This document shows positions 1-64,000 of a stretch of 64,000 nucleotides of DNA, one piece after another. The notes beneath the pieces were generated by a model. The model was not told where the DNA came from. It was given only the letters and a program-made list of their open reading frames with translations, and did not search any database. Source of the stretch: Acetohalobium arabaticum DSM 5501. Lineage in GTDB: Bacteria > Bacillota > Halanaerobiia > Halobacteroidales > Acetohalobiaceae. Within the stretch, counting starts at the first letter, position 1; each line of letters starts with the position of its first letter. A program made the position numbers and the translations under genes. The stretch is taken from NCBI RefSeq assembly GCF_000144695.1, contig NC_014378.1, positions 842,781 to 906,780 of the forward strand, written 5' to 3'.

Positions 1-1
1 A

Positions 2-1198
2 AATATTAATGTGCAGTTGAAGAAACAATTTAAAAATGCAGATACAAAGATAACAGTTTATTATAATAAACATGAAACTGATAATTATAATAAGTATTAT
101 AAAAATAGCACTAATCCTATGGATTTTAATAGATATTATTATGATGATGGTAATGCGTATTATTATGATGAGGGAGAAAAAATTCAAGTTAGTGGTATTT
201 CACTAGATGAAAAAGTAAGTGATTCTGATCATGAAAGAGGAAAATTAGGATTGAATTTTAGTAGAACTCATTATTATCAAGCTCATACATTAACATATGG
301 AGGCGAATTTTATCAAAAAGAATTTGAAACTGTTCAGACTGGTCCTAGTATAACAGGCAAATATACTACTGAACATGATCAGAAAAACAAAGCATTTTTT
401 GTTCAGGATGAGTGGCAAGTAAAAGATAAATTAAAAATTAATTTTGGGGGACGTTATGATGATAATGAAAAGTTTGGATCTGAATTTAGTCCTCGTTTAG
501 GAGCGGTTTATACAATTAATTCTAATCTTAATTTTCATGCTTCAGCTGGAGAAGCTTATAAAGTTCCAACTTTTGATGATTTATATTGGCCAAGTACTCC
601 TATGGGGGAAGGTAATCCAAATTTAGAGCCAGAAACTGCTAAAGCTTATGAGATGGGATTAAGATATTTAAATAAAGGATTAAAAGGTGAATTTAATTTA
701 TTTAAGAAAGATATTGATAATTATATTCAGTGGGCTCCAGAAGATCCTACTGCTCAATATAGTGTATGGAAACCATCTAATTTTACTTCAGTTGAAATTA
801 CAGGTGGAGAATTAATTTTGAATAAAAAATTGACTTCTAATTATTCTGTTAAGTTTAATTATACTTATCTAGATTCCAATAATGAAAAGTATGATAAACG
901 ATTAAGTTATAAACCATATCATATGGCTAATATTGGATTGAACTATAATAATCAAGATATTAGTTTTGGATTAAATGGTAAATATGTGGGAGATAGGATA
1001 TCAGCTGATGCTACCTATGCTTCTGTAGTGAAAGTACCTGGTTATTTTGTAACAAATCTAAAATTAAGTAAAAAACTTAAAGATAATGCTAAAATTTCAT
1101 TAGAAATTAATAATTTATTTGATCGTGAATATGAGTCAAAGAAAGACTTTTTAATGCCTGGTCGTAACGTAATGTTAAACTTAAGTAGAGAATTTTAA
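2..1198 (+). CDS. TonB-dependent outer-membrane receptor, 3' part
   Basis: The frame is open from base 2, so the gene begins before the window; GTG at 11 is only an internal codon. About 398 residues of a 22-strand-type barrel are seen: alternating aromatic/polar strands, the receptor signature PRLGAVY...NLNFHASAGEAYKVPTF near residues 165-190, NPNLEPETAKAYEMGLRY around 205, and a C-terminal strand ending in Phe (NLSREF), as outer-membrane barrels do. The plug and TonB box lie outside the window. A Tyr/Asp-rich stretch near residues 25-55 is probably an extracellular loop. Third positions are almost all A/T, unlike the tonB gene that follows. The neighbours tonB-exbBD and cbiX suggest corrinoid or cobalt-chelate uptake (inference); the substrate cannot be read from sequence. 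Confidence 0.9.
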   Translation, partial: NINVQLKKQFKNADTKITVYYNKHETDNYNKYYKNSTNPMDFNRYYYDDGNAYYYDEGEKIQVSGISLDEKVSDSDHERGKLGLNFSRTHYYQAHTLTYGGEFYQKEFETVQTGPSITGKYTTEHDQKNKAFFVQDEWQVKDKLKINFGGRYDDNEKFGSEFSPRLGAVYTINSNLNFHASAGEAYKVPTFDDLYWPSTPMGEGNPNLEPETAKAYEMGLRYLNKGLKGEFNLFKKDIDNYIQWAPEDPTAQYSVWKPSNFTSVEITGGELILNKKLTSNYSVKFNYTYLDSNNEKYDKRLSYKPYHMANIGLNYNNQDISFGLNGKYVGDRISADATYASVVKVPGYFVTNLKLSKKLKDNAKISLEINNLFDREYESKKDFLMPGRNVMLNLSREF

Positions 1199-1232
1199 CC
1201 TTGATTAAACCAAGAAGATGGAGGGATGCATA

Positions 1233-2180
1233 ATGAGATTGCTGAAAAAGAGTATAACTCCGCTCAAGGTAGCCTTCATTATAGCAGTGGGGCTTCATCT
1301 GGCGCTCTTTAACTTTGGGTCATCTATAGTTAAACTGGATAATCTGGCCCATTCTCAAGGGAACTTCAGCCAGAAAGTGAGATTCAAGATGGCTGCTGCT
1401 AGCGCGGAGGCTAACCCTTCATCTTCTGCTGATAAAGAGGAAGAGAAAGAAGTCGAGGAGCAGAAAGAGACTCAAGAGGAAAAGCAGGAAGAACAAAAAG
1501 AGTCTGAGGATAAGGTTGAAGAGCAAAAAGAGGTTGAAGAAGAACCAGAGCCTAAAGAAGAAGAGGTTAAAGAAGTAAAAAAAGAGGAACTAAAAGAGCA
1601 GCAGGAGCCTGAACAGGAAGAAGAGACTGAAGAGCAAGAAGAAGAGATGGATAGAGAAACGGAGAAAAAGGAACCGAAGGAAGAAAAAAAGAAGGAACCT
1701 GAACCCAAAGAGCAGAAAGAGGATAAAGAAGAGGAAAAATCGGAATCTAAAGAAGAAAAGAAAGAAGCTCCGCAAGAGAAGAATAAAGAAGAACCTGAAG
1801 AGAAGAAACGAGATGAAGCATCAGAGCCAAATAATGCTACTGAAGCATCCGGTCAGTCCAGCCAGGAAACAAAACAGGTAGACTTAACTGAGGGCAGTAA
1901 ACCAGGAGTTGAAGAGCCGTCGCTGATTGATTATAAACAGCCGGAATATCCCGAACGAATGAAGAAACGAGAGATTGAAGGCAAGGTTGTGTTGAAAGTG
2001 CTGATCGATTATGAAGGTCAGGTAGATGAGATTACGGTTAGAAAGTCATCTGGGTATAAGCAGCTTGATCTGGCAGCTAAGAAAGCAGCCAAAGAGTGGC
2101 GGTTTAATCCTGCCCGCAAAGAGCATCAAAAGATCGGGAGCTGGATTTTAGTACCGATTAGATTTAGATTAGAAGCATAG
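1233..2180 (+). CDS. tonB: TonB energy transducer with long Glu/Lys linker
   Basis: Spans the periplasm and passes proton-motive force from ExbBD to outer-membrane receptors. ATG 1233 is chosen because GGAGGG at 1220-1225 lies 7 bases upstream; the in-frame ATG at 1218 overlaps that site. A single N-terminal membrane segment (about residues 9-27, VAFIIAVGLHLALF) is followed by an unusually long linker of roughly 150 residues made mostly of Glu, Lys and Gln with some Pro, instead of the usual Pro-Lys rod. The C-terminal domain (YPERMKKREIEGKVVLKVLI ... EWRFNP) is a standard TonB fold of about 80 residues. It lies directly between the receptor and exbB. Confidence 0.93.
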   Translation: MRLLKKSITPLKVAFIIAVGLHLALFNFGSSIVKLDNLAHSQGNFSQKVRFKMAAASAEANPSSSADKEEEKEVEEQKETQEEKQEEQKESEDKVEEQKEVEEEPEPKEEEVKEVKKEELKEQQEPEQEEETEEQEEEMDRETEKKEPKEEKKKEPEPKEQKEDKEEEKSESKEEKKEAPQEKNKEEPEEKKRDEASEPNNATEASGQSSQETKQVDLTEGSKPGVEEPSLIDYKQPEYPERMKKREIEGKVVLKVLIDYEGQVDEITVRKSSGYKQLDLAAKKAAKEWRFNPARKEHQKIGSWILVPIRFRLEA

Positions 2181-2193
2181 AGAGGTGGCATAA

Positions 2194-2811
2194 ATGCAGT
2201 ATCTATTAGCTAAAGGCGGAGTAATTATTTATCCGTTATTATTATGTTCAATAATAGTAGTAACCCTAGCTTTAGAGCGGTTATATCAATTTTCCAGAAT
2301 ATCTAAGGAATTATCCAATAACTTAATGAATCAGATTAAAGATAAGATCAGTTCTAATAAAGTTGATAAAGCAGTTGAGCTCTGCGAAGAGGTTAAGGGC
2401 CCTATTGGCAAGGTCTTAAAGCAGGGGATTCTCCATTTAGATAAAGAACCTGAAGAGATAGAGGAGCAGATGGCTGAAGTTGAGTTAGAGGAATTTCCCA
2501 AGCTAGAGAAGCATCTGGGCCTTCTAAACTTTATCGGCAAGATCAGTCCTTCATTGGGACTGTTAGGGACTGTAACGGGAATGATCAAGACATTCCATGT
2601 TCTATCTATGAGCGGCAAGCCGGAGCAGTTAGCTCAGGGGATTTCTGAAGCTTTGACTACCACAGCAACGGGGCTAGTTATTTCGATTCCGGCTTTAGGT
2701 GCTTACTATTACTTTACAAATAAATTACAGCAGATTGCTTTACATACCGAAAAGCGGGAGAAGGAATTGATTAATTATATTAAAGAGGTAGGGGCTAACG
2801 ATGAAGTATAA
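2194..2811 (+). CDS. exbB: ExbB/MotA/TolQ-family proton channel subunit
   Basis: Inner-membrane subunit of the TonB energising complex. The 205 residues carry three membrane segments: near 5-25, then two that follow the cytoplasmic loop at about 110-133 (SLGLLGTVTGMIKTF) and 150-173 (TTTATGLVISIPALGAYYYF). The GLLGTVTGMI and TTATGLVISIPA motifs are those of the MotA/TolQ/ExbB family. The start ATG has AGAGGTGG upstream. It follows tonB by 13 bases and overlaps exbD by 11 bases, so the three are co-translated. Confidence 0.94.
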   Translation: MQYLLAKGGVIIYPLLLCSIIVVTLALERLYQFSRISKELSNNLMNQIKDKISSNKVDKAVELCEEVKGPIGKVLKQGILHLDKEPEEIEEQMAEVELEEFPKLEKHLGLLNFIGKISPSLGLLGTVTGMIKTFHVLSMSGKPEQLAQGISEALTTTATGLVISIPALGAYYYFTNKLQQIALHTEKREKELINYIKEVGANDEV

Positions 2812-3202
2812 GTTTAAGCGGGATGATCTAGAGATTAATTTAGCTCCTATGATTGATGTAGTCTTTCTCTTGCTTATCTTCTTTATAGTAGCCTCTACAT
2901 TGAATTTAAGAGAGGTCAAGTCTAATATTCAATTGCCTGATACAGAAGTAGTTGAAGAGAAGAAGGAGACTGAAATTAATATTTCGGTTACTGAAGAAGG
3001 AGAAGTATATTTAGGAAAAGAAAGAGTCAAACTAACTGAATTAGAGGAGAGACTGCGTAATAAGACAGAGGATGAGTCAATTAAAACCTTAACAGTCTTT
3101 GCTGATAAAGAGGTAGCTTTTCAGAAGGTAATTCAGGTAATGGATATTGCTAAAAAGATAGAAGTAAATAATTTAAACTTTGCTTTGCATAAATCAAAGT
3201 AA
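2801..3202 (+). CDS. exbD: ExbD/TolR-family biopolymer transport protein
   Basis: Partner of ExbB in the proton channel. A short cytoplasmic N-terminus leads into one membrane helix (about residues 15-34, APMIDVVFLLLIFF) with the conserved channel aspartate at residue 19, followed by a periplasmic domain. At 133 residues it is of normal family length. The start overlaps the end of exbB. Confidence 0.94.
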   Translation: MKYKFKRDDLEINLAPMIDVVFLLLIFFIVASTLNLREVKSNIQLPDTEVVEEKKETEINISVTEEGEVYLGKERVKLTELEERLRNKTEDESIKTLTVFADKEVAFQKVIQVMDIAKKIEVNNLNFALHKSK

Positions 3203-3225
3203 CTTAAAATAAGGAGATGATGAAA

Positions 3226-3588
3226 ATGAAAACAGGAGTTGTTGTTTTAGGCCACGGAAGTAGAGCGGAAGATGCACGGAGCGTATTCAATGAGATAGTA
3301 GAGATGATTGAAGATAAGGTGGATTATGAAGTAGTTAAAGGAGCTTCAATGGAATTAGCGGAACCTAGTCTTGAACAGGTAGTAGATCAGATAGCAGATG
3401 AAGTGGACAAGATATCAATTGTACCTCTATTCTTATTTCCGGGAGTACATATCCAGGAGGATATTCCGGAATTAATCGATGGTTTAAGAGAAGACTATCC
3501 AGAAGTTGAATTTGAGTTTGGTGAAAATATCGGAGCTGATGAAAAGGTAGCTGATATTATGGTTGAACGGATTGAAGAGATAGTCTAG
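3226..3588 (+). CDS. cbiX: Short-form sirohydrochlorin cobaltochelatase CbiX
   Basis: Inserts Co2+ into sirohydrochlorin, the first committed step of anaerobic corrin synthesis. The 120-residue protein is a single chelatase domain, the small homodimer-type CbiX. It has the N-terminal LGHGSR motif with His10 and the second metal-binding His75 in FPGVHIQED. ATG 3226 is preferred over 3217 and 3220 because AAGGAG at 3211-3216 lies 9 bases ahead. It comes just after exbD and just before a cobalamin riboswitch, and supplies the chelatase for the cbi operon at the far end of the window. A CbiX-like ferrochelatase role cannot be excluded. Confidence 0.88.
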   Translation: MKTGVVVLGHGSRAEDARSVFNEIVEMIEDKVDYEVVKGASMELAEPSLEQVVDQIADEVDKISIVPLFLFPGVHIQEDIPELIDGLREDYPEVEFEFGENIGADEKVADIMVERIEEIV

Positions 3589-3678
3589 TCAAAGTAAGTT
3601 AAGCCCAGGAAGGAATTGAGAATTAATTAAAAATAATTTCAAATTTAAGAAGGAATCTGATCATTTGTCCATAAATAT

Positions 3679-3684
3679 TATAAT
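3679..3684 (+). promoter_or_regulatory. Probable -10 box of the riboswitch 1 transcript
   Basis: TATAAT lies about 30 bases before the aptamer. No good -35 box is seen at the usual distance, so this is tentative. Confidence 0.35.
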
Positions 3685-3715
3685 AGGCAAATGATGTTAT
3701 AAAACTTAATATTGC

Positions 3716-3893
3716 GCAGTAATTAGGTGCTTCTAGCTATTGGTTAGAAGATAATAGGGAATCAGGTGCAAATCCTGAACGGGTCCGCCACTGTAACTGG
3801 CAGATTAAGCTTGGTATACCACTTGGATACTTAAGTATCCAGGGAAGGTAAAGCTTGACGATAAGCCAGAAGTCAGGAGACCTACCTAATTGC
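3716..3893 (+). promoter_or_regulatory. Cobalamin riboswitch 1 (AdoCbl aptamer)
   Basis: The core blocks of the B12 aptamer are all present: GGGAATCAGGTGCAAATCC at 3757, the GGGTCCGCCACTGTAACTGG segment at 3781, and a B12 box (AGCCAGAAGTCAGGAGACC) at about 3864-3882. Outer helix P1 pairs the AATTAGGTG side near 3721 with CCTACCTAATTGC at 3881-3893. It controls the first cobalt ECF operon; B12 binding is expected to favour the terminator at 3953. Confidence 0.93.
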
Positions 3894-3952
3894 TTAGCCT
3901 ACTTTTATCTTCGATGACAAGAAGAGTAGGTAATTAGTGTAGGGCTAATTAT

Positions 3953-3990
3953 CCTCAATCTTGTTGATCAAGATTGGGGATTTTTTATTT
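3953..3990 (+). terminator. Riboswitch 1 intrinsic terminator
   Basis: The hairpin CCTCAATCTT / AAGATTGGGG is followed by TTTTTTATTTT. It lies 60 bases past the aptamer and 130 bases before the first gene, which is the layout of a transcription-terminating expression platform. Confidence 0.88.
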
Positions 3991-4082
3991 TAAGGAGGTG
4001 GTTAGTAAGATAAGGATGAATTTGAATTAGAATCAAACTATAATTTAAAGAAAAACTAAAAAATTAAAAGGAGGAAAATAAA

Positions 4083-4865
4083 ATGAGACGAATTAGTTCA
4101 ATTTTATTATTAAGTTTAATTTTAGTATTAGGAGTTACAGTAGCTGCTTCAGCTCACTTTCAAATGATCTTACCTTCAGATGATGTAGTTATGCAGGGGG
4201 AGGAGCGAGAGATAGATTTAGACCTTGTCTTTACTCATCCAATGGCTGGACATACTATGGATATGGAGAAGCCAGCCAAGTTTGGTGTTTTACATAAAGG
4301 TACTAAGAAGAGTCTGGTAGATACTTTAGAACCGTCCAAGATTAAGGGGCGCGATGCCTTTGAAACTTCTTATCGGCTTAGAGGGTTTGGAGACTTTGTC
4401 TTCTATGTGGAACCAGAACCTTACTGGGAATCTGCGGATGGAGTTTATATTACTCAATGTACAAAAATGGTTGTTAACTCCATGGGAGTAGCCAGTGACT
4501 GGGGTAAAGAAGTTGGTATGAAAGCAGAAATTGTTCCGTTAACTCGTCCTTACGGTCTTTGGACGAACAATGTCTTTACAGGAGTTGTCAAAAAGAACGG
4601 CAAGCCGGTTCCTTATGCTGAGATAGAAGTAGAGTACTTTAATGAGGGTAAATTTTCTAAGTTAGCAGGAAATGAAGTAACTGAACTACCGAATGAAACT
4701 TTTACTACCCAAGTAATTAAGGCTGATAAAAATGGAGTCTTTACCTATGCTATGCCTAAATCAGGCTGGTGGGGCTTTGCGGCTTTAATGGAAGGTGAGC
4801 CAGTTAACGGTAAAAGCCATGAGATAGGAGCAGTTATGTGGGTTAAAACGCATGATATGAAGTAG
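4083..4865 (+). CDS. DUF4198 periplasmic component of Co2+/Ni2+ ECF transport (NikK/CbiK-type, COG5266), copy 1
   Basis: 260 residues with a Sec signal peptide (residues 1-25, cut near SASAHF), so the mature protein begins with the [10 protein letters not shown] motif typical of DUF4198. The mature N-terminal His may bind metal (inference from family). The domain is a beta-rich fold with a late [10 protein letters not shown] motif and [20 protein letters not shown] near the end. COG5266 proteins are encoded with CbiM/NikM importers; their biochemical role is not established. It is the first gene after riboswitch 1. It is close to the copy at 17080 throughout. Confidence 0.85.
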   Translation: MRRISSILLLSLILVLGVTVAASAHFQMILPSDDVVMQGEEREIDLDLVFTHPMAGHTMDMEKPAKFGVLHKGTKKSLVDTLEPSKIKGRDAFETSYRLRGFGDFVFYVEPEPYWESADGVYITQCTKMVVNSMGVASDWGKEVGMKAEIVPLTRPYGLWTNNVFTGVVKKNGKPVPYAEIEVEYFNEGKFSKLAGNEVTELPNETFTTQVIKADKNGVFTYAMPKSGWWGFAALMEGEPVNGKSHEIGAVMWVKTHDMK

Positions 4866-4882
4866 TTATCTGTTAAAGTAGA

Positions 4883-4918
4883 AGGCCTCCCTTGAAGTTA
4901 AGTAATCAAGGGAGCCTC
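4883..4918. terminator. Hairpin between DUF4198 gene 1 and cbiM1
   Basis: A 12-base stem (AGGCCTCCCTTGA with TCAAGGGAGCCT, one mismatch) without a U-run after it on either strand. It probably damps read-through or protects the upstream mRNA end rather than fully terminating. Confidence 0.5.
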
Positions 4919-4965
4919 CTATTAATTAATAGATTTAGAAGTTATCTTGAAAGGAAGGTGATAGG

Positions 4966-5604
4966 ATGCATATTTCTGAAGGTGTTCTTTCAGCGCCGGT
5001 ATTATTAACAGGAGCTGCTACAACGGTTGCTGGAGTTGCTGTTGGTTTAAAAACGATGGATAATGAAGATATTCCGAAAACAGCTATAGTTTCTTCGGCT
5101 TTATTTGTAGCTTCATTGATTCATATTCCTTTAGGACCGACCAGTGTTCATCTTATTCTTAACGGAGTTGCTGGTATATTATTAGGGTGGCAGGTTTTTC
5201 CTGCATTTCTTATAGCTTTATTTTTACAGGCAGTATTATTTCAATTTGGAGGGCTTACTTCTTTGGGCATGAATACAATTAATGTAGCACTTCCTGCTAT
5301 TGTCGGTTATTATTTATTTAAATCCTTGTTAAAGTTTAATCGTAATGATAAGCAGTTGTTTTTAGGTGTGATATCTTTTGTTTGTGGAATAGTTCCTGTC
5401 TTTTTGACTACCATTATGCTAGCTATTTCGCTTGTGTTTACGAATGAATCTTTTTTAGAAGTAGCCCAGCTTACTATAGTCAGTCATCTACCTGTAATGG
5501 CTATTGAAGGAATTATTAGTGCTTTTGCTATAATTTTTATTAAGAGAGTTAAACCAGAAATGTTAAAAGGAGTGATCGGTAAAAATGAAGAGTTTAAAAT
5601 TTAA
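4966..5604 (+). CDS. cbiM: CbiM, substrate-binding subunit of cobalt ECF transporter, copy 1
   Basis: Integral S-component that binds Co2+ (or Ni2+) through its extreme N-terminus. The protein begins MHISEGVLSAPV, keeping Met1-His2, the residues that co-ordinate metal in this family, so the start is certain. About seven membrane segments are seen in 212 residues, with the conserved SALFVASLIHIPLGPTSVHL block around residues 45-65. It overlaps the next gene by 20 bases. Cobalt rather than nickel is inferred from the cobalamin riboswitch. Confidence 0.94.
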   Translation: MHISEGVLSAPVLLTGAATTVAGVAVGLKTMDNEDIPKTAIVSSALFVASLIHIPLGPTSVHLILNGVAGILLGWQVFPAFLIALFLQAVLFQFGGLTSLGMNTINVALPAIVGYYLFKSLLKFNRNDKQLFLGVISFVCGIVPVFLTTIMLAISLVFTNESFLEVAQLTIVSHLPVMAIEGIISAFAIIFIKRVKPEMLKGVIGKNEEFKI

Positions 5605-6241
5605 GAAAAAATTATCTGCTTACATTCCATTTACTATCTGTATTGCTTTGGTAATAGCTTTAATATTAACTTTACCGGCCTATGCCCATAGAGTTATTTC
5701 TTATTCTTATGTTGAAGGAGATAGTGTTGTTGTTGAAGGAGCTTTTGATGATGGTAGTCCTACTAAAAAAGCCAAAGTAAAAGTTTATAATTCTTCTGGT
5801 AAGGTGATTAATAAAGGAAAAACTAATGCTCAGGGAATATATAAGTTTGAAGTATCAAAGAAGGATGATTTAAAGATTGTGCTAGAAGCAGGTATGGGTC
5901 ATAAAGCAGAATCTAATATTAAACAGGAGGATCTGCCTGAAGTAGCTAATTCAAGTACTCAACAACAGACTAAGGATAATTCTAAACAGAGTTCTATTCA
6001 AGAATCTACTACAACTACTGGAATTAGTGAAGATAAATTGCGTTCTCTTATCAGAGAAGAATTGTCAAAAGAGTTATCTGAGAAATTACCCCAGGAGATA
6101 GCACCGATAAAGAGAAGTTTAATTCAGCTTAAGAATAAAAAAGGACCTGGCGTTACTGAAATTTTAGGGGGGATAGGTTATATCTTTGGCTTAATGGGAA
6201 TTGCATTCTATTTTAAAGCCAAAAGGAGTGAAGTAGCTTGA
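5585..6241 (+). CDS. CbiL/NikL-like accessory membrane protein of the cobalt ECF transporter, copy 1
   Basis: 218 residues: an N-terminal signal or anchor (about 12-34, ending in LPAYAHR), a small beta-sandwich domain (about 35-110) that resembles carboxypeptidase-regulatory-like folds, a Gln/Ser/Thr linker, a short coiled region, and one C-terminal membrane helix (about 188-207). The mature end HRVISYSYVEG begins with His, like the CbiN/NikL group. It replaces CbiN in KMLQO-type operons. ATG 5585 has AAGGAG upstream and overlaps cbiM; its stop overlaps the TTG start of cbiQ. Confidence 0.8.
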   Translation: MKSLKFKKKLSAYIPFTICIALVIALILTLPAYAHRVISYSYVEGDSVVVEGAFDDGSPTKKAKVKVYNSSGKVINKGKTNAQGIYKFEVSKKDDLKIVLEAGMGHKAESNIKQEDLPEVANSSTQQQTKDNSKQSSIQESTTTTGISEDKLRSLIREELSKELSEKLPQEIAPIKRSLIQLKNKKGPGVTEILGGIGYIFGLMGIAFYFKAKRSEVA

Positions 6242-7002
6242 TTGATGAAAAATTTACTGAGGGATCTACCTGGGTTCACCAGTTAGATCCCCGAATAAAG
6301 ATTGTAATAACTATGATGTTGGCAGTAGTAACAGCAGTGGGAAAGAATGTAGATATGTTACTGGTAGCCTTTGGTTTTTCTGGTTTGCTGTTAATAACTG
6401 CTAGACTTGATATAAAAAAGGTAGGAAAACGGTTATTAATAGTTAATAGTTTTATTTTTTTAATGTGGTTGATTTTACCGTTTACGTATCCAGGAGAAGG
6501 TTTATTCCAAGTTGGACCTTTAATAGCTTCTCGTGAAGGTGTTATATATACAGCAAAGATTACTTTAAGATCTAATACCATTATGTTGATCATGATTTCT
6601 TTACTTTCTACTTCCGCTATGTCATCAATTATTCATGCTATGAAGTATCTATATATACCAGAAAAGCTTATCTATTTATTGTTCTTTATTTATCGATATA
6701 TACATGTGATTAAAACTGAATTTGGTAATCTTTATAGTGCTATGTTATTGAGAGGTTTTAAACCAAATACAACTATTCATTGTTATAAATCTTATGCTTA
6801 TTTAGTAGGTAGGTTGCTTATAAAAAGCTATGAACGTTCTCAAAGAGTTTATGAAGCAATGACGTGTCGTGGTTTTAAGGGTAAATTTTATATACTGGAT
6901 AATTTCAATCTTTCTTCACTTGATTATTTAGTTTTTGTTGGTTCTTTATTTTTGGTTAGTTGTTTAGTTATGTTAGAGTCTGGATATTTGATGTTGAAAT
7001 AA
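6238..7002 (+). CDS. cbiQ: CbiQ, T-component of cobalt ECF transporter, copy 1
   Basis: 254-residue membrane protein that couples the ATPase to CbiM. It begins with TTG at 6238, overlapping the previous stop codon (TTGA), with AAGGAGTGA just upstream. Several hydrophobic helices fill residues 20-150. Two coupling motifs of the X-R-G type are visible: MLLRGFKPN near 160 and AMTCRGFKGK near 200. Confidence 0.92.
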   Translation: MIDEKFTEGSTWVHQLDPRIKIVITMMLAVVTAVGKNVDMLLVAFGFSGLLLITARLDIKKVGKRLLIVNSFIFLMWLILPFTYPGEGLFQVGPLIASREGVIYTAKITLRSNTIMLIMISLLSTSAMSSIIHAMKYLYIPEKLIYLLFFIYRYIHVIKTEFGNLYSAMLLRGFKPNTTIHCYKSYAYLVGRLLIKSYERSQRVYEAMTCRGFKGKFYILDNFNLSSLDYLVFVGSLFLVSCLVMLESGYLMLK

Positions 7003-7189
7003 TGATCTGTAGTTGTTTTAAATCTAAAACTTCCGCCTTCACTGAGTACATATCCAGTATTTTTTAGTTCGGGATATCTTGACAGAAGCTATAGAACCGT
7101 CTTCTTTTTCAGTGATTTTAGCTGATGAAGCAGGAAATTCATTAGCTTTAACAGAAGACTTTACTATGGAGGAAGGAGTTTATAATTTT
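7003..7189. other. Non-coding or vestigial stretch between cbiQ1 and cbiO1
   Basis: No intact gene. The plus frame is open back to about 7040 and joins cbiO, but its amino acids match nothing I know. On the minus strand two neighbouring frames read as plausible protein (about 7190-7070 and then 7072-7000, the second containing YVLSEGGSFRFKT), which suggests a frameshifted gene fragment. Both readings are weak. Confidence 0.3.
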
Positions 7190-7816
7190 ATGATTAAAAT
7201 CAGGAATCTTTCATTTCAATATCCAGATGGCACACAAATTTTAGATAACTTTAATCTTACTGTCCAAGAAAATGATAGGATAGCTTTAATTGGTCCTAAT
7301 GGTACTGGAAAGACGACTCTTTTTAAAATTATAATGGGACTATTAATTCCTCAGGAAGGCGAGGTTATTATTTTTGGCAAACAACGTAAAGAAGAAGAAG
7401 ATTTTGTTGAAGTGAGAGAAAAGATAGGATTTTTATTCCAGGACTCTGATGATCAATTATTCTGTTCTACTGTAGAAGAAGATATTGCTTTTGGACCTTT
7501 GAATTTAGGAAAGAGTAAAGAGAAAGCAATGGAGATTGTTAGTGAGACCTTGGAACTAGTGGATATGCAGGGATTTGAAAAGAAAACACCTTATTCTCTA
7601 TCAGGGGGCGAAAAGAGAATGATTGCTTTTGCTACTATACTGGCCATGAAACCAAAGTTATTACTGCTTGATGAGCCCTTTGCTGGTTTAGATAAAGATG
7701 CAACTGAGAAGATGCTTTCCATTTTAACTGAGATTGACTTACCTTATGTAATTATTTCTCATCGAAATTCTTTAGTAAAAGAAGTTACAGATGATTCTTA
7801 TTATCTAAATCGATAA
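7190..7816 (+). CDS. cbiO: CbiO, ATP-binding subunit of cobalt ECF transporter, copy 1
   Basis: ABC ATPase of the importer. Walker A is GPNGTGKTT, the signature is LSGGEKR, Walker B is LLLLDEP and the switch His is in ISHR. ATG 7190 is preferred over the upstream TTG at 7079 because the sequence MIKIRNLSFQYPDGT is where CbiO proteins normally begin and GGAAGGAG lies 11 bases ahead. The resulting 208 residues are shorter than the usual 250-280; the C-terminal region after the switch His is reduced. It is separated from cbiQ1 by about 190 bases of apparently vestigial sequence. Confidence 0.88.
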   Translation: MIKIRNLSFQYPDGTQILDNFNLTVQENDRIALIGPNGTGKTTLFKIIMGLLIPQEGEVIIFGKQRKEEEDFVEVREKIGFLFQDSDDQLFCSTVEEDIAFGPLNLGKSKEKAMEIVSETLELVDMQGFEKKTPYSLSGGEKRMIAFATILAMKPKLLLLDEPFAGLDKDATEKMLSILTEIDLPYVIISHRNSLVKEVTDDSYYLNR

Positions 7817-7849
7817 ATCTATGGGTTAGCAGGAAGTTGACTATTTAAC

Positions 7850-7878
7850 TTGACTAACTAACGAGATTAAGGTATAAT
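7850..7878 (+). promoter_or_regulatory. Sigma-A promoter of riboswitch 2
   Basis: TTGACT at 7850-7855 and TATAAT at 7873-7878 with a 17-base spacer, about 30 bases before the aptamer. This is the cleanest promoter seen ahead of any of the four riboswitches. Confidence 0.75.
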
Positions 7879-7902
7879 TGTATACAAGATAATTTAATAT
7901 AA

Positions 7903-8082
7903 TCAGCGTTATAGGTTCGGTAGTTAGACTGCCGATTAAAAGGGAAGTGCGGTGTGACTCCGCCACGGTCCCGCCACTGTAACTAGCTAGTTAGGCTTGT
8001 GTTGCCACTTGAATATGACTGATATTCAGGGAAGGTAGAGTCTAACAGTAAGCTAGAAGTCAGGAGACCTGCCTGGAATGGA
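7903..8082 (+). promoter_or_regulatory. Cobalamin riboswitch 2 (orphan)
   Basis: Classic core: TAGGTTCGGT at 7912, TTAAAAGGGAAG at 7936, CACGGTCCCGCCACTGTAAC at 7964 and a B12 box (AGCTAGAAGTCAGGAGACC) near 8050. Its GTGCGGTGTGACTCCGCC arm is closer to the textbook form than the other three. It is followed by terminators and no gene until 8658, which has its own promoter region. Confidence 0.92.
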
Positions 8083-8129
8083 ATTAATATTACTCACGAG
8101 GATGGGTGTATTGGCTAGTTAGCTAATCC

Positions 8130-8160
8130 AACCTTTCTCTATTGTGAGAAAGGTTTTTTG
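8130..8160 (+). terminator. Riboswitch 2 terminator
   Basis: AACCTTTCTC / GAGAAAGGTT hairpin followed by TTTTTTG, 50 bases beyond the B12 box. Confidence 0.85.
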
Positions 8161-8172
8161 ATTTTGGTATCC

Positions 8173-8206
8173 CGCCTTCTCCATTCTGTGAGAAGGTTTT
8201 TATTTT
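8173..8206 (+). terminator. Second terminator in the orphan riboswitch leader
   Basis: CCTTCTC / GAGAAGG stem followed by TTTTTATTTTT, only 13 bases after the first terminator. The stem sequence echoes the first. Confidence 0.7.
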
Positions 8207-8248
8207 TAATAAACCTCCTTAGTGGTTTGGATTAACCTACATATTGAT

Positions 8249-8299
8249 AGCCTCAGAAAATAGATGTTTAGTTGGTTTCTGAGGCTGTTCCCCCTTTTT
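8249..8299 (+). terminator. Third terminator-like hairpin
   Basis: AGCCTCAGAAA / TTTCTGAGGCT, perfect 11-base stem, followed by GTTCCCCCTTTTTT. Confidence 0.65.
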
Positions 8300-8393
8300 T
8301 ATTTTAATGATTGTACTTTATAGGAAGATATTTTTGATTAATTTATAGATTTTTACTTCTGTTAATCCCATAATTTAATCCCTATTTAGTAAG

Positions 8394-8428
8394 CCTTAGT
8401 TCTGATCAGAACTAAGGTCTTTTTTTTA
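8394..8428 (+). terminator. Fourth terminator hairpin
   Basis: CCTTAGTTCTG / CAGAACTAAGG palindrome followed by TCTTTTTTTT. An A-rich block (AAAAAAATAGAAAAAAT) begins just after it. Confidence 0.75.
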
Positions 8429-8559
8429 CAGGGGGATAAAAAAATAGAAAAAATCTAAAAATAAGCAGGAATTTAGTTATAGATAGTGAATTAATTATAT
8501 ACCAGATGTTATTAAAAAGAAATTAATGATATTAACATTTTAATAGATTTAAGCATATT

Positions 8560-8635
8560 ATATATTACTATTATGAAAAACGTGTTATTTTTTTACTAAT
8601 GTAGTGTTACTTTTTTATTAAAAATATCATAATCT
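8560..8635 (+). promoter_or_regulatory. Direct-repeat promoter element, copy 1
   Basis: GTGTTA at 8582 and again at 8604 (22 bases apart), each followed by a T-run, then ATTAAAAATATCAT. A weaker TATTAC-like unit lies about 20 bases further upstream. It sits 25-75 bases before the RBS of the first lipoprotein gene and recurs near 13330, 15753 and 18376. Confidence 0.6.
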
Positions 8636-8657
8636 TAAATAGGAGGGAAATAATTCG

Positions 8658-9758
8658 ATGAAGAATAAGAAATGGAGCATACTATTATTAATTTTTATTT
8701 TTTTAGTATTTAGTGTGATTACTGGTTGTACTAAACAAACAGCTAATGAAACAAAAGAAGCAACAGAAGTTGTTACTGACTTAAATGATAGAAAAGTAGA
8801 AGTGCCGCAGAATGTAGAAAGAATTGTATGTATTGGACCGGGAGCTCTTCGGTTAATAACTTATATGAATAGTACAGATCTTGTGGTTGGAGTTGAAGAG
8901 GGAGAACATAAAGATGATTGGGGAGGTGCCTATAATCTGGCTCACCCGGAATTCAAAGATTTACCGATCATTGGTCCTAATCACGGGGGGGATGCTGAAT
9001 TAATTGCTGCCCAAAATCCAGATGTTATCTTCTTGTACGGTGATTCTAATAAAGCTAAAAACCTGCAACAGAAAACAGGAGTTCCAGTGGTTATGCTGGA
9101 TTATACAGATTTGGGACCTAATCGTAACCAGGGACTTTATAAATCCTGGAGATTAATCGGAAAGGTTTTGGATAAAGAAGCAAAAGCAGAAGAGTTAATT
9201 GCTTATACTGAAGAACTAATTGCTGATCTTAAAAAGAGGACTGAGGATATTCCTAAGAAAGAAAAACCAAAGGTTTATGCTGGGGCTATATCCTATCACG
9301 GCGGTCACGGTATCATATCGACTAAAGTTCCTTTTCCTCCATTTACTTTTCTTAATGCTAGCTATGTAGCTGATGAATTAGGGTATGAAGAGGTACAGTC
9401 TTTAATGATTAATCAGGAAAAAATCTTAGACTGGGATCCGGAAATTATTTTTATTGATGAAAGTAATTTGAATTTAGTTAAACAAGATTTACGCAAGAAT
9501 CAAGAATATAAATCAATAACGGCAATAGAAAAAGGAAATATATATGGCTTTTTGCCTTATGCATCCTACCATCGCAATCCAGCAACAATACTGGCTAATA
9601 CATATTATATGGGAAAAGTACTTTATCCTGAAGAGTTCAGTGATATTGAGCCGGATAAGAAAGCAAATACTATCTTTAAGAAGTTTGTAGGAAAAGCTGT
9701 TTATGAAGAATTGGCCCAAACTTATGGTGGATTTAAACCAATAAAATTAAAGAATTAA
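8658..9758 (+). CDS. FepB/BtuF-type substrate-binding lipoprotein 1 (metal-chelate or corrinoid)
   Basis: Lipoprotein with lipobox Cys24 (VITGC). A Peripla_BP_2 (COG0614) fold follows, with the start DLNDRKVEVPQNVERIV, the motif GPNHGGDAELIAAQNPDVIF near 110-130, and KILDWDPEIIFID near 250. A histidine-rich block HGGHGII near residue 213, followed by PFPPFTF, is a candidate ligand-contact site (inference). It is first in an operon with the permease and ATPase that follow. The substrate is unknown; cobalt chelate or corrinoid is suggested by the neighbourhood only. Two paralogues follow at 13393 and 14537. Confidence 0.83.
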   Translation: MKNKKWSILLLIFIFLVFSVITGCTKQTANETKEATEVVTDLNDRKVEVPQNVERIVCIGPGALRLITYMNSTDLVVGVEEGEHKDDWGGAYNLAHPEFKDLPIIGPNHGGDAELIAAQNPDVIFLYGDSNKAKNLQQKTGVPVVMLDYTDLGPNRNQGLYKSWRLIGKVLDKEAKAEELIAYTEELIADLKKRTEDIPKKEKPKVYAGAISYHGGHGIISTKVPFPPFTFLNASYVADELGYEEVQSLMINQEKILDWDPEIIFIDESNLNLVKQDLRKNQEYKSITAIEKGNIYGFLPYASYHRNPATILANTYYMGKVLYPEEFSDIEPDKKANTIFKKFVGKAVYEELAQTYGGFKPIKLKN

Positions 9759-9793
9759 GTATTAGTGCTTATTAATTAGTGAGGTGAAATTGA

Positions 9794-10861
9794 GTGGCTA
9801 AGAAAGAAGGAATTCTAGCAGAATACCAAAAATATACAGGCAAGAAAGTATTATTTGGAGCAGTTTTAATATTGCTACTTATTCTTCTTACTATGTATTC
9901 AATTGCAGTTGGAGCAGTAAAGATCCCGATTGCTGAAGTAGTAACTACATTATTAGGTAGTAATACAGGTAATGCTTATACAATTATCTGGAATATCAGG
10001 CTGCCGAGGGTATTAGCGGCTATAGCAGCCGGCATGGGACTATCAGTATCTGGAGCGGCTATGCAGAGTATCTTAAAGAATCCCTTAGGCTCACCGTATA
10101 CGCTAGGGATTTCTCATGCGGCAGCCTTTGGAGCAGCCTTTTCAATAGTAGTGTTGGGAGCGGGGTCATTACAGAGTAGCAGTGCTGATGCTGTTATATT
10201 GAATAATCCGTATATAACTACTATTTCGGCTTTTGTCTGGGCGCTGATTTCTACAGGAGTTATACTTATCTTAACTAAATACAAAAATGCAACGCCGGAG
10301 ACGATGATTCTTACAGGAGTAGCCCTAAGCTCTCTTTTTACTGCCGGAACGACGGCTCTACAGTACTTTGCCAGCGATGTAGAGATTGCATCTATTGTCT
10401 TCTGGACCTTCGGTGATGTCGGGCGGGTTACCTGGAATAATTTATTAATTATAAGCTTAGCAGTGATTCCGTCCTCAGTCTACTTTATGTACAATAGCTG
10501 GAATTATAGTGCTTTAGCTTCAGGAAAAGAGACGGCTAAAAGCCTAGGAGTTAATGTTGAAAAGATAAGATTACATGGGATGCTAATATCATCTTTTGTT
10601 ACTGCTTTAATTGTTTCCTTTGTTGGAATTATAGGCTTTGTTGGTTTAGTAGCACCACACATTGTAAGAAAGATAATCGGTGGAGATGAGAAATATTTGA
10701 TACCGGTTTCCTGTTTAGTAGGCGGTTTATTACTGCTGGCTTCTGATACAGCAGCCAGAACTGTGATTGCTCCGATTGTTCTGCCGGTTGGGATTTTGAC
10801 CTCATTTTTAGGTGCGCCGTTATTTATTTATTTAGTCTTAAAGGGGAGGAGATACTGGTGA
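9794..10861 (+). CDS. FecCD/BtuC-family ABC permease
   Basis: 355 residues with about ten membrane segments. Family motifs include NIRLPRVLAAIAAGMGLSVSG near residue 70, the NPLGSPYTLGISHAA segment near 95, and GFVGLVAPHIVRKI near 280 (the ATPase coupling region). GTG start at 9794 with GAGGTGA upstream. The stop overlaps the start of the ATPase gene by 4 bases. Confidence 0.92.
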   Translation: MAKKEGILAEYQKYTGKKVLFGAVLILLLILLTMYSIAVGAVKIPIAEVVTTLLGSNTGNAYTIIWNIRLPRVLAAIAAGMGLSVSGAAMQSILKNPLGSPYTLGISHAAAFGAAFSIVVLGAGSLQSSSADAVILNNPYITTISAFVWALISTGVILILTKYKNATPETMILTGVALSSLFTAGTTALQYFASDVEIASIVFWTFGDVGRVTWNNLLIISLAVIPSSVYFMYNSWNYSALASGKETAKSLGVNVEKIRLHGMLISSFVTALIVSFVGIIGFVGLVAPHIVRKIIGGDEKYLIPVSCLVGGLLLLASDTAARTVIAPIVLPVGILTSFLGAPLFIYLVLKGRRYW

Positions 10862-11622
10862 GGTTAGAAATTGAAGGGTTGGAATTCAGTTATCAACAGG
10901 AAGATATTTTAAAGAATATAGAATTGGAGTTAGATGAAGGTGAAATTCTGGGAATTATCGGTCCTAATGGTTCTGGTAAAAGTACTCTGTTAAAGTGTAT
11001 TAATGGTATTCTAAAGCCTGATAGAGGTGATATCTGGCTAAATGGTAAGGATTTAGCTAAATTTAGCAGTAATGAAATGGCGCAGAATATTGGCTATGTA
11101 CCTCAAAAGGAGAATCGTAAATTTCCAGCTACTGTCTTTGATACAATTTTGATGGGCCGTAAGCCGTATATCAGCTGGAAACCAACAGAAAAGGACTTAA
11201 CAATTGTGTCAGAAATTATCGATATGCTTTATTTAGATAGTATTTCTATGCGTGATGTGAACCGCTTAAGCGGCGGACAGCGCCAGAAGGTAATTATGGG
11301 GCGGGCCTTAGCCCAGCAGCCGGAGGTTATGTTATTGGATGAACCGACAAGTGATCTGGATTTAAAGCATCAACTGGAGGTTTTGAATGTAGTTAAGGAT
11401 CAGGTAGCCCAGGGGATTTCGGCCATAATTGCTATCCATGATCTCAGTTTAGCCGGTAGATACTGTGATAAAATAGTAATGCTTGATCAAGGACGTATCT
11501 TTGATGCCGGTGGTTTAGAGATTCTAACGCCGAAGAATATTGAGTCTGTCTATGATGTAAAGGTAAGTGTTAAAGAACATTACGGAAGAAGATTAGTAGT
11601 GCCTGAAGAGCCGATAGCATAA
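10858..11622 (+). CDS. FepC/BtuD-family ABC ATPase
   Basis: 254 residues with Walker A GPNGSGKST, signature LSGGQRQK, Walker B VMLLDEPTSDLD and switch His in AIHDLSLA. GTG start overlaps the permease stop. With lipoprotein 1 and the permease it forms a complete class-II importer of the siderophore/B12/heme group. Confidence 0.93.
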   Translation: MRLEIEGLEFSYQQEDILKNIELELDEGEILGIIGPNGSGKSTLLKCINGILKPDRGDIWLNGKDLAKFSSNEMAQNIGYVPQKENRKFPATVFDTILMGRKPYISWKPTEKDLTIVSEIIDMLYLDSISMRDVNRLSGGQRQKVIMGRALAQQPEVMLLDEPTSDLDLKHQLEVLNVVKDQVAQGISAIIAIHDLSLAGRYCDKIVMLDQGRIFDAGGLEILTPKNIESVYDVKVSVKEHYGRRLVVPEEPIA

Positions 11623-11645
11623 TATTAATCAAGGAGTGTTATAAA

Positions 11646-12728
11646 ATGGAAATAGAATCTATTGGTACTGTCAAGAGCAAATTTGATGAACCGGCTGATC
11701 CGGAGGAGATGCAAAAAGAGGAAAGTACTATTATAATTAAGCCGGAGTATGAAGAAGGTCTCTATCGAATTGAGGATAATGATTATCTGCAGGTAGCATT
11801 CCAGTTCCATCTTTCAGATAGTTATGAGCTTAAGGCTCCCCGGCGGCATGGAAGAGTAAGAGGCGTTTTTGCTTCTCGCAGTCCTAACCGTCCCAGTTCT
11901 ATCGGGACTACCTGTGTAGAGCTACTTGAGCGGCAGGGAAGAAGGCTTAAGATAAAGGGGCTAGATGCTGTAGATGGAACTCCAATACTTGATCTTAAGC
12001 CTTATGCAGCAATTATGGATAAACCAGATGATGACTTTGCTGATAAAAAAGAAGATCCTCGGGCAGAGATTAACCATTTGATCAGAAGCCATGATTTAGA
12101 GTCTCTTTTAATTAAGGCTGGTGAATTGCACGGCCATTTCTGTCCTTACGTTAGTCTAGGAGTTATAGCTGGGGCTTATGCTCTGGATGAATTAGGTTTA
12201 AAGTCAGCCGGTATGGAGGATGTAGTGGCTATTGTAGAGACCAATAGCTGCTTTAGCGATGGAGTTCAGTATGCTACCGGCTGCAGCTTTGGTAATAATG
12301 CCTTAATCTACCGCGACTATGGCAAAACGGCTGTTACAGTAGCAAAACGGGATGGAACAGGAATTCGACTCTATGTTAAGGATAATGATGAGCTTCTAAG
12401 TGAGTATCCTGAAGCAGAAGAGCTTTTTGATAAAGTTATTGTGAATCGTGCTGGAACTAAAGAGGATAAGAAACGTATTAATCAATTATGGAATGAGATA
12501 GCCTTTGAGTTAATAAGAAAGCCAGTCGACGAGTTATTTAATATCGAAGAAGTGAATGCTGAGCTGTCGGAATATGCTCCAATCTTTGAAGATGCTTTCT
12601 GTAATGACTGCGGCGAGAAGATTATGGGGCCTAAGGCTGTTTCAAAAGAGGATAAAGACTTATGTATTTCCTGTGCCGATGCTGATTATCTACAGCTTGA
12701 TGGTCGTGGATTAGTAGAGGTTGAATAA
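11646..12728 (+). CDS. TrmO-like (TsaA) and FmdE fusion protein with zinc ribbon
   Basis: Three parts are visible in 360 residues. Residues about 1-125 are a TsaA/TrmO-type SAM-binding beta barrel (IGTVKSKF, RRHGRVRGVFASRSPNRPSS). Residues about 140-300 match FmdE (PF02663): AGELHGHFCPYVSLGVIAG and a Cys-containing TNSCFSDGVQYATGCSFGN. The last 50 residues hold a zinc ribbon, CNDCGEK ... CISCADAD. FmdE-like proteins bind metal, but their role outside methanogens is unknown. Translation follows the ATPase gene by 23 bases with AAGGAG upstream, so it belongs to the import operon. It may process an imported metal complex (inference). Confidence 0.8.
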   Translation: MEIESIGTVKSKFDEPADPEEMQKEESTIIIKPEYEEGLYRIEDNDYLQVAFQFHLSDSYELKAPRRHGRVRGVFASRSPNRPSSIGTTCVELLERQGRRLKIKGLDAVDGTPILDLKPYAAIMDKPDDDFADKKEDPRAEINHLIRSHDLESLLIKAGELHGHFCPYVSLGVIAGAYALDELGLKSAGMEDVVAIVETNSCFSDGVQYATGCSFGNNALIYRDYGKTAVTVAKRDGTGIRLYVKDNDELLSEYPEAEELFDKVIVNRAGTKEDKKRINQLWNEIAFELIRKPVDELFNIEEVNAELSEYAPIFEDAFCNDCGEKIMGPKAVSKEDKDLCISCADADYLQLDGRGLVEVE

Positions 12729-12756
12729 TTACAAGAATTAAAGGAGGAGAGTAGCT

Positions 12757-13275
12757 ATGGAATTAGAGCCAGATGAGCTTCAAGAAGTACTGCCGCTGCC
12801 GATGACAGTGATTACTACTACTAATAGTGAGGGGATTGACAATGCTGCACCCTACGGCTGCGTGATGCCGATACTTAGGCCGTTGAATTTGGTTGCTCTT
12901 GCTTCGGCGCTGCCCCGCGATACTTTAGCAAATATTCGTGAGACAGAGGAGTTTGTGATTAATGTAATGGGCAAGCCTGGTTATCAGGAGAGTATGAAGT
13001 GCAGCAAAGATTTTCCTAAAGAGGTTAATGAGTTGACAGAAGTTGGGCTTGAGACTACTTCTAGTTTGGAGGTTACTCCGCCTCGGATAAAGAAGGCTAT
13101 CGGCTGGATTGAGGCTAGATTAGAGCGGGAAGTTGAAGGCGATGATTATGTAATTGTCTTAGGAGAAGCAGTCTCTGTGGAAGTCAATGATGAATATCTA
13201 GAGGAAGATGAGATAACAGAAGATCCTTTGGTAATGTTTTCTTCCAACTTTAAACAGCTTGGAGATAGTATTTAA
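12757..13275 (+). CDS. Flavin reductase-like FMN-binding protein
   Basis: 172 residues of the flavin reductase-like split-barrel family: LPLPMTVITTTNSEG at the start, APYGCVMPI, and the region ALPRDTLANIRETEEFVIN. It sits 28 bases after the TrmO-FmdE gene with AAAGGAGGAG upstream. A reductive step on an imported metal complex is one idea (inference only). Confidence 0.83.
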   Translation: MELEPDELQEVLPLPMTVITTTNSEGIDNAAPYGCVMPILRPLNLVALASALPRDTLANIRETEEFVINVMGKPGYQESMKCSKDFPKEVNELTEVGLETTSSLEVTPPRIKKAIGWIEARLEREVEGDDYVIVLGEAVSVEVNDEYLEEDEITEDPLVMFSSNFKQLGDSI

Positions 13276-13325
13276 ATCTTAGAGAAGTTTATAGCTTTGA
13301 TTACAATAGAATATTTTTTTAAGTT

Positions 13326-13360
13326 TGTAATGTTACTTTTTATATAAATGTGTTATCTGT
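13326..13360 (+). promoter_or_regulatory. Direct-repeat promoter element, copy 2 (diverged)
   Basis: ATGTTAC at 13330 and GTGTTAT at 13350, 20 bases apart, with a TTTTTATATAAA stretch between. It lies shortly before the RBS GGAGGGAGG of lipoprotein 2. Confidence 0.45.
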
Positions 13361-13392
13361 AATGGTTATTCTATCAGGAGGGAGGATAGAAA

Positions 13393-14499
13393 ATGAATAA
13401 AATAAAGCAATATGGAATAGTAGTAATGATGTTAGCTTTATTATTAGTTGTTGGTGGATGTGCCGGTCAGCAGGCAGAGGAAAAGATAGAGACAGTTAAG
13501 ATTGAAGATATGGTAGGTCGAGAGGTTGAAGTGCCGAAAGAAGTAGATAAAACTATTGGAGTCGGCGCTGGAGCATTAAGATTAATTACCTATCTTGAGG
13601 CTACTGATAAAGTAGTGGGAGTTGAGCAATTCGAGAAGCGGGATCAGAATCGGCCTTATATCATGGGGCATCCTGAATTGACTGAACTGCCGTCGATTGG
13701 TCCGATTCACGGCGGTGATGCCGAGTTAATAGCAGCTCAGAGTCCGGATGTGATCTTTGCTACCTACACTGATGGCAGTACAGCAGATAGTCTGCAGGAA
13801 AAGACAGGAATTCCAGTAGTTGTTTTAAGCTATGGTGGACCTTCAACTATGGAGCGGGATACATATTATAAAGGTTTGAAATTAATGGCTGAGGTACTGA
13901 ATAAGGAGGATAGAGCTGAAGAATTAATCCAATATACCGAAGATGTGATTGATGATCTACAGCAGAGAACAGAAGATATTGCTAAAGCAGATAAACCAAA
14001 AGTCTATGCTGGTGGAATAGGCCAGCGCGGTTCCCATGGAATTGTTTCTACTGAACCTGCTTATCCATCCTTTGAATTCATAAATGCAAATAATGTTGCT
14101 AGTCCACTAGGGATGGAGCATGCAATGGTCAGCAAAGAGAAGCTTCTAGAGTGGGATCCAGAGATTATATTTGTGGATGAAGGCGGTTATTCTTTAGTGG
14201 TAGAGGATCTAAAGAGTCCTGAATATGAATCTATCTCTGCTGTTGAGAATGGCGAACTTTATGGTGTGCTGCCTTATAATTATTATACTACCAACTTTGA
14301 AACAGTCTTAATTAATTCCTATTATATGGGTAAAATAATCTATCCTGAGCAGTTTAGTGATATCGCCTCGGAAAAGAAGGCAGATAAGATTTATGAGAAG
14401 TTTGTAGGAGCACCGGTATATGATCAGATGCAAGAAGCCTTTGGCGGATATAAGAGGATTGATTTACAGCAGGCTATTAAAGAGGTAGAGAATAAATAG
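13393..14499 (+). CDS. FepB/BtuF-type substrate-binding lipoprotein 2
   Basis: 368 residues, lipobox Cys23 (VVGGC). Clearly paralogous to lipoprotein 1, with GPIHGGDAELIAAQSPDVIF and KLLEWDPEIIFVDEG. The His-rich block differs: QRGSHGIVST replaces HGGHGI, so ligand preference may differ. It has no permease or ATPase of its own and would need to share those at 9794 and 10858. Confidence 0.82.
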   Translation: MNKIKQYGIVVMMLALLLVVGGCAGQQAEEKIETVKIEDMVGREVEVPKEVDKTIGVGAGALRLITYLEATDKVVGVEQFEKRDQNRPYIMGHPELTELPSIGPIHGGDAELIAAQSPDVIFATYTDGSTADSLQEKTGIPVVVLSYGGPSTMERDTYYKGLKLMAEVLNKEDRAEELIQYTEDVIDDLQQRTEDIAKADKPKVYAGGIGQRGSHGIVSTEPAYPSFEFINANNVASPLGMEHAMVSKEKLLEWDPEIIFVDEGGYSLVVEDLKSPEYESISAVENGELYGVLPYNYYTTNFETVLINSYYMGKIIYPEQFSDIASEKKADKIYEKFVGAPVYDQMQEAFGGYKRIDLQQAIKEVENK

Positions 14500-14536
14500 T
14501 CAATATTAATAATATATTTACAAGGGGGAAAAGATT

Positions 14537-15628
14537 TTGCAGAAAAAGAAGTGGTTCAGCTTATTAGTAGTAACTGTAGTTTCTATGTCAGTTTTGATTG
14601 GAGGGTGTGCTGATAATCAGGCCCAGCAGACAGTTGAGAAGACCGAAATAACTGATTTATCCGATAGAAAGGTTGAGATTCCCCGGCAAGTAGATAGAAT
14701 TGTGGCTTTAGGTTCAGGAGCACTGCGGCAGATAGTATATCTGGGTGCTGCGGATAAGGTTGTTGGTGTGGAAGAGATTGAACATCGTAAAGATAATTAT
14801 GCTCCTTATAATCTAGCTCATCAAGAATTTAGGGATCTGCCGACAGTAGGGCCTAATCATGGAGGAGATGCAGAGTTAATAGCGGCTCAAGCGCCAGATG
14901 TAATCTTCTTTAAAGGTGATCCTGGTGAAGCCAAGGATTTACAGCAGAAGACAGGAATACCGGTAATTAATTTGGCAGTTGGTGATTTTCCGCGGCGGGA
15001 TGAGGTTCTTTATCAGTCCTGGCGTTTGATTGGCAAGATACTGGATAGAGAAGAGAGAGTAGAAGAATTAATTCAATATATGGAAGATTCAATTGCAGAT
15101 CTTAAAGAGAGGACAGTTGGAATTTCTGATCAACAGAAACCAGAGGTTTATGCCGGCGGTATAACTCACCGCGGAGGACACGGTATTGCTGGTGCCAAGG
15201 AGCCTTTTCCTCCATTCCAATTTGTTCAGGCTAAAAATGTTGCTGGTGAGTTGGGACATAAAGAAGTTACGTCTGTGATGGTTAGTCGGGAGAAAATATT
15301 AGACTGGAATCCAGAGATTATCTTTATTAATAGTGCTAATGAGAAGTTAGTTAAAGGAGATCTACAGAAGCATTCTGAATATAAATCCTTGACTGCTATT
15401 GAAGAGGATAAAGTTTATGGAGTGCTGCCCTATTCTTATTACCACCGTAATTTTGGTTCGATATTGGCTAACTCATATTATATAGGTAAGATTCTTTATC
15501 CTGACAGGTTTAGTGATATTGATCCAGCAGCAAAGGCTGATGAAATTTATAAAGAATTTATAGGAAAAGCAGTTTATGATCAAATGGAAGAGAAAGTTGG
15601 TGGATTTAAAAGAGTTAAGCTAGATTAA
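14537..15628 (+). CDS. FepB/BtuF-type substrate-binding lipoprotein 3
   Basis: 363 residues, lipobox Cys24 (LIGGC), TTG start at 14537 with AAGGGGG upstream. Nearer to lipoprotein 1 than to 2: it shares GPNHGGDAELIAAQAPDVIF, a RGGHGI block near residue 215 and PFPPFQF. It follows lipoprotein 2 by 37 bases and is probably co-transcribed with it. Confidence 0.82.
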   Translation: MQKKKWFSLLVVTVVSMSVLIGGCADNQAQQTVEKTEITDLSDRKVEIPRQVDRIVALGSGALRQIVYLGAADKVVGVEEIEHRKDNYAPYNLAHQEFRDLPTVGPNHGGDAELIAAQAPDVIFFKGDPGEAKDLQQKTGIPVINLAVGDFPRRDEVLYQSWRLIGKILDREERVEELIQYMEDSIADLKERTVGISDQQKPEVYAGGITHRGGHGIAGAKEPFPPFQFVQAKNVAGELGHKEVTSVMVSREKILDWNPEIIFINSANEKLVKGDLQKHSEYKSLTAIEEDKVYGVLPYSYYHRNFGSILANSYYIGKILYPDRFSDIDPAAKADEIYKEFIGKAVYDQMEEKVGGFKRVKLD

Positions 15629-15650
15629 TATAACCCCCTTAATAAATGGT

Positions 15651-15686
15651 GATTCAATCTCATCTAATCTTAGATGAGATTGAATC
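15651..15686. terminator. Perfect 16-base-pair hairpin after lipoprotein 3
   Basis: GATTCAATCTCATCTA pairs perfectly with its complement across a 4-base loop. On the plus strand it is followed by AAAAAATAGAAAAAAT, not by U's, so it is a hairpin without a classical U-tract. Confidence 0.5.
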
Positions 15687-15744
15687 AAAAAATAGAAAAA
15701 ATCATAAATAAAAGAAGGGATTTCTAAATTTGTATAGAATATAA

Positions 15745-15826
15745 TACATAGAGTGTTATGAAATAATTATTTGTGTTATTTTTTTAAGATTTTAGTGTTA
15801 CTTTTTTTATAAAAATAATATTAGAT
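15745..15826 (+). promoter_or_regulatory. Direct-repeat promoter element, copy 3 (three units)
   Basis: GTGTTA occurs at 15753, 15773 and 15795, spaced 20 and 22 bases, about two helical turns. The last unit is followed by a T-run and TATAAAAATAATATT. It is the fullest copy, yet only an 18-codon reading frame follows. Confidence 0.6.
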
Positions 15827-15835
15827 AAGGTGGTG

Positions 15836-15892
15836 ATGATAAAAAAGAATGTTGAGGATTATGATATGGACTATCTGAGTAAAGTAACCTAA
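15836..15892 (+). CDS. 18-codon reading frame behind promoter element 3
   Basis: ATG 15836 has AAGGTGG a few bases upstream and the frame ends with TAA at 15890. The peptide is too short to assign. It may be a micropeptide or, more likely, the surviving start of a deleted gene: the promoter region resembles that of lipoprotein 1, and a hairpin follows at 15894-15927. Confidence 0.35.
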   Translation: MIKKNVEDYDMDYLSKVT

Positions 15893-16162
15893 TACTCTCC
15901 CCATCTCTGGTCAAGATGGGGAGAGTAAAAAAGTAGAAAAAATTAAAAGTTATAAGAAGTTAACAAGACCAAAATTGATAATATGAGCATGATATATAAA
16001 ATTATTAGGCTCTTCCACGAATTTTGTGATAAATGATTCAGTTGTCTAAATGATGCTTAAATAACTGGAAATTAGTTAATTTAATTCCAAATTTTAAATA
16101 GTTCAAAATTTGCGGCAACTAATTATTATAAGTTGAAAGAAAAAGGACAATAGATCTAAGAG
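15893..16162. other. Intergenic stretch with hairpins before the porin pseudogene
   Basis: Holds a 15-base hairpin at 15894-15927 followed by AAAAAAG on the plus strand, another A-rich AAAAAAGTAGAAAAAAT block, and a nested inverted repeat at 16070-16124 (AATTAGTT...AACTAATT enclosing CAAATTTT...AAAATTTG). No gene is seen. Confidence 0.5.
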
Positions 16163-16211
16163 ATGAAAAGGATCATTGGTGAACAAAAAGTGCAAAAGGA
16201 GGAAATTAATA

Positions 16212-16864
16212 ATGAAAAAATTTCAATTGTATTAGCTTTGGTGTTAATAGTAACTATGGCTGTACCAGCTATGGCATTAGAATTCCAGAAAGGTAAGATG
16301 AAAGTAGAGAATAAGTATAAAGATGTTGATGATTCCAATGAAGACGGTAGTGGGACGAAGGCTAAAACATATTTGTTCTTAAAGCAACAAGTAGATAAGC
16401 AGGTAAGTATCTTTACATTATTGCGAGTAGATTATGATTTTGCTAATCAAAAATCAACGGAGACAAAAACTTTTATTAGAAAAGGATGGATTAATGTAGA
16501 GAATGCTGTTGGTCCATTAGATTTTCGTGCCGGTAGACTGGATGAAGCTGCTGCTAATAACTTATTATATGATATGGAACGCAAGTATGAATTTGCTAGA
16601 GCAACTTATGATTCTAAAGATTTTGCTATTAAAGCAGGACATAGTTTTGAAGATAAAAATGCAGGAAAGATATTCTTTACCGAAGCTAAGGCTAAGAACT
16701 TAGGTTTATTTGAGACTGTAACTTTGAATTATGTTGATAATAATGAACTTGCTTATGAAGGTTATAGTGTTGCTTCTGCTAAGGAGTTTGGTGTAGCTAA
16801 TTTAGATTTTACGTATGGAGATGCAGATAATGATGCTGATGATCTTACTTCTAATGCAAAATAA
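16212..16864 (+). pseudogene. Truncated and frameshifted outer-membrane porin-like gene
   Basis: A good RBS (AAAAGGAGG) precedes ATG 16212, but that frame stops after seven codons (TAG). The neighbouring frame encodes a signal peptide (IVLALVLIVTMAVPAMALEF) and a beta-barrel-like mature part. Adding one A to the A-run at 16215-16220 would restore MKKISIVLALV. The protein stops at about 230 residues in DLTSNAK, without a C-terminal Phe strand, and its end abuts a riboswitch-derived sequence. The long open frame from 16163 has no RBS. A base error in the sequence could explain the frameshift but not the missing 3' end. Confidence 0.7.
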
Positions 16865-16869
16865 AGGAT

Positions 16870-16962
16870 TCTTTTATTTCTTCGATGACAAGAAGAGTAG
16901 ATAATTAGTGTAAGGTTAATTATCCTCAATCTTGTTTATCGAGATTGGGGATTTTATAATTA
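16870..16962 (+). other. Leftover riboswitch expression platform without aptamer
   Basis: Nearly identical to 3903-3992 downstream of riboswitch 1: TTCGATGACAAGAAGAGTAG, the TAATTAGTGTA block, and the CCTCAATCTTG / GAGATTGGGG terminator stem. No aptamer core exists upstream; the porin fragment occupies its place. The U-tract is weakened here to ATTTTATAAT. Confidence 0.75.
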
Positions 16963-17079
16963 AGATTACTCCCAATCTCTTGTCTATCATAGCTGAGAAT
17001 TTTTTGTTTTGGGAGGTGATAAGTAAATTACTTGTTTGGTAAAGCTTAATAATGATTATTAAAAAGGGAGGAAATAAGG

Positions 17080-17871
17080 ATGAAACGAACTAGTTCTATC
17101 TTATTGTTGAGTTTAGTCTTGGTATTAGGAGTTACATTAACTGCTTCGGCACATTTTCAAATGATTCTGCCTTCAGATGATGTAGTTATGAAGGGAGAAG
17201 AGCAAACAATAGATTTAAATTTATTATTTACTCATCCAATGTCTGCTGCTGAAGTAATGGATATGGAACAGCCAAATAAATTTGGGGTTATACATAAGGG
17301 GAATAGGACTAGCTTATTAGACAGTTTACAGTCTAAAGAATTTATGGGCGGTAAGGGCTATACAACTTCTTATCAGCTTGAAAGATTCGGTGATTATACT
17401 TTTTATTTACAGCCAGGTCCTTACTGGGAACCAGCGGAAAGTAAGTATATTACCCACTGTACTAAAGTAGTAGTCAATTCTATGGGAGTTTCACAGAATT
17501 GGGACCAAGAAATTGGTATGAAAGCTGAAATAGTTCCACTTACTAGACCTTATGGTTTGTGGACAAATAACACTTTTAGAGGCGTTGTAATGAAGAATGG
17601 TAAGCCGGTGCCTAATGCTGAAGTTGAAGTTGAATATTTCAATCAAGCCAAGTTTGATTCATTGAAGCAGGATACTTATGAAAGTGTAGAACTCCCAGCA
17701 GATGTATTTACTACTCAGGTAATTAAAGCTGATAAGAATGGTGTCTTCTCCTATTCTATGCCTAAAGCCGGTTGGTGGGGCTTTGCGGCATTGATGGAAG
17801 GTGAACCAATCAATGGTAAGAGCCATGAATTAGGTGCTCTTATGTGGGTTAAAACTTATGATATGAAGTAA
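17080..17871 (+). CDS. DUF4198 periplasmic component of Co2+/Ni2+ ECF transport, copy 2
   Basis: 263 residues, clearly homologous to the copy at 4083 throughout: signal peptide ending [16 protein letters not shown] at the mature start, [10 protein letters not shown] in the middle and [13 protein letters not shown] at the end. The RBS AGGGAGGA lies upstream. Unlike copy 1, it follows only the remnant of a riboswitch, so it is probably not B12-repressed (inference). Confidence 0.84.
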
Positions 17872-17881
17872 CTTATAAAAT

Positions 17882-17914
17882 GCCTCACCCTAATTATGGG
17901 GTGAGGCAAAAAAA
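17882..17914. terminator. Hairpin between convergent genes
   Basis: GCCTCACCC / GGGTGAGGC stem. On the plus strand it is followed by A's; on the minus strand by ATTTTAT. It can serve the end of both the DUF4198 gene and the small minus-strand gene. Confidence 0.6.
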
Positions 17915-17936
17915 TGATTATTATTCTAATTGTTGC

Positions 17937-18167
17937 TTAGTGTAACTGCATAGAATTGATTTCTTGTAATAATTTTTCACCTTCGTTGATATGCTTTTTG
18001 AGGTGGTTTATTTCTTCTTGTTCTGCATTGGATTCTTTTAATTCTTCTAATTCTGTTTTGTGGGTTGCAATGGATCCTTTTACATCTTGATAAATTTCCA
18101 TAGCTTGAGCAAAATTTAAGTTATCTTTTTCTTGTTGGAACTTATGGCGCATGCTGTTACAGCTCAA
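17937..18167 (-). CDS. Small hypothetical coiled-coil protein
   Basis: 76 residues, charged, helical throughout (KTELEELKESNAEQEEINH), with two Cys-free halves and no known family recognised. TTG start at 18167 is supported by GGGAGG eight bases upstream on the minus strand. It lies antisense between the DUF4198 gene and cbiM2, splitting what is one operon in copy 1. Confidence 0.65.
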   Translation of the reverse strand: MSCNSMRHKFQQEKDNLNFAQAMEIYQDVKGSIATHKTELEELKESNAEQEEINHLKKHINEGEKLLQEINSMQLH

Positions 18168-18349
18168 TTATGATACCTCCCTATTAGTAGATTATAGTCT
18201 GTTTATTATTATTTTCTTAAAAAGAGCCAAAATTATAAATAAAATAGGGATTTGGAGTAATATTTTGAAATAGAAAACTTGAATTTTTGCAGGAGTTTGT
18301 TTACATTTGAAGAATAAATAAATATGAAATATTATTAATCTTGATAAGC

Positions 18350-18406
18350 TTGTTTGCAATTTTTTTGACCAAGTAGTGTTATTTTTTAAGTAAAAATATT
18401 ATTCAA
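18350..18406 (+). promoter_or_regulatory. Direct-repeat promoter element, copy 4
   Basis: TGTTTGCAATTTTTTTGAC at about 18352 and GTAGTGTTATTTTTTAAG at 18373, followed by TAAAAATATTATT. The unit and spacing (about 22) match copy 1. It lies 60 bases ahead of cbiM2 and suggests separate transcription of the second importer. Confidence 0.55.
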
Positions 18407-18466
18407 TATACATAATGAAAGTAGAACTAGCTTGGTATATTGGCTATGAAAAGGAAGGTGAATAAT

Positions 18467-19075
18467 ATGCATATTTCTGAAGGTGTACTTTCTGCGCCGG
18501 TATTAGTGGCTGGTGCTGCAGCAACGGCGGCAGGAGTTGGTGTAGGTCTAACAGGGATGAGTGATGAAGATATTCCTAAAACTGCTATTGTATCTTCGGC
18601 TTTATTTGTAGCTTCATTAATTCATATTCCCCTAGGTCCTACTAATCTACATCTTGTTCTTAATGGAATCGGCGGTATCTTATTGGGGTGGCAGATATTT
18701 CCTGCGTTTTTAGTCGCTTTATCCTTACAAGCAATTCTGTTTCAATTTGGAGGAATTACTGTATTAGGGATTAATACTTTTAATCTGGCTTTACCTGCTG
18801 TAGCTAGTTATTATTTATTTAAATTGTTACTGAACTTTAATCGAAGCGATAAAGAATTAGTGTTAGGTGGTATAGCTTTAATCTGTGGAATAGTAGCTGT
18901 GTTTTTGAGTACTATTATGTTAGCTATTTCGCTGGTATTTACTAATGAGTCTTTTCTTGAAATAGCTAAACTTACTGTAGTCAGTCAACTACCATTAATG
19001 TTAGTTGAAGGGATTAGTAGTGCTTTTATTATAACATTTATCAACAAGGCTAAGCCCGAAATTCTGGAGGGATAA
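18467..19075 (+). CDS. cbiM: CbiM, copy 2
   Basis: 202 residues starting MHISEGVLSAPVL, so ATG 18467 (RBS AAGGAAGGTG) is chosen over the upstream ATG at 18440: the family needs Met1-His2 at the free N-terminus. It is very similar to copy 1, with SALFVASLIHIPLGPT conserved. It lacks about 10 C-terminal residues relative to copy 1. Confidence 0.93.
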   Translation: MHISEGVLSAPVLVAGAAATAAGVGVGLTGMSDEDIPKTAIVSSALFVASLIHIPLGPTNLHLVLNGIGGILLGWQIFPAFLVALSLQAILFQFGGITVLGINTFNLALPAVASYYLFKLLLNFNRSDKELVLGGIALICGIVAVFLSTIMLAISLVFTNESFLEIAKLTVVSQLPLMLVEGISSAFIITFINKAKPEILEG

Positions 19076-19081
19076 GAGAAA

Positions 19082-19762
19082 ATGTTTAAAGTAGAATCTA
19101 ATAAAAGATCTTTATTATCCATATTCTTTTCTGTTGTTGTGATTCTGTTATTGACTTTAGTACTGACTCTTCCGGCCTATGCCCATAGAATTGTTTCTTA
19201 TGCTTATACAGAAGGAGATGAAGTTGTAGTTGAAGGAGCTTATGGTAATGGTAGTCCGGTTAAGGATTGTAAGGTGGTAGTTTATGATTCGCAAGAGAAT
19301 GTTGTTTATGAGGGCAGAACCGACTCCCAGGGTATCGCTAAATTTAAAGTACCAAAAAAATCAGATTTAAAGATAATAATGGATTCAGGAACAGGTCATA
19401 AATCAGAATCTATCATTGAAAAAGAAGAGCTGTCGGAAATAAAACCGGAGAATAAATTTCACAGTAATAAAGAGAATTCTAGTACTCAAAAGGTGACTCA
19501 AGATAATAATTCTGCTAAAGAGTCTGGAGTGGAGACTACTGGAATCAGTGAAGATAAGCTGCGTAAGATTATTCAGGAGGAAGTCTCCGAGGAGTTATCT
19601 GGGCAATTATCTAATGATATAGCTTCTATCAAGCGGGATTTAGTTCGCCTTAAAAAGAAAAAAGGTCCGGGAGTGGTTGAAATATTAGGTGGTTTAGGTT
19701 ACATTATGGGCTTGATGGGGATTGGTCTTTACTTTAAGACTAAAGGAGATGAGCAAGCTTGA
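19082..19762 (+). CDS. CbiL/NikL-like accessory protein, copy 2
   Basis: 226 residues with the same layout as copy 1: N-terminal hydrophobic segment ending LPAYAHR, beta domain to about residue 110, polar linker, and a C-terminal membrane helix (GYIMGLMGIGLYF). The mature N-terminus HRIVSYAYTEGDEVV keeps the His start. Its stop overlaps the TTG start of cbiQ2. Confidence 0.8.
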   Translation: MFKVESNKRSLLSIFFSVVVILLLTLVLTLPAYAHRIVSYAYTEGDEVVVEGAYGNGSPVKDCKVVVYDSQENVVYEGRTDSQGIAKFKVPKKSDLKIIMDSGTGHKSESIIEKEELSEIKPENKFHSNKENSSTQKVTQDNNSAKESGVETTGISEDKLRKIIQEEVSEELSGQLSNDIASIKRDLVRLKKKKGPGVVEILGGLGYIMGLMGIGLYFKTKGDEQA

Positions 19763-20496
19763 TTAATGAAGACTTTGCTGAAGGCTCTAGCTGGATTCAT
19801 AATTTAGACCCAAGGATAAAGATTATAGTAGCTATCATGTTGGCAGTGGTAACTGCAGTAGAGAAAGATTTAAGTGTGCTACTGCAGATATTTACAGCAG
19901 TCTGTTTTATTTTGATTACTGCCCGGCTCAATGGAAAAGAGATTCTTAAACGTTTACTGATGATTAATATATTTATTTTTTTGATCTGGTTGTTTCTACC
20001 TTTTACTTATCCTGGGGAGGTATTATTTCATTTTGGACCTTTAACTGCTTCGTATGAAGGAGTTATCTATACTCTACAGATTACTCTGCGTTCAAATGCG
20101 ATTATGTTGATAGTGATTTCTTTATTGTCTACTTCAACTATAACTTCACTTATTCATGCTATGGATTACTTATATATTCCTCAAAAATTAATTTACTTAT
20201 TCTTCTTTATCTATCGTTATCTATATGTAATTAGGGATGAGTTTTATACACTCCGCAATGCTATGCTACTGAGGGGGTTTAAAAGAGAAACGAGTATTCG
20301 CTGTTATAAGTCTTATGCTTATCTGATGGGGATGCTGTTGATAAGGAGTTATGAACGGGCCACAAGAGTTTATGAAGCAATGATCTGCCGTGGATTTAAC
20401 GGTCAATTTTACCTGATGGATGATTTTAGTTTATCAACACTTGATCATATAGTATTTGCAGGTTCTATCTGTTTGGTCAGTTGGGTGCTTGTATAG
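19759..20496 (+). CDS. cbiQ: CbiQ, copy 2
   Basis: 245 residues, TTG start overlapping the preceding stop as in copy 1. Coupling motifs AMLLRGFKRE and AMICRGFNGQ are intact. No cbiO follows directly: a riboswitch leader intervenes, so this set depends on an ATPase encoded elsewhere, either at 7190 or 21754. Confidence 0.91.
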   Translation: MINEDFAEGSSWIHNLDPRIKIIVAIMLAVVTAVEKDLSVLLQIFTAVCFILITARLNGKEILKRLLMINIFIFLIWLFLPFTYPGEVLFHFGPLTASYEGVIYTLQITLRSNAIMLIVISLLSTSTITSLIHAMDYLYIPQKLIYLFFFIYRYLYVIRDEFYTLRNAMLLRGFKRETSIRCYKSYAYLMGMLLIRSYERATRVYEAMICRGFNGQFYLMDDFSLSTLDHIVFAGSICLVSWVLV

Positions 20497-20615
20497 CAAG
20501 GTGATACTTTGGTCTTAGTAGAGTAGGTATTCTATCAAATTAGCTGTTAAGTTTTTAATCATTAGGCAGGAGTTTCATCTGTTATATAGAATAACGTGAT
20601 TAGTGGTATAAACAG

Positions 20616-20643
20616 TTGATGTCTAATGATGAAGCTATATTAT
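20616..20643 (+). promoter_or_regulatory. Probable promoter of riboswitch 3
   Basis: TTGATG at 20616 and TATTAT at 20638, 16 bases apart, shortly before the aptamer. Confidence 0.5.
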
Positions 20644-20655
20644 AAAAAATTAAAT

Positions 20656-20818
20656 CTGTAATTAGGTGTCTCATCGTGAGGAGAATAGGGAATCAGGTGT
20701 AAGTCCTGGACGGGCCCGCCGCTGTAACTAGCTTGTTAGGTTATAAATGCCACCTGAAGTTAGGGAAGGTAGAACCTAATATTTTAAGCTAGAAGTCAGA
20801 AGACCTGCCTAATTGTAG
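20656..20818 (+). promoter_or_regulatory. Cobalamin riboswitch 3
   Basis: Core GGGAATCAGGTGTAAGTCC at about 20688, GGGCCCGCCGCTGTAACTAG at 20712, B12 box AGCTAGAAGTCAGAAGACC near 20787. P1 pairs AATTAGGTG with CCTAATTG. It precedes the separate cbiQ-cbiO pair. Confidence 0.92.
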
Positions 20819-20874
20819 CCCTGCTAATCTTCGATGGCAAAGAGAGTAGGTTAGGGAATCGGTTGTTTAATAAT

Positions 20875-20909
20875 CCTTAATCTTGTCTATGAAGATTAAG
20901 GATTTTTTA
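20875..20909 (+). terminator. Riboswitch 3 terminator
   Basis: CCTTAATCTT / AAGATTAAGG perfect stem followed by ATTTTTTAATT, about 55 bases beyond the aptamer. Confidence 0.85.
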
Positions 20910-20975
20910 ATTAGTTTAGGAATTAGATTATTGAAAGTGAAATTTGAATTAATAGAGGGGGTGGGATTAGGAAAG

Positions 20976-21773
20976 ATGTTGGATATTGATCAGTATGCTT
21001 ATTCTAACCAGCTGCGCCAGGTACATCCGGTTGAAAAAGCATTATTTACTTTTATGACTATGTTAGTCTGCTTAGTTGCTAATTCAATTATCACTTCACT
21101 GGCAGTGATTACTTTGATGGTTGGAGTAGTAATTTTTAAGGCTGAAATTCCGCTGCAGTTTTTAATAAAATTATTATTATTACCTATTTCTTTTTTATTT
21201 TTAGCAACGGTCACTGTTGTAATAACTATTACCAACAGCGGTGGTGATTTTCTTTTTTATTTTAATCTTTTTGGTTGGAAGATAGGAGTTGGGGCTGGTA
21301 GTTTAATTAAAGCTTTGAATCTGTTTTTAAAGTCATTAGGTACTGTTTCGTGTCTCTATTTTTTAGCTTTGACTACACCTATGGTAGAATTGTTATCTAT
21401 ACTCAAGAGATTAAAGATTCCTAAGATCTTTATAGAACTAATGATTCTTATTTATCGCTTTATTTTTGTACTGTTGGAGACAGCTAATCTGATTAGGGTT
21501 TCTCAGGTGTCACGGTTAGGCTATTCTTCATTTAAAAACTCCTTTTATTCTTTAAGTAAGTTGGTTTCTAATCTTTTTGTTCGGTCCTATTATCGAGCTA
21601 AAGGACTGTTAACAACATTATTAGCTAGAGGATATGAAGGTGAGATTAAAGTATTGGAACCTGACTATGAATATTCAAAGAAAAATTTTGTATTAATTTT
21701 TGTAGCTGAAATACTTTTAATTATACTGACTATTTATGTCGGAGGTGGAGATTTTGTCATCATCAATACTTAA
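20976..21773 (+). CDS. cbiQ: CbiQ-type ECF transmembrane component, copy 3 (divergent)
   Basis: About 265 residues from ATG 20976 (MLDIDQYAYSNQLRQVHPVEK, the usual family start). The open frame reaches back to 20883 but that would run through the terminator. Hydrophobic helices fill residues 25-130. The first coupling motif is altered (VSRLGYS), the second is kept (LLARGYEGE). It differs markedly from copies 1 and 2 and is paired with its own ATPase. Confidence 0.85.
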   Translation: MLDIDQYAYSNQLRQVHPVEKALFTFMTMLVCLVANSIITSLAVITLMVGVVIFKAEIPLQFLIKLLLLPISFLFLATVTVVITITNSGGDFLFYFNLFGWKIGVGAGSLIKALNLFLKSLGTVSCLYFLALTTPMVELLSILKRLKIPKIFIELMILIYRFIFVLLETANLIRVSQVSRLGYSSFKNSFYSLSKLVSNLFVRSYYRAKGLLTTLLARGYEGEIKVLEPDYEYSKKNFVLIFVAEILLIILTIYVGGGDFVIINT

Positions 21774-22584
21774 AGCAGAGGATATAGTTTTTGAATATCC
21801 AAATGGAACTAGAGCTTTAGATTGCTTATCAATTGATATTGAAGAAGGAAAGAAAGTGGCAATTCTTGGGGCTAATGGAGCCGGAAAGTCAACCCTCTTT
21901 CTTCATTTTAATGGTATCCTACAGCCTGATGAAGGAAGGATTCAGTTTAAAGGAGAGACAGTAAGTTATGATAATAAGTTTTTAAAAAGATTAAGGGAGA
22001 AAGTAGGAATCGTCTTTCAAGATCCTGATATGCAGCTTTTTTCAGCTAATGTCTTTCAGGAGATTTCTTTTGGTCCGCTTAATTTAGATTTATCAGATGA
22101 AGAGGTAGAAAACAGAGTTTATGAAGCTATGGAAGTAACTGAGACTACTGATTTGAAGGAAAGGCCTACTCATTTATTGAGTTATGGTCAAAAGAAACGA
22201 ATCTCTATTGCTGATATTCTAGCAATGAAGCCGGAAGTGATTGTGTTTGATGAACCGACAGTCTGGCTTGACCCTAAAAGTTCAATTGAGATTGTGGATT
22301 TCTTTAATGAAATTAATAAACAGGGAATAACAGTTATTTTATCGACGCATAATGTTGATTTAGCTTATTCCTGGGCCGATTATATTTATATTTTTGCTGA
22401 AGGTAATATTATTAGTGAAGGAAAACCAGAAGAAGTTTTCCAGAAGCAGGACTTACTTGATACTGCTGATCTAATTCAGCCCTGGATTATAGAAGTTTAT
22501 GACCACTTAATAGATAAAGGAGTTATTAATAGTGATACTCCATTGCCGAACTCTAAGGAAGAACTATTTACTTTAATATCGTGA
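21754..22584 (+). CDS. cbiO: CbiO-type ECF ATPase, copy 2
   Basis: 276 residues, normal CbiO length, unlike the short copy at 7190. Walker A GANGAGKST, signature LSYGQKKR, Walker B EVIVFDEPT, switch His in STHN. TTG 21754 is preferred because GGAGGT at 21741-21746 fits it; the ATG at 21736 would lie upstream of that site. It overlaps cbiQ3 by 20 bases. Confidence 0.88.
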   Translation: MSSSILKAEDIVFEYPNGTRALDCLSIDIEEGKKVAILGANGAGKSTLFLHFNGILQPDEGRIQFKGETVSYDNKFLKRLREKVGIVFQDPDMQLFSANVFQEISFGPLNLDLSDEEVENRVYEAMEVTETTDLKERPTHLLSYGQKKRISIADILAMKPEVIVFDEPTVWLDPKSSIEIVDFFNEINKQGITVILSTHNVDLAYSWADYIYIFAEGNIISEGKPEEVFQKQDLLDTADLIQPWIIEVYDHLIDKGVINSDTPLPNSKEELFTLIS

Positions 22585-22590
22585 ACCTCG

Positions 22591-22625
22591 CCACCTAAAT
22601 CAAAAATTTAGATGGAGTTTTCTTT
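22591..22625 (+). terminator. Terminator after the cbiQ-cbiO pair
   Basis: CCACCTAAAT / ATTTAGATGG stem with one mismatch, followed by AGTTTTCTTT. Confidence 0.6.
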
Positions 22626-22751
22626 GGAGATTTTAGATAAAAAATAACAGAAAATTGGTAAAAAAGATGACATTATAGTTATAACATAGTATAATATGAA
22701 ATAACATGAATCATTATAATCTAATGTATATTAATAACAGGAGGTGAAAAA

Positions 22752-23027
22752 ATGGAAGAATCAGATGATAAGCAGGTTCCTTTAACACCTATTTTCTTTC
22801 CTGATACTATTAGTGAAAAGAAGAAGAAGCAATCTATTTTTTGGGTGATCTATTTTGCCATTGTTATTTTAGCTCAGGTGTGGCCAATTTATCTTATTGG
22901 GAATAGAATTCATCCTATTATTCTAGGAATGCCTTTTTCAATGGTCTGGATTGTAATTTGGACAGGAGTTTTTGCTTTTATAGGATTATTAATCAGATAT
23001 AAACAGGAATTTGGGGGTGAAAATTAA
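22752..23027 (+). CDS. DUF3311-like small membrane protein, symporter partner
   Basis: 91 residues with two membrane segments (about 28-48 and 62-82). The second half GNRIHPIILGMPFSMVWIVIW resembles DUF3311, small proteins encoded just before sodium/solute symporters. The stop codon is immediately followed by the ATG of the symporter gene, so they are translated together. Confidence 0.72.
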   Translation: MEESDDKQVPLTPIFFPDTISEKKKKQSIFWVIYFAIVILAQVWPIYLIGNRIHPIILGMPFSMVWIVIWTGVFAFIGLLIRYKQEFGGEN

Positions 23028-24503
23028 ATGTCTACTTCAGTAATAGTTTTACTAGTTATTGCTGCTTATTTAGTAATTGTTTTAGCTACAGGAATTAGAG
23101 CTGGTATAGGTCAAGAGAATGATATTAAAGAGTATGTAGCAGCCAGCGGCAGTTTAGGTCTTGTAATAATGTATTTTTTAATGGGTGGTGCAATATATAG
23201 TGCTTTTGCTTTCCTAGGAGGACCGGGTTGGGCTTACTCTAAAGGAGCAGCCTCCTTCTATATTATGGCTTACTGTGGATTGGGATTGGTTCCCTGGCTA
23301 ATCTGGGGACCGAGAACTTATAGATTAGGACGTAAATATGGCTATGTAACACAGGCTGAATTAGTATCAGATCGTTTTCAATCTAAAGCATTATCAGCAA
23401 TTATGGCAATAGTAAGTATTTTGGCTTTTATACAGTATATTGCTCTCCAGCTAAAAGGAATGGCTTATGTAATTAATGTAACTACCGGGGGAATGATTCC
23501 TTTCTGGTTAGGAGCTTTAATGGCTTATGGAGTTGTATTAATTTATGTTTTAACTAGTGGTGTCCGTGGTGTAGGTTGGACTAATGTTTTACAGGCTTCA
23601 ATGATGATTATTATGGGTTGGGTATTAGGAATCTGGTTAACTTTTAAATTTCATGGCGGACCTACGGCAATGTTTCAACAGATTGCTGAAACTAGTCCTA
23701 CCCATTTGTTAGTTGGAGGATCCCAGATGTCGTGGCCTGCTTTTAGTTCTGCACTTTTAGTTTCAATTTTAGGTTTTACAATGTGGCCTCATTTATTTAT
23801 GAAGGCCTATACTAGTAACTCGGAAAAGACTATTAAACGAACAATATTGTTTTATCCTACCTTTGCTATCTTTATGGTACCGGTTTTATTTATTGGTTTT
23901 TCTGGTATTGGAGTAGTAGCTTCTGAAAGTTTAGAAGCAGCAGATCAGATTTTACCGACGATGCTTATGCAGTTAGATTTACCTGCTTGGGGGTTAGGTT
24001 TAGTTGCTGCTGGTACATTAGCTGCAGCTATGTCTTCTTCTGATACTATTACTCATGGTGCAGCTTCAGTCTATACTATGGACTTTCATCGGAAGGTAAT
24101 TAATTCTGATTTAGATGATAGAAAGTCTGTGATAGTAACTAGAATTGCAGTAGTTATCTTTACTAGTGTAGCTTATTATATAGCAGTTTTTGGAGCTAAA
24201 TCATTAGTAGCTATTCTGTTGGGGGCTTATGGTTCTATTGTTCAATTCTTCCCTTTAGTGGCCGCAACCTTTTTCTGGCCTAGAGCTACAAAACAGGGGG
24301 CAATTGCAGGTCTGTTAACGGGAGTAGTTGTCAATACTTATATTTCTCTAGTAGGACCGGTTCCTCTTGAGATTAATCCAGGAATTTGGGGGCTACTGGC
24401 TAATATAGTTGTCTTTATATTTGTTAGTTTACTGACAAAGCCTAATGACATGGAACATATTAAGAAATTTACCGAAGAGGCTACAGTACCAGTAGATAAA
24501 TAG
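23028..24503 (+). CDS. Sodium/solute symporter (SSS family)
   Basis: 491 residues with about 13 membrane segments. Family hallmarks include YFLMGGAIYSAFAFLGGPGWAY near residue 50, the PRTYRLGRKYGYVTQAELVSDRF segment near 105-125, and AGTLAAAMSSSDTITHGAA near 325-345, which includes the Na+-site serines. Substrate unknown; the next gene (an aminoacyl amidohydrolase) hints at an organic acid or acylated amino acid. Confidence 0.88.
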   Translation: MSTSVIVLLVIAAYLVIVLATGIRAGIGQENDIKEYVAASGSLGLVIMYFLMGGAIYSAFAFLGGPGWAYSKGAASFYIMAYCGLGLVPWLIWGPRTYRLGRKYGYVTQAELVSDRFQSKALSAIMAIVSILAFIQYIALQLKGMAYVINVTTGGMIPFWLGALMAYGVVLIYVLTSGVRGVGWTNVLQASMMIIMGWVLGIWLTFKFHGGPTAMFQQIAETSPTHLLVGGSQMSWPAFSSALLVSILGFTMWPHLFMKAYTSNSEKTIKRTILFYPTFAIFMVPVLFIGFSGIGVVASESLEAADQILPTMLMQLDLPAWGLGLVAAGTLAAAMSSSDTITHGAASVYTMDFHRKVINSDLDDRKSVIVTRIAVVIFTSVAYYIAVFGAKSLVAILLGAYGSIVQFFPLVAATFFWPRATKQGAIAGLLTGVVVNTYISLVGPVPLEINPGIWGLLANIVVFIFVSLLTKPNDMEHIKKFTEEATVPVDK

Positions 24504-24528
24504 GAAATTTAATTGAGTTACAAATGAT

Positions 24529-24570
24529 AAGATGATAACTTATTATATAATAGGTTATCATCTTTTAAAT
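24529..24570 (+). terminator. Hairpin after the symporter
   Basis: AAGATGATAACTTA / TAGGTTATCATCTT stem followed by TTAAATTT. Confidence 0.55.
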
Positions 24571-24586
24571 TTGGGAGGGTGATAAA

Positions 24587-25768
24587 ATGAAGAATTTAAC
24601 AGATAGGATATCTGATTTTGAAGAGGATTTAATTACTATTAGGCGTGAATTTCATAAGCATCCTGAAACAGCTTTTAATGAATATGAAACGGCGGACAGA
24701 ATTGCTGATTACTTAAATGATTGGGGATTAGAAGTTAAAACAGAAGTAGGGAAGACTGGAGTAGTAGGATTACTGCGGGGAAGTAACCCTGGTAAAACAA
24801 TTGCGATTAGAGTCGATATTGATGCCCTGCCGATTGAGGAGGAAACCGGATTTGAATTTGCTTCTCAAAATGAAGGGATTATGCATGCCTGTGGTCACGA
24901 CGGCCATATAGCTGTTGGTTTAGGTGCAGCTAAAATCTTATCAGAGTACCGCGAGGAACTTAATGGTAATGTAAAGTTTATTTTTCAGCCGGCTGAAGAG
25001 ATATTGAGTGGATCAGAGGCTATGCTAGAAGATGGTGTATTGAGTGAACCTGAAGTTGATGCTATCCTTGGGCTGCATATCTGGCCGGATATTGAAAGTG
25101 GGTCTGTGGGAATTAAAGAAGGGCCGGTAATGGCTGCAGTTGATAAATTTGAAGTTGAGATCAAAGGAAAAGGTGGACATGGTGCAATTCCTAACAAGTC
25201 TATCGATCCGATAGTTATGGGATCAGAAGCAGTAAAATCGTTACAGAAGATAGTTAGCCGTGAAATAAGTCCTCTGGATTCGGCAGTGATTACTGTAGGT
25301 ACCTTTAATGCAGGAACTGCATTTAATGTAATTCCTGATAAAGTAGAACTGTCTGGGACAGTAAGGACTTTTGATTCTGAGGTGAGAAAGTTTATTTCAA
25401 ACCGCATAGAAGGGATTATTGCCAATGTTACGGAAGGGGCCAGAGGAGAATATAACCTCGATTATGAGTTTGGGATTCCTGCTACTGTTAATGACGCCCG
25501 GTTTACTGCTCAGACTAAGAAGGTGGCTGAAGATATATTAGGAACTGATAGGGTAGTTGAGGATATAGAGCCTTCGATGGGAGGAGAAGATTTTTCTCTG
25601 TATCAGCAGGAAGTTCCAGGGACTTACTTATTTTTAGGTACTTATAATGAAGACAAAGGATTAACAGATTCAATCCATCATCCTGAATTTTCTATTGATG
25701 AAGATATACTAAGTATTGGAGTAAAAGTTTTTTCTGAAATAGTCTTTGATTTCTTTAAAAATGATTAG
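24587..25768 (+). CDS. M20-family amidohydrolase (N-acyl-amino-acid hydrolase type)
   Basis: 393 residues of the M20D group (IAA-amino acid/hippurate hydrolases). Metal-site motifs are present: MHACGHDGH near residue 103, the FQPAEE block near 137, GGHGAIPN near 192 and MGGEDFS near 348. Likely cytoplasmic, hydrolysing N-acylated amino acids brought in by the symporter (inference from position). Confidence 0.9.
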   Translation: MKNLTDRISDFEEDLITIRREFHKHPETAFNEYETADRIADYLNDWGLEVKTEVGKTGVVGLLRGSNPGKTIAIRVDIDALPIEEETGFEFASQNEGIMHACGHDGHIAVGLGAAKILSEYREELNGNVKFIFQPAEEILSGSEAMLEDGVLSEPEVDAILGLHIWPDIESGSVGIKEGPVMAAVDKFEVEIKGKGGHGAIPNKSIDPIVMGSEAVKSLQKIVSREISPLDSAVITVGTFNAGTAFNVIPDKVELSGTVRTFDSEVRKFISNRIEGIIANVTEGARGEYNLDYEFGIPATVNDARFTAQTKKVAEDILGTDRVVEDIEPSMGGEDFSLYQQEVPGTYLFLGTYNEDKGLTDSIHHPEFSIDEDILSIGVKVFSEIVFDFFKND

Positions 25769-25800
25769 AGTAGCTAATATCAACTAAGGGGTTGTAAAAT

Positions 25801-26937
25801 ATGAAGGTATTAATAGCTCTGGATTCTTTTAAAGGAAGTTTAACTGCATTGGAAGCAGCAGAGAGCTTGGAGCGAGGTCTAAAGAAAGCAGATTTGCAGT
25901 TTGAAATAGAGAAGTTACCTATGGCCGATGGTGGAGAGGGAACTGTCCGTTCTTTAGTTGATGCTACCGAAGGAAGAATAGTTAAAGAAGAGGTGACTGG
26001 TCCTTTAGGTGACAGGGTAGAGGCCTTTTTTGGTATTTTAGGTGACGATAATACTGCTGTTATTGAAATGGCGGCTGCTTCGGGGCTTCCTTTAGTTTCT
26101 GAAGATGATAGAGATCCTACTAAAACTACTACTTACGGAACAGGTGAGTTAATTAAAGCTGCATTGAATGAAGGCTGTAGGAAATTAATTATTGGAATTG
26201 GCGGCAGTGCAACTAACGACTGCGGCGTTGGTATGGCTCAGGCTTTAGGTGGTAATTTTGTAGACAAGAATGGGAAGGAAGTTGGCTTTGGTGGAGGAGA
26301 ATTAAAGAGCATTAAAAGAATTGATCTTTCAGGAATGGATGCCAGGATTAAAGAGACGGAAATTCAAGTAGCCTGTGATGTTGATAATCCGCTTTACGGT
26401 AAAGAGGGAGCAGCCTATGTTTATGCTCCACAGAAGGGGGCAGATCCTGAAATGGTAGAGGAATTGGATGAAGGATTAAGACATATTGCTGATATAATTA
26501 ACCGTGATTTAGAGGTTGCTGTTGATTCTATTTCTGGAGCTGGTGCAGCAGGCGGGCTGGGAGCTGGCCTGGTAGCCTTTCTTGAAGGGGAATTAAAGCC
26601 GGGAATAGATGTTGTGATAGAAGCTACAGGAATTGAAAAGAGAGTTAAAGAGGCTGATATAGTTATCACTGGTGAAGGTATGATTGATTCTCAGACTGTA
26701 TTTGGAAAGACACCTATTGGTGTTGCTAAGGTAGCCAAGAAGCATTCCTTACCGGTAGTTGGTGTTGCTGGTAGCTTAGGTGCTGGTGCAGATAAGGTTT
26801 ATGAACACGGAATTGATGCCTTATTTTCAATAACCAATGCTCCAATGTCTTTGGATAAGGCTATGGATAAGGCTTCAATCTTATTAGAAAGTCTGGGAGA
26901 GAATATTGGCCGGATGTTAAAGATATCTTCTGCTTAG
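25801..26937 (+). CDS. Glycerate kinase (GlxK/GarK family)
   Basis: 378 residues of the type II glycerate 2-kinase family. Motifs: ALDSFKGSLTALEAAESLERG at the start (with one break), LPMADGGEGT near 42, GIGGSATNDCGVGMAQALGG near 125-145 and TGEGMIDSQTVFGKTP near 295. Converts D-glycerate to 2-phosphoglycerate. The 3' end overlaps the convergent radical SAM gene by 21 bases. Confidence 0.93.
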   Translation: MKVLIALDSFKGSLTALEAAESLERGLKKADLQFEIEKLPMADGGEGTVRSLVDATEGRIVKEEVTGPLGDRVEAFFGILGDDNTAVIEMAAASGLPLVSEDDRDPTKTTTYGTGELIKAALNEGCRKLIIGIGGSATNDCGVGMAQALGGNFVDKNGKEVGFGGGELKSIKRIDLSGMDARIKETEIQVACDVDNPLYGKEGAAYVYAPQKGADPEMVEELDEGLRHIADIINRDLEVAVDSISGAGAAGGLGAGLVAFLEGELKPGIDVVIEATGIEKRVKEADIVITGEGMIDSQTVFGKTPIGVAKVAKKHSLPVVGVAGSLGAGADKVYEHGIDALFSITNAPMSLDKAMDKASILLESLGENIGRMLKISSA

Positions 26938-27819
26938 CCCTTTATTTTGAGCAATTTCAACTGCTTCTTCAAATTCAGAGGTATTAGTTCTGCGGTTCAG
27001 TACTTTATAGTCGGCTGCTTTATAGGCAGGGTAATATTGATCCATAATATTAATATAAGTATCAGTAGATAGCTCATCAGCAATGAAATCTATAATTTCT
27101 TTAGTTCCGGCTAGATTATTAGGAAGAATAAGATGGCGGATGAGTAATCCCTGTACGGCAACGTTATCTTTAATCTTTAGATCTCCTACTTGTTGATGCA
27201 TCTCTTTGAGGGCAGTCTTGACGATAGGGGGATAGTCCGGTATCTTTGAATATTTTAAAGCTGTATTTTCATCTATATACTTAACATCCGGCATATAGAT
27301 GTCGATTATGCCGTCCAATAGTCCTAGAGCTTCTTTATCATCATAGCCCCCGGAATTATAAACAAGCGGGATTTCCAGTCCTTTCTTGCAGGCCTCTAGA
27401 GTAGCAGCCAGCAGAGCATGGATCATATGGCTGGGAGTAACGAAGTTAATATTATGACAGCCTCTTTTTTGCAAGGAAATCATTATTTCAGCTAATTCTT
27501 CGACGGTCACAGCATCACCTGATTGGTGCTGGCTAATATCATAATTTTGGCAGTAAACGCATCTTAGATTACAACTGCTAAAAAAGATTGTACCGGAGCC
27601 GTTAGAACCTACTAGCGGTTCTTCTTCGCCAAAATGCGGGCCATAGCTGGCTACTTTAATTTCACTACCTGTCTGACAGTATCCTAGTTCATCATTACTT
27701 CGGTTAACATGACAATGGTGGGGACAGAGAGTACAGTCCTGTAATATCTCATAAGCCTTTTCTACTCTTTTAGCTAATTTTCCGGATTGATAGAGATCTA
27801 AATAATTTGAAGTTGGCAT
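26917..27819 (-). CDS. PflX-like radical SAM protein (COG1313)
   Basis: 300 residues. The N-terminal Cys cluster CTLCPHHCHVNR ... GYCQTG precedes the radical SAM triad CNLRCVYCQNYD near residue 83. This arrangement is that of PflX/COG1313 activating-enzyme homologues, whose target is unknown. It is transcribed alone on the minus strand. Confidence 0.85.
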   Translation of the reverse strand: MPTSNYLDLYQSGKLAKRVEKAYEILQDCTLCPHHCHVNRSNDELGYCQTGSEIKVASYGPHFGEEEPLVGSNGSGTIFFSSCNLRCVYCQNYDISQHQSGDAVTVEELAEIMISLQKRGCHNINFVTPSHMIHALLAATLEACKKGLEIPLVYNSGGYDDKEALGLLDGIIDIYMPDVKYIDENTALKYSKIPDYPPIVKTALKEMHQQVGDLKIKDNVAVQGLLIRHLILPNNLAGTKEIIDFIADELSTDTYINIMDQYYPAYKAADYKVLNRRTNTSEFEEAVEIAQNKGLSRRYL

Positions 27820-27910
27820 AATTAGTCCTCCTTGTCTGGAATACTATTAATAGTATTGTTCTATTTGAGTCAATTATATCAGAGTAATGATGAATTGTGA
27901 GGTGAAGAAG

Positions 27911-28525
27911 GTGGATTTCAATTCCTTAATTGCTTTAATTATAGATTTGAGTAGTCAGTATGGATACTTAATTATCTTTTTATCGGCAGTAGGGGAAGGG
28001 ATGGGATTGCCGATACCGGATGGTATTATTCTGGCTATTAGCAGTTATTTTGTTTTTAATGGCCAGATGTCTGTTCTGGGATTGGTGAGTTACTTTGTAT
28101 TGGGGAGTATTATCGGTAATCTGACTGCCTATTCAATCGGCCGCTGGAGTAAAGGATGGTTAAAGGAGAGTAGTCTATTCAAGTTAGATGAATCGGATAG
28201 AATGGATAGGATTGAGTATTTATTCTCCCGTTATGGAATCTGGGCTTTATTGATTACACAGATTTTTTCTAGAGTATTGAGAGTACCAATGATTTATGCA
28301 GCTGGTTTTCAGGAAATGAATATCTTAAAATACTCTGCTGTATGTATAGCCGGAAACTTTGTCTGGGGGATGGCCTGGGTATTAGGCGGACTGTATGTAT
28401 CATCTAACTGGACAAAGTTAGAAGAGCTAATGACTAGTTATAAGAATCTACAGTTTTTAGTGGTAGGTTTGGTAGTGGTAATCTTTTATCTATTTTATCG
28501 TAGGGCACAGGTAGAAAATGGCTGA
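27911..28525 (+). CDS. DedA-family membrane protein
   Basis: About 204 residues with four to five membrane segments and the DedA motif GEGMGLPIPDGIILAISSYF early on, then the FSRYGIWALLITQIFSRVLRVP region near 115. DedA proteins are thought to flip undecaprenyl phosphate or other lipids. GTG 27911 with GAGGTGA just upstream is chosen over ATG 27887, which has no RBS. Confidence 0.85.
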   Translation: MDFNSLIALIIDLSSQYGYLIIFLSAVGEGMGLPIPDGIILAISSYFVFNGQMSVLGLVSYFVLGSIIGNLTAYSIGRWSKGWLKESSLFKLDESDRMDRIEYLFSRYGIWALLITQIFSRVLRVPMIYAAGFQEMNILKYSAVCIAGNFVWGMAWVLGGLYVSSNWTKLEELMTSYKNLQFLVVGLVVVIFYLFYRRAQVENG

Positions 28526-28589
28526 GATGGTCTTGACAATTAACTATAATTATGTTATTATTTCTTGTGTTGAGTAATTAATAAGTACT

Positions 28590-28666
28590 CGGGCTGTAGC
28601 GCAGTTTGGTAGCGCACTACGCTGGGGGCGTAGGGGTCGCTGGTTCAAATCCAGTCAGCCCGACCA
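28590..28666 (+). tRNA. tRNA-Pro (GGG)
   Basis: 77 bases including an encoded CCA. Acceptor CGGGCUG/CAGCCCG, D arm with AGCGCAGUUUGGUAGCGC, anticodon stem CUACG/CGUAG around loop CUGGGGG, so the anticodon is GGG, and T arm with GGUUCAAAUCC. Integrase and phage-like remnants follow, so its 3' end is a likely attachment site. Confidence 0.96.
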
Positions 28667-28693
28667 TCTTCAAATACTGACATATCAAAGATG

Positions 28694-28725
28694 AAAGGCT
28701 GTCATTAATGACAGCCTTTTTTTTA
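28694..28725 (+). terminator. tRNA-Pro terminator
   Basis: AAAGGCTGTCA / TGACAGCCTTT hairpin followed by a run of T. Confidence 0.88.
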
Positions 28726-28760
28726 ATTTAAGCAGAAATGTCGCCATTTTGTCGCCATGC

Positions 28761-28872
28761 TTATTTTTTAAGGCTATTTTTCAATTTTTGGACCGCTTCT
28801 TTTTGCATAGAAGGAATTACATGTGAATAAGTATCCAGCGTTTGAGTAATTGAAGCATGCCGAGTAGTTCAC
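28761..28872 (-). pseudogene. C-terminal fragment of a tyrosine recombinase (integrase)
   Basis: On the minus strand the frame reads TTRHASITQTLDTYSHVI and continues about 19 residues to a TAA at 28761. RHAS and the nucleophile Tyr in LDTYSH are the last catalytic elements of a phage-type integrase. Everything upstream is missing. It faces tRNA-Pro as an integrated element's integrase would. Confidence 0.8.
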
Positions 28873-28958
28873 TGTGTTATAATATTAATGTAAAATAATA
28901 GCTTATTGAATAACCAAGATATAATTAAGGAAAGTTATATGAGCAAAGGAGGAAAAAG

Positions 28959-29354
28959 ATGTTTTATTTATTATTGGTAGTAACTTTTCTAGTGGCTTTG
29001 ATATCATGTTATATTGTTATTAAAGCTTTTGATGAACCGATTGATAATATTTTAAGCAAAATTGTGACTGATGATATCAGTAAAGCTTGGACAAAATATA
29101 TTAAGTTTGCTATTTATGTAGTAGGAATTTCTGGAGGAGTAAGGATTTGGGAAATAGAAAAGTATATTACTGCACCTAGTGGGCCTAGAGAAAATACTAA
29201 AGCTATTATTCTTACTCCAGAACGTTGGACTTTAGAAATTTATAGGACTTTAATTGGTTCATTAAAGAGTATTGCCTGGATGTTATTAATGTTTTTTGGT
29301 TTTACTTTAGTAGCTTACGTGGCACTTAAAGTTTTTGGGAAAAGAGAAGTATAA
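28959..29354 (+). CDS. Hypothetical two-helix membrane protein
   Basis: 131 residues with a membrane segment at 1-22, a middle amphipathic part and a C-terminal segment (about 105-125, IAWMLLMFFGFTLVAYVAL). A strong RBS AAAGGAGG precedes it. No family recognised. It lies in the remnant of an integrated element. Confidence 0.6.
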   Translation: MFYLLLVVTFLVALISCYIVIKAFDEPIDNILSKIVTDDISKAWTKYIKFAIYVVGISGGVRIWEIEKYITAPSGPRENTKAIILTPERWTLEIYRTLIGSLKSIAWMLLMFFGFTLVAYVALKVFGKREV

Positions 29355-29401
29355 AATAATGCATAGGAGAAAACTGTTATGAATGAAAGGAGGAAAAGAA
29401 T

Positions 29402-29911
29402 ATGAATATAAATTTCTTCGATAAACTGTTCAAAAATTTGAAATCAGAAAAAGAACAAATATCATCTAACGAAACATTCCATATCTGGAACAGTTTAAGA
29501 GTTAGGTATATTAGCACAGAAACTTATAATTTATATAAAAATTTTATCCATGATAAAGACTTAGAAATACTTATTAATGAGCATTTAGAACAGTTTAACC
29601 AAGAGATTGAACAGTTAGAAAATTTAACAAACAACTATCAAATTAAAGCTCCAGACCGACCTGCTGAAGATATTAATACTACAAAACAGTTAGATCAAAT
29701 AACAGATAGATATATATTTAGAAAAATATATGCTGATTTAATTTCAGAACTACATTATTTAATTCGACCTGTTACAGAAAGTATCTCTAATGATAATGTT
29801 AGAGATTTCTTTTCAAATATGTTATTTAATCATTTAGATATGTTAGATGAATTTTATAAATATGGTAAATTAAAAGGCTGGACAACAATGCAGCCAAAAC
29901 ATTATAGTTAA
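29402..29911 (+). CDS. DUF3231-like protein
   Basis: 169 residues, helical. The pattern ETYNLYKNFIHDKDLEILI, then a QIKAPDRPAED segment and a C-terminal EFYKYGKLKGW ending resembles DUF3231, small four-helix proteins of Firmicutes linked to spores. The assignment is from motif memory. RBS GAAAGGAGG upstream. Confidence 0.6.
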   Translation: MNINFFDKLFKNLKSEKEQISSNETFHIWNSLRVRYISTETYNLYKNFIHDKDLEILINEHLEQFNQEIEQLENLTNNYQIKAPDRPAEDINTTKQLDQITDRYIFRKIYADLISELHYLIRPVTESISNDNVRDFFSNMLFNHLDMLDEFYKYGKLKGWTTMQPKHYS

Positions 29912-29927
29912 AAAGAAGGTTGTGGCT

Positions 29928-30023
29928 ATGGCTCTGGCAACATCTTATAATGAATCGGCTGAAAAATATGGAATTAGTAAATCAAGCATATCTAGATGGG
30001 TTAAAAATACCGAAATGAAATAG
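29928..30023 (+). pseudogene. Helix-turn-helix fragment (terminase- or transposase-like)
   Basis: 31 codons: MALATSYNESAEKYGISKS then SISRWVKN, a clear helix-turn-helix as at the start of small terminase subunits or IS3-type OrfA. It stops abruptly after the helix. Confidence 0.5.
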
Positions 30024-30036
30024 AACAAATAAATTA

Positions 30037-30252
30037 TTGACCTTTGCTGAAAAAGCAGCGGATGAAGCTAGCCAAACCATTAATGAAGGTAAGTCAGAAG
30101 ATGAGTATAATAGTAAATGGCTTAAAGCTGTAGTTGGAGCTATGGATTACTTAGTTAAGAATGCTCAATTATTAGGCGGGGCAACTAATAGGGAAGAACA
30201 GACAGAGCAGGTGACTCAACGTGAAGAATACGACTTTATACGATATTTATGA
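30037..30252 (+). pseudogene. Phage-like gene remnant
   Basis: A 71-residue open frame starting at TTG without an RBS. It contains KAVVGAMDYLVKNAQLLGG. Downstream the coding look continues to about 30400 in other frames broken by stops, so it is a decayed gene. Family not recognised. Confidence 0.35.
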
Positions 30253-30459
30253 TCAATTCATTAAGGATCAGGTAAAGAAAGATATTACCGTTAGAAAAGC
30301 TGTTTAGACTGGATTATCAGAGTTAGCAATTAACGTATCTTTATGGTTTATAGATGAATGCGGTTATCAAAAAAAATATAAAATGAATAAAATAAGATAG
30401 GCTTAGGGAAAATAATTAACAGAATTAAAAATAGTCTAAAAAACTTGAGGAGGACAATT

Positions 30460-30978
30460 ATGCAGGATAATAATCAACAGCAGGAAACAGCAGCCGGGGA
30501 ATCTGCTCCAAATCAGGTTGAAAATAATAAAGAAGTGGTAGTTACTTTAAATAAGGTGTTAAAAGGTGAACATATGGCTATAGATACTTATGATCAGTAT
30601 CTTGATCGGATTGATGACTCCCAGACTAAGGATTTACTACAGCAGTTTAAAGAGGATCATCAAAAGCATGCTTCTAAGTTGGCTCAAAGAATAGAGGATT
30701 TAGGAGCTGATCCGCAAGAAAACAGTGGATTATCGGGATTAGTTTCTAAGACAATGATGGAAATCGGTGACTTATTGGGGATGGAGCCGTCTGAAGAAGA
30801 GGCAGTCAATAAGATTTATCAGGGAGAAGATATGGGAATTAATTTGGTGGAAGAGAATTTAATAGAGAAACTGGATAAAAAAAGTAAAGATTTAGTTTCT
30901 GAAGTTTTACAGACTGATAAACAGCATTTAGAACAGTTTAAGCAGTTTTCGGATCAAAATTTGGAGTCGCAGCAGTAG
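30460..30978 (+). CDS. Ferritin-like DUF2383-type protein
   Basis: 172 residues. After a Gln-rich N-terminus, two ferritin-like helices are seen: KGEHMAIDTYDQYLDRIDD and QFKEDHQKHASKLAQRIEDLG, with a later GEDMGINLVEENLI helix, giving Glu/His spaced as in four-helix di-metal proteins. ATG 30460 is chosen for the GAGGAGGA site just before it. Confidence 0.7.
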   Translation: MQDNNQQQETAAGESAPNQVENNKEVVVTLNKVLKGEHMAIDTYDQYLDRIDDSQTKDLLQQFKEDHQKHASKLAQRIEDLGADPQENSGLSGLVSKTMMEIGDLLGMEPSEEEAVNKIYQGEDMGINLVEENLIEKLDKKSKDLVSEVLQTDKQHLEQFKQFSDQNLESQQ

Positions 30979-31116
30979 ATTTAAATTATAAAATAAAGAG
31001 TTTACAGCAGTTAGTATATTAGCTAGTTTTCCGGGCAGGCAGTTGGCCGGGAGTTTTTTATGCAATTATTTGTTAATATTATCCAACGATTAAGATAAAA
31101 TGGTGGGGATAATATC

Positions 31117-31371
31117 TTGGAAGATGAAGAACTATTTGCAGATCCAATAATACTTGGTGCAGTTGCTGGAGTTATAGGTAATATACCTAAAACAATTTTA
31201 ACAATTACTTTTTATTATTTTGGTTGGGTACGGTACACTTTTAGTCAATTAGCAGCTGGTTTATTTATGAAACAAGAAGTTTTGTCTAATCCTTTAGGAC
31301 AAAAAGTAAAGAACCCACCCTTATTTATATGGGTGATGAATTTACTAACCTATTCTTTGATTCAATATTAA
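31117..31371 (+). CDS. Hypothetical small membrane protein, possibly truncated
   Basis: 84 residues from a TTG start with GGTGGGG upstream. Contains AGVIGNIPKTILTITFYYFG, then YTFSQLAAGLFMK and a C-terminal hydrophobic stretch. The stop codon lies inside a terminator hairpin. It may be the N-terminal part of a longer membrane protein. Family not recognised. Confidence 0.5.
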   Translation: MEDEELFADPIILGAVAGVIGNIPKTILTITFYYFGWVRYTFSQLAAGLFMKQEVLSNPLGQKVKNPPLFIWVMNLLTYSLIQY

Positions 31372-31389
31372 AGAATAGGTTATTTTTTA
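31347..31389 (+). terminator. Terminator overlapping the stop codon
   Basis: AACCTATTCTTT / AAAGAATAGGTT perfect 12-base stem followed by ATTTTTT; the TAA of the preceding gene is in its loop. Confidence 0.8.
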
Positions 31390-31482
31390 CTTGTTTTTAA
31401 ACCATATGTAATCGCTTTAACTTTTGATATGTTTGATATTAAAAGTAATATATGATATACTATATGTAAGAGGTGATAACAA

Positions 31483-31557
31483 TTGAGCAACCAAAATAAT
31501 TTAATTCATGCCAGAACATGTGTTTATAATGTTGGCTATCATAAGGAGGTGAGCTAA
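31483..31557 (+). pseudogene. Fossil tnpA (Y1 transposase) start
   Basis: TTG 31483 with AGAGGTGAT upstream. The frame reads MSNQNNLIHARTCVYNVGYH and then four unrelated codons to TAA. ARTCVYNVGYH is the usual first strand of IS200/IS605 TnpA; the following HIVW motif and all catalytic residues are gone. The rest was deleted up to the tnpB RBS. Confidence 0.75.
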
Positions 31558-32859
31558 TTGAAGTTAGCTAAATATTTTATTCATAAACCTAATCAAACCC
31601 AACAAATTGTATTAGGTTGTTTAGCTTATGCTAGTGCTAGGTTATATAATATCGGCAATTATCAACGTAAAAATTGGTCTAAAGATAGTGCTAAAAATTA
31701 TCCTGATTGGTATAAACAAAAAAAGCAATTAAAAGAAAAATTTTGGTATAAAAATTTACCTTCTCAAACAGCACAGGAAACACTTAAAATTTTAGCTGAT
31801 AACTGGGATAGTTTTTATCAAAGTAAAAAAGATTATCAAAATAATCCTGATAAATATACTGGTGAACCTAATCCACCTAATTATAAACCTAAAGACAGTA
31901 AATTTAACTTCCGTTATCTCAATAATGGTTTTAAAATTATTGATGGTAAGTTAAGATTATCTATTCCTAAACAGTTAAAAAAGTATCTAAAAGAGGAATA
32001 CTCTATTACCAACAAATTCTTATGGATAAGAGTGCCTAATGAGCTGTTATCCAGTAATAGAGATGTTCTTAATTCAACTACTAGAATTGAGTTTAAACCT
32101 TTAAGCGATGATACTTATAAGGTAATCTTAACTTATAAAGTAGATACTCCTACTATTAAAGAAGATAACGGTAATTATTTAAGTATTGATCTAGGCATTA
32201 ATAATCTAATGACTTGTTACAGTAATCAAAATCAGGAAAGCTTTATTATTGACGGTGGACAATATTTAGCTATTAATCGTTATTTTGATAAAAAAATCAA
32301 ACATTATCAATCTATTTTGAATGGTCAGGGCAAAAAGACTTCTAAACGTATCCAAAATCTATATAAAAAGCGACGAAAACAATTATTTCACTTAATTCAT
32401 AGTGCAACTAAAAAAGTAGTTAATTACTGTATTGAAAATAATATATCTAGAGTAATCGTTGGTGATATAAAAAATATTCGTGATGATGCTGACCTAGGTA
32501 AACAGAACAATCAAAAACTCCATAAACTACCTTTTGATATTATCTATCACCAGCTAGAGTATAAACTTAATTTACAAGGGATTACTTTAATCAAGAAGAG
32601 TGAAAAATATACCAGCCAATGCAGCCCTTACAGTAAAAAAGTAACTAAGAAATATGCTAATAAATCTAACCGAGTTAAAAGAGGGCTTTATATTGATAAA
32701 GATAACAATCAAGCTTTTAATGCCGACAGCATAGGTGCATTTAATATCTTACGCAAATACTTACAGCAGCGACGTAAAGGGCCAGATATTACTCTGCAGG
32801 TAAAAGGGTTATCAAATCCGGTTAAATATAACTGGAATAATCATCAATTTGCAGCTTAA
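31558..32859 (+). CDS. tnpB: TnpB RNA-guided nuclease-like protein of IS605 type
   Basis: 433 residues from TTG 31558 with AAGGAGGTGAG upstream. The helical N-terminal half leads to a RuvC-like half: LSIDLGINNLMT (first Asp) near residue 210, RVIVGDIKNIR near 300 where canonical TnpB has a Glu, and NADSIGAFNILRKYL near 395 (last Asp). The zinc finger is lost: SQCSPYSKKVTKKY replaces a CxxC pair. This sequence type is a recurrent TnpB subgroup. Whether it cuts DNA is uncertain. Confidence 0.85.
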   Translation: MKLAKYFIHKPNQTQQIVLGCLAYASARLYNIGNYQRKNWSKDSAKNYPDWYKQKKQLKEKFWYKNLPSQTAQETLKILADNWDSFYQSKKDYQNNPDKYTGEPNPPNYKPKDSKFNFRYLNNGFKIIDGKLRLSIPKQLKKYLKEEYSITNKFLWIRVPNELLSSNRDVLNSTTRIEFKPLSDDTYKVILTYKVDTPTIKEDNGNYLSIDLGINNLMTCYSNQNQESFIIDGGQYLAINRYFDKKIKHYQSILNGQGKKTSKRIQNLYKKRRKQLFHLIHSATKKVVNYCIENNISRVIVGDIKNIRDDADLGKQNNQKLHKLPFDIIYHQLEYKLNLQGITLIKKSEKYTSQCSPYSKKVTKKYANKSNRVKRGLYIDKDNNQAFNADSIGAFNILRKYLQQRRKGPDITLQVKGLSNPVKYNWNNHQFAA

Positions 32860-32999
32860 AAGTACCTCCAAGTCCAGTATTAACTGGATAGGAGTATTGG
32901 TGTTGGACACGCCGATTGGGTAACTTGCTTGATATTACGGGTAACTCCCATAAAAGCAGGCGACCATGAAGCTCGGTATTTCAATGCCGAGTAGTTCAC
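32850..32999 (+). ncRNA. Probable omega (reRNA) at the tnpB 3' end
   Basis: The 140 bases after the tnpB stop are conserved-looking and structured, ending with GCTCGGTATTTCAATGCCGAG (a stem of CTCGG/CCGAG) and GTAGTTCAC. By analogy with known IS605 elements, a guide would be taken from the flank starting at 33000. Confidence 0.6.
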
Positions 33000-33118
33000 A
33001 TAAAAAACTTAACTAAGTATCAATTTCCATTATTTTATAATTTAATTTAGTATTTAAATTGAGTAAAGGGGGAGAATATATTAGAGAAAATAATATAATT
33101 ATGAAAGGGGATAATGAT

Positions 33119-34195
33119 ATGACGAGAATCTTAATTTCACCAAATAAGTATGTACAGGGTAAAGGAGTAATCAAAGAATTAGGTGAATATCTAGATGATT
33201 TTGGAGAGAAAGTACTAGCATTATGTGATCCCGTTGTATTGGAGCTATTTACCGACAAAGTTAAAGAAGGACTGGCCAATAAAGATGTAAAATTGGAAGA
33301 GTTTAATGGTGAGGCTTCAAAAAAAGAGATTGATAGATTAAAAGAGATGGTTCAAAAGGAAAAGATTGAAGTTGTAGTAGGAATCGGAGGAGGAAAGACT
33401 TTAGATACAGCAAAGGCTGTTAGCTATTATGCTGGCTTACCAGTTGGAATTGTCCCGACTATTGCAGCCACCGATGCCCCCTGTAGTGCTTTATCTGTAA
33501 TCTATACCGAGGATGGAGTCTTTGAAGAGTATCTATTCTTACCTTCGAATCCGGATTTAGTCTTGGTTGATACTAAGATAGTAGCCAAAGCACCGGTTAG
33601 ATTTTTAGTATCCGGTATGGGCGATGCATTGGCCACTTATTTTGAAGCAGATGCCTGTAGTGTAACTAAGGCTCCAAATATACCAGGAGGTACTCAGACT
33701 ATAACTGCTACTAATTTAGCCAAGCTCTGTTATGATACTTTAATTGAGTACGGTACGGCGGCTAAAGAAGCTGTAGAAGCAGAAGCAGTAACAGAAGCCG
33801 TAGAGAAGATCGTAGAAGCCAATACTTTATTAAGCGGTCTAGGATTTGAAAGCGGAGGATTGGCTGCAGCCCATGCTATCCATAACGGTTTTACAGTATT
33901 AGAAGAGACTCACAGCAAAACTCATGGTGAGAAGGTAGCTTATTCTACAATAGTACAGTTAGTAATGGAGGATAGACCGCCTGAATTAATAGAAGAGGTA
34001 ATTAGATTCTGTAAAGAAGTAGGATTACCTACAACACTGGTCGATTTAGGTATTGAAGAAATAAATGAAGAAGATATATTAAAAGTAGCCGAGACAAGCT
34101 CTGTAGAGGATGAGACGATTCATAATATGCCGTTTGAAGTAGATGCTGAAATGGTCAAAGATGCTATTTTAGCTGTAGATAGATTAGGGAAATAA
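33119..34195 (+). CDS. gldA: Glycerol dehydrogenase
   Basis: 358 residues of the iron-containing alcohol dehydrogenase group. NAD-binding GIGGGKTLDTAKAV is near residue 88, and zinc ligands Asp169 (SGMGDALATYFEADA), His252 (AAAHAIHNG) and His269 (KTHGEKVAY) are intact. ATG 33119 with GAAAGGGG eight bases upstream is preferred over the longer open frame from 33059. Oxidises glycerol to dihydroxyacetone. Stands alone just after the IS element. Confidence 0.93.
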   Translation: MTRILISPNKYVQGKGVIKELGEYLDDFGEKVLALCDPVVLELFTDKVKEGLANKDVKLEEFNGEASKKEIDRLKEMVQKEKIEVVVGIGGGKTLDTAKAVSYYAGLPVGIVPTIAATDAPCSALSVIYTEDGVFEEYLFLPSNPDLVLVDTKIVAKAPVRFLVSGMGDALATYFEADACSVTKAPNIPGGTQTITATNLAKLCYDTLIEYGTAAKEAVEAEAVTEAVEKIVEANTLLSGLGFESGGLAAAHAIHNGFTVLEETHSKTHGEKVAYSTIVQLVMEDRPPELIEEVIRFCKEVGLPTTLVDLGIEEINEEDILKVAETSSVEDETIHNMPFEVDAEMVKDAILAVDRLGK

Positions 34196-34196
34196 T

Positions 34197-34936
34197 ATCA
34201 TATTGATATATTGTGTCACTTTCCATTTGCAGCTAATATAGTTTCTTTCATGATATTGCAGATTATAGTCAACAAATCTCTTACGCTTGCCATTCGTTCG
34301 ACGTCCTGTCTCACTCATTCTCAAAAACTGACTCTCCACCATCCATGGTTCCGAGTCAGTTTTAAGAGTCGCTCCAGAGAAATGTTGACTATTTGTAATC
34401 CAAAATAAATTATCATGCACTTAGAGTAACTTCCATTGGTAATGATACCTTATTACAGATGGTCAATATGTGTCCAGAGCAACTCTTAAAAACAGTTTGG
34501 AGCCATGGAGGGTCCGCAGGATTATTAATCCTTGCTCCTAGCCTTGTAAATTAGAGAAATAATACTGTTTTTTTGCTTCATGAGTTTCTCCCATAGCCAG
34601 TATTGGTCTTTATGCTGGCTATGCGGAAAACTGTTTTTTGACAGTGAGCGAAACAGGACGTTGAGCGAACGACAAGCGGCGGATACATATTGACTATTTA
34701 TAGCACAGAATTTTCATTAATCTGATTTTAAACGCTTCCTTAGATAATTTTGCACAATTTAGTTGATATCTTGCAAAAAGCGACTTTAAAGCAGCCCCAA
34801 AAGAGAAAATGGCTAACATATAAAGTAGGGTATTCAAACAGTAGCTCTAAGGTTAATTTATTGCTAATTAATCAGGGCTGATTTTCGGAGCGTTTGCAAG
34901 ATATCAACTCTAAACTGCAACAATATATCAATATTC
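34197..34936. repeat. Nested inverted-repeat block, no gene
   Basis: Several stems lie inside one another. Outer pair: ATTGATATATTG near 34201 with CAATATATCAAT near 34919. Local hairpins: AGTCAACA...TGTTGACT at 34267-34390 enclosing AAAACTGACTC...GAGTCAGTTTT, ATAGCCAG...CTGGCTAT at about 34593-34622, and GTTGATATCTTGCAAA near 34762 with TTTGCAAGATATCAAC near 34904. Distant copies of GACAGGACGT and GCCATGGAGG-type segments face each other. Short frames here have no RBS and are ignored. Confidence 0.65.
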
Positions 34937-35044
34937 TTTTAAAATGAAGGATATATTGTGATTATCAGATTTATTAAAGTAATACCTTGGAAGGATTTCT
35001 CTTGTTGAAAAAGAAAATAAATCATAAATATGGAGGGGCTTATA

Positions 35045-35578
35045 GTGTTATCCTTACTTAAGAAGCGAAGAAGTATTAGAAAGTATCAGAACAGAGAAGT
35101 AGAGAATGAAAAGGTTGAGAAGTTGATTAAAGCAGCATTATTATCTCCATCCTCAAGAGGATTTGAGCCATGGGAATTCATCGTTGTTGATGATAAAGAG
35201 AGTTTAAATCAATTGGCTGATGCAAAAGAAGCTGGTTCTGCTTTTTTGGATGGAGCACCGGTAGGAATAGTTGTCTGTGCTGATCCTGAAGTAAGTGATG
35301 TCTGGATAGAAGATACATCAATTGCTTCGATTAATATTCAGTTGGCTGCGGAAGATTTGGGTTTAGGTTCTTGCTGGATTCAGATTAGGAATCGAAACCA
35401 TAGTGCTGAAAAAACCTCCAGTGAGTATGTTAAGGAAGTATTGAGTATCCCCGATAATCTTGAAGTGGAGTCAATTATTGCTATTGGCTATGCCGATGAA
35501 GAGAAACCGCCCCATAAAGAAGATGATTTAAATTACCAGAAGATATTCCGTAATTCATATGGATCTAGTAGTTATTAG
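35045..35578 (+). CDS. Nitroreductase-family protein
   Basis: About 177 residues with the nitroreductase FMN fold: KRRSIRKYQNREV at the start, LLSPSSRGFEPWEFIVV near 40, a later QLAAEDLGLGSCWIQIR segment and a SIIAIGYADEEKPP end. GTG 35045 is chosen because GGAGGGG lies 7 bases ahead. Substrate unknown. Confidence 0.88.
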   Translation: MLSLLKKRRSIRKYQNREVENEKVEKLIKAALLSPSSRGFEPWEFIVVDDKESLNQLADAKEAGSAFLDGAPVGIVVCADPEVSDVWIEDTSIASINIQLAAEDLGLGSCWIQIRNRNHSAEKTSSEYVKEVLSIPDNLEVESIIAIGYADEEKPPHKEDDLNYQKIFRNSYGSSSY

Positions 35579-35646
35579 AAATAAAAAACTATGACCGCCT
35601 CATAATAATCTTTTTTAATCACAAACTATCTTTAGAGGTGGTTTTA

Positions 35647-35880
35647 ATGAAGAATGAGCTAAATACAGATGATCTAGATTCAAGTAATGATGATGGTATT
35701 GACAGTATTAAAGAATTATGGGATGAACTTATGGATAATAATAAAACTGATGAAGAGTCTGGGTTTATTCCTGAGAATGAAGAAGAAGCAGAGAAGATGC
35801 TTGAAGAAATGAAAGAGTGCGGCTGTATAGATAGCACTAAAGAAATGAAGGAGAAGGCTAAACAAGAAAGACAAGATTAG
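35647..35880 (+). CDS. Small acidic hypothetical protein
   Basis: 77 residues, rich in Asp/Glu (DDLDSSNDDGID), helical C-terminus with one Cys pair (KECGCIDSTKEM). ATG 35647 has AGAGGTGG upstream. Family not recognised. Confidence 0.55.
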   Translation: MKNELNTDDLDSSNDDGIDSIKELWDELMDNNKTDEESGFIPENEEEAEKMLEEMKECGCIDSTKEMKEKAKQERQD

Positions 35881-35946
35881 CCGCTACTAGAGAATAACTT
35901 TTCAAGTCAGGACCACCATACAGCAGCCCTGGCTTGAAATTGATTC

Positions 35947-36039
35947 TTATAAGAAGAATAAGAAGAAGATTAGAAAGAATATAATTCCTAATCCAAGGAA
36001 GTTAATTTCAGTTTGATTGAGTTTAGCTGTATCTACCAT
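35947..36039 (-). CDS. Small 30-residue membrane protein
   Basis: Reading leftwards from ATG at 36039: MVDTAKLNQTEINFLGLG followed by a Phe/Ile/Leu helix to TAA at 35947. The RBS GGAGGA lies 8 bases upstream on the minus strand. The strong RBS and the clean polar-then-hydrophobic layout support a real small protein; no family is recognised. Confidence 0.5.
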   Translation of the reverse strand: MVDTAKLNQTEINFLGLGIIFFLIFFLFFL

Positions 36040-36227
36040 TATTTGTTCCTCCTTTCTATCTATTTCTCACTAACAATATATGTACTTTGATATAATTATG
36101 TGATTTTTATATTAAATTTAATGAAATATGTTACTAAAAGTAGATATTTAAAATAAATGATAGTATACTAATTAAGCCAGATATTTAAATGCGATTTTAA
36201 TATTTTATACTTTATCTAAAATGCCTC

Positions 36228-36266
36228 AAGAAAATTCCATCTGAATCTTTAGTTTGATTCAGGTGG
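36228..36266 (-). terminator. Terminator of the L,D-transpeptidase gene
   Basis: On the minus strand CCACCTGAATC / GATTCAGATGG is followed by AATTTTCTT, just past the stop at 36279. Confidence 0.7.
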
Positions 36267-36278
36267 AGATGAATTGTA

Positions 36279-37655
36279 TTAATCTATAACTATCACTGCA
36301 CCATTCTGGACATCCATCCAATTATAGATAAATTTTGCATGACTGGTAAAATTACGTACACACATACTGGAACGGGGGAAGGTGCCGATGGTATGAATAT
36401 ATTCTATTAGTCCAGGATCTATCTTTTCGCCATTTTCTTCTTCATAGGCTACCGGAACTCCATGAAGATAAGCTCCTCCGGAAAATCGTGTGGCAAAAGG
36501 TGCATAACCTGCAATATCCTCTGAACCTTTTTTTAAGTATTCAAAACGTTCCTTTTTTTCCAGTACTTTGTAAGCACCAGGGCTGGTTTCAAAGGAAAAA
36601 TCTCCTGGCTTTCCTGTAGTAGCCAGTGTATATGAAACCAGATTAAGGCCGTCTTCAACAAGCTTAAAAGCAGCTTGATTCTGCTGCTCATTGTCTACTA
36701 CAAGGACATGGTTTAACTGATTTAATTTAGCAGTAGAATCAATATACTGCTTTGGTATATAGAAATTTCCATCAAAAGTAGGAATATTAACATAATAGAA
36801 ATCATCTGTTTCATTTAGGATTCTTACCAACATTCCATCTGGTGCATATCTATAGTTGGCATCGGTGCTGGCTTCTTTATAAGCCGGAGCACTGTGGTAA
36901 ACTCTATATCCTTGTTCATCTACTGCAGAATCTCCTTTTTGGGGAGGAGCGCCATTTTGATTTTTGTAATTACTAATATAGTGTAGAGCTCCCTCTGCTA
37001 CCTCTTGTCTTAAGTTATTGACGGCATTCTGCATTTTATCAAAACGAAATTTTCGGGTAAGACCGGTTGTAGAGTGTAGGTAACCTTCATAAATTTGATT
37101 ATCCTTTTCGATTGCAACTCTGTACCATATATTAGAACCAGCCACTTCTTCTCCGTCAACTCTCTGCAGTAGGGATACCTTATCCAAATTTTCCACTCGG
37201 ACTACAGTAGTAGTGGCAGGGTCCGGATTTTCTTTAATTTCAGCACCATTTTCTTCTGTTACTAGAAAATAATTATAGGAAATATCATAAGAAAAATACT
37301 GGAGTGCTCTATTAATAGTTTCCGGTAAGCGAGAATCATATTGATGAAGTACGGTATTTTTTCTTTTAGGATTAATCTTTTTTAGAACCTGTGTTGTTTT
37401 TTGGGAGTTGAGAGCTAAAACATCATTTTTTTCTTGTGATAGATTTTGAGTAATCCTGAAATCATCTTCGATATTAAATGCATTTATATTCTCTTCCACA
37501 TTCTCTAACTCAGTTTTGGTTAGCCTATCTTCTTGGGCGTGATCTTCTGTTTGCTGTTTAGGAACTTCATCGGGAGACATATTTATGAAATAGGCATAAC
37601 CTGATAGAGCAACAACTAATAGAAGTATAAAAATATAAGTAATTTTTCTATTCAT
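36279..37655 (-). CDS. L,D-transpeptidase (YkuD) with SH3-like region
   Basis: 458 residues anchored by an N-terminal helix (about 5-25, IFILLLVVALSGYAYF). The middle holds SH3-like repeats; the C-terminal 110 residues are a YkuD domain: LATTGKPGDFSFETSPGAY, then YLHGVP and the catalytic GTFPRSSMCVRNF with Cys. It forms 3-3 peptidoglycan cross-links or anchors proteins to the wall on the outer face of the inner membrane. Confidence 0.86.
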   Translation of the reverse strand: MNRKITYIFILLLVVALSGYAYFINMSPDEVPKQQTEDHAQEDRLTKTELENVEENINAFNIEDDFRITQNLSQEKNDVLALNSQKTTQVLKKINPKRKNTVLHQYDSRLPETINRALQYFSYDISYNYFLVTEENGAEIKENPDPATTTVVRVENLDKVSLLQRVDGEEVAGSNIWYRVAIEKDNQIYEGYLHSTTGLTRKFRFDKMQNAVNNLRQEVAEGALHYISNYKNQNGAPPQKGDSAVDEQGYRVYHSAPAYKEASTDANYRYAPDGMLVRILNETDDFYYVNIPTFDGNFYIPKQYIDSTAKLNQLNHVLVVDNEQQNQAAFKLVEDGLNLVSYTLATTGKPGDFSFETSPGAYKVLEKKERFEYLKKGSEDIAGYAPFATRFSGGAYLHGVPVAYEEENGEKIDPGLIEYIHTIGTFPRSSMCVRNFTSHAKFIYNWMDVQNGAVIVID

Positions 37656-37769
37656 AGTTATCTCCTTTCTTATGTTTATCTTTAATTTCTATAAAATAGT
37701 TTTTATTATTATAAGCTATCAACAATAATATCATACATAATAAGCACCTTATTTGAATTTGACCTACTC

Positions 37770-38300
37770 CCCGCCCGTTCCTATCGTCACGAACGAGGAT
37801 TCTTATTGGGTATAATCCAACTTCCTAACCAATGTTACGGTGGAAACTAGCATTACAATTGGAGCAATCAAAGTTTCTATCACTTGGTTTGTGTTGATAA
37901 CCGCATTTAGGACAGGTTTGACTGGTGTAGCTTTCATCTATAAATTTAACTTTAATACCTATTGATTTAGCTTGATATTTTATCATATCTGTCAATTGTC
38001 TAAATACCCACTGGTGCATTTTTTGATTATCTTTAGTGCCGAAGTTTATATTTTCCCTAATCCCTTTTATATCACCAACAACTATTGTAGAAACTTCTCT
38101 CTTTAGGCAAAAACTAATAAGATGGCTTGCGTATTTTTTCAACACATCCATAACTTTGTTTTTGCTTTTAGAGAGCAACTTCTTTTTAGCTCGGTTTAAC
38201 TTTTTCCAACGGTTAGAGTATTTTTGGCACCTAGATATCTTTTCTTGCAGTTTAGCTAACTCTTTATTTCTAAATCGAATAAAAGAATTTAATTTTCAAA
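37770..38300 (-). pseudogene. Broken IS605-type tnpB (C-terminal half)
   Basis: The minus-strand frame is open from about 38297 to 37828. It shows STIVVGDIKGIRENI, then YTSQTCPKCGYQHKPSDRNF and CSNCNASFHRNIG, so the zinc finger is intact here, unlike the element at 31558. It is 5'-truncated (a stop at about 38300) and a 3' frameshift ends it early; the expected continuation is visible in another frame. A CGTTC...GAACG hairpin and GGAGTAGGTCAAAT at 37765-37795 look like the element's right end. Confidence 0.75.
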
Positions 38301-38456
38301 CTCGGGGTATCATATAACAGTCTTGGTCTGAAATTGATTTTTGTTTTTTAAGAGGTATTTGTTCATTTAGATTTTTTCGTTGAAGTAATTTTTCGCCCAT
38401 TTTATGCAGGAAATAATAGGATAGTATAGAATTAAATTACTAGAGATAAATTGCTG

Positions 38457-38521
38457 TTTCGAAAACCTCCGGGTGTTTCGTGCAAGAATCAGTTTTCGAA
38501 ATAATTCCGGTGGTTTCGAAA
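38457..38521. repeat. 16-base inverted repeat
   Basis: GTTTCGAAAACCTCCGG faces CCGGTGGTTTCGAAAG across about 32 bases, with two further TTTCG units inside. A structured element of unknown role. Confidence 0.5.
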
Positions 38522-38575
38522 GTATGAAGGTCTATGAAGCCCGTCAGCATAGGATTGGAATTTTCATTTTGGTGC

Positions 38576-38687
38576 GATTACAATGACTACTCCATTAAGT
38601 AGGAGACTGAAAGATCTGTAGTAATGACATGAAGCTTCATCAAGAATTGGATTACGATGACTACTCCGTAAGCTAGGAGACTGAAAG
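38576..38687. CRISPR. Two-repeat CRISPR-like relic
   Basis: Repeats at 38576-38613 and 38650-38687 (38 bases each, 5 differences) separated by a 36-base unique segment. Each has a CTCC...GGAG inner palindrome and ends in GAGACTGAAAG, the usual shape of a CRISPR repeat end. The repeat is unrelated to the array at 50032. A terminator follows directly. Confidence 0.5.
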
Positions 38688-38692
38688 AATTT

Positions 38693-38733
38693 TGATGGCT
38701 AATCTCTCATTAAGAGGGGTTAGTCATTTTTTT
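38693..38733 (+). terminator. Terminator after the CRISPR-like relic
   Basis: TGGCTAATCTC / GAGGGGTTAGTCA stem followed by TTTTTTT. Confidence 0.75.
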
Positions 38734-38861
38734 ATGAAAATTTAATTTTTTCATGCCTTTCAGGGGAGTGTAAATTTAATATATCAAAACACTAGAATGA
38801 ATTAATAAAGCAAAACTATAGGGATTACTCGCTTTTTAGCATAGGAATTAACAGGGATTTA

Positions 38862-39125
38862 AAATTGGAGATATTTTGAGTTTAAGAGTTGAAGATGCAA
38901 AAAAACAAAACGCATATTGAAGTGATAGAGCAGAGAACAGGTAGGAATAAAAAACAGATAATTAATCCTCAGTTAAGAGAAGATATTGATAGCTACATTC
39001 AGGGTATGAAAGTTAGTGAGTATTTATTTCAGAGTAGGAAAGGAGATAATAAACCAATTAGTCGAGTACAAGCCTATAGAGTATTAAGAAAAGCAGTTGA
39101 TAAGATAGGAATTGAAATGACTTAA
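38862..39125 (+). pseudogene. Tyrosine recombinase middle fragment, frameshifted
   Basis: The frame from about 38862 reads GDILSLRVEDAKK and then shifts at a run of A's near 38895 to the frame THIEVIEQRTGRNKKQI and LFQSRKGDNKPISR. Together they form the central part of an integrase catalytic domain. It ends at IGIEMT before the HTLR motif. Neither end is intact. Confidence 0.7.
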
Positions 39126-39254
39126 TAAAACAAGTAGCTAAGTAGCCTAAGAAGATAATATTTCTTTCCTAGGTTTTTATTTTTTTAAAAGGTATTTATT
39201 GGTGTTTTATTTAAATTATTATACTAAGCTAAGATTCGAAAAAATTAATACTTG

Positions 39255-39293
39255 TTGACAGACAGTTGTCAAAAGGTTGTGCTATACTATATT
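39255..39293 (+). promoter_or_regulatory. Cas operon promoter with palindromic operator
   Basis: TTGACA at 39255-39260 and TTGTCA at 39266-39271 form an inverted repeat, TTGACA-N6-TGTCAA. TTGTCA with TATATT at 39288 gives a 16-base spacer, so the palindrome covers the -35 region. A regulator binding here would block transcription; the WYL protein encoded next is the obvious candidate (inference). Confidence 0.55.
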
Positions 39294-39313
39294 TGCGAAA
39301 GGAGATAGGCCAA

Positions 39314-40264
39314 GTGAAATATGATCGCTTATTGCGGTTGACTTCGCTGATAGACCATATAGCTTCGGCTCCAGGTAAAAACTTTCAATTTTATGCTGAT
39401 AAGTTTGGGGTTGCAGCTAGAACTATTAGACGTGATGTTGACACTTTAGCCGAAGCTGGACTGCCAGTAGAAACTAGTGCAGGAATTAGATTTATTAATG
39501 ATATTGAACTCCCTAATATTAACTTTACTTATAATGAAGCGTTTGCATTGATGATTGCATTATCTGAGCTGAAGAGATATACCCAATTTGATGGAGAGTT
39601 AGAGCAGGTAAAAGTCAAATTAGAAGAAGTATTTCCAGATAAATTGGCTGAAATAGCAAAGGAAATAGAGAAGCGAGTAGGGATTTATCCTAGCAGAACT
39701 GAGATAGCTACAGAAATTTCGGATAAGATGATGCCGATTATTTCTAGTTTGATTGATAATAGGAGGTTAGAAATAAAGTATTATTCTTTTAGCTCTGATG
39801 AGGTGAAGTGGCGGAAAGTCGATCCATACGGAGTATTCTTTCGGCGGCGTAGTTGGTATTTAGCTGCTTATTGTCATCTAGCAGATGAAGTTAGGACTTT
39901 TCGCTTTAGTAGAGTAAGAGAGTGGAATCATTTAAGGGAATATTTTGAGCTACCTGATGACTTTAATTTAGATGAGTATGTAACTGAGTCTTGGGAACTA
40001 ATGAAGGGAGAACCAGCAGAGATAGAAGTGAAGTTTGCTTCTGATGTAGCACAATTAATTTTAGAAACTGAATTTAATAAAGATGAGGAAAAAGAATTAC
40101 TGAAGGATGGTTCAGTGATTTATCGAGTTAAAGTTGAAGGGTGGCGAGAAATATTCTATTGGATTTTATCCTTTGGAGGTGATGCAGAAATTATAAAACC
40201 GGACTGGTTGAGGAGTAAGGCTGAAGATGAAGCAAAAAGAATGTTAAAACTATATAGTTCTTAG
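39314..40264 (+). CDS. HTH-WYL transcriptional regulator of the CRISPR-Cas locus
   Basis: 316 residues. N-terminal HTH (NFQFYADKFGVAARTIRRDV), then a WYL domain (IDNRRLEIKYYSF ... DPYGVFFRRRSWYLAAYC) and a C-terminal WCX-type region. GTG 39314 is chosen, with AAAGGAGAT upstream; the longer open frame from 39266 would start within the promoter. WYL regulators often control or sense nucleic acid in defence loci. It precedes cas10d by 11 bases, so it is co-transcribed. Confidence 0.88.
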   Translation: MKYDRLLRLTSLIDHIASAPGKNFQFYADKFGVAARTIRRDVDTLAEAGLPVETSAGIRFINDIELPNINFTYNEAFALMIALSELKRYTQFDGELEQVKVKLEEVFPDKLAEIAKEIEKRVGIYPSRTEIATEISDKMMPIISSLIDNRRLEIKYYSFSSDEVKWRKVDPYGVFFRRRSWYLAAYCHLADEVRTFRFSRVREWNHLREYFELPDDFNLDEYVTESWELMKGEPAEIEVKFASDVAQLILETEFNKDEEKELLKDGSVIYRVKVEGWREIFYWILSFGGDAEIIKPDWLRSKAEDEAKRMLKLYSS

Positions 40265-40275
40265 GAGGTGAGGTA

Positions 40276-43032
40276 ATGTCCAGTATTTTAGAGTTAGTAG
40301 CCAGTGAAGAAGATAGCTTCTGGAATGACTACTTACAAGAAGTAGCTTTTAATGGTTTAACCCCTTATTATAAGATTCAGCAATGGGGGAATAGAGAAGG
40401 AACTACCTTAGGTGAACATGTTTTAACAGGCTGTATGTTGATCCAAGAGTTAAAAGATATTTGTAATTTAACTGAATTAGAAGAAAAGATTTGTTTGGCA
40501 GCTTATACCGTTCATGATATGAATAAGATAGAGCGATTTGCTAACAAAAATATTCCGCTAAAGAAAGCAACTCTTGAAGATATTTTAATAGAATTAGAGC
40601 GAGTTAATCTAGTCAAGATTTTTCCTGAAGCTAAAGAATATATAGATGATATAACCTTTTTAGTTAGAAATCATGCTGGTAAGTTTCATGCTATGGAGGG
40701 ACTGTTAGCACCAAATAAACGAGATTTTCAATTAGGACAGGATAGACTAGAAGAGTTAGTTGAATTAATTAAAGGAGTAGATGTAGCCGATCTTTCAGAT
40801 GAATTTAGTGAAGAATATCAAAAAGATAAATTCTTATCTAAAGTTAATATTATTGCTGATAAGCAGTATCAGTTAGTTAATCATCGTTTATCAGAACATC
40901 GAGGGATTTTGACTAATCTAATTCACAATGCTGTTAACCAGTATTTACAGGAAGAATATAATTATACACCAGTTTTTGTCTATCCTAAAGGAATCTATTA
41001 TCTTACTGACGATCCAGTGAAGCTTACTCGGAATGAATTTGAAAAATTAGCTAAGCAAGTGGAAAAAGAGGTTAACAAGATAGTTAGGGGCAAATTTGCT
41101 GACTTTATAAGCTCTACTTCAACGGGAATTAAAATTGATGGGAAATGTTTAGACTTAAATGTACCATTTATAGATATGTTAGAAGTAGTTGATAATCGAA
41201 TTCACAGTAAGGGGTATGGTAGTGATCGGCATACTAAAGTCTGGAAGAAAGTACTTGAAAATGTTGACGGTTTAGATCAAGACACTACTGAGGACTATAA
41301 AGAATTCTTTGCTGCCTTAACAGATACTCCTTTTGTAGAAGAAGAGTTTCATACAGCTGAATTGATTCGAGCCTACTATAATTTTCTGCGTCTTGATCAC
41401 TTTAATTTAAATTCAGCTCAGGCCTGGAATAGGACTTACGAATTATTAGATGTTGATGAAGAAGTTCAATCTTACTTTGAATTATTGAGTGGTTTAGCTG
41501 CAATTTACTATCGTCCTTATCCATTAGCCAAGTATTTGATGGATAATGAAGATCTTAGTTATGATAAGCTATATCAATTAGTAAAAGAAAGAGGAACTGA
41601 GGTAGTAGATGAATTACAAGATGATGAAACAGATTCTTTATTTAAACGGTATATTTATCGTGTTTTAAGTATTGACCAGCAGAATTTTGTGGATCAAGAA
41701 GAATTTCAGGCTAATTTTGACTACTATTTAGATAAACCGCATAAACAGTGTTCGACTTGTGGATTGGATTATGAAGTAGATGACTGGATGGCAGGAGATG
41801 TGCCGGATAATATTAATGTTCAATTTTTCTCTAACCGATTAGCCGGCGGCGGAGGGGAGCCGAAACGTAATATCTGCAAAATCTGTAATAAGCAATTTGT
41901 GCTAGAAAAACTAAACTTTGTTGCTCATTCACAGACAGATACTTTTTACTTACACTTTTATCCTAAAGGATTTCATTCTGCTGTATTTCTTAATGCCTTC
42001 AGGCATACATTGGACAAGCTGCGGGGCGAGGATAATAGAGCAATTATGTTAAAGAATGATCAGATTATCATTGATCAATTGGATGAGAAAGTTGACCGTG
42101 ATCTGCAGTTGAAATTTAGTGAAACTAACTCTAATGGGAATCCATTACCTCGCTATTCACAGGTAGTAGGTAATATCATTACTCTGCCTTTGAATTGTCC
42201 TGGTGATAATGATACCCAGCGGTTTATTTTTGCTCTACAGCAGATTCTAATCTGGATGAGATACTTTAATTTCAGAGCAATTTTATCAAGAACTCCGATT
42301 CCGCCTTTAGCTCATAATGAATTTGATCAACTTTACTTAGATAATCTACCTTTTAATCTAAAAGGAGTGATTGGTAAGCAGAATTTAGATCATGAAGAAG
42401 TGGAAGAGCTATGGGGTGATATTAAAGATTTCTATAATATCTCGAGCCAAGTGGATGAAGGGACAGATCGCAGAAAGGTTTATGCTAAGTTATTTAGAAC
42501 AGCCAGTGACAATTTAATGGAACTTTTCTTTGTGCTGGATAGATTAATTATTCAGAAAGCAGATAGTGAAAGGGAAGAGTTGGCTATTTCTAGACGTGTT
42601 CTTGAGAAGTTAGAGAGTCTTATTTCTACTAAAGGAGGGGAAGAGATGGAATCAGCTGAAGTGATAGCTAAGTTAGGAGAATTGGCTGGTAAGTCGTATA
42701 TTAAAGGCAAGACCTTTAAGCGTAATTCACTGCTGAAACCGATTGATATCATTTTTGATTTATTAGAGCGAAAGAGTGAGTATCTGGATTTAGAGACTGT
42801 ATTTGCTACAGCTACACAGCAGATTTTTGATCATATCAAAAGAATTTCTCCTGATGATAGGCAGCCAGGAGAGACTAAGTACCAAAAGATTGAAGAGTTT
42901 GTTGCTACATTTAAAAAAGACTTACTAGAAGGCGTTTATCAAGGCAAGATTAATAATTTAATTGCTGACCAGAAGATTATAAAATCAGCTTATTTATTCT
43001 ATTACCGGAAAGCTACTAAAACAGAGGAGTAA
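40276..43032 (+). CDS. cas10d: Cas10d (Csc3), type I-D large subunit
   Basis: 918 residues, usual Cas10d length. An N-terminal HD nuclease domain shows LGEHVLTGCML with His48 and AYTVHDMNK with His80-Asp81, then a NHAGKFHAME motif. A zinc-finger region CSTCGLDYEV ... NICKICNKQF lies near residues 490-540. A GGDD cyclase motif was not found, as expected for Cas10d. It forms the type I-D effector with Csc2 and Csc1 and nicks DNA through the HD site. RBS TAGGAGGTGAGG. Confidence 0.9.
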   Translation: MSSILELVASEEDSFWNDYLQEVAFNGLTPYYKIQQWGNREGTTLGEHVLTGCMLIQELKDICNLTELEEKICLAAYTVHDMNKIERFANKNIPLKKATLEDILIELERVNLVKIFPEAKEYIDDITFLVRNHAGKFHAMEGLLAPNKRDFQLGQDRLEELVELIKGVDVADLSDEFSEEYQKDKFLSKVNIIADKQYQLVNHRLSEHRGILTNLIHNAVNQYLQEEYNYTPVFVYPKGIYYLTDDPVKLTRNEFEKLAKQVEKEVNKIVRGKFADFISSTSTGIKIDGKCLDLNVPFIDMLEVVDNRIHSKGYGSDRHTKVWKKVLENVDGLDQDTTEDYKEFFAALTDTPFVEEEFHTAELIRAYYNFLRLDHFNLNSAQAWNRTYELLDVDEEVQSYFELLSGLAAIYYRPYPLAKYLMDNEDLSYDKLYQLVKERGTEVVDELQDDETDSLFKRYIYRVLSIDQQNFVDQEEFQANFDYYLDKPHKQCSTCGLDYEVDDWMAGDVPDNINVQFFSNRLAGGGGEPKRNICKICNKQFVLEKLNFVAHSQTDTFYLHFYPKGFHSAVFLNAFRHTLDKLRGEDNRAIMLKNDQIIIDQLDEKVDRDLQLKFSETNSNGNPLPRYSQVVGNIITLPLNCPGDNDTQRFIFALQQILIWMRYFNFRAILSRTPIPPLAHNEFDQLYLDNLPFNLKGVIGKQNLDHEEVEELWGDIKDFYNISSQVDEGTDRRKVYAKLFRTASDNLMELFFVLDRLIIQKADSEREELAISRRVLEKLESLISTKGGEEMESAEVIAKLGELAGKSYIKGKTFKRNSLLKPIDIIFDLLERKSEYLDLETVFATATQQIFDHIKRISPDDRQPGETKYQKIEEFVATFKKDLLEGVYQGKINNLIADQKIIKSAYLFYYRKATKTEE

Positions 43033-43054
43033 ATCTTTAATGGGAGGTATTAAA

Positions 43055-44002
43055 ATGGATTTATTGGATGAATATAGTGACTTTTTGGTGGATGAGTATC
43101 AGAATTTTCCGCAGAGTAACTATGTAAATATCTTATTGGTGAGAAAAACTGAATCTGAAACAATCTTTAGAACTGAAAGTGAAGGTGGGTTAAGCAAAGA
43201 ATTTGTTAGAATTACTGGACAAGAAGAGCCCACTCAACGAGTAGTGATGACTAAGCGCAAACAGGTAGCAGTTGAGAGAAGGACAGGTAGAGAGTTATTA
43301 CGCAGACATGATCAATTATTTGAAAATGATGGAGATATCTGTGCTATGAATAGAAATACACCCTGCGGTGAATGTGTAGACTGCATGTTATACGGTTTTG
43401 CCGTCGGTAGTGGTGGAGCACAGAAAGCTAGAGTGATTACTAATGATGCTTATTCTTTATTACCAGCTAAAAAAGTGACGGCTAAAAGGACCTTCAATGC
43501 ATTATATGATAATGGAACTATGAGAGATCCAGAGACTGGAGAAACTTCTACTAGTTTAGGTGAGGTTGAATATATTAAGCCGGAGACTCACTTTATTGAT
43601 GTTCAGACACTTAAAGATGTTACTGCAGAAGAGTTAATTTATGTATTAGGCAATATTTTGAGAAGTACCCGCTATGGTGCCATTTCGTCTAAGATCGGGA
43701 AAATGGAGAATTATCTAGTAGGCATTTACTTTAGTGACTGCGAATTAACTAGTAACTTAGAATTAACCCAACAGGTAAATCAAGAATTGGAAGAAGTAGA
43801 ATTTCCGCTGGAAACTGATAAGATTAAAGGCTTAGCTAAAGAGAAAATGGATCAGTCATTAGAGAGTATATTCGGGCAGGTCAAAGTTCTGGCTGATGAA
43901 AAGTTAGATCAGCTGCTTAATGAGATACGGGAGATCTATCAGAGTGATGAGCAAATAGAAGAGTTATTGGAAACTATAGTTAAGAAGTATCCGGGTAATT
44001 AG
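43055..44002 (+). CDS. csc2: Csc2 (Cas7d) backbone subunit
   Basis: 315 residues with Csc2 features: MTKRKQVAVERRTGRELLRR near 70-90, a Cys cluster NTPCGECVDCMLYGFAVG near 110-125 and RSTRYGAISSKIGKMENYL near 210. Polymerises along the crRNA. ATG 43055 is chosen; GGGAGG at 43042-43047 serves it and the ATG at 43040 lies within that site. Confidence 0.9.
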   Translation: MDLLDEYSDFLVDEYQNFPQSNYVNILLVRKTESETIFRTESEGGLSKEFVRITGQEEPTQRVVMTKRKQVAVERRTGRELLRRHDQLFENDGDICAMNRNTPCGECVDCMLYGFAVGSGGAQKARVITNDAYSLLPAKKVTAKRTFNALYDNGTMRDPETGETSTSLGEVEYIKPETHFIDVQTLKDVTAEELIYVLGNILRSTRYGAISSKIGKMENYLVGIYFSDCELTSNLELTQQVNQELEEVEFPLETDKIKGLAKEKMDQSLESIFGQVKVLADEKLDQLLNEIREIYQSDEQIEELLETIVKKYPGN

Positions 44003-44079
44003 AGGTAATTACATATATTCAGGGCTGGCTGGTTAGCTAGTCCTGATCAGATACTGTAATCTGTGGAGGTGAACTGAAA

Positions 44080-44784
44080 GTGGAACAGGAACGGAAAGTA
44101 TATCATGTGGAATTAGAACTGTTGGAAAATACTTTTTTTGCCAGCAGAGAGATCTATAATTATTATGAAACGGAACCGCTGTTAGGCCATTTTGCTTTAG
44201 CTTATGCTTTAGGATTATGCCAGGGGACGTATTCACAACCGAAAAAACCTCTTTATCAAGAACACTTTACTGACTTAAATGATAAAGGAATTTATCTAAC
44301 ACCTGCAACAGTAATCGGAAGACCGAAGTTTATTATTCAAAACTTCAATACTTTAAGTGATAGTTACTGGTATTCTTTCGAGAACAATGCTGTAGAAAGT
44401 GATAGATCTAAAGATAGGACTTCTGCTTCTAATTTTCCCCAGCAGGGTAGAGCTAAGATGTTGGCTACAGGAAATCAATTTAGTTTTTATTTATTTAGCA
44501 GAGATGAATTAGAGCTGCCTCGTTATATTAGACTTGGTAAGTTTATGAGCAAGGCTAAAGTGAAGCAGAAAAAGGTTAATTATGAATTACAGGAAGTAGA
44601 ACAGAAGAAGATTAGAAGAGTTTTAAGTCCACTAGATTTTGGAGAGAAAGTTGAGATGCATAGTTATGATACGATAAATATTCGGCCGACACCATTAATT
44701 AAGAATAGTATTTTAAGCGGAAAGATGCTCTATATTAAACAAAGTGATGAATACTTGCCGGCAGATATGAGTTATGGGGTGTAA
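44080..44784 (+). CDS. csc1: Csc1 (Cas5d-like) subunit
   Basis: 234 residues. The start YHVELELLENTFFASREIYNY and NYYETEPLLGHFALAYALG is typical of Csc1 in type I-D. It binds the 5' handle of crRNA. GTG 44080 has GGAGGTG upstream. The 77-base gap after csc2 contains CTGGCTGGTTAGCTAG, a short palindrome-rich stretch. Confidence 0.87.
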   Translation: MEQERKVYHVELELLENTFFASREIYNYYETEPLLGHFALAYALGLCQGTYSQPKKPLYQEHFTDLNDKGIYLTPATVIGRPKFIIQNFNTLSDSYWYSFENNAVESDRSKDRTSASNFPQQGRAKMLATGNQFSFYLFSRDELELPRYIRLGKFMSKAKVKQKKVNYELQEVEQKKIRRVLSPLDFGEKVEMHSYDTINIRPTPLIKNSILSGKMLYIKQSDEYLPADMSYGV

Positions 44785-44787
44785 ATT

Positions 44788-47037
44788 ATGATTGAGATTA
44801 GTCTAAGTGAAGATTATGAGCCAGTGAGCAAAGAGAATCCTTTTAATCTAGAATATACTCCCTTAAAGCATCAGTACCAAACTTATCGAGCACTACAGGA
44901 TAATCAGATAGTGATGAATCTTCATAATACAGGAACGGGGAAGACATTAGCTTCATTACTATATTTATTTGATCTGCAGGAAATAGGAGGAAATGTTCTG
45001 TTTATTGCTCCTACTAATGAGTTGATCCACCAACATGCTCGCGATATCAAAGGTTTTATTACTGAAAATGATTTGAAGTTTAATGTAATCAATGTTGATG
45101 CTGGATTATTAGAACAGCTGACTTCTCAGGCTAGGCGAAATGGAGATAAACTACATCGGTTATTGAGTAATCCGTTGGAGTTTGCTAAGGAGTTGGACTT
45201 AGAGTTCACTGACCGAAGCTATCCTTTTGTTTTTGTAACGAACCCTGATATCTTTTATTATGCGCTTTATTTCCAGTACAATAGAATTGATCGGAGAAAT
45301 TTATGCCAGGATTTTGCTGCTCTTTTTTCCTATATTGTGATTGACGAGTTTCATTACTATAATTCTAAACAGTTTGCAAACTTTCTTTTCTTCTTTGCGC
45401 TATCTAAGGGGTTCGGTTATTTTGCTGAGGATAGACGAATCTGTCTTTTATCTGCTACTCCTGCTCAGTATGTAATTAATTATTTAGAAGAATTGGATTT
45501 GAAGATGGAGATTATAGATTTAGAAGGAGATCAGGAGAAGAAGTTACAGACTTTAACTAAAGCTAAAGCAGAGATTGTTGCTGGTGATTTAGATGAAGAG
45601 ATAGATTTAGTTGAAGATAAGATTACAGACTATCTCCATCAGGGATTAGAGGGAGTAATTATCGGTAATTCATTAAGTAGAATTAATCGGGCTTTTGCTC
45701 AGATAGAATGGCCGGATAAAGAAAGAATTACTGGGCCGCAGAGCCGTAGGGCTAGACAGGAGGCCAATAAGAAACAGTTAATTTTAGCTACTCCAACTGT
45801 CGATATCGGATATAACTTTGATAAAGAGAATAAGAATAGACAGAATATCGATTTTGCTGTTGTGGAGGCTAAATCAGTAGATGAGTTACTGCAGCGAATA
45901 GGTCGAGCTGGACGAGTATTAGGTAAAGAGATTCAAAACCAGCCTAGTAAGCTATTGATCTTAGTTGATGACAATAGTTATAGCGTGTTGGCTGATGAGT
46001 TAGAAAAGAATAAAGAATACGGCCGCAAGGAGTTTGCTAAGTTATTAGTAAAGTTAAATACTCCACCGCAGAAGAAAGAGTTTGTACAGTATATTAATTC
46101 TTATGCTTTATTAGAGTCTTTCTATCCGTTATATGAGATGTACTGTGCTATGCCTGATGAGATTAAAGATTATATAGAAGAATTATTTAATCTGTTACAG
46201 GAGATTTTTAGTGGAACTAAGAGCTTTAGAAAATTGCTAGCAATCATGAGTAAGTTTAAGCATCATGAAAGAGTCTGTGAAGGAGAAGAAGAGTTAAGCC
46301 TACAGGATTGTCAGGATTTTTCTTACTGGTTCGATAATCGGACTTATCCTGATGATGTAATCGAGGAATATGCTGAAAATTCTGGTTTTCAAAAGAGTGT
46401 AATGGATTTTATCAGACAGGAGTATGCTGTAAAGAAGAGCTTATTTAATTTTCGTGATTCCTTTAATGGGCCTCGAGCTGTAGTATATGATCCTCAGGAC
46501 ATTTTAGCTTCTGATGAAGTAACAAGTTATGATCTATTACATGTAATTAGAAATTATAAGTATGATCTCTATTCATCACGCCAACAGTTTAAAGAAGCAA
46601 CAGGAAGTGACCTCAAAGGAGACTTTTATTTACAGGTAAGGGACTTTAGATCGGAAAAGATGAGACTATCCTATAGGCTTAAGTCACCGTATGGATTGGA
46701 TAAACAATCATTTGAAGAAAAACTATGTAATCGTCCATTAGCTTTATCTGGACTTGAATTGGTCAGTGATTCAGCTTTGAAGTCGGAGATTACGAATTAT
46801 TTTAAGGAAGAATATATTCCGATGTTGATTATGACCAATAATTTAACTTCTAATCTTTATGGGGCAGTAAAGAATAGTGCTATCTATCCAGTTAAAATAG
46901 AGATGATTTTTCCTGATTATGACTCTGAGGAATACTATGTTATCTTAGGTACAGCAGCCTTTTTGGTCTATCCTGAATTACGTGGTGCTATTTATGCAGC
47001 CGAGAACCAGAAAGAAGAGCCGGAAATTATTATCTAA
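44788..47037 (+). CDS. cas3: Cas3-type DEAD/DEAH helicase of type I-D
   Basis: 749 residues of helicase without an HD domain, as in type I-D where HD sits on Cas10d. Walker A HNTGTGKTLA (residues about 47-54), the DEFH box at 186-189, SAT at 222-224, TVDIGYNFD and the RIGRAGRV motif near 370. Unwinds DNA for degradation. It begins 4 bases after csc1. Confidence 0.9.
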   Translation: MIEISLSEDYEPVSKENPFNLEYTPLKHQYQTYRALQDNQIVMNLHNTGTGKTLASLLYLFDLQEIGGNVLFIAPTNELIHQHARDIKGFITENDLKFNVINVDAGLLEQLTSQARRNGDKLHRLLSNPLEFAKELDLEFTDRSYPFVFVTNPDIFYYALYFQYNRIDRRNLCQDFAALFSYIVIDEFHYYNSKQFANFLFFFALSKGFGYFAEDRRICLLSATPAQYVINYLEELDLKMEIIDLEGDQEKKLQTLTKAKAEIVAGDLDEEIDLVEDKITDYLHQGLEGVIIGNSLSRINRAFAQIEWPDKERITGPQSRRARQEANKKQLILATPTVDIGYNFDKENKNRQNIDFAVVEAKSVDELLQRIGRAGRVLGKEIQNQPSKLLILVDDNSYSVLADELEKNKEYGRKEFAKLLVKLNTPPQKKEFVQYINSYALLESFYPLYEMYCAMPDEIKDYIEELFNLLQEIFSGTKSFRKLLAIMSKFKHHERVCEGEEELSLQDCQDFSYWFDNRTYPDDVIEEYAENSGFQKSVMDFIRQEYAVKKSLFNFRDSFNGPRAVVYDPQDILASDEVTSYDLLHVIRNYKYDLYSSRQQFKEATGSDLKGDFYLQVRDFRSEKMRLSYRLKSPYGLDKQSFEEKLCNRPLALSGLELVSDSALKSEITNYFKEEYIPMLIMTNNLTSNLYGAVKNSAIYPVKIEMIFPDYDSEEYYVILGTAAFLVYPELRGAIYAAENQKEEPEIII

Positions 47038-47050
47038 AGAAGGTGATAAT

Positions 47051-47644
47051 TTGGATCAGAAACTCTATGTTCCTTTATCTGCTATTAATGCTTATAATTA
47101 TTGTCCGTATCGAGTTTATTTAGAGTATGTATTGGGAGAATGGAAGGATAATACTCATACAATAGAAGGCATTTTAAAACATGATCGGGCCCATTCTGGT
47201 GAACGTAGATATGATAGTAATAGAATACAGACAACTCAGGTTTTTGTTAAATCTGAACAGTATAGATTAGTAGGTAAGATAGATGTGGTGGAAGAAAAAG
47301 AAGGAGAGGTATATCCTGTAGAATATAAGAAGGGTAGATCGGGAGAATGGATTAATGATCATCTTCAGTTATGTGCGCAGGCACTTTGTTTAGAAGAACA
47401 GCTAGGAGTAAAGATAACGAAGGGGTATTTATGGTATTTTAGCAGTAGGGATAGAGAAGAAGTTGAGTTTGATCTAAAACTAAGAGATAAAACAATTGAG
47501 ACAGGAGAAAGTGTATTAAAAATTATGGAAGGAGAAGTGATACCAGAAAATGAATATAGCCGGCGGTGTAGAGCTTGTAGTATAGAAGAAATCTGTTTAC
47601 CGAAAGAAGTTTCGATCCTTAAAAAAGGAGGCATAGATTATTAA
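47051..47644 (+). CDS. cas4: Cas4 exonuclease
   Basis: About 197 residues. Cys18 (AYNYCPYRVYLEY) pairs with the C-terminal cluster RRCRACSIEEIC to hold a 4Fe-4S centre; the PD-(D/E)XK core includes VGKIDVVEEK and VEYKKGR. Takes part in spacer acquisition. TTG 47051 with AAGGTGAT upstream is chosen over the ATG at 46982 inside cas3. Ends at the cas1 start. Confidence 0.9.
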   Translation: MDQKLYVPLSAINAYNYCPYRVYLEYVLGEWKDNTHTIEGILKHDRAHSGERRYDSNRIQTTQVFVKSEQYRLVGKIDVVEEKEGEVYPVEYKKGRSGEWINDHLQLCAQALCLEEQLGVKITKGYLWYFSSRDREEVEFDLKLRDKTIETGESVLKIMEGEVIPENEYSRRCRACSIEEICLPKEVSILKKGGIDY

Positions 47645-48639
47645 TGCCTACTGTTTATGTTACTCAAGAGGATACTGCTTTACGCAAAAAGGGAGAGCGG
47701 CTAATAGTTAAACAAGGTAAGGAAAAGATAGCGGATGTTCCATTAGTTAAGGTTGATCAGGTTGTGGTCTTTGGGAATGCTTCCATTTCAGGTTCACTAA
47801 TTAGTTTGTTATTAAAAGCGGAAGTACCGATTGCTTATCTATCTTACTATGGTAAATATAAAGGAAGGTTAGTGCCTGAGTACTCTAAAAATTCATTATT
47901 AAGACTTAAACAGTTTGAAGCTCATAAGGACATGAAGGTGAAATTGGAATTGACAAGAAAGATAGTTAAAGGAAAGCTTACAAATATGCGGACTCTGTTA
48001 ATGAGGGATACTAGAGAAACGCGGTCAGAAGAAGTAAAACAGTTATGCCAGAAGATGAAGAATATCATTAATAAGATAGAACGGACAGAAAGCATTGATA
48101 AGCTACGTGGATTTGAAGGTATGGGTTCGAGGTATTATTTTAGTCAGTTTAATGAAGTTTTAAATGACAGTTTTAATTTTAATGGACGTAATAGACGTCC
48201 TCCTAAAGATCCGGTTAATTGTTTGTTAAGTTTCGGTTATTCTCTGTTGTTAAATGATGTATTAGCGGCTCTTTATTTAGTAGGATTTGATCCTTATATT
48301 GGCTTTTTTCATTCTAGTCAGTATGGTAAACCAGCTTTAGCATTGGATTTGATGGAAGAATTTAGACCTGTAATTGTTGATTCAGTAGTTAAAAGTGTAA
48401 TTAATAAAAAAATGATAGTATCAGATAATTTTAATAAAACTTGTGGTACGGTAAAAATGAAGGATAAAGCTCGAAATAAATTTTTAGAGCAGTATGAAAA
48501 AAGATTAAGAGAAGAATTTACTCATCCTGTATTTGAATATAAGGTTACTTGGCGTAGATGTATAGAATTACAGGCTAGGTTAATAAGTAAGACGATTAAT
48601 GAAGAAATTGAAGAGTATCCACCATTGGTGGTGAAATAA
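47644..48639 (+). CDS. cas1: Cas1 integrase
   Basis: 331 residues. Active-site residues Glu158 (RGFEGMGSRYYF), His223 (GFFHSSQYGKPAL) and Asp235/Glu238 (ALDLMEEFRP) are intact. Inserts new spacers with Cas2. The ATG overlaps the cas4 stop by one base. Confidence 0.95.
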   Translation: MPTVYVTQEDTALRKKGERLIVKQGKEKIADVPLVKVDQVVVFGNASISGSLISLLLKAEVPIAYLSYYGKYKGRLVPEYSKNSLLRLKQFEAHKDMKVKLELTRKIVKGKLTNMRTLLMRDTRETRSEEVKQLCQKMKNIINKIERTESIDKLRGFEGMGSRYYFSQFNEVLNDSFNFNGRNRRPPKDPVNCLLSFGYSLLLNDVLAALYLVGFDPYIGFFHSSQYGKPALALDLMEEFRPVIVDSVVKSVINKKMIVSDNFNKTCGTVKMKDKARNKFLEQYEKRLREEFTHPVFEYKVTWRRCIELQARLISKTINEEIEEYPPLVVK

Positions 48640-48912
48640 ATGTTTGTTGTGATCTCTTATGATATTTCAGAGGATAAACGAAGGAATCGGATCTTTAAGA
48701 TATTAAAGGATTTTGGTACCTGGATTCAGTATAGTGTTTTTGAATGTGAATTAGAAAAGAAAGATTATCTGAAATTGAGAGATAGGTTACAAAAAGTGTT
48801 GGATGAAGATGAAGATAATATTAGGTTTTATTTTTTATGTAGTAAATGTGAGGATGAGATAGAAAGGATAGGTAGTGAGAGCAGTCCAGCACAGCAATCA
48901 ATTATAATATGA
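48640..48912 (+). CDS. cas2: Cas2
   Basis: 90 residues. Starts FVVISYDISEDKRRNRI with the conserved Asp8, then QYSVFECEL. Bridges Cas1 dimers. Begins at the base after the cas1 stop. Confidence 0.94.
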   Translation: MFVVISYDISEDKRRNRIFKILKDFGTWIQYSVFECELEKKDYLKLRDRLQKVLDEDEDNIRFYFLCSKCEDEIERIGSESSPAQQSIII

Positions 48913-48951
48913 AGCAAATTAATATGATGAGCATTGATTGGAGGGGGATTT

Positions 48952-49746
48952 ATGTTCTATAGTGTGATAGTTAGATTTCGTGCTAAAAAGGATATCTACT
49001 TTAATTATTATCCTGGAGAGAGTCTACATGGTATGTTATTCCATATGATAAATAAGAGAGATGAAGAGAAAGTTACTGTTTTACATGATAGGTACAATAG
49101 TAAACCTTTTACTATTTCTCCGATTTTACCCTATTTGAAGTGGAGAAAAGGAAAGAGATACTTGAAAAAAGGAAAGAAATACTTCTTTAGAATAACTTTT
49201 TTAGAAGAAGAGTGGTACAAATTATTTATGGAATACTTTTTGTATCACCCAGAAGGTTTAAAATTAAATGGTGTTAAAATTGAGGTTATTGAAGCTTTGA
49301 CTAATTCAAAGCAGGATAATCGATGTGACTGTATTGAGCCAAGTCAGCTGCGGCAGAATAGTGGAGATGACCGAAAAATTAAATTCAAGTTTCATTCGAC
49401 GACTACTTTTAGTATTGAAGATAGACACATCATTTTTCCTAGAGCTGATTATTTATTTAATAGTCTATTCAGTAAATGGCAGGAGTTTGGTTCAGAAAAG
49501 TTGACGGTAGAAAGAGAAGATTTTGATAATATATATCTTTCACGTTATGATTTAGAATCAACAATGGAGTGGTTTAATGATTATCCGATCAAAGGCTTTG
49601 AAGGGAAATGTAAGTATGAGTTAAGCTCTAAAATATCTTCTAAGAAAGTTAAAGATATTAACTTATTAGCGGGTTTTGCTTTTTATGGAGGGGTAGGTTA
49701 TAAAACAACTATGGGATTAGGACAGGTTGCTAGAATGCAAAATTAA
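48952..49746 (+). CDS. cas6: Cas6 crRNA-processing endoribonuclease
   Basis: 264 residues. Ferredoxin-like fold start (FYSVIVRFRAKKDIYFNYY) with an early His (SLHGMLFHMI) and the C-terminal glycine-rich loop GFAFYGGVGYKTTMGLGQV typical of Cas6. ATG 48952 with GGAGGGGG upstream is chosen. Last gene before the leader and array, so it probably cuts the 37-base repeats. Confidence 0.9.
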   Translation: MFYSVIVRFRAKKDIYFNYYPGESLHGMLFHMINKRDEEKVTVLHDRYNSKPFTISPILPYLKWRKGKRYLKKGKKYFFRITFLEEEWYKLFMEYFLYHPEGLKLNGVKIEVIEALTNSKQDNRCDCIEPSQLRQNSGDDRKIKFKFHSTTTFSIEDRHIIFPRADYLFNSLFSKWQEFGSEKLTVEREDFDNIYLSRYDLESTMEWFNDYPIKGFEGKCKYELSSKISSKKVKDINLLAGFAFYGGVGYKTTMGLGQVARMQN

Positions 49747-50031
49747 TAAAAATTGGAATTCAAGCAGGAAAAAGAATATTTATGTATAATGAATATAATG
49801 GACATTGAAAATAAGATTAGTTTCCGAGGGCTTTAGTATGGGGTAAAACCCCTGGGGACGCTCGGAAATGGAGTAAATTAGAGCATTTGGTAGTAAAACA
49901 GATTATTTCTTATATAATTTAAAATACATTTTTAGTAAATATTGCAGCTTTAGAAGAGATATGCGTAAAATAAAGAGGTGCTCGGAAACTAAAGTTTAAG
50001 TTCTTTGATACTAGGTTTGAGTAGGGACGCA
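49747..50031 (+). promoter_or_regulatory. CRISPR leader with hairpin
   Basis: 285 AT-rich bases with no gene. A hairpin at 49821-49868 pairs TTTCCGAG with CTCGGAAA around an inner GGGGTaaaACCCC. CTCGGAAA recurs at 49981. The leader side is inferred from the degenerate repeat at the far end of the array. Confidence 0.6.
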
Positions 50032-50578
50032 CTTTAAAGAACTATAATTTCGTTTAAGGAATTGAAACTTTATTTTTTTAAATTAATACCATTTTAGTGT
50101 TGACACTTTAAAGAACTATAATTTCGTTTAAGGAATTGAAACTGCTTGAACATCATCTTTAGATCATCTCTTTTCTTAACTTTAAAGAACTATAATTTCG
50201 TTTAAGGAATTGAAACGGAAGATTTTGGAGATGTCACATTCGAGGAACTGGTCTTTAAAGAACTATAATTTCGTTTAAGGAATTGAAACGCTGCTAATAA
50301 CTCACTCACATTATTCATCTCCTTCCTTTAAAGAACTATAATTTCGTTTAAGGAATTGAAACGTACTGCTTTCTGCTGTGCAGCTTGGGCTTGTGCCTTT
50401 AAAGAACTATAATTTCGTTTAAGGAATTGAAACCATCATTTGGAGATTCATGTGAATTAATTGTTAAAGCTTTAAAGAACTATAATTTCGTTTAAGGAAT
50501 TGAAACAGGATAATATGCTTTCACTCGTTGCTTCGGGAGAGCTTTAAAGAACTATAATTTCGTTTAAGGAATTGAAGC
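50032..50578 (+). CRISPR. CRISPR array, 8 repeats and 7 spacers
   Basis: 37-base repeats starting CTTTAAAGAACTATAATT and ending AAGGAATTGAAAC begin at 50032, 50106, 50180, 50253, 50326, 50397, 50470 and 50542. The first seven are identical; the last ends GAAGC, marking the leader-distal end. Spacers are 37, 37, 36, 36, 34, 36 and 35 bases long, and no two are alike. Repeat orientation (GAAAC at the 3' end) agrees with transcription in the cas direction. The array is short for a complete type I-D system. Confidence 0.98.
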
Positions 50579-50672
50579 TAATATGATTAATTAAATGATA
50601 GAGGTGGTTTGAGATTTTAACTATAAAGTGTGCTAAATGCAAATCCAAGACAATGAATTTAGGAGGCTAAAA

Positions 50673-51256
50673 ATGGCCCATCGAACTTCCCGCTCAGGAT
50701 ATGAAAACTTAGTCGAACGGCTGAATGAGTTTCCTCAGGGAGCGCCTCCATCTGACACTCTTTATAAGATATTGGAGATGTTATTTACTGAACGCGAGGC
50801 AGAATTAGTATCCTTACTGTCGCCATAAGATGGAACATAAAGGTCAGGCCTGTGATGCTCCTATGGAGATTTGTATGACCTTTAATACTGCCGCTCAATC
50901 TTTAATTAAGCATGATTATGCGCGGGAGATAAGTACCGGTGAATGTCTAGAACTTCTAGAAGAGGCTAAAGAGCATAATTTAGTTCAATTTGGGGAAAAT
51001 GTACAGTAGGAGGTAGGGTTTATCTGCAATTGCTGTAGCTGCTATTGTGAAGCAATGATTGCTGCGCAGAAGTTTGGCATGATGGATCCGGTCCATACTA
51101 CCAAATTTAATTTTTGATAATCAGGCATTGATTAGTCATCGGGCTATGACTGCAATTTTAGGAGCAATTTTAAAGCTGCCCCCTCTAAAACAGATCTTAG
51201 CCAATAAGCAGATTAAATCGAAGTATTTAGGTAGACTGATTGATAAGCTGAATTAG
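50673..51256 (+). pseudogene. Decayed 4Fe-4S-type protein gene with internal deletions
   Basis: Three pieces of what looks like one protein: (1) MAHRTSRSGYENLVERLNEF to EAELVSLL with RBS GGAGG, (2) from about 50816 in a shifted frame, YCRHKMEHKGQACDAPMEIC on to NLVQFGENVQ, a TAG at 51007, then EVGFICNCCSCYCEAMIAAQ, (3) from 51116 ALISHRAMTAILGAILKLPP to a TAG at 51254. The Cys-rich middle is from a 4Fe-4S protein. Segments between the pieces seem deleted. That piece 3 belongs to the same gene is my recollection of the family. Confidence 0.7.
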
Positions 51257-51273
51257 TATTAAAATACAGAATT

Positions 51274-51293
51274 CCGCTTCTATATAGAAGCGG
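51274..51293. terminator. Hairpin after the pseudogene
   Basis: CCGCTTC / GAAGCGG stem with no U-tract; lies between convergent units. Confidence 0.4.
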
Positions 51294-51377
51294 GATAAAA
51301 ATATGTAAACATGCATATTCTTAGTAACAAGATGCTATAAATTACATTATTAAGTTACTTGCAAAAAATAATTCTAA

Positions 51378-51758
51378 CTATTTTAGTGCATGTTTCGATA
51401 ATGTCTTTTGAACCTCAAGAATGTCACTACTTTTTTTACTGAATTCTTTTATGACAGGCTGCTGGAGGCTGGCAATCCAAATCTTTAATTCTGAGTCCCT
51501 ATCAAAAGATCTAGCAGTTTCTATACTGAAATGTCTGATACTGCTGTAGGGAATTGAGTGAAGCTCTTTTTTGGCTCCTGTTAACCCCTGTTTATCTACA
51601 AGTATAAGACGTTTATTCGTAAATACAAAATAATCCCTTATTAACTGATATCCTTGTTCAATTTCTTCTCCTTTAATTAATATTTCTGCTAACTCTTTTT
51701 CTAATTTTTCCATATCCATTTCTGATGCATTTCCCATAAGTCCGCTAAATAATCCCAT
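51378..51758 (-). CDS. PH-domain (bPH/YvbH-like) protein
   Basis: 126 residues: IKGEEIEQGYQLIRDYFVFT, TNKRLILVDKQGLTG and PYSSIRHFSIETA form the bacterial PH-like barrel of the PF08000 group. No signal or membrane part. Minus-strand RBS AGGAGG is present upstream. Function unknown. Confidence 0.82.
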   Translation of the reverse strand: MGLFSGLMGNASEMDMEKLEKELAEILIKGEEIEQGYQLIRDYFVFTNKRLILVDKQGLTGAKKELHSIPYSSIRHFSIETARSFDRDSELKIWIASLQQPVIKEFSKKSSDILEVQKTLSKHALK

Positions 51759-51970
51759 CTAGATACCTCCTTAGAAATTTAATCAATAATTCAAGTTGTT
51801 TGATTATTATATTCAAATAGCAATTCACCTATTAATAAAATGAGAATAATTTAATTATAAAAAAGAGTAAAAATTCAGTCAATATAGGTTCCGGCCCAGT
51901 CTAAAAAATCATAAACTATATATAACTTAGAAAAAGGATTAGTTTGAGAAGCTATACAGGAGGTGGAAAA

Positions 51971-52159
51971 ATGAAATGGATTATTGGATTTTTAGCTGTG
52001 CTTGGGATTAGCGTTTGGGCATTTGTAAGTTTTCTAAAAAGCAATTTAAAAGAGAAGAAAGAAGTAGAAGTCATATCTGACAATCAAACTGATCAGTCTG
52101 ACGATAATATGGAAGTAGTTCGAGAGAAGATGATGAATGGTATAGAAGAGGATAAGTGA
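51971..52159 (+). CDS. Small single-helix membrane protein
   Basis: 62 residues: MKWIIGFLAVLGISVWAFV is a membrane helix, followed by a basic then acidic tail. ATG 51971 is chosen because GGAGGTGG precedes it. Family not recognised. Confidence 0.6.
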   Translation: MKWIIGFLAVLGISVWAFVSFLKSNLKEKKEVEVISDNQTDQSDDNMEVVREKMMNGIEEDK

Positions 52160-52196
52160 ACCTTCAATATTTACTTGTAAGAAACGATTAAGTAAT

Positions 52197-53123
52197 TCAC
52201 AAGGTAATTAGATAAATAAAGAAGGGAATAGTCACTAGGGAGAATAGAGTTGTCACAAAGACTCCTTCGGATGCTAGGGTATAATCTGCTCCAAACTTTT
52301 CAGCAAAGACAACTGTAGTAGCAGCTGAAGGCATAGCAAAGAGGATAACAACTATATTATTAATCTTTGTTGGTATTGTAAACGGCTGTAGGAGTAAAAA
52401 GATTATTAACGGAATAATTATTAATTTGAGTCCGCTAATTAAGTAAAGATACTTATTATATAGAATAGTTTTAAAGTCTATATTGGTTAAAGAACTGCCG
52501 ATAACGATCATCGATAAGGGGAAAGTCATGTTACCTAACCGATCCAAAGCGCCAGTAAGTGGATTAGGTAATTGGTAGCCGGTTAATAGAAAGCCGAATC
52601 CAATTATAATGGCAATGAGTCCATTATTTAGTAATTTTTCAAACTGTATTTTATTATCTCCATCCTCTTTTTTAGTAAATAAATAGATTCCATAAGTCCA
52701 GGCTAGAACATTAAAAAAGATATTGCCTATGATAGCATACAGCATTCCGTATTCAGGATAGATAGCATCGATTACTGGATATCCCATATAGCCTACATTA
52801 CCAAAGATAGTTGCAAATTTAAAGACAGACTTTTGGTTCTGGGAAAATGGTAAGTAGTGGCTTAATAGTGAAATCATCCCAATGATAAATAGATATAATC
52901 CGCCCCACACCCAGAAACTAATCTGTAGGTTGTTGACTAAACGAGGGTTTATTTCAATGATCATCGAAGAGATGATTAAGGCTGGAAGAGTAACTTCCAT
53001 AAGTAGATCAGTTAAGCCGTCACTGACTTCTTGATTGATAATCTCTTTTTTTCTTATGATATAGCCGATAAAAATAATGATAAATAATACTAATATCTGA
53101 TTTATAATAATCGAAAACTGCAT
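52197..53123 (-). CDS. AEC-family transporter
   Basis: 308 residues, about ten membrane segments, with the family pattern FIGYIIRKKEIINQEVSDGL early, NVGYMGYPV near 105 and FAMPSAATTVVFAEKFGAD near 265. Exports or imports organic acids or auxin-like compounds; substrate unknown. Confidence 0.87.
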   Translation of the reverse strand: MQFSIIINQILVLFIIIFIGYIIRKKEIINQEVSDGLTDLLMEVTLPALIISSMIIEINPRLVNNLQISFWVWGGLYLFIIGMISLLSHYLPFSQNQKSVFKFATIFGNVGYMGYPVIDAIYPEYGMLYAIIGNIFFNVLAWTYGIYLFTKKEDGDNKIQFEKLLNNGLIAIIIGFGFLLTGYQLPNPLTGALDRLGNMTFPLSMIVIGSSLTNIDFKTILYNKYLYLISGLKLIIIPLIIFLLLQPFTIPTKINNIVVILFAMPSAATTVVFAEKFGADYTLASEGVFVTTLFSLVTIPFFIYLITL

Positions 53124-53152
53124 AACTTATTATTTCCTCCTATGTAAAATCT

Positions 53153-53178
53153 ATAATTAATGATAATCATAATTATTC
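53153..53178. promoter_or_regulatory. Fur-box-like palindrome upstream of the AEC transporter
   Basis: TTAATGATAATCATAATT carries the exact 11-base core ATGATAATCAT of the Fur box. It sits 30-55 bases before the minus-strand start at 53123. Short AT-rich matches can arise by chance. Confidence 0.35.
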
Positions 53179-53417
53179 TAACATAAGAAAACGTTTGTTT
53201 CAAAATATCTTATTACTGGAAAGTAGGAAGTAAAAGCTATAGAATTCAAGTAAATATAATTTTAAAGCAGAAATAGTAAATCGATACATAAAAATAGTAT
53301 ATTTATTATAAAATAATGCCAAAAAGTATAAATAGTAGTTTATTATTTACTATTGTAATTTATGTGGTCCGAGGATATAATTGAAATAGCAAGTTAAAAA
53401 AATTGGGGGAATGGAGA

Positions 53418-55658
53418 ATGGCGGAAAGTTTTGAAGTTACTTTCACTTATAAGCCGGTAATTTCGGTGGATAGTGTTAATCTAATCGGTGACTTCAACGA
53501 TTGGGATCTTGATAGAACACCGATGGCTGACGAAAATGGTGATGGGACTTACGAGGTGACATTGGAATTAGAGGCCGGAGAGTATCAATATAAATTTGTA
53601 GTTGATGATGATAAATGGCAGAAACCTCCTGAGGCTGACTATTATGTAGATGATGGATTTGGTGAAAAAAATGGTGTGATTATAGTTGGGGATGAGGTAC
53701 CGCTTCGAGTTTCGGTTAAAGGAAATGGTGTAATTGATTTTGAGACATTACGCCATAATAATAGTGATGTTAAGTTTGCTAATCCTCTGAGCAGGGATAG
53801 AATTTCAATTCGCTTCCAGACCAGAAGAAATGATGTTGAAGAGGTAACTTTATGTTATAATGATGGCCAAAAACAGAGAATTCAACTGGAGAACTTTGCG
53901 ACTTATGAAGAGTTCGATTTCTATAAAGCAATTATTGATTTAGAGAATCCGTATTTTGAGTATTATTTTGAAGTTAAAGATGGAGATAAAATTATCTGGT
54001 ATGATAAAGAAGGGATTAAAGAAGCAGATAACGGGAAGTTGACCGATTTAACTTCTTTCCAGTATAATTTATCCGAGGTAGATATCTTTAGGACTCCTGG
54101 CTGGGTTAAAGATGCTATCTTCTATCAAATCTTTCCTGATCGGTTTTATAACGGATGTAAAGAGAATGACCCGGAAAAAATTGAGGTATATAAAGATGAA
54201 GATACTCGGTGTGATGCTGTAATTCCTGACTGGGAAAAAGGGGTACCTCCTAATCCGCCAGTTTTAACTGAAGAGACAGAATTTTATGATAACAAGAATG
54301 AGATTCATCCCGAGGCCGGATATTATGTCTTTTACGGCGGTGATCTTCAGGGGGTAGAACAGAAGATTCCTTATCTTAAGCGGTTGGGGGTTAATGCTGT
54401 TTATCTCAATCCTATCTTTAAAGGAACTGCTAATCATAGATATAATACAGCCGGCTATGAATTAGTCGATGATACGCTGGCTATCAAAGGCGATCTTGAA
54501 GCCTCAGAAGAGTATGTAATTAAGTTGATAGAGAAGCTGCATCGGTATGGATTTAAGGTGATCTTTGATGCTGTCTTTAATCATACTGGCTATGAACACT
54601 GGGCTTTCCAGGATATTATAGAGCATGGTAAAGATTCTAAATATGTAGACTGGTATAATATTCACAGCTTTCCTATAGTACCGCTCTATAAGCAGAATAA
54701 AGAGAATCCACCGAATTATGACTGTTGGTGGGGATTTGGTCATCTACCGGAATTAAATGTTAAGAATCCTGAGGTTAGGGATTATATATTCCAGGTTACA
54801 GAAAAATGGATGGATCCTAAGGGTAATGGCGATCTTTCGGCCGGAATTGACGGCTGGAGGTTGGATGTTCCCAACGAGGTTAAAGAGGTAGTGCCTAATT
54901 TCTGGCAGGATTGGCGGGAATCTGTAATGGAGATTAATCCAGAGGCTTATATTGTAGGTGAGATCTGGGATAATGCATCTGATTATCTACAGGGAGATGA
55001 GTTTGACGGGGTAATGAATTACCGTTTCAGGGATGCAGCATTGAGATTTCTCGGCTTAAATGAGATAAAGGGTGATGAATTTGCAGCGGAATTGAGTAAA
55101 ATGTATTTTCAGTATCCAGAACAGGCAAACTATTCAATGTTAAATTTAATTGATAGCCATGATACTAGCCGCTATTTAACTGTAATTGATGAGGATAAAG
55201 AGAGAATGAAGCTGACTGTGCTCTTTCAGATGACTTATCTGGGAGCGCCTATGGTCTATTATGGCGACGAGATAGGTATGAAAGGTGAAGATGGACCGGA
55301 CTGTCGGCGAACTATGATCTGGAAGGATAGAGGTTATACTAAGCCGGATTATGATCTATTCAATCATTATCAGCGTTTAATTAAGATTCGGAAACAGCAG
55401 CCGGCACTGCGGCGGGGTAATATTCGCGGAATTGATATTGCTTATGATCAGGTTGATGGTTTTAAGAGGAGCTATGGAGACCAACAGCTACTGGTGCTGT
55501 TAAATGCTGGCAAAGAGATGATTGATTTAGAAGTAGAAGTTGATGCAGCTGATGGTAAGTATCGAGAACTCTATCAAAATAGAATAGTATCAGTTGATAA
55601 TGGCCGACTGCATCTTAAACTCGAAGGAATAACAGGGGCTATAATTAAATTAAGTTAG
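53418..55658 (+). CDS. GH13 alpha-amylase/neopullulanase with N-terminal CBM48-like domain
   Basis: 746 residues, no signal peptide, so cytoplasmic. The N-terminal domain (about 5-95) resembles CBM48 (VNLIGDFNDWD ... GEYQYKFVVDD); a second beta domain follows. The catalytic barrel shows FYQIFPDRFYNG, DAVFNHTG, GWRLDVPNEV (nucleophile Asp), GEIWDNA (acid Glu) and DSHDTSRY. This pattern fits neopullulanase/cyclomaltodextrinase. ATG 53418 follows GGGGGAA by about 8 bases. Pairs with malQ 14 bases downstream. Confidence 0.9.
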   Translation: MAESFEVTFTYKPVISVDSVNLIGDFNDWDLDRTPMADENGDGTYEVTLELEAGEYQYKFVVDDDKWQKPPEADYYVDDGFGEKNGVIIVGDEVPLRVSVKGNGVIDFETLRHNNSDVKFANPLSRDRISIRFQTRRNDVEEVTLCYNDGQKQRIQLENFATYEEFDFYKAIIDLENPYFEYYFEVKDGDKIIWYDKEGIKEADNGKLTDLTSFQYNLSEVDIFRTPGWVKDAIFYQIFPDRFYNGCKENDPEKIEVYKDEDTRCDAVIPDWEKGVPPNPPVLTEETEFYDNKNEIHPEAGYYVFYGGDLQGVEQKIPYLKRLGVNAVYLNPIFKGTANHRYNTAGYELVDDTLAIKGDLEASEEYVIKLIEKLHRYGFKVIFDAVFNHTGYEHWAFQDIIEHGKDSKYVDWYNIHSFPIVPLYKQNKENPPNYDCWWGFGHLPELNVKNPEVRDYIFQVTEKWMDPKGNGDLSAGIDGWRLDVPNEVKEVVPNFWQDWRESVMEINPEAYIVGEIWDNASDYLQGDEFDGVMNYRFRDAALRFLGLNEIKGDEFAAELSKMYFQYPEQANYSMLNLIDSHDTSRYLTVIDEDKERMKLTVLFQMTYLGAPMVYYGDEIGMKGEDGPDCRRTMIWKDRGYTKPDYDLFNHYQRLIKIRKQQPALRRGNIRGIDIAYDQVDGFKRSYGDQQLLVLLNAGKEMIDLEVEVDAADGKYRELYQNRIVSVDNGRLHLKLEGITGAIIKLS

Positions 55659-55672
55659 AAAGGGGTAGAATA

Positions 55673-57160
55673 GTGGAGTTTAAAAGACAGAGCGGTATTT
55701 TATTACATCCCACTTCTCTGCCAGGGGATTATGGAATCGGTTCTTTAGGTGAAGAAGCTTATGAATTTATAGATTTTCTTGTTGCTGCAGACCAGAAGTT
55801 ATGGCAGATACTTCCGTTAGGTCCAACCGGATATGGAGATTCTCCATACCAGTCCTTTTCAGCCTTTGCTGGTAATCCATTATTGATCAGTTTAGAGCGG
55901 CTTAAGGAAGATGGATTATTAGCAGCAGATGATTTGAAGACAGAGAAAGAATTTGCTCTGGATTATGTAGATTATGATCAGGTAACTGAGTTTAAGTATC
56001 CTCTATTTGAAAAGGCCTTCCAAACGTTTAAACGGGATGCTGCAAAGTCGATCGAGGATAAGTTTCAACGTTTCTGTTGTGAGAACAGCGACTGGTTGGA
56101 TGATTATGCACTCTTTAAGACACTTAAAGAGTGCTTTGAGGGGCAGCCGTGGTATGAATGGGATGAAGATATCAAATTAAGAAGGTCGGAAGCTATAAAC
56201 CATTACCAGGAAACTCTGCAGGATAGAATTAAGTTTCATAAATTTATTCAGTATATCTTCTTTAAACAGTGGAATAGATTAAAAGCCTATGCCAATGAAA
56301 ATTATATTAAGATAGTTGGTGATATTCCTATCTTTGTAGCCTATGATAGTGCAGATGTCTGGGCTAATCCTGAACTCTTTTCTTTAGATGAAGATAAGAA
56401 GCCGATTAATGTAGCCGGAGTGCCCCCAGATTATTTCAGTGAAACAGGACAGTTATGGGGTAATCCATTATATGATTGGCAGAAATTAAAAGAGACCGAT
56501 TATGACTGGTGGATAGATAGATTTGAGACAACCTTGGAATTAGTGGATATTGTTCGTTTAGACCATTTTAGAGGCTTTGCTGCCTACTGGGCAGTTCCTT
56601 ATGGAGAAAAGACAGCTGTTAGAGGCAAATGGAAAGAAGGGCCGGGCAGAGACTTCTTTAGAAAGGTTAAAGATGAATTAAAGAAACTGCCTATTATTGC
56701 TGAAGATTTAGGTGTGATTACTGATGAAGTTGAGGAATTGAGGGATTACTTCAAGCTTCCCGGGATGAATGTTTTACAGTTTGGTTTCAACTCTCAGGAT
56801 GATAACAACCATCTGCCCCATAATTATACTAAAAATTCAGTAGTTTATACCGGAACCCATGATAATAATACTGTTTTAGGCTGGTATAATAATGCTGATG
56901 ATGAAGCTAGAGAATATGCAATAGAATATCTAAAAGCTAGTGAGGATAATATCTGCTGGGATTTTCTGCAGGCAGCCTGGGCTTCAGTATCCAAAATTGC
57001 TATTGCCCCTCTTCAGGATATTCTTTCGTTGAATAGCGAGGCTAGAATGAATACTCCAGGAACTACTAAGGGTAACTGGAAGTGGAGATATAGAAAAGAA
57101 ATGTTGGATGTTAATTTAAGCAAGAAACTAAAGAGATTAACCGGAATATACCATAGATAA
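55673..57160 (+). CDS. malQ: 4-alpha-glucanotransferase
   Basis: 495 residues, GH77. Motifs: RQSGILLHPTSLPGDYGIGS at the start, LPLGPTGYGDSPYQSFSAFA near 45-65, GDIPIFVAYDSADVW near 220, the nucleophile block VRLDHFRGF near 300 and the acid IIAEDLG near 350. GTG start with AAAGGGG upstream. Works on maltodextrins released by the GH13 enzyme. Confidence 0.95.
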   Translation: MEFKRQSGILLHPTSLPGDYGIGSLGEEAYEFIDFLVAADQKLWQILPLGPTGYGDSPYQSFSAFAGNPLLISLERLKEDGLLAADDLKTEKEFALDYVDYDQVTEFKYPLFEKAFQTFKRDAAKSIEDKFQRFCCENSDWLDDYALFKTLKECFEGQPWYEWDEDIKLRRSEAINHYQETLQDRIKFHKFIQYIFFKQWNRLKAYANENYIKIVGDIPIFVAYDSADVWANPELFSLDEDKKPINVAGVPPDYFSETGQLWGNPLYDWQKLKETDYDWWIDRFETTLELVDIVRLDHFRGFAAYWAVPYGEKTAVRGKWKEGPGRDFFRKVKDELKKLPIIAEDLGVITDEVEELRDYFKLPGMNVLQFGFNSQDDNNHLPHNYTKNSVVYTGTHDNNTVLGWYNNADDEAREYAIEYLKASEDNICWDFLQAAWASVSKIAIAPLQDILSLNSEARMNTPGTTKGNWKWRYRKEMLDVNLSKKLKRLTGIYHR

Positions 57161-57203
57161 ATCTACAAGTCTTCACTTTTTTACAGTAAAAAGAAGGATT
57201 TTT

Positions 57204-57234
57204 TTGTCAGATGTAGAAATATTCTAGATACAAT
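57204..57234 (+). promoter_or_regulatory. Probable promoter of riboswitch 4
   Basis: TTGTCA at 57204 and TACAAT at 57229, 19 bases apart, just before the aptamer. Confidence 0.5.
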
Positions 57235-57258
57235 GTAGTTTAATTAAGTGAATAAAGC

Positions 57259-57436
57259 AGATGGCTGGGTGCCTTTTGTATTTACAAAAGGATAATAGGG
57301 AATCAGGTCTAAGTCCTGAGCGGGTCCGCCACTGTAACTAGTTAGTTAGGCTTAAATTGCCACTTGGATAGATTGATATCTAGGGAAGGTAAAGTCTAAT
57401 GTTTAGGCTAGAAGCCAGGAAACCTGCCCAGCTGTT
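57259..57436 (+). promoter_or_regulatory. Cobalamin riboswitch 4
   Basis: Core GGGAATCAGGTCTAAGTCC at 57298, GGGTCCGCCACTGTAACTAG at about 57322 and B12 box GGCTAGAAGCCAGGAAACC near 57406. P1 pairs CAGATGGCTGGGTG with CCTGCCCAGCTG. It precedes the whole corrin biosynthesis operon. Confidence 0.93.
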
Positions 57437-57505
57437 ATCCTACATAATCTTCGGAAGTAGAGATTTGTAGGAAGGTTAAGCAGTAATTGATTCCTTTATT
57501 CCTTC

Positions 57506-57540
57506 CTCAATCTTGGTTTTAAGATTGAGTTTTTTTATTT
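57506..57540 (+). terminator. Riboswitch 4 terminator
   Basis: CTCAATCTT / AAGATTGAG stem followed by TTTTTTTATTTT, shortly before cbiC. Confidence 0.88.
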
Positions 57541-57572
57541 TAAAAATGATAGAATCAGGGAGGTAGTTTAAT

Positions 57573-58190
57573 TTGGAAATTATTCAGAATCCAGAGGCAA
57601 TTGAAGATAAGAGCATGAATATTATCGAAGAAGAAGTAGCCGACTTAGAATGCAGCGACCAGGAAAAGAAGATAGTCAAGCGGGTGATTCATGCTACGGC
57701 TGACTTTGATTTTAAGGACTTAATTATTATATCCGAGGATGCCGTTGAGGCAGGACTTCAGGCTTTAGAATCCGGTTCCAATATTGTAACTGATGTTAAT
57801 ATGCTGCGGGCCGGAATTAATGATCGGAAATTAGGTTCATTTGGTGGGGAGCTGAAGTGTTTTATTAGCAATGATGATGTGGCTAAAGAGGCTAAAGAGA
57901 AAGGAATTACTCGATCGATGATGTCTATGCGGCGAGCAGCAAAGAATCCTGATAATAAGATCTTTGCTATTGGGAATGCTCCTACGGCTCTTTTTGAGTT
58001 GATGAAGCTTATCAAAGCAGGCAAAGCTGATCCGGAATTGATTATAGGTACACCAGTCGGCTTTGTGGGAGCTAAAGAATCCAAAGCAGAATTGGAAAAG
58101 ATGGATCTACCCTTCATTACAGTACGGGGACGTAAAGGAGGAAGCAGCGTAGCAGCTTCCATTACTAATGCTTTGTTGTATATGAAGTAA
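57573..58190 (+). CDS. cbiC: Cobalt-precorrin-8X methylmutase CbiC
   Basis: 205 residues. Moves the C11 methyl to C12 to give cobyrinate. Motifs: VKRVIHATADFDF with the conserved His near residue 48, INDRKLGSFGGELKC, then TRSMMSMRRA and GNAPTALF ... GTPVGFVGAKESK, RKGGSSVAASI at the end. TTG 57573 with GGAGGTA upstream. First gene after riboswitch 4. Confidence 0.94.
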   Translation: MEIIQNPEAIEDKSMNIIEEEVADLECSDQEKKIVKRVIHATADFDFKDLIIISEDAVEAGLQALESGSNIVTDVNMLRAGINDRKLGSFGGELKCFISNDDVAKEAKEKGITRSMMSMRRAAKNPDNKIFAIGNAPTALFELMKLIKAGKADPELIIGTPVGFVGAKESKAELEKMDLPFITVRGRKGGSSVAASITNALLYMK

Positions 58191-58215
58191 TTGTTAGCCA
58201 ATAGAGGTGAAGATA

Positions 58216-59346
58216 ATGTTTGAATCCTATGTAAAACGGAATGGTGAGAAATTAAGGCGGGGCTATACTACTGGAACTGCTGCTGCTGGAGCAGCCAAAG
58301 CTGCAGCAGAAACTTTATATTCGGGACAGACTTTAGATGTGGTTAAGGTAGATACTCCTGCTGAGATAGTAGTTGATTTAGAGATAAGTGGGACTGAAAT
58401 CAAAGAAGAAAGTGTTAGCTGTACAGTGCTTAAAGATGGCGGTGATGATGCCGATATTACTGATGGAACAGAGATAGTAGCCGAAGTAACTAAACTGGAC
58501 AGCGGAATTGAGCTCAAGGGCGGAAAAGGGGTAGGAGAGGTTACAAAACCTGGGCTGGCTGTGGAAGTAGGTAAGCCGGCCATTAATCCAGTACCCCGGG
58601 AGATGATTATCGATTCAGTTAAAGAGGTTTTACCACCAGAAAGCGGGGCAAAGATTACCATCAAGGTGCCCGAAGGTGAGGAGTTAGCCGCTAATACACT
58701 GAATCCCCGGCTGGGAGTAGAAGGTGGAATTTCGATTTTAGGAACTACCGGTATCGTTGAGCCTATGTCCAAGAAGGCTTACCGTGAATCGCTGGTAGTT
58801 ACTCTTGACCAGGCACTGGCTGAAGATAATTATGAGTTGGTTTTTATCTTTGGTAATTACGGCAAACAAATGGCACAAAGCATGGGAGTTTCTGATAATC
58901 AGTGGGTTAAGATGAGTAACTTTGTCGGCTATATGCTGGAGCGGGCAGCTGAAAGGGAGATTGAACGGATTATCCTGTTAGGCCATGTTGGTAAGTTGAT
59001 TAAAGTAGGAGCCGGCATCTTTGATACTCACAGCAGTGTAGCCGATGCACGGCTGGAGATAGTAGCAGCCTATACTGCCAGCTTAGGTGGCAGTCAGCAG
59101 TTAATTCAAAAGATCTTGGCGGCCAATACTGCCGAAGAGACGATTCAGATTCTGCGTGAAGTTGAGTTAGCTGAAGATGTATTTAATTTATTGGCTAAGC
59201 GGGTGGTTGCTAGAGCTGCTGAAAAGGTAGAATATGAAATTGATTTTGGTGCTATTCTATTTTCAATGGACCAAGAGGTTGTAGGTAGTTATGGAGTAGA
59301 GTTAAAGAAAGGAGCGGAAGAATGGAGAATCAAATCTATGTGCTAG
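58216..59346 (+). CDS. cbiD: Cobalt-precorrin-5B C1-methyltransferase CbiD
   Basis: 376 residues. Starts with the CbiD hallmark LRRGYTTGTAAAGAAKAAAE, then GLGVEGGISILGTTGIVEPM-like text (LGVEGGISILGTTGIVEP) near 175 and GHVGKLIKVGAGIFDTHS near 260. ATG 58216 has GAGGTGA upstream. Overlaps cbiE by 25 bases. Confidence 0.94.
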   Translation: MFESYVKRNGEKLRRGYTTGTAAAGAAKAAAETLYSGQTLDVVKVDTPAEIVVDLEISGTEIKEESVSCTVLKDGGDDADITDGTEIVAEVTKLDSGIELKGGKGVGEVTKPGLAVEVGKPAINPVPREMIIDSVKEVLPPESGAKITIKVPEGEELAANTLNPRLGVEGGISILGTTGIVEPMSKKAYRESLVVTLDQALAEDNYELVFIFGNYGKQMAQSMGVSDNQWVKMSNFVGYMLERAAEREIERIILLGHVGKLIKVGAGIFDTHSSVADARLEIVAAYTASLGGSQQLIQKILAANTAEETIQILREVELAEDVFNLLAKRVVARAAEKVEYEIDFGAILFSMDQEVVGSYGVELKKGAEEWRIKSMC

Positions 59347-59948
59347 GTATCGGACCAGGCAGTAAGGAGTATATGCTGCCGGTTGTTGAACGGTTAGCAT
59401 CAGAATCCGATGTCTTAATCGGCGGTAGACGGGCTTTAGAATTATTTTCCCAGTTAGATAAAGAAGAGTTAGTAATCAAGGCTGATCTGGAGCGGATTCT
59501 GAATTATATTCAGGATAATTATCAACAGAAACAGATAGCTGTATTGGTCTCCGGAGATCCAGGGCTGTATAGTATGCTGAACTATCTATCGAAACACTTC
59601 AGTAAGGATCAGTTGAAGGTTATTCCCGGTATCAGCTCGCTGCAGTTAGGCTTTGCTGAAGCAAAGTTAGTCTGGCAGGATGCTGAGATTACCAGTCTGC
59701 ATGGCAGAGAGAGATCTGAACTGCTGGAGTTAGTTCAAAAGGAAGATAAAGTAGGCTTCTTTACTGATCATAAATTTCCTCCGGATGAGATTGCTCAGTA
59801 TCTACTGGATAATGGAGTTCAAGATAGAAAGGCCTTTGTCGGCGAGCGCCTGTCTTATGAGGACGAACGAATTATTGATGGAGATTTAGAAGAAATAGCA
59901 GACTCTGATAACTTCGATATGTCAGTGATGGTGGTTTATAGTGAGTAA
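59322..59948 (+). CDS. cbiE: Cobalt-precorrin-7 C5-methyltransferase CbiE
   Basis: 208 residues of the tetrapyrrole methylase fold: YVLGIGPGSKEYMLP at the N-terminus, VLVSGDPGLYSML near 73 and VIPGISSLQLGFA near 105. Separate from CbiT here, which acts on the same intermediate. Confidence 0.92.
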   Translation: MENQIYVLGIGPGSKEYMLPVVERLASESDVLIGGRRALELFSQLDKEELVIKADLERILNYIQDNYQQKQIAVLVSGDPGLYSMLNYLSKHFSKDQLKVIPGISSLQLGFAEAKLVWQDAEITSLHGRERSELLELVQKEDKVGFFTDHKFPPDEIAQYLLDNGVQDRKAFVGERLSYEDERIIDGDLEEIADSDNFDMSVMVVYSE

Positions 59949-60531
59949 ATGGAGGTTTCAAACACCAGGTATTCCGGATGATCTTTTCATTAGAGGAGAT
60001 CTGCCGATGACTAAAGAAGAGGTTAGGGCGGTGACTATCTCTAAACTCCGTTTAAAACGGGATAGTGTTGTCTGGGATATTGGAGCGGGAACTGGTTCTT
60101 TAAGTATTGAAGCAGGATTGATTGCTGACCAGGGCAGTGTCTGGGCTGTCGAAAGAGAATCGGAAGGAATAGAATTGATCAACCAGAACTGTGAAGAGTT
60201 TGGAGTAGAAAATATTGAACCTATCAATGGCGAAGCTCCAGCGGCTTTAGCAGATCTGCCGGCTGCAGACCGAATTATTATCGGCGGCAGCGGTGGACAG
60301 CTAGAAGAGATACTAGCCATGGTTGATAAGAAGATGACAGCCGAGGGCAGAGTAGTTCTCAATGCTATTACTTTAGAGACGCTGTTGGCAGCTAAAGAGT
60401 CTTTGAGTAAAATGGATTACAGTTTTAATATAGTAACAGTCAGCATCACTCGAACAAGAGAAATAGGCAACTACCATATGCTAGATGCCCAGAATCCTAT
60501 CTATATTATTGCAGGAGAGAGGAGAAGATAA
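59941..60531 (+). CDS. cbiT: Cobalt-precorrin-6B C15-methyltransferase (decarboxylating) CbiT
   Basis: 196 residues of a class I SAM methyltransferase: [18 protein letters not shown] near 40-57, then [33 protein letters not shown] at the start is typical of CbiT. GTG 59941 overlaps the end of cbiE by 8 bases. Confidence 0.93.
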
Positions 60532-60532
60532 G

Positions 60533-61246
60533 ATGGCAGGTAAGTTTTACGGAGTAGGAGTCGGACCAGGTGATCCAGAATTAATGACGCTTAAAGCAAA
60601 GCGGATTCTGGATCAAGCTGACATTATCTGTACTCCTAAGTCAAAAGCAGGAAAAGATAGTATTGCTCTATCGATAGTAAAGGAAGTAGTTTCGACTGAA
60701 GGAAAGATAAAGGATCTCGTTTTTCCTATGACTCACGATCAAGAAAGGCTGGATAAATTTTGGAATGAAGCAGTAGATGAAATTCAGGCTGAACTGGAAA
60801 GCGGACAGAATGTAGCCTTTATTACTCTTGGTGATCCTTTATTATACAGTACTTATATCTATGTTTTAGAAAGGTTGCAGAATAGACCAATGGAAGTAGA
60901 GATAGAAACTGTTCCTGGGATTAACTCATTTTCTGCCTGTGCTGCTGCTATGAATCAGCCGCTGGCAGAGAAGAATGAAACGCTGTCTATTATTCCGGCA
61001 GCCTATGATTATGATGATTTAGAAGAGATTCTAGCTACTTTTGATAATACAGTTTTGATGAAGGTAGCCCGCAACTTTGATGAGGTAGTAGCTAAACTGG
61101 AGAAGTTAGAGATGAAAGAAAGCTCCTTTTATGCCAGTAAATGCGGCCGCAGTGAAGAGCTGTTGACTAGAGACTTAGATAGTCTATTAGGCGATGAACT
61201 GGATTATCTATCATTAGTAATTGCTAAACAGAGAGGAGAGGAATAA
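60533..61246 (+). CDS. cbiL: Cobalt-factor II C20-methyltransferase CbiL
   Basis: About 237 residues: [20 protein letters not shown] at the start, [17 protein letters not shown] near 100 and [14 protein letters not shown] near 130, matching CbiL. ATG 60533 with GAGAGGAGAAG upstream is chosen over the upstream frame inside cbiT. Confidence 0.92.
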
Positions 61247-61250
61247 AGTT

Positions 61251-62015
61251 ATGAAGGTCTACTTTGTTGGAGCAGGACCAGGAGATCCAGAATTAATTAC
61301 TGTTAAGGGCCAGAAGATTATTAAGAAAGCCGATGTTATTATCTATGCCGGTTCATTGGTTAATCCTGATGTCTTGGATGTAGCTAAAGATGAAGCTGAG
61401 ATACATAATAGTGCTTCTATGACTTTAGAAGAGGTGCTAGAGGTAATGGAAACAGCAGTTGCTGAGAATAAACTGGTAGCCAGAGTCCATACCGGTGATC
61501 CCAGCCTCTATGGAGCAATCCAGGAACAGATCGATGAGCTAGTAGAGATGGAGGTTGATTTTGAGGTGATTCCCGGCGTTAGTTCCTTTCTGGCTACGGC
61601 AGCCAGCTTAAAGCGGGAGTATACTTTACCTGATGTAAGCCAGACAATGATTCTGACTAGACTGGAAGGCAGAACCAGTGTACCGGATAAAGAGAAACTG
61701 CATAAACTGGCCCGCCATAATGCTTCGATGGCAATCTTCTTAAGTGTCCATATGATAGGGGATGTAGTCAAAGAATTAGCCGAGGAGTATCCAGTGGAGA
61801 CCCCAATTGCAGTGGTTCAGAAGGCCTCCTGGCCTGATGAAAAGAAGGTGATCGGTACTCTAGAGACGATTACTGAGAAGGTAGAAGAAGCTGAGATCGA
61901 TAAGACAGCTATGATTGTAGTAGGCGACTTTCTGGATACAGAGTATTCGCGGTCCAAACTATATGATAAGGATTTCAGCCATGAATACCGGACAAGTAAT
62001 ACTGGGAGCCAGTAA
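61251..62015 (+). CDS. cbiF: Cobalt-precorrin-4 C11-methyltransferase CbiF
   Basis: 254 residues: YFVGAGPGDPELITVKGQK, then ADVIIYAGSLVNPDVL, VARVHTGDPSLYGAI and VIPGVSSFLATAA, all typical of CbiF. ATG 61251 with GAGAGGAGAGG upstream is chosen over the earlier frame inside cbiL. Confidence 0.95.
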   Translation: MKVYFVGAGPGDPELITVKGQKIIKKADVIIYAGSLVNPDVLDVAKDEAEIHNSASMTLEEVLEVMETAVAENKLVARVHTGDPSLYGAIQEQIDELVEMEVDFEVIPGVSSFLATAASLKREYTLPDVSQTMILTRLEGRTSVPDKEKLHKLARHNASMAIFLSVHMIGDVVKELAEEYPVETPIAVVQKASWPDEKKVIGTLETITEKVEEAEIDKTAMIVVGDFLDTEYSRSKLYDKDFSHEYRTSNTGSQ

Positions 62016-62018
62016 AGA

Positions 62019-63080
62019 ATGAATTTAGCTGTAATAGCTATTACAGATAATGGAATCAAAACAGCTTTTAGAATAGCAGAAGAGATGGAAGCCGGACTTG
62101 ATATTTATTTACCTGATAAGTTCAAGGAAAGTACAGAAACAGAGCAGGTGAATTTCTATACCGGTAGACTGAAAGAATTGGTCAGTAGAATTTTTACTGA
62201 ATATGATGGATTAATCTTTGTTATGGCTTTGGGAATTGTAATTAGAGTAACGGCTGATTTTTTAACCGATAAACGTCGGGATCCGGCAGTAGTTACAGTT
62301 GATGAGACAGAAGAGTTTGTAATCAGTACTCTCTCCGGCCATCTAGGAGGAGCTAATGAGCTGACTGTTCAGCTGGCTAGCTCTCTTGGAGCAGCACCGG
62401 TGATTACCACGGCTACCGACCGGCAGGGTAAACTGGCTATTGATATGCTGGCTAAAGAGTTGGATTGTAGAATAGATCCTTTTTCTAATTTGAAGCATAT
62501 CAATGCAGCTATTGTAAATGATAAGGAGATTAATATCTTTACTGATTATGAACTGGATCTAGGTTCGGATAAGAATCTTAATTTTTATTCGCTGAATGAG
62601 TTAGACCAAGTGAATTCGGCTCCGACGGTTGTTATCTCTAATCAGCCGGTAAAACTGCCGGAGAATCTGGCTCAGAAGCCTTATCTTTATTTACGGCCGA
62701 GAAATTTAACTGTTGGTATCGGCTGTCGGCGCGGTGTCAGTAAAGAAAGGATTGCTGCAGCAGTAGATAAGGCTTTAGCAGAAATAGATAGTGATTTAAA
62801 CCAGGTTAAATCACTGGCAACTATTGATCTGAAGTCTGATGAAGCAGGTTTAGTTGAATATGCAGAAGATAAAGATTTAGAGTTGAAGATTATTTCCCGT
62901 GATAAAATTAAAAATGCAGATCTGGAGTTTACTACTTCAGAATTTGTAAAACAGACGATAGGAGTTGGTGGAGTATGCGAACCAGCAGCATTATTGAGTG
63001 GCAAGAAGATGGAATTACTCTTAAAGAAGACGAAACTGGACGGAGTGACAGTAGCAGTAGCCGAGGAGAGGTTTATGTAG
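62019..63080 (+). CDS. cbiG: Cobalt-precorrin-5A hydrolase CbiG
   Basis: 353 residues. N-terminal domain LAVIAITDNGIKTAFRIAE, middle GLIFVMALGIVIRV ... STLSGHLGGANELTV near 105 and C-terminal LTVGIGCRRGVSKERI near 225. Opens the delta-lactone and releases acetaldehyde. Its 3' end overlaps cbiH by 106 bases. Confidence 0.94.
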   Translation: MNLAVIAITDNGIKTAFRIAEEMEAGLDIYLPDKFKESTETEQVNFYTGRLKELVSRIFTEYDGLIFVMALGIVIRVTADFLTDKRRDPAVVTVDETEEFVISTLSGHLGGANELTVQLASSLGAAPVITTATDRQGKLAIDMLAKELDCRIDPFSNLKHINAAIVNDKEINIFTDYELDLGSDKNLNFYSLNELDQVNSAPTVVISNQPVKLPENLAQKPYLYLRPRNLTVGIGCRRGVSKERIAAAVDKALAEIDSDLNQVKSLATIDLKSDEAGLVEYAEDKDLELKIISRDKIKNADLEFTTSEFVKQTIGVGGVCEPAALLSGKKMELLLKKTKLDGVTVAVAEERFM

Positions 63081-63796
63081 TAGGCATCGGTCCTGGAGAT
63101 TTAGAACATTTAAGCATTAAAGCCTTCCAGATTATTAAGGATGTAGATGTGGTAGCCGGATATAATACCTATATTGACCTTGTAGATGAATTAATCAGTA
63201 AGGAGCAAGAAGTTATTTCAACCGGCATGACTAAAGAAATAGATAGAGTGGAGATGGCTTTAGAAGCAGCCCAGAAAGGCAATCGGGTAGCAATAGTCAG
63301 CAGCGGTGATGCCGGAGTCTATGGTATGGCCGGCCTAGTATTGGAGACAGTAGATAAGAAGGATCTGGAGCTAGAAGTTGAGATAATACCGGGGATTACT
63401 GCTGCTAATGCTGCAGCTTCAACTTTGGGAGCGCCATTGATGCATGATTATGCAGTAATTAGCCTCAGTGATCTCTTAACTCCTTGGAAAGTGATTGTAG
63501 ACCGGCTTAAGCGAGCAGCCGGTGGAGATTTTGTAGTTGTGCTCTATAATCCGAAGAGTAAACAGCGCCAGCAGCAGATAGTAAAAGCCAGAGAGATATT
63601 CTTACAGCATAAAGAACCAGCAACCCCGGTAGGAATTGTAAGAAGTGCTAAACGCGGCAGCGAAGAGATGGTGATTACTGATCTGGAGAATATGCTGGAC
63701 GAAGAGATAGGCATGGTTACTACGGTGATTATCGGTAATTCAGAGACATTCAGTTTTGCTGACTCTATGGTGACCCCCAGAGGATATGAAGTATGA
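62975..63796 (+). CDS. cbiH: Cobalt-precorrin-3B C17-methyltransferase CbiH
   Basis: 273 residues. The methylase core begins VYVVGIGPGDLEHLSIKA near residue 33, followed by VAGYNTYIDLV, AIVSSGDAGVYGMAGL and IIPGITAANAAAS. The only in-frame start is ATG 62975, giving about 30 extra residues (Ser/Asp-rich) and a 106-base overlap with cbiG. Confidence 0.9.
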   Translation: MRTSSIIEWQEDGITLKEDETGRSDSSSSRGEVYVVGIGPGDLEHLSIKAFQIIKDVDVVAGYNTYIDLVDELISKEQEVISTGMTKEIDRVEMALEAAQKGNRVAIVSSGDAGVYGMAGLVLETVDKKDLELEVEIIPGITAANAAASTLGAPLMHDYAVISLSDLLTPWKVIVDRLKRAAGGDFVVVLYNPKSKQRQQQIVKAREIFLQHKEPATPVGIVRSAKRGSEEMVITDLENMLDEEIGMVTTVIIGNSETFSFADSMVTPRGYEV

Positions 63797-64000
63797 TCTA
63801 TCTGATAGGAGGAACTAAAGACAGCCGTCAATTAACTAAGAAGCTGCTTGAGGCTGGTTATGAAGTAGTAGTTTCAGTAGCAACAGAGTATGGTGAAAAG
63901 CTGGTAAATGAGATTGAGGGAGTAGAAGTAATTGCTGATAGATTAGATCAGAGCGGGATGGAAGAAGTAATTGAAGAGTATAATGTGGACCGAGTAATTG
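63793..64000 (+). CDS. cbiJ: Cobalt-precorrin-6A reductase CbiJ, 5' part
   Basis: Begins ATG 63793 overlapping the cbiH stop by 4 bases and runs off the window. The first residues MIYLIGGTKDSRQLTKKLLE and VVVSVATEYGEKLV match CbiJ/CobK. Reduces cobalt-precorrin-6A. Confidence 0.88.
   Translation, partial: MIYLIGGTKDSRQLTKKLLEAGYEVVVSVATEYGEKLVNEIEGVEVIADRLDQSGMEEVIEEYNVDRVI

Follow-up and report, generated by a model that had tools for sequence, protein, structure and literature searches.

What is taken up by an ABC importer whose genes run together with a TrmO-FmdE fusion and a flavin reductase, and what could such a fusion bring to the uptake? In the halophilic anaerobe Acetohalobium arabaticum DSM 5501, the question is raised by seven open reading frames (ORFs) arranged in one run at 8658-15628 of the stretch of DNA analysed, hereafter the window, which spans 64,000 nucleotides and corresponds to positions 842781-906780 of a single-contig genome of 2,469,596 bases. 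The initial annotation had envisaged the import of a cobalt or nickel chelate, or of a corrinoid, followed by release of the metal through SAM-linked or flavin-linked chemistry. From gene content, operator sequences and comparison with relatives, the operon is best read here, with moderate confidence, as a high-affinity importer of a nickel (possibly also cobalt) chelate associated with a putative cytoplasmic release module.

Organisation of the importer operon

All seven genes are on the plus strand and their products were confirmed with Pfam as three Peripla_BP_2 lipoproteins, a FecCD permease, an ATPase, a TrmO_N-FmdE-zinc-finger fusion and a flavin reductase. The first lipoprotein, SBP1 (8658-9758; lipobox ITGC), is followed by the FecCD-type permease (9794-10861; Pfam FecCD, E 5e-93) and, with an overlap of 4 bases, by the ABC ATPase of the FecE/BtuD type (10858-11622; Pfam ABC_tran), i.e., a Peripla_BP_2 lipoprotein, a FecCD permease and an ABC ATPase within one operon, as in FecCD-class (type II) ABC importers. 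Then come the fusion of 360 amino acids (11646-12728; TrmO_N, 2e-29; FmdE, 1.5e-38; C4 zinc finger), the flavin reductase-like protein (12757-13275; Flavin_Reduct, 1e-24), for which the closest structure is the FMN-binding protein 1eje, and two further lipoproteins, namely SBP2 (13393-14499; lipobox VGGC) and SBP3 (14537-15628; lipobox IGGC). The successive intergenic gaps are 35, -4, 23, 28, 117, and 37 bases. The gene order, the domains and the spacing on either side of the fusion (23 and 28 bases) were borne out as originally described by the ORFs, Pfam and the coordinates.

The three lipoproteins share 50-57% identity with one another (57% between SBP3 and SBP1) and 48-52% with the solved protein 2etv, which is the closest solved structure to SBP1 (E 7e-90) and to which SBP2 is 52% identical. 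This protein, from Thermotoga maritima, is annotated as iron-binding, and a search for its ligand yielded neither a paper nor ligand evidence. Closer counterparts are found in other genomes, with SBP1 being 55% identical to the binding protein of the nikR-larE operon of Halanaerobacter jeridensis, SBP2 56% identical to that of a nikR operon in a Clostridia MAG (L055), and the permease 65% identical to that of H. jeridensis and 82% to that of genome G009.

Among characterised systems, the nearest working precedent for the importer is NiuBDE of Helicobacter pylori, a nickel, cobalt and bismuth importer with the tandem binding proteins NiuB1 and NiuB2 (PMC5140060), which resembles the A. arabaticum set by its FecCD-class permease, its ATPase and its binding proteins duplicated in tandem. 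Unlike the operon of the window, NiuBDE is not known from the text consulted (PMC5140060) to be accompanied by TrmO, FmdE or a flavin reductase. In the NiuB-like direction, the structure matches of SBP2 include only distant enterochelin-type binders. A NiuB structure exists in the PDB; at an E threshold of 0.001, neither SBP1 nor SBP2 had an H. pylori NiuB entry among its solved-structure matches.

Control elements and genomic surroundings

A cobalamin riboswitch (7896-8090, plus strand; Rfam RF00174, 107.5 bits) lies directly upstream of the operon, its 3' end being 567 bases from SBP1. Three terminator-like hairpins (8130, 8174, and 8393) are nonetheless interposed, where shuffled sequences give 0.3. 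Past these hairpins, a weak promoter-like site, TTAACA-18-TATTAT (8532-8561, plus strand), was retrieved by consensus scan with no excess over shuffles, and just 3' of it begins at 8582 the sequence GTGTTATTTTTTTACTAATGTAGTGTTAC, which contains a direct-repeat operator, GTGTTAT-N15-GTGTTAC (8582-8610, plus strand). A weaker direct repeat, ATGTTAC-N13-GTGTTAT, was found by sequence scan before SBP2 (13330-13356, plus strand), and a whole-genome pattern search, which also returned the operator before SBP1, located a triple half-site operator after SBP3 (15753-15801, plus strand). Genome-wide, GTGTTAY-N13..15-GTGTTAY has 3 matches, all adjoining the operon, against 0 for the reversed control pattern, and such operator repeats were absent from all 400 sequences of 7.5 kb simulated from the region with an order-2 Markov model.

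The delta-proteobacterial NikR signal was published as an inverted repeat of the half-site GTGTTAC, the two halves being 13 or 14 bases apart (PMC545781). Perfect inverted boxes in agreement with this signal precede nikR in relatives, i.e., GTAACAC-N13-GTGTTAC in Halanaerobium or Halanaerobacter (L065) and GTGTTAC-N13-GTAACAC in the Clostridia MAG (L055), and an exact direct repeat stands immediately 5' of the fusion in Fuchsiella. The window contains the half-sites but not the inverted arrangement, its sites being direct repeats. Given the half-site in the window, the inverted boxes before the nikR genes of relatives and the genome's own nikR, a single copy located 13 kb outside the window, NikR is a reasonable candidate regulator; a metal-responsive repressor, probably NikR, would thus act at the GTGTTAC repeats, in a direct orientation departing from the published operator.

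The neighbourhood is rich in genes for cobalt and cobalamin. Upstream and in one direction are a B12 riboswitch, CbiM-like and small membrane genes, a binding protein, a FecCD permease, an ATPase, a TonB-dependent receptor and TonB (locus L127 plus window 11-2180), and then genes at 2194-3202 to which the names ExbB and ExbD were given solely from their location. At 4083-7816, a riboswitch, a DUF4198 protein with CbiM, an L-like protein, CbiQ and CbiO precede the operon under study, beyond which a second set of DUF4198-CbiM type is found, while cobalamin synthesis genes, with cbiC and cbiD, start at 57573 behind a fourth riboswitch. With Cbi sets, riboswitches and a BtuFCD-TonB operon all around, the region appears as an island for the supply of cobalt, B12 and probably nickel. 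The named control element nearest to the operon is the cobalamin riboswitch, rather than nikR, and Cbi operons lie on both sides, which speaks against a nickel reading. No genes for the biosynthesis of a chelator were seen either.

This environment would suit an importer of corrinoids or cobinamide, in which the lipoproteins would bind B12-like molecules, the fusion and the flavin reductase would reduce, remodel or demetallate corrinoids and the riboswitch at 7896 would exert control. In keeping with it, TrmO proteins of the same clade as the fusion occur under B12 riboswitches after CobO (genome G001, L043) and after a flavin reductase (genome G003, L047), as well as in riboswitch operons L044, L048, and L135; the riboswitch contrast taken alone, 5/16 loci of close TrmO versus 0/8 of canonical TrmO, is not significant (p 0.13). 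The permease has BtuC as its best-scoring curated model and the importer belongs to the same superfamily as BtuFCD, but the scores fall below the curated cut-offs, both for the permease (207.2 bits versus 334) and for the ATPase against the corrinoid model (229.5 bits versus 537). Moreover, the riboswitch is separated from SBP1 by the three terminators, an operator of its own stands at the operon, a complete operon for a binding protein, FecCD permease, ATPase and TonB receptor with its own B12 riboswitch (L127) is present just upstream, and nikR and lar genes are found in related operons. Because of this separate riboswitch-controlled BtuFCD-TonB operon and the location of orthologous operons in nickel, not B12, neighbourhoods, corrinoid import is the less likely option; it was demoted from first choice on those grounds and is considered quite unlikely. 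As such, the nickel or cobalt chelate part of the original cargo proposal is supported, indirectly, by the nikR, lar and cbi neighbours, the NikR-type half-sites and the two kinds of nickel importer accompanying the fusion, whereas its corrinoid part is disfavoured.

Another candidate for the same mechanism is a cobalt rather than nickel chelate, with cobalt destined for the neighbouring cobalamin pathway. The operon is indeed flanked by Cbi/NikKMLQO-type operons and riboswitches, with cbiC and cbiD from 57573, and B12 riboswitches head operons combining TrmO with Nik/Dpp genes (L044, L048, and L135). The NikR-type half-sites at the operon and the position of its nearest relatives in nickel loci argue against cobalt as the sole cargo, which is deemed unlikely. 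Since NiuBDE takes both metals (PMC5140060), the split between nickel and cobalt may be artificial.

Relatives of the fusion and their neighbours

The reading as a nickel (possibly cobalt) chelate importer draws on the neighbourhoods of the fusion elsewhere, in Halanaerobiales, e.g., Natroniella, Fuchsiella, Halanaerobacter, and Halanaerobium, and in other lineages. The initial annotation had called for a check of whether importer and metal genes accompany such fusions, and importers do so in several phyla, frequently along with nikR and larB/C/E, genes of the nickel pincer. An importer permease or binding protein lies within 7 kb in 29 of 65 loci of fusion or FmdE-finger relatives (FecCD type in 12, Nik/Dpp type in 17) versus none of the 13 ordinary TrmO loci (222 kb), a difference (Fisher p 0.0014) to be read with the phylogenetic non-independence of the rows and the shortness of many contigs, the latter accounting partly for the 36/65 loci with no recognised importer at that distance. 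Within the same 7 kb, nikR or lar genes are found in 12/65 loci, all lineages considered. The pairing of the fusion with importers is beyond chance.

In Halanaerobacter and Halanaerobium (L053, L063, and L065), operons with the order binding protein, FecCD permease, ATPase and fusion either adjoin nikR and larB/C/E without interruption or lie near them, and such operons are accompanied by nikR in a Clostridia MAG (L055), Bipolaricaulota (L056) and Marinilabilia (L071). In Natroniella and Fuchsiella, the fusion adjoins a Nik/Dpp-type importer instead, and the same importer class is linked to the fusion or an FmdE protein in ANME-2 archaea and Chloroflexota. This class, i.e., NikABCDE/Nik-Dpp with NikR, has the NikR half-site in common with the operon of the window, where the importer is of the FecCD class and the operator a direct repeat. 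In ANME-2, the fusion or FmdE comes first and is followed by the flavin reductase, a large protein (with two or three FmdE domains at L072 and L073) and a Nik/Dpp importer; a flavin reductase also adjoins TrmO or FmdE in genome G003. The ANME-2 gene order therefore indicates that the flavin reductase pairing recurs across domains of life. Separate TrmO and FmdE genes are neighbours in one importer operon at L082, L084, L089, and L138, and several Halanaerobium genomes (L058, L061, L062, and L110) have the fusion with no linked importer.

Stand-alone TrmO proteins from the clade of the fusion were compared with canonical ones among bacteria of the same class, the former being the closest to the fusion (48-82% identity) and the latter more distant (29-38%). 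Nik/Dpp, Cbi, Lar, cobO or flavin-reductase genes are beside 9/16 of the close proteins versus 0/13 ordinary TrmO (p 0.0012), after hand edits to the automatic count by which L151 (larE 1.7 kb off on the other strand) and L130 (weak match 2.9 kb off) were excluded and L043 was included on account of a riboswitch and of cobO and cbiO nearby; unedited, the count is 9/16 versus 1/13.

In a maximum-likelihood tree, the TrmO domain of the fusion falls in a separate clade of 41 rows (stem 1.23, support 97/99). The TrmO-FmdE fusion occurs in two separate TrmO lineages, the ANME-type fusions branching outside the bacterial fusion clade of this tree, in which long branches are present, and the fusion was therefore probably formed twice. 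In archaeal-type YaeB/TrmO AF0241 (2nv4), AdoMet is contacted by Gln22, Arg82, Asp111, and Lys122 (PMC4132733); in the TrmO_N domain of the fusion (11691-12020, plus strand), residue mapping finds Arg78, Asp107, and Lys118 retained and the equivalent of Gln22 lost. The same pattern prevails throughout the clade, with Arg, Asp, and Lys kept in 41/41 and the Gln in 0/41, against all four in 13/13 canonical TrmO. Like AF0241, the domain is a beta-barrel AdoMet domain lacking the bacterial TrmO C-terminal domain (DPRxxY), which is absent from the clade and in whose place FmdE stands in the fusion; unlike AF0241, it lacks the Gln that contacts the amino group of AdoMet, continues into FmdE and is linked to metal import. 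The linker DPRAEI of the fusion has no Tyr and has counterparts in FmdE-only proteins. With Arg, Asp, and Lys retained but the Gln and the C-terminal domain that TrmO requires to methylate tRNA lost, the clade likely conserves the use of SAM and probably acts on a substrate other than that of canonical TrmO.

It might be objected that the fusion contains a conventional m6t6A methyltransferase of tRNA as its TrmO half, placed there by chance next to an importer of ferric siderophore or of molybdate/tungstate. The fusion does reach the TIGR00104 cut-off for TrmO (101.1 versus 93.25 bits) and no other TrmO was matched in the genome, while FmdE owes its name to a molybdenum enzyme operon and SBP1 matches HI_1472 (3psa). 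Set against these points, the separate clade and its lost Gln, the presence of a canonical TrmO in addition in several relatives, and neighbours that are nickel and cobalt genes make this explanation very unlikely. Molybdate or tungstate as cargo was dismissed, molybdenum genes not being recognised beside the linked importers, though Moco riboswitches are found at L066 and L140.

A candidate release module

The matches of the fusion to solved structures, namely 2nv4, 2gvi, 3d00, and 2glz, are the same four by sequence and by predicted fold, in an AlphaFold model of mean pLDDT 76.6 and pTM 0.55 whose residues 56-83 are unreliable. In the FmdE core (12126-12542, plus strand; PF02663), the HGHxC motif and a distal Cys are present along with the predicted FmdE fold, and His162, His164, Cys166, and Cys202 are invariant in a 31-row alignment, as are Cys319, 322, 340, and 343 of the C-terminal CxxC...CxxC zinc finger (12585-12683, plus strand). 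The FmdE structures 2glz, 2gvi, and 3d00 possess a metal site made of HGHxC plus Cys and a treble-clef finger, the site of 2glz being occupied by Zn/Ni (PMC2954224); His162/His164/Cys166 correspond to it by motif and Cys202 by reading of position, the difference being the fusion to TrmO. Such a TrmO-FmdE architecture was already listed in 2010, with no importer context (PMC2954224). Literature searches for FmdE together with TrmO returned no papers, and those for COG1720, YaeB or COG2191 with nickel nothing relevant.

FmdE and an importer are also found with a class I SAM methyltransferase, TrmO being absent, in a Caldilineae MAG (L075), in rumen Oscillospiraceae and Ruminococcaceae (L124-L126) and in genome G009 (L142), where permease and ATPase are 82-84% identical to those of the window; for two methyltransferases of this set, the assignment came from Pfam or from resemblance to a protein matched by Pfam. 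Staphylopine-type biosynthesis was considered at L142 and rejected, the 292-amino-acid neighbour proving to be a class I methyltransferase and matching no nicotianamine synthase. The replacement of TrmO suggests that methylation may be the needed step, whatever the enzyme fold, with the proviso that class I methyltransferases are common neighbours anyway.

In the proposed mechanism, the chelate would be captured by a lipoprotein, the three paralogues serving different or competing chelates, and the complex would be brought in by the FecCD permease and the ATPase, as expected from their family. The imported metal would be taken by the FmdE core on its His-x-His-x-Cys/Cys site, a site shown in homologues, and the TrmO domain would methylate the carrier with S-adenosylmethionine, such that the metal is let go and does not rebind. 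Electrons may be given by the flavin reductase where the metal arrives oxidised, e.g., as Co(III) chelates. SAM- and flavin-linked metal release agrees with the anatomy of the operon, and the class I methyltransferase replacing TrmO elsewhere lends it support. More generally, a conserved module for the release of nickel or cobalt chelates, composed of an FmdE acceptor and an interchangeable SAM methyltransferase (TrmO-type barrel or class I) methylating the carrier, is put forward as a tentative possibility.

If true, this module would be a new principle of release beside the reduction and the hydrolysis of siderophores, and would give a large TrmO clade a function beyond tRNA. The link with nickel and cobalt import gives archaeal-type YaeB/TrmO proteins (PMC4132733) and FmdE proteins outside methanogenesis (PMC2954224) a concrete and testable role. 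It bears on how acetogens, methane oxidisers and other anaerobes obtain trace metals, and hints at nickel and cobalt carriers yet to be described.

FmdE and TrmO domains in other arrangements

In relatives, an FmdE domain gene with zinc finger directly adjoins nikR at L140:9091-10116 and at L141:9268-10243, and no importer of the FecCD or Nik/Dpp class was recognised near either gene. In ANME-2 archaea, the proteins encoded at L072:1913-4027 and L073:2793-5936 comprise two and three FmdE domains, respectively, with a signal-like start and a tail judged by eye to be dockerin-like; both adjoin a Nik/Dpp importer and may be extracellular binders of metal chelates. As for TrmO, its N-terminal domain (TrmO_N) is joined to RNase H (Pfam) at L144:9931-10797, and the comparable length (290 aa) of similar ORFs in L143, L146, L154, L155, and L156 suggests the same fusion there. 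In the sister genome G001, where the FmdE half has zero matches, a stand-alone TrmO is found in the order riboswitch, CobO, TrmO, and CbiO (L043:8252-10841).

Surroundings of the operon

Ahead of SBP1, the first lipoprotein gene, window 7896-8420 contains a cobalamin riboswitch and, after it, three hairpins resembling terminators. Between this riboswitch and SBP1 there are zero ORFs of at least 80 aa; the riboswitch may be an orphan, or its target may be a small RNA. Past the last operator, at window 15800-15930, a stretch resembling a ribosome site is accompanied by a very short ORF and a hairpin; this may be a degenerate gene or encode a leader peptide. Further on lies a TnpB-like transposase of OrfB/IS605 type (window 31558-32859).

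Cobalamin riboswitches and the NikKMLQO-type sets

The tRNA-Asn called by ARAGORN at window 3704-3786 is false, as it lies almost entirely within a strong cobalamin riboswitch (3708-3903). Two DUF4198-CbiM-L-like-CbiQ sets of NikKMLQO type are present (window 4083-7816 and 17080-22584) and, because B12 riboswitches adjoin both copies, these “nickel” variants may have a cobalt role here.

Follow-up and report, generated by a model that had tools for sequence, protein, structure and literature searches.

What controls a metal importer whose genes are preceded by the terminator of a cobalamin riboswitch, with no cobalamin aptamer in front of it? The question is raised by a 64,000-nucleotide stretch of Acetohalobium arabaticum DSM 5501 (the window; C1:842781-906780 of a single-contig genome of 2,469,596 bases). 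The genome has nine cobalamin riboswitches as recognized by RF00174, seven of them at 827–901 kb, and four of the RF00174 matches at the gathering level lie inside the window. Riboswitch 1 (rs1), with its aptamer at 3708–3903 and its platform at 3900–3987, precedes and controls the nikKMLQO genes of set 1 (4083–7816). A second set of importer genes, set 2, spans 17080–20496, and the platform in front of it has its closest relative in rs1. The leader elements and genes of both sets, and the features described between 15690 and 20496, are on the plus strand unless stated otherwise. Genes of an IS607-type serine recombinase and a TnpB-like protein (L018 346–2489) are positioned between the B12 riboswitches at 834385 and 837226 of the contig, so that the first of these riboswitches now stands before transposon genes.

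An expression platform without an aptamer

The orphan platform at 16871–16958 has been identified by a covariance model, RF00174 searches and alignment. The model, built from 13 family platforms of G000, G001, G002 and G003 with the orphan left out, detects it in the window with 94.5 bits (E 7e-16), compared with 97.2 bits for the platform of rs1 itself. In the alignment of 3902–3989 from rs1 with 16871–16960, 81 of 90 columns are identical and two columns are gaps; the platform cores are identical in 71 of 77 positions. The near-identity that the first-pass annotation had reported for 16870–16962 is thus borne out. The same annotation had held that the aptamer is missing, and had named a covariance search for an upstream aptamer core as the way to overturn its reading; a search of 15600–17100 with RF00174 returned no cobalamin aptamer at E ≤ 10. 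Furthermore, none of the four RF00174 matches of the window, or of the nine in the genome, is located at the orphan platform. The element is therefore homologous to the platforms of the family and lacks the B12-binding aptamer of RF00174, the loss of which would deprive the leader of set 2 of B12 sensing.

The platform model was searched against five genomes, and its matches were compared by position with the list of aptamers. Of the 23 matches, 21 begin where an aptamer ends. The two without an adjoining aptamer are the orphan, which is the second-best match of all, and a weak one in G002. The latter (G002:C55:12905; 39.8 bits) was considered as a second aptamer-less platform and rejected, because no Rfam family matches it at E ≤ 1 and it does not contain the CTTCG core; it is probably an ordinary terminator matched by chance. 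The orphan shares the platform hairpin and terminator A with rs1 (RF00174, intrinsic-terminator platform, 3708–3987). By contrast with rs1, its aptamer is gone, its U-tract is broken, and a decayed second terminator follows. A literature search, with most of the subscription literature beyond its reach, found no title on this locus or on aptamer-less cobalamin platforms.

A porin gene broken at both ends

The place of the aptamer is occupied by a truncated porin pseudogene (16163–16864), recognized from the sequence, homology and Pfam comparisons. The encoded fragment is 37% identical to one porin of the same genome, and 50% and 47% identical to porins of G003 and G030, where the open frames are about 350 amino acids long. 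Relatives with open frames of about 340–385 amino acids are found in G003, G004 and G030, and there are two in the A. arabaticum genome. All three full-length relatives that were tested match the Pfam family Porin_4, and the fragment itself matches no Pfam family. The natural start codon, an ATG at 16212 behind the good ribosome site AGGAGG, is followed by a stop after seven codons, and the porin is encoded in another frame. Only the ATG at 16163, further upstream, opens that frame, and it has no clear ribosome site. The fragment aligns with its relatives as far as about residue 214 of 345, where the match ends; about 131 residues are absent from the 3′ end of the gene, including the conserved C-terminal Phe. 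Whereas the relatives possess both the in-frame start with its signal peptide and the full barrel with the C-terminal Phe, the fragment has neither end. The seven-codon frame and the lost 3′ part together indicate that the gene is broken at both ends, as the earlier description of a 3′-truncated, start-frameshifted porin in the place of the aptamer had stated. A genome search with the 3′ part of a related porin retrieved no separate piece; its matches were confined to the two remaining porins and the terminal part of this fragment. The scan of the named genomes with the porin gave no match.

A C-terminal porin-like fragment is located a few kilobases from a nikK gene in G030 (L050 3905–4195).

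Two terminators damaged in different parts

Terminator A (16922–16952), characterized by the terminator listing, folding and T score, retains its 13-bp stem, with a folding energy of about −17.6 kcal/mol compared with −17.5 kcal/mol in rs1. Its U-tract is interrupted and reads TTTTATAATTAAG, as opposed to TTTTTTATTTTAAG in rs1. The T score of terminator A is the lowest of the 24 usable rows, which remain from 25 after the exclusion of L013, whose scored stretch missed its terminator; the weakening of the U-tract proposed in the first-pass annotation is confirmed by this comparison. The 59 nucleotides at 16965–17023 contain leader sequence and a second terminator, B, which has kept its T-run and lost its stem; the segment folds with only −3.3 kcal/mol. 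It is homologous to the leaders of the nikK riboswitch of G001, of L006, and of rs1, with scores that were reached in none of 300 shuffles. The comparisons with L008 and L011 are unremarkable, as 23 and 7 of 300 shuffles, respectively, reach their scores. Homologous material of the platform type extends to about 17023, beyond the end of the region delimited earlier. Terminators A and B are damaged in different parts, as expected once termination is no longer selected.

The c-di-GMP riboswitch Bc1 has a dual terminator (PMC11218506). The leader of set 2 resembles Bc1 in having two successive terminators behind one riboswitch, which several members of the family also appear to have by eye. However, Bc1 retains its aptamer; the leader of set 2 has lost it, and neither of its terminators is intact. 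Tandem terminators were seemingly present in 5 of 30 riboswitches inspected by eye (L009, L082, L086, L088 and L096). Insertion of an extra terminator copy was considered as the origin of terminator B and not adopted, because a native tandem platform is as likely, given these tandems.

In calculations of equilibrium folding, terminator A forms with a probability of about 0.98 in transcripts starting at 16700, 16800 and 16840, and antitermination is ahead only with the short start at 16862. The short fold from 16862 had raised the idea that the orphan antiterminates constitutively, which was discarded because the longer transcripts do not support it. Since terminator A is predicted to form so readily, partial attenuation likely remains there. 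The proposal that set 2 escapes B12 repression therefore holds for the loss of B12 sensing, but not for a free escape from termination.

An old importer set with a younger platform

Set 2 comprises nikK2 (DUF4198; 17080–17871), nikM2 (CbiM/NikM family; 18440–19075), a nikL2-like gene (19082–19762) and nikQ2 (CbiQ family; 19759–20496), so the K, M, L and Q components of a NikKMLQO importer are present. The assignment of nikL2 is based on similarity to set 1 and relatives, as its Pfam match (bMG3) is below the cut-off. No gene for the ATPase NikO is found between the end of nikQ2 at 20496 and the next riboswitch, and K-M-L-Q without O occurs likewise in G001, G003 and G004. Downstream of nikKMLQ, both here and in G004, come a B12 riboswitch and cbi genes. 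The long gap between nikK2 and nikM2 (17872–18440) contains a GTGTTAT site at 18376, upstream of nikM2, and a short minus-strand reading frame.

The proteins of sets 1 and 2 are 71% (K), 74% (M), 56% (L) and 66% (Q) identical, whereas those of set 1 and G001 are 79%, 85%, 72% and 79% identical, and trees unite set 1 with G001 to the exclusion of set 2 with a support of 100. Set 1 is closer to G001 than to set 2; therefore, the split between the two sets predates the split from G001. Judged by these protein comparisons, set 2 is an old nikKMLQ paralogue and not a recent duplicate. The trees place set 2 either as a sister to set 1 and G001 (AU 0.65) or with G003 and G004 (AU 0.36), and give no resolution on whether it is a strict orthologue of the G003 and G004 sets.

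The platform has a different history. The core of the G001 nikK platform is identical to that of rs1 in 61 of 79 positions, fewer than the orphan (binomial P 0.0005, Fisher P 0.014). Because the orphan platform is closer to rs1 than its G001 counterpart is, it looks as if it was recopied from rs1 after the G001 split, by gene conversion or by a local copy. The earlier scenario of a duplication of the set followed by a deletion is not supported by this combination, as the sets separated before set 1 and G001 did, and the platform is much younger. A chimeric nikK2 with its 5′ end from set 1 was not accepted, since the signal in site patterns and site likelihoods is weak (permutation p 0.058 for nucleotides and 0.21 for protein); a conversion of the 5′ end, consistent with recombination from set 1, is only hinted at.

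A putative NikR-type promoter upstream of the porin remnant

A putative NikR-type promoter and operator at 15690–15835, with GTGTTAY half-sites at 15753, 15773 and 15795, has been identified by alignments compared with shuffles and by a pattern search. The region aligns with the sequences upstream of trmO and nikK in G004, nikM in G005 and nikK in G003, in each case above 200 of 200 shuffles. Its alignment with a porin upstream region does not stand out, as 172 of 200 shuffles reach the score. The operator pattern, consisting of paired GTGTTAY repeats with a T-run, has 8 matches in 13 genomes, and the reversed pattern used as a control has none. Two places in the A. arabaticum genome carry the pattern, both in the window (before BP1 and before porin/nikK2). 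The others precede trmO and nikK in G004, nikK in G003 (twice, overlapping), the riboswitch and DUF4198 gene in G002, and nikMNQO-nikR in G005; all eight are at metal-transport loci.

GTGTTAC is the NikR half-site in delta-proteobacteria, and the published NikR sites are inverted repeats (PMC545781). The half-sites at 15690–15835 are of the GTGTTAC type and about 20 bp apart, but they are direct rather than inverted repeats. The genome encodes NikR 13 kb beyond the window. The half-sites are about 1.2–1.3 kb upstream of nikK2, a distance at which they need not regulate it. The promoter is followed by an 18-codon open reading frame (15836–15892), read from the sequence and possibly the remnant of a former gene there, and by a hairpin (15893–15929) that is visible in the sequence and absent from the terminator listing. 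A, rather than T, comes next on the plus strand; therefore, the hairpin is not an intrinsic terminator in that direction.

GTGTTAY repeats are also present at 8582–8616 and 13350. They stand upstream of BtuFCD/FecBCD-like transporter genes (8658 and 13393), a hint that these transporters may take up nickel chelates and be subject to NikR-type control. In G005, three GTGTTAY repeats in direct orientation precede the nikMNQO-nikR operon by less than 100 nucleotides (L186 6753–3817); they are likely a NikR operator with direct, not inverted, half-sites. A GTGTTAT...GTGTTAA pair precedes a gene for a binding-protein-dependent transport permease in G002:C55 (L209, around 1651–1680). The transporter cluster of the window includes a gene in which TrmO, FmdE and a DksA-type zinc finger are fused (11646–12728), and in G004 a TrmO-only gene stands before nikK.

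Nickel or cobalt

The control regions of nikK differ among the relatives. The nikK genes of set 1 and G001 have a B12 riboswitch without the operator pattern, those of G003 and G004 have an operator directly at nikK without a riboswitch, and set 2 has an operator at a distance and a riboswitch relic close to nikK2. In G002, a GTGTTAY operator, an intact B12 riboswitch and a DUF4198 gene are arranged in series (L187 9484 to 7691), and it is possible that this arrangement provides double control by metal and B12. Zhang et al. assign nikKMLQO to nickel, except where a B12 riboswitch or B12 genes indicate cobalt (PMC2667541). Set 2 corresponds to the NikKMLQO nickel importers (PMC545781, PMC2667541) in the order of its DUF4198 NikK, NikM, NikL-like and NikQ components and in the occurrence of a NikR gene in the genome. 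It differs from them in lacking NikO and in the direct orientation of its operator repeats. The designation of set 2 as a cobalt set in the first-pass annotation is not upheld, because the promoter at 15690–15835 is homologous to the promoters of riboswitch-free nikK and of nikMNQO-nikR, which makes nickel the better guess. Set 2 is probably a nickel importer that passed from B12 to NikR-type control.

Origin of the leader of set 2

On balance, we consider it probable that the leader of set 2 is a cobalamin riboswitch from which the aptamer was deleted, and that the importer, most likely for nickel, is under NikR. One deletion would have removed the aptamer together with the last third of the neighbouring porin gene, leaving a join at about 16865–16870. 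The CCUACU/AGUAGG stem, which can shield the antiterminator strand in rs1, would have lost its 5′ arm as well, and the remaining leader would be unable to respond to B12. Terminator A would later have lost its U-tract and terminator B its stem, each of which would weaken termination. The promoter at 15690–15835 probably drives a transcript through the porin remnant and the relic platform into nikK2, and set 1 would stay a B12-controlled cobalt importer.

The platform could instead have arrived alone, converted from rs1 and never joined to an aptamer, and have served from the start only to terminate transcription after the porin remnant. Its likeness to rs1 (71/77) is far above that of the genes (56–74% protein identity), it is nearer to rs1 than the G001 counterpart is (61/79), and the 13-bp stem is retained. 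However, this course of events is unlikely, because terminator B and the leader behind it are also of the riboswitch-nikK type, a sign that nikK2 once had a complete riboswitch leader, and because the weakest U-tract of the usable set is poor for a retained terminator. If the riboswitch and the nik genes had been duplicated recently as one unit, with subsequent deletion of the aptamer to give a deregulated cobalt importer, the near-identical platforms and the K-M-L-Q order common to both sets would be explained. We regard this as improbable, since the sets are only 56–74% identical and split before G001 did, and the promoter upstream is of the nickel type.

Equally doubtful is the conversion of the relic terminator into a constitutive promoter of nikK2. 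The changes in the U-tract created the hexamer TATAAT (16955–16960), a sigma-70-like −10 element and possibly a weak new promoter, with TTGTTT 17 nucleotides upstream, and a transcript from it would pass the damaged terminator B unhindered. Nevertheless, the −35 hexamer has only three of six matches, the site is absent from the promoter-scan listing, and that scan found 11 sites where 8.5 are expected by chance. An error of assembly or base calling, concealing an aptamer or a longer run of A, could account for the start frameshift, which amounts to one base within such a run; it is very improbable in a single contig that is 99.6% complete, where independent lesions concur in the porin end, the U-tract and the second stem.

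If the aptamer was indeed deleted from a complete riboswitch, the locus might, more tentatively, represent a handover caught midway, with a new direct-repeat NikR operator next to the fossil of the old B12 riboswitch. In sister lineages, importers of this family would be controlled by one of the two devices, a B12 riboswitch for cobalt or a NikR operator of direct repeats for nickel, and the operator and intact riboswitch in series in G002 could be the intermediate stage of such a handover. The relic may still be an attenuator that is blind to B12.

To our knowledge, a riboswitch is normally found either complete or absent. In this leader, the platform has outlived its aptamer, and sister lineages show intact, absent and serial arrangements; therefore, the exit from riboswitch control to a protein repressor becomes directly testable. 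The locus is also a warning that a near-identical terminator does not amount to B12 control. It leads to the prediction that the two look-alike importers of one genome would transport different metals.
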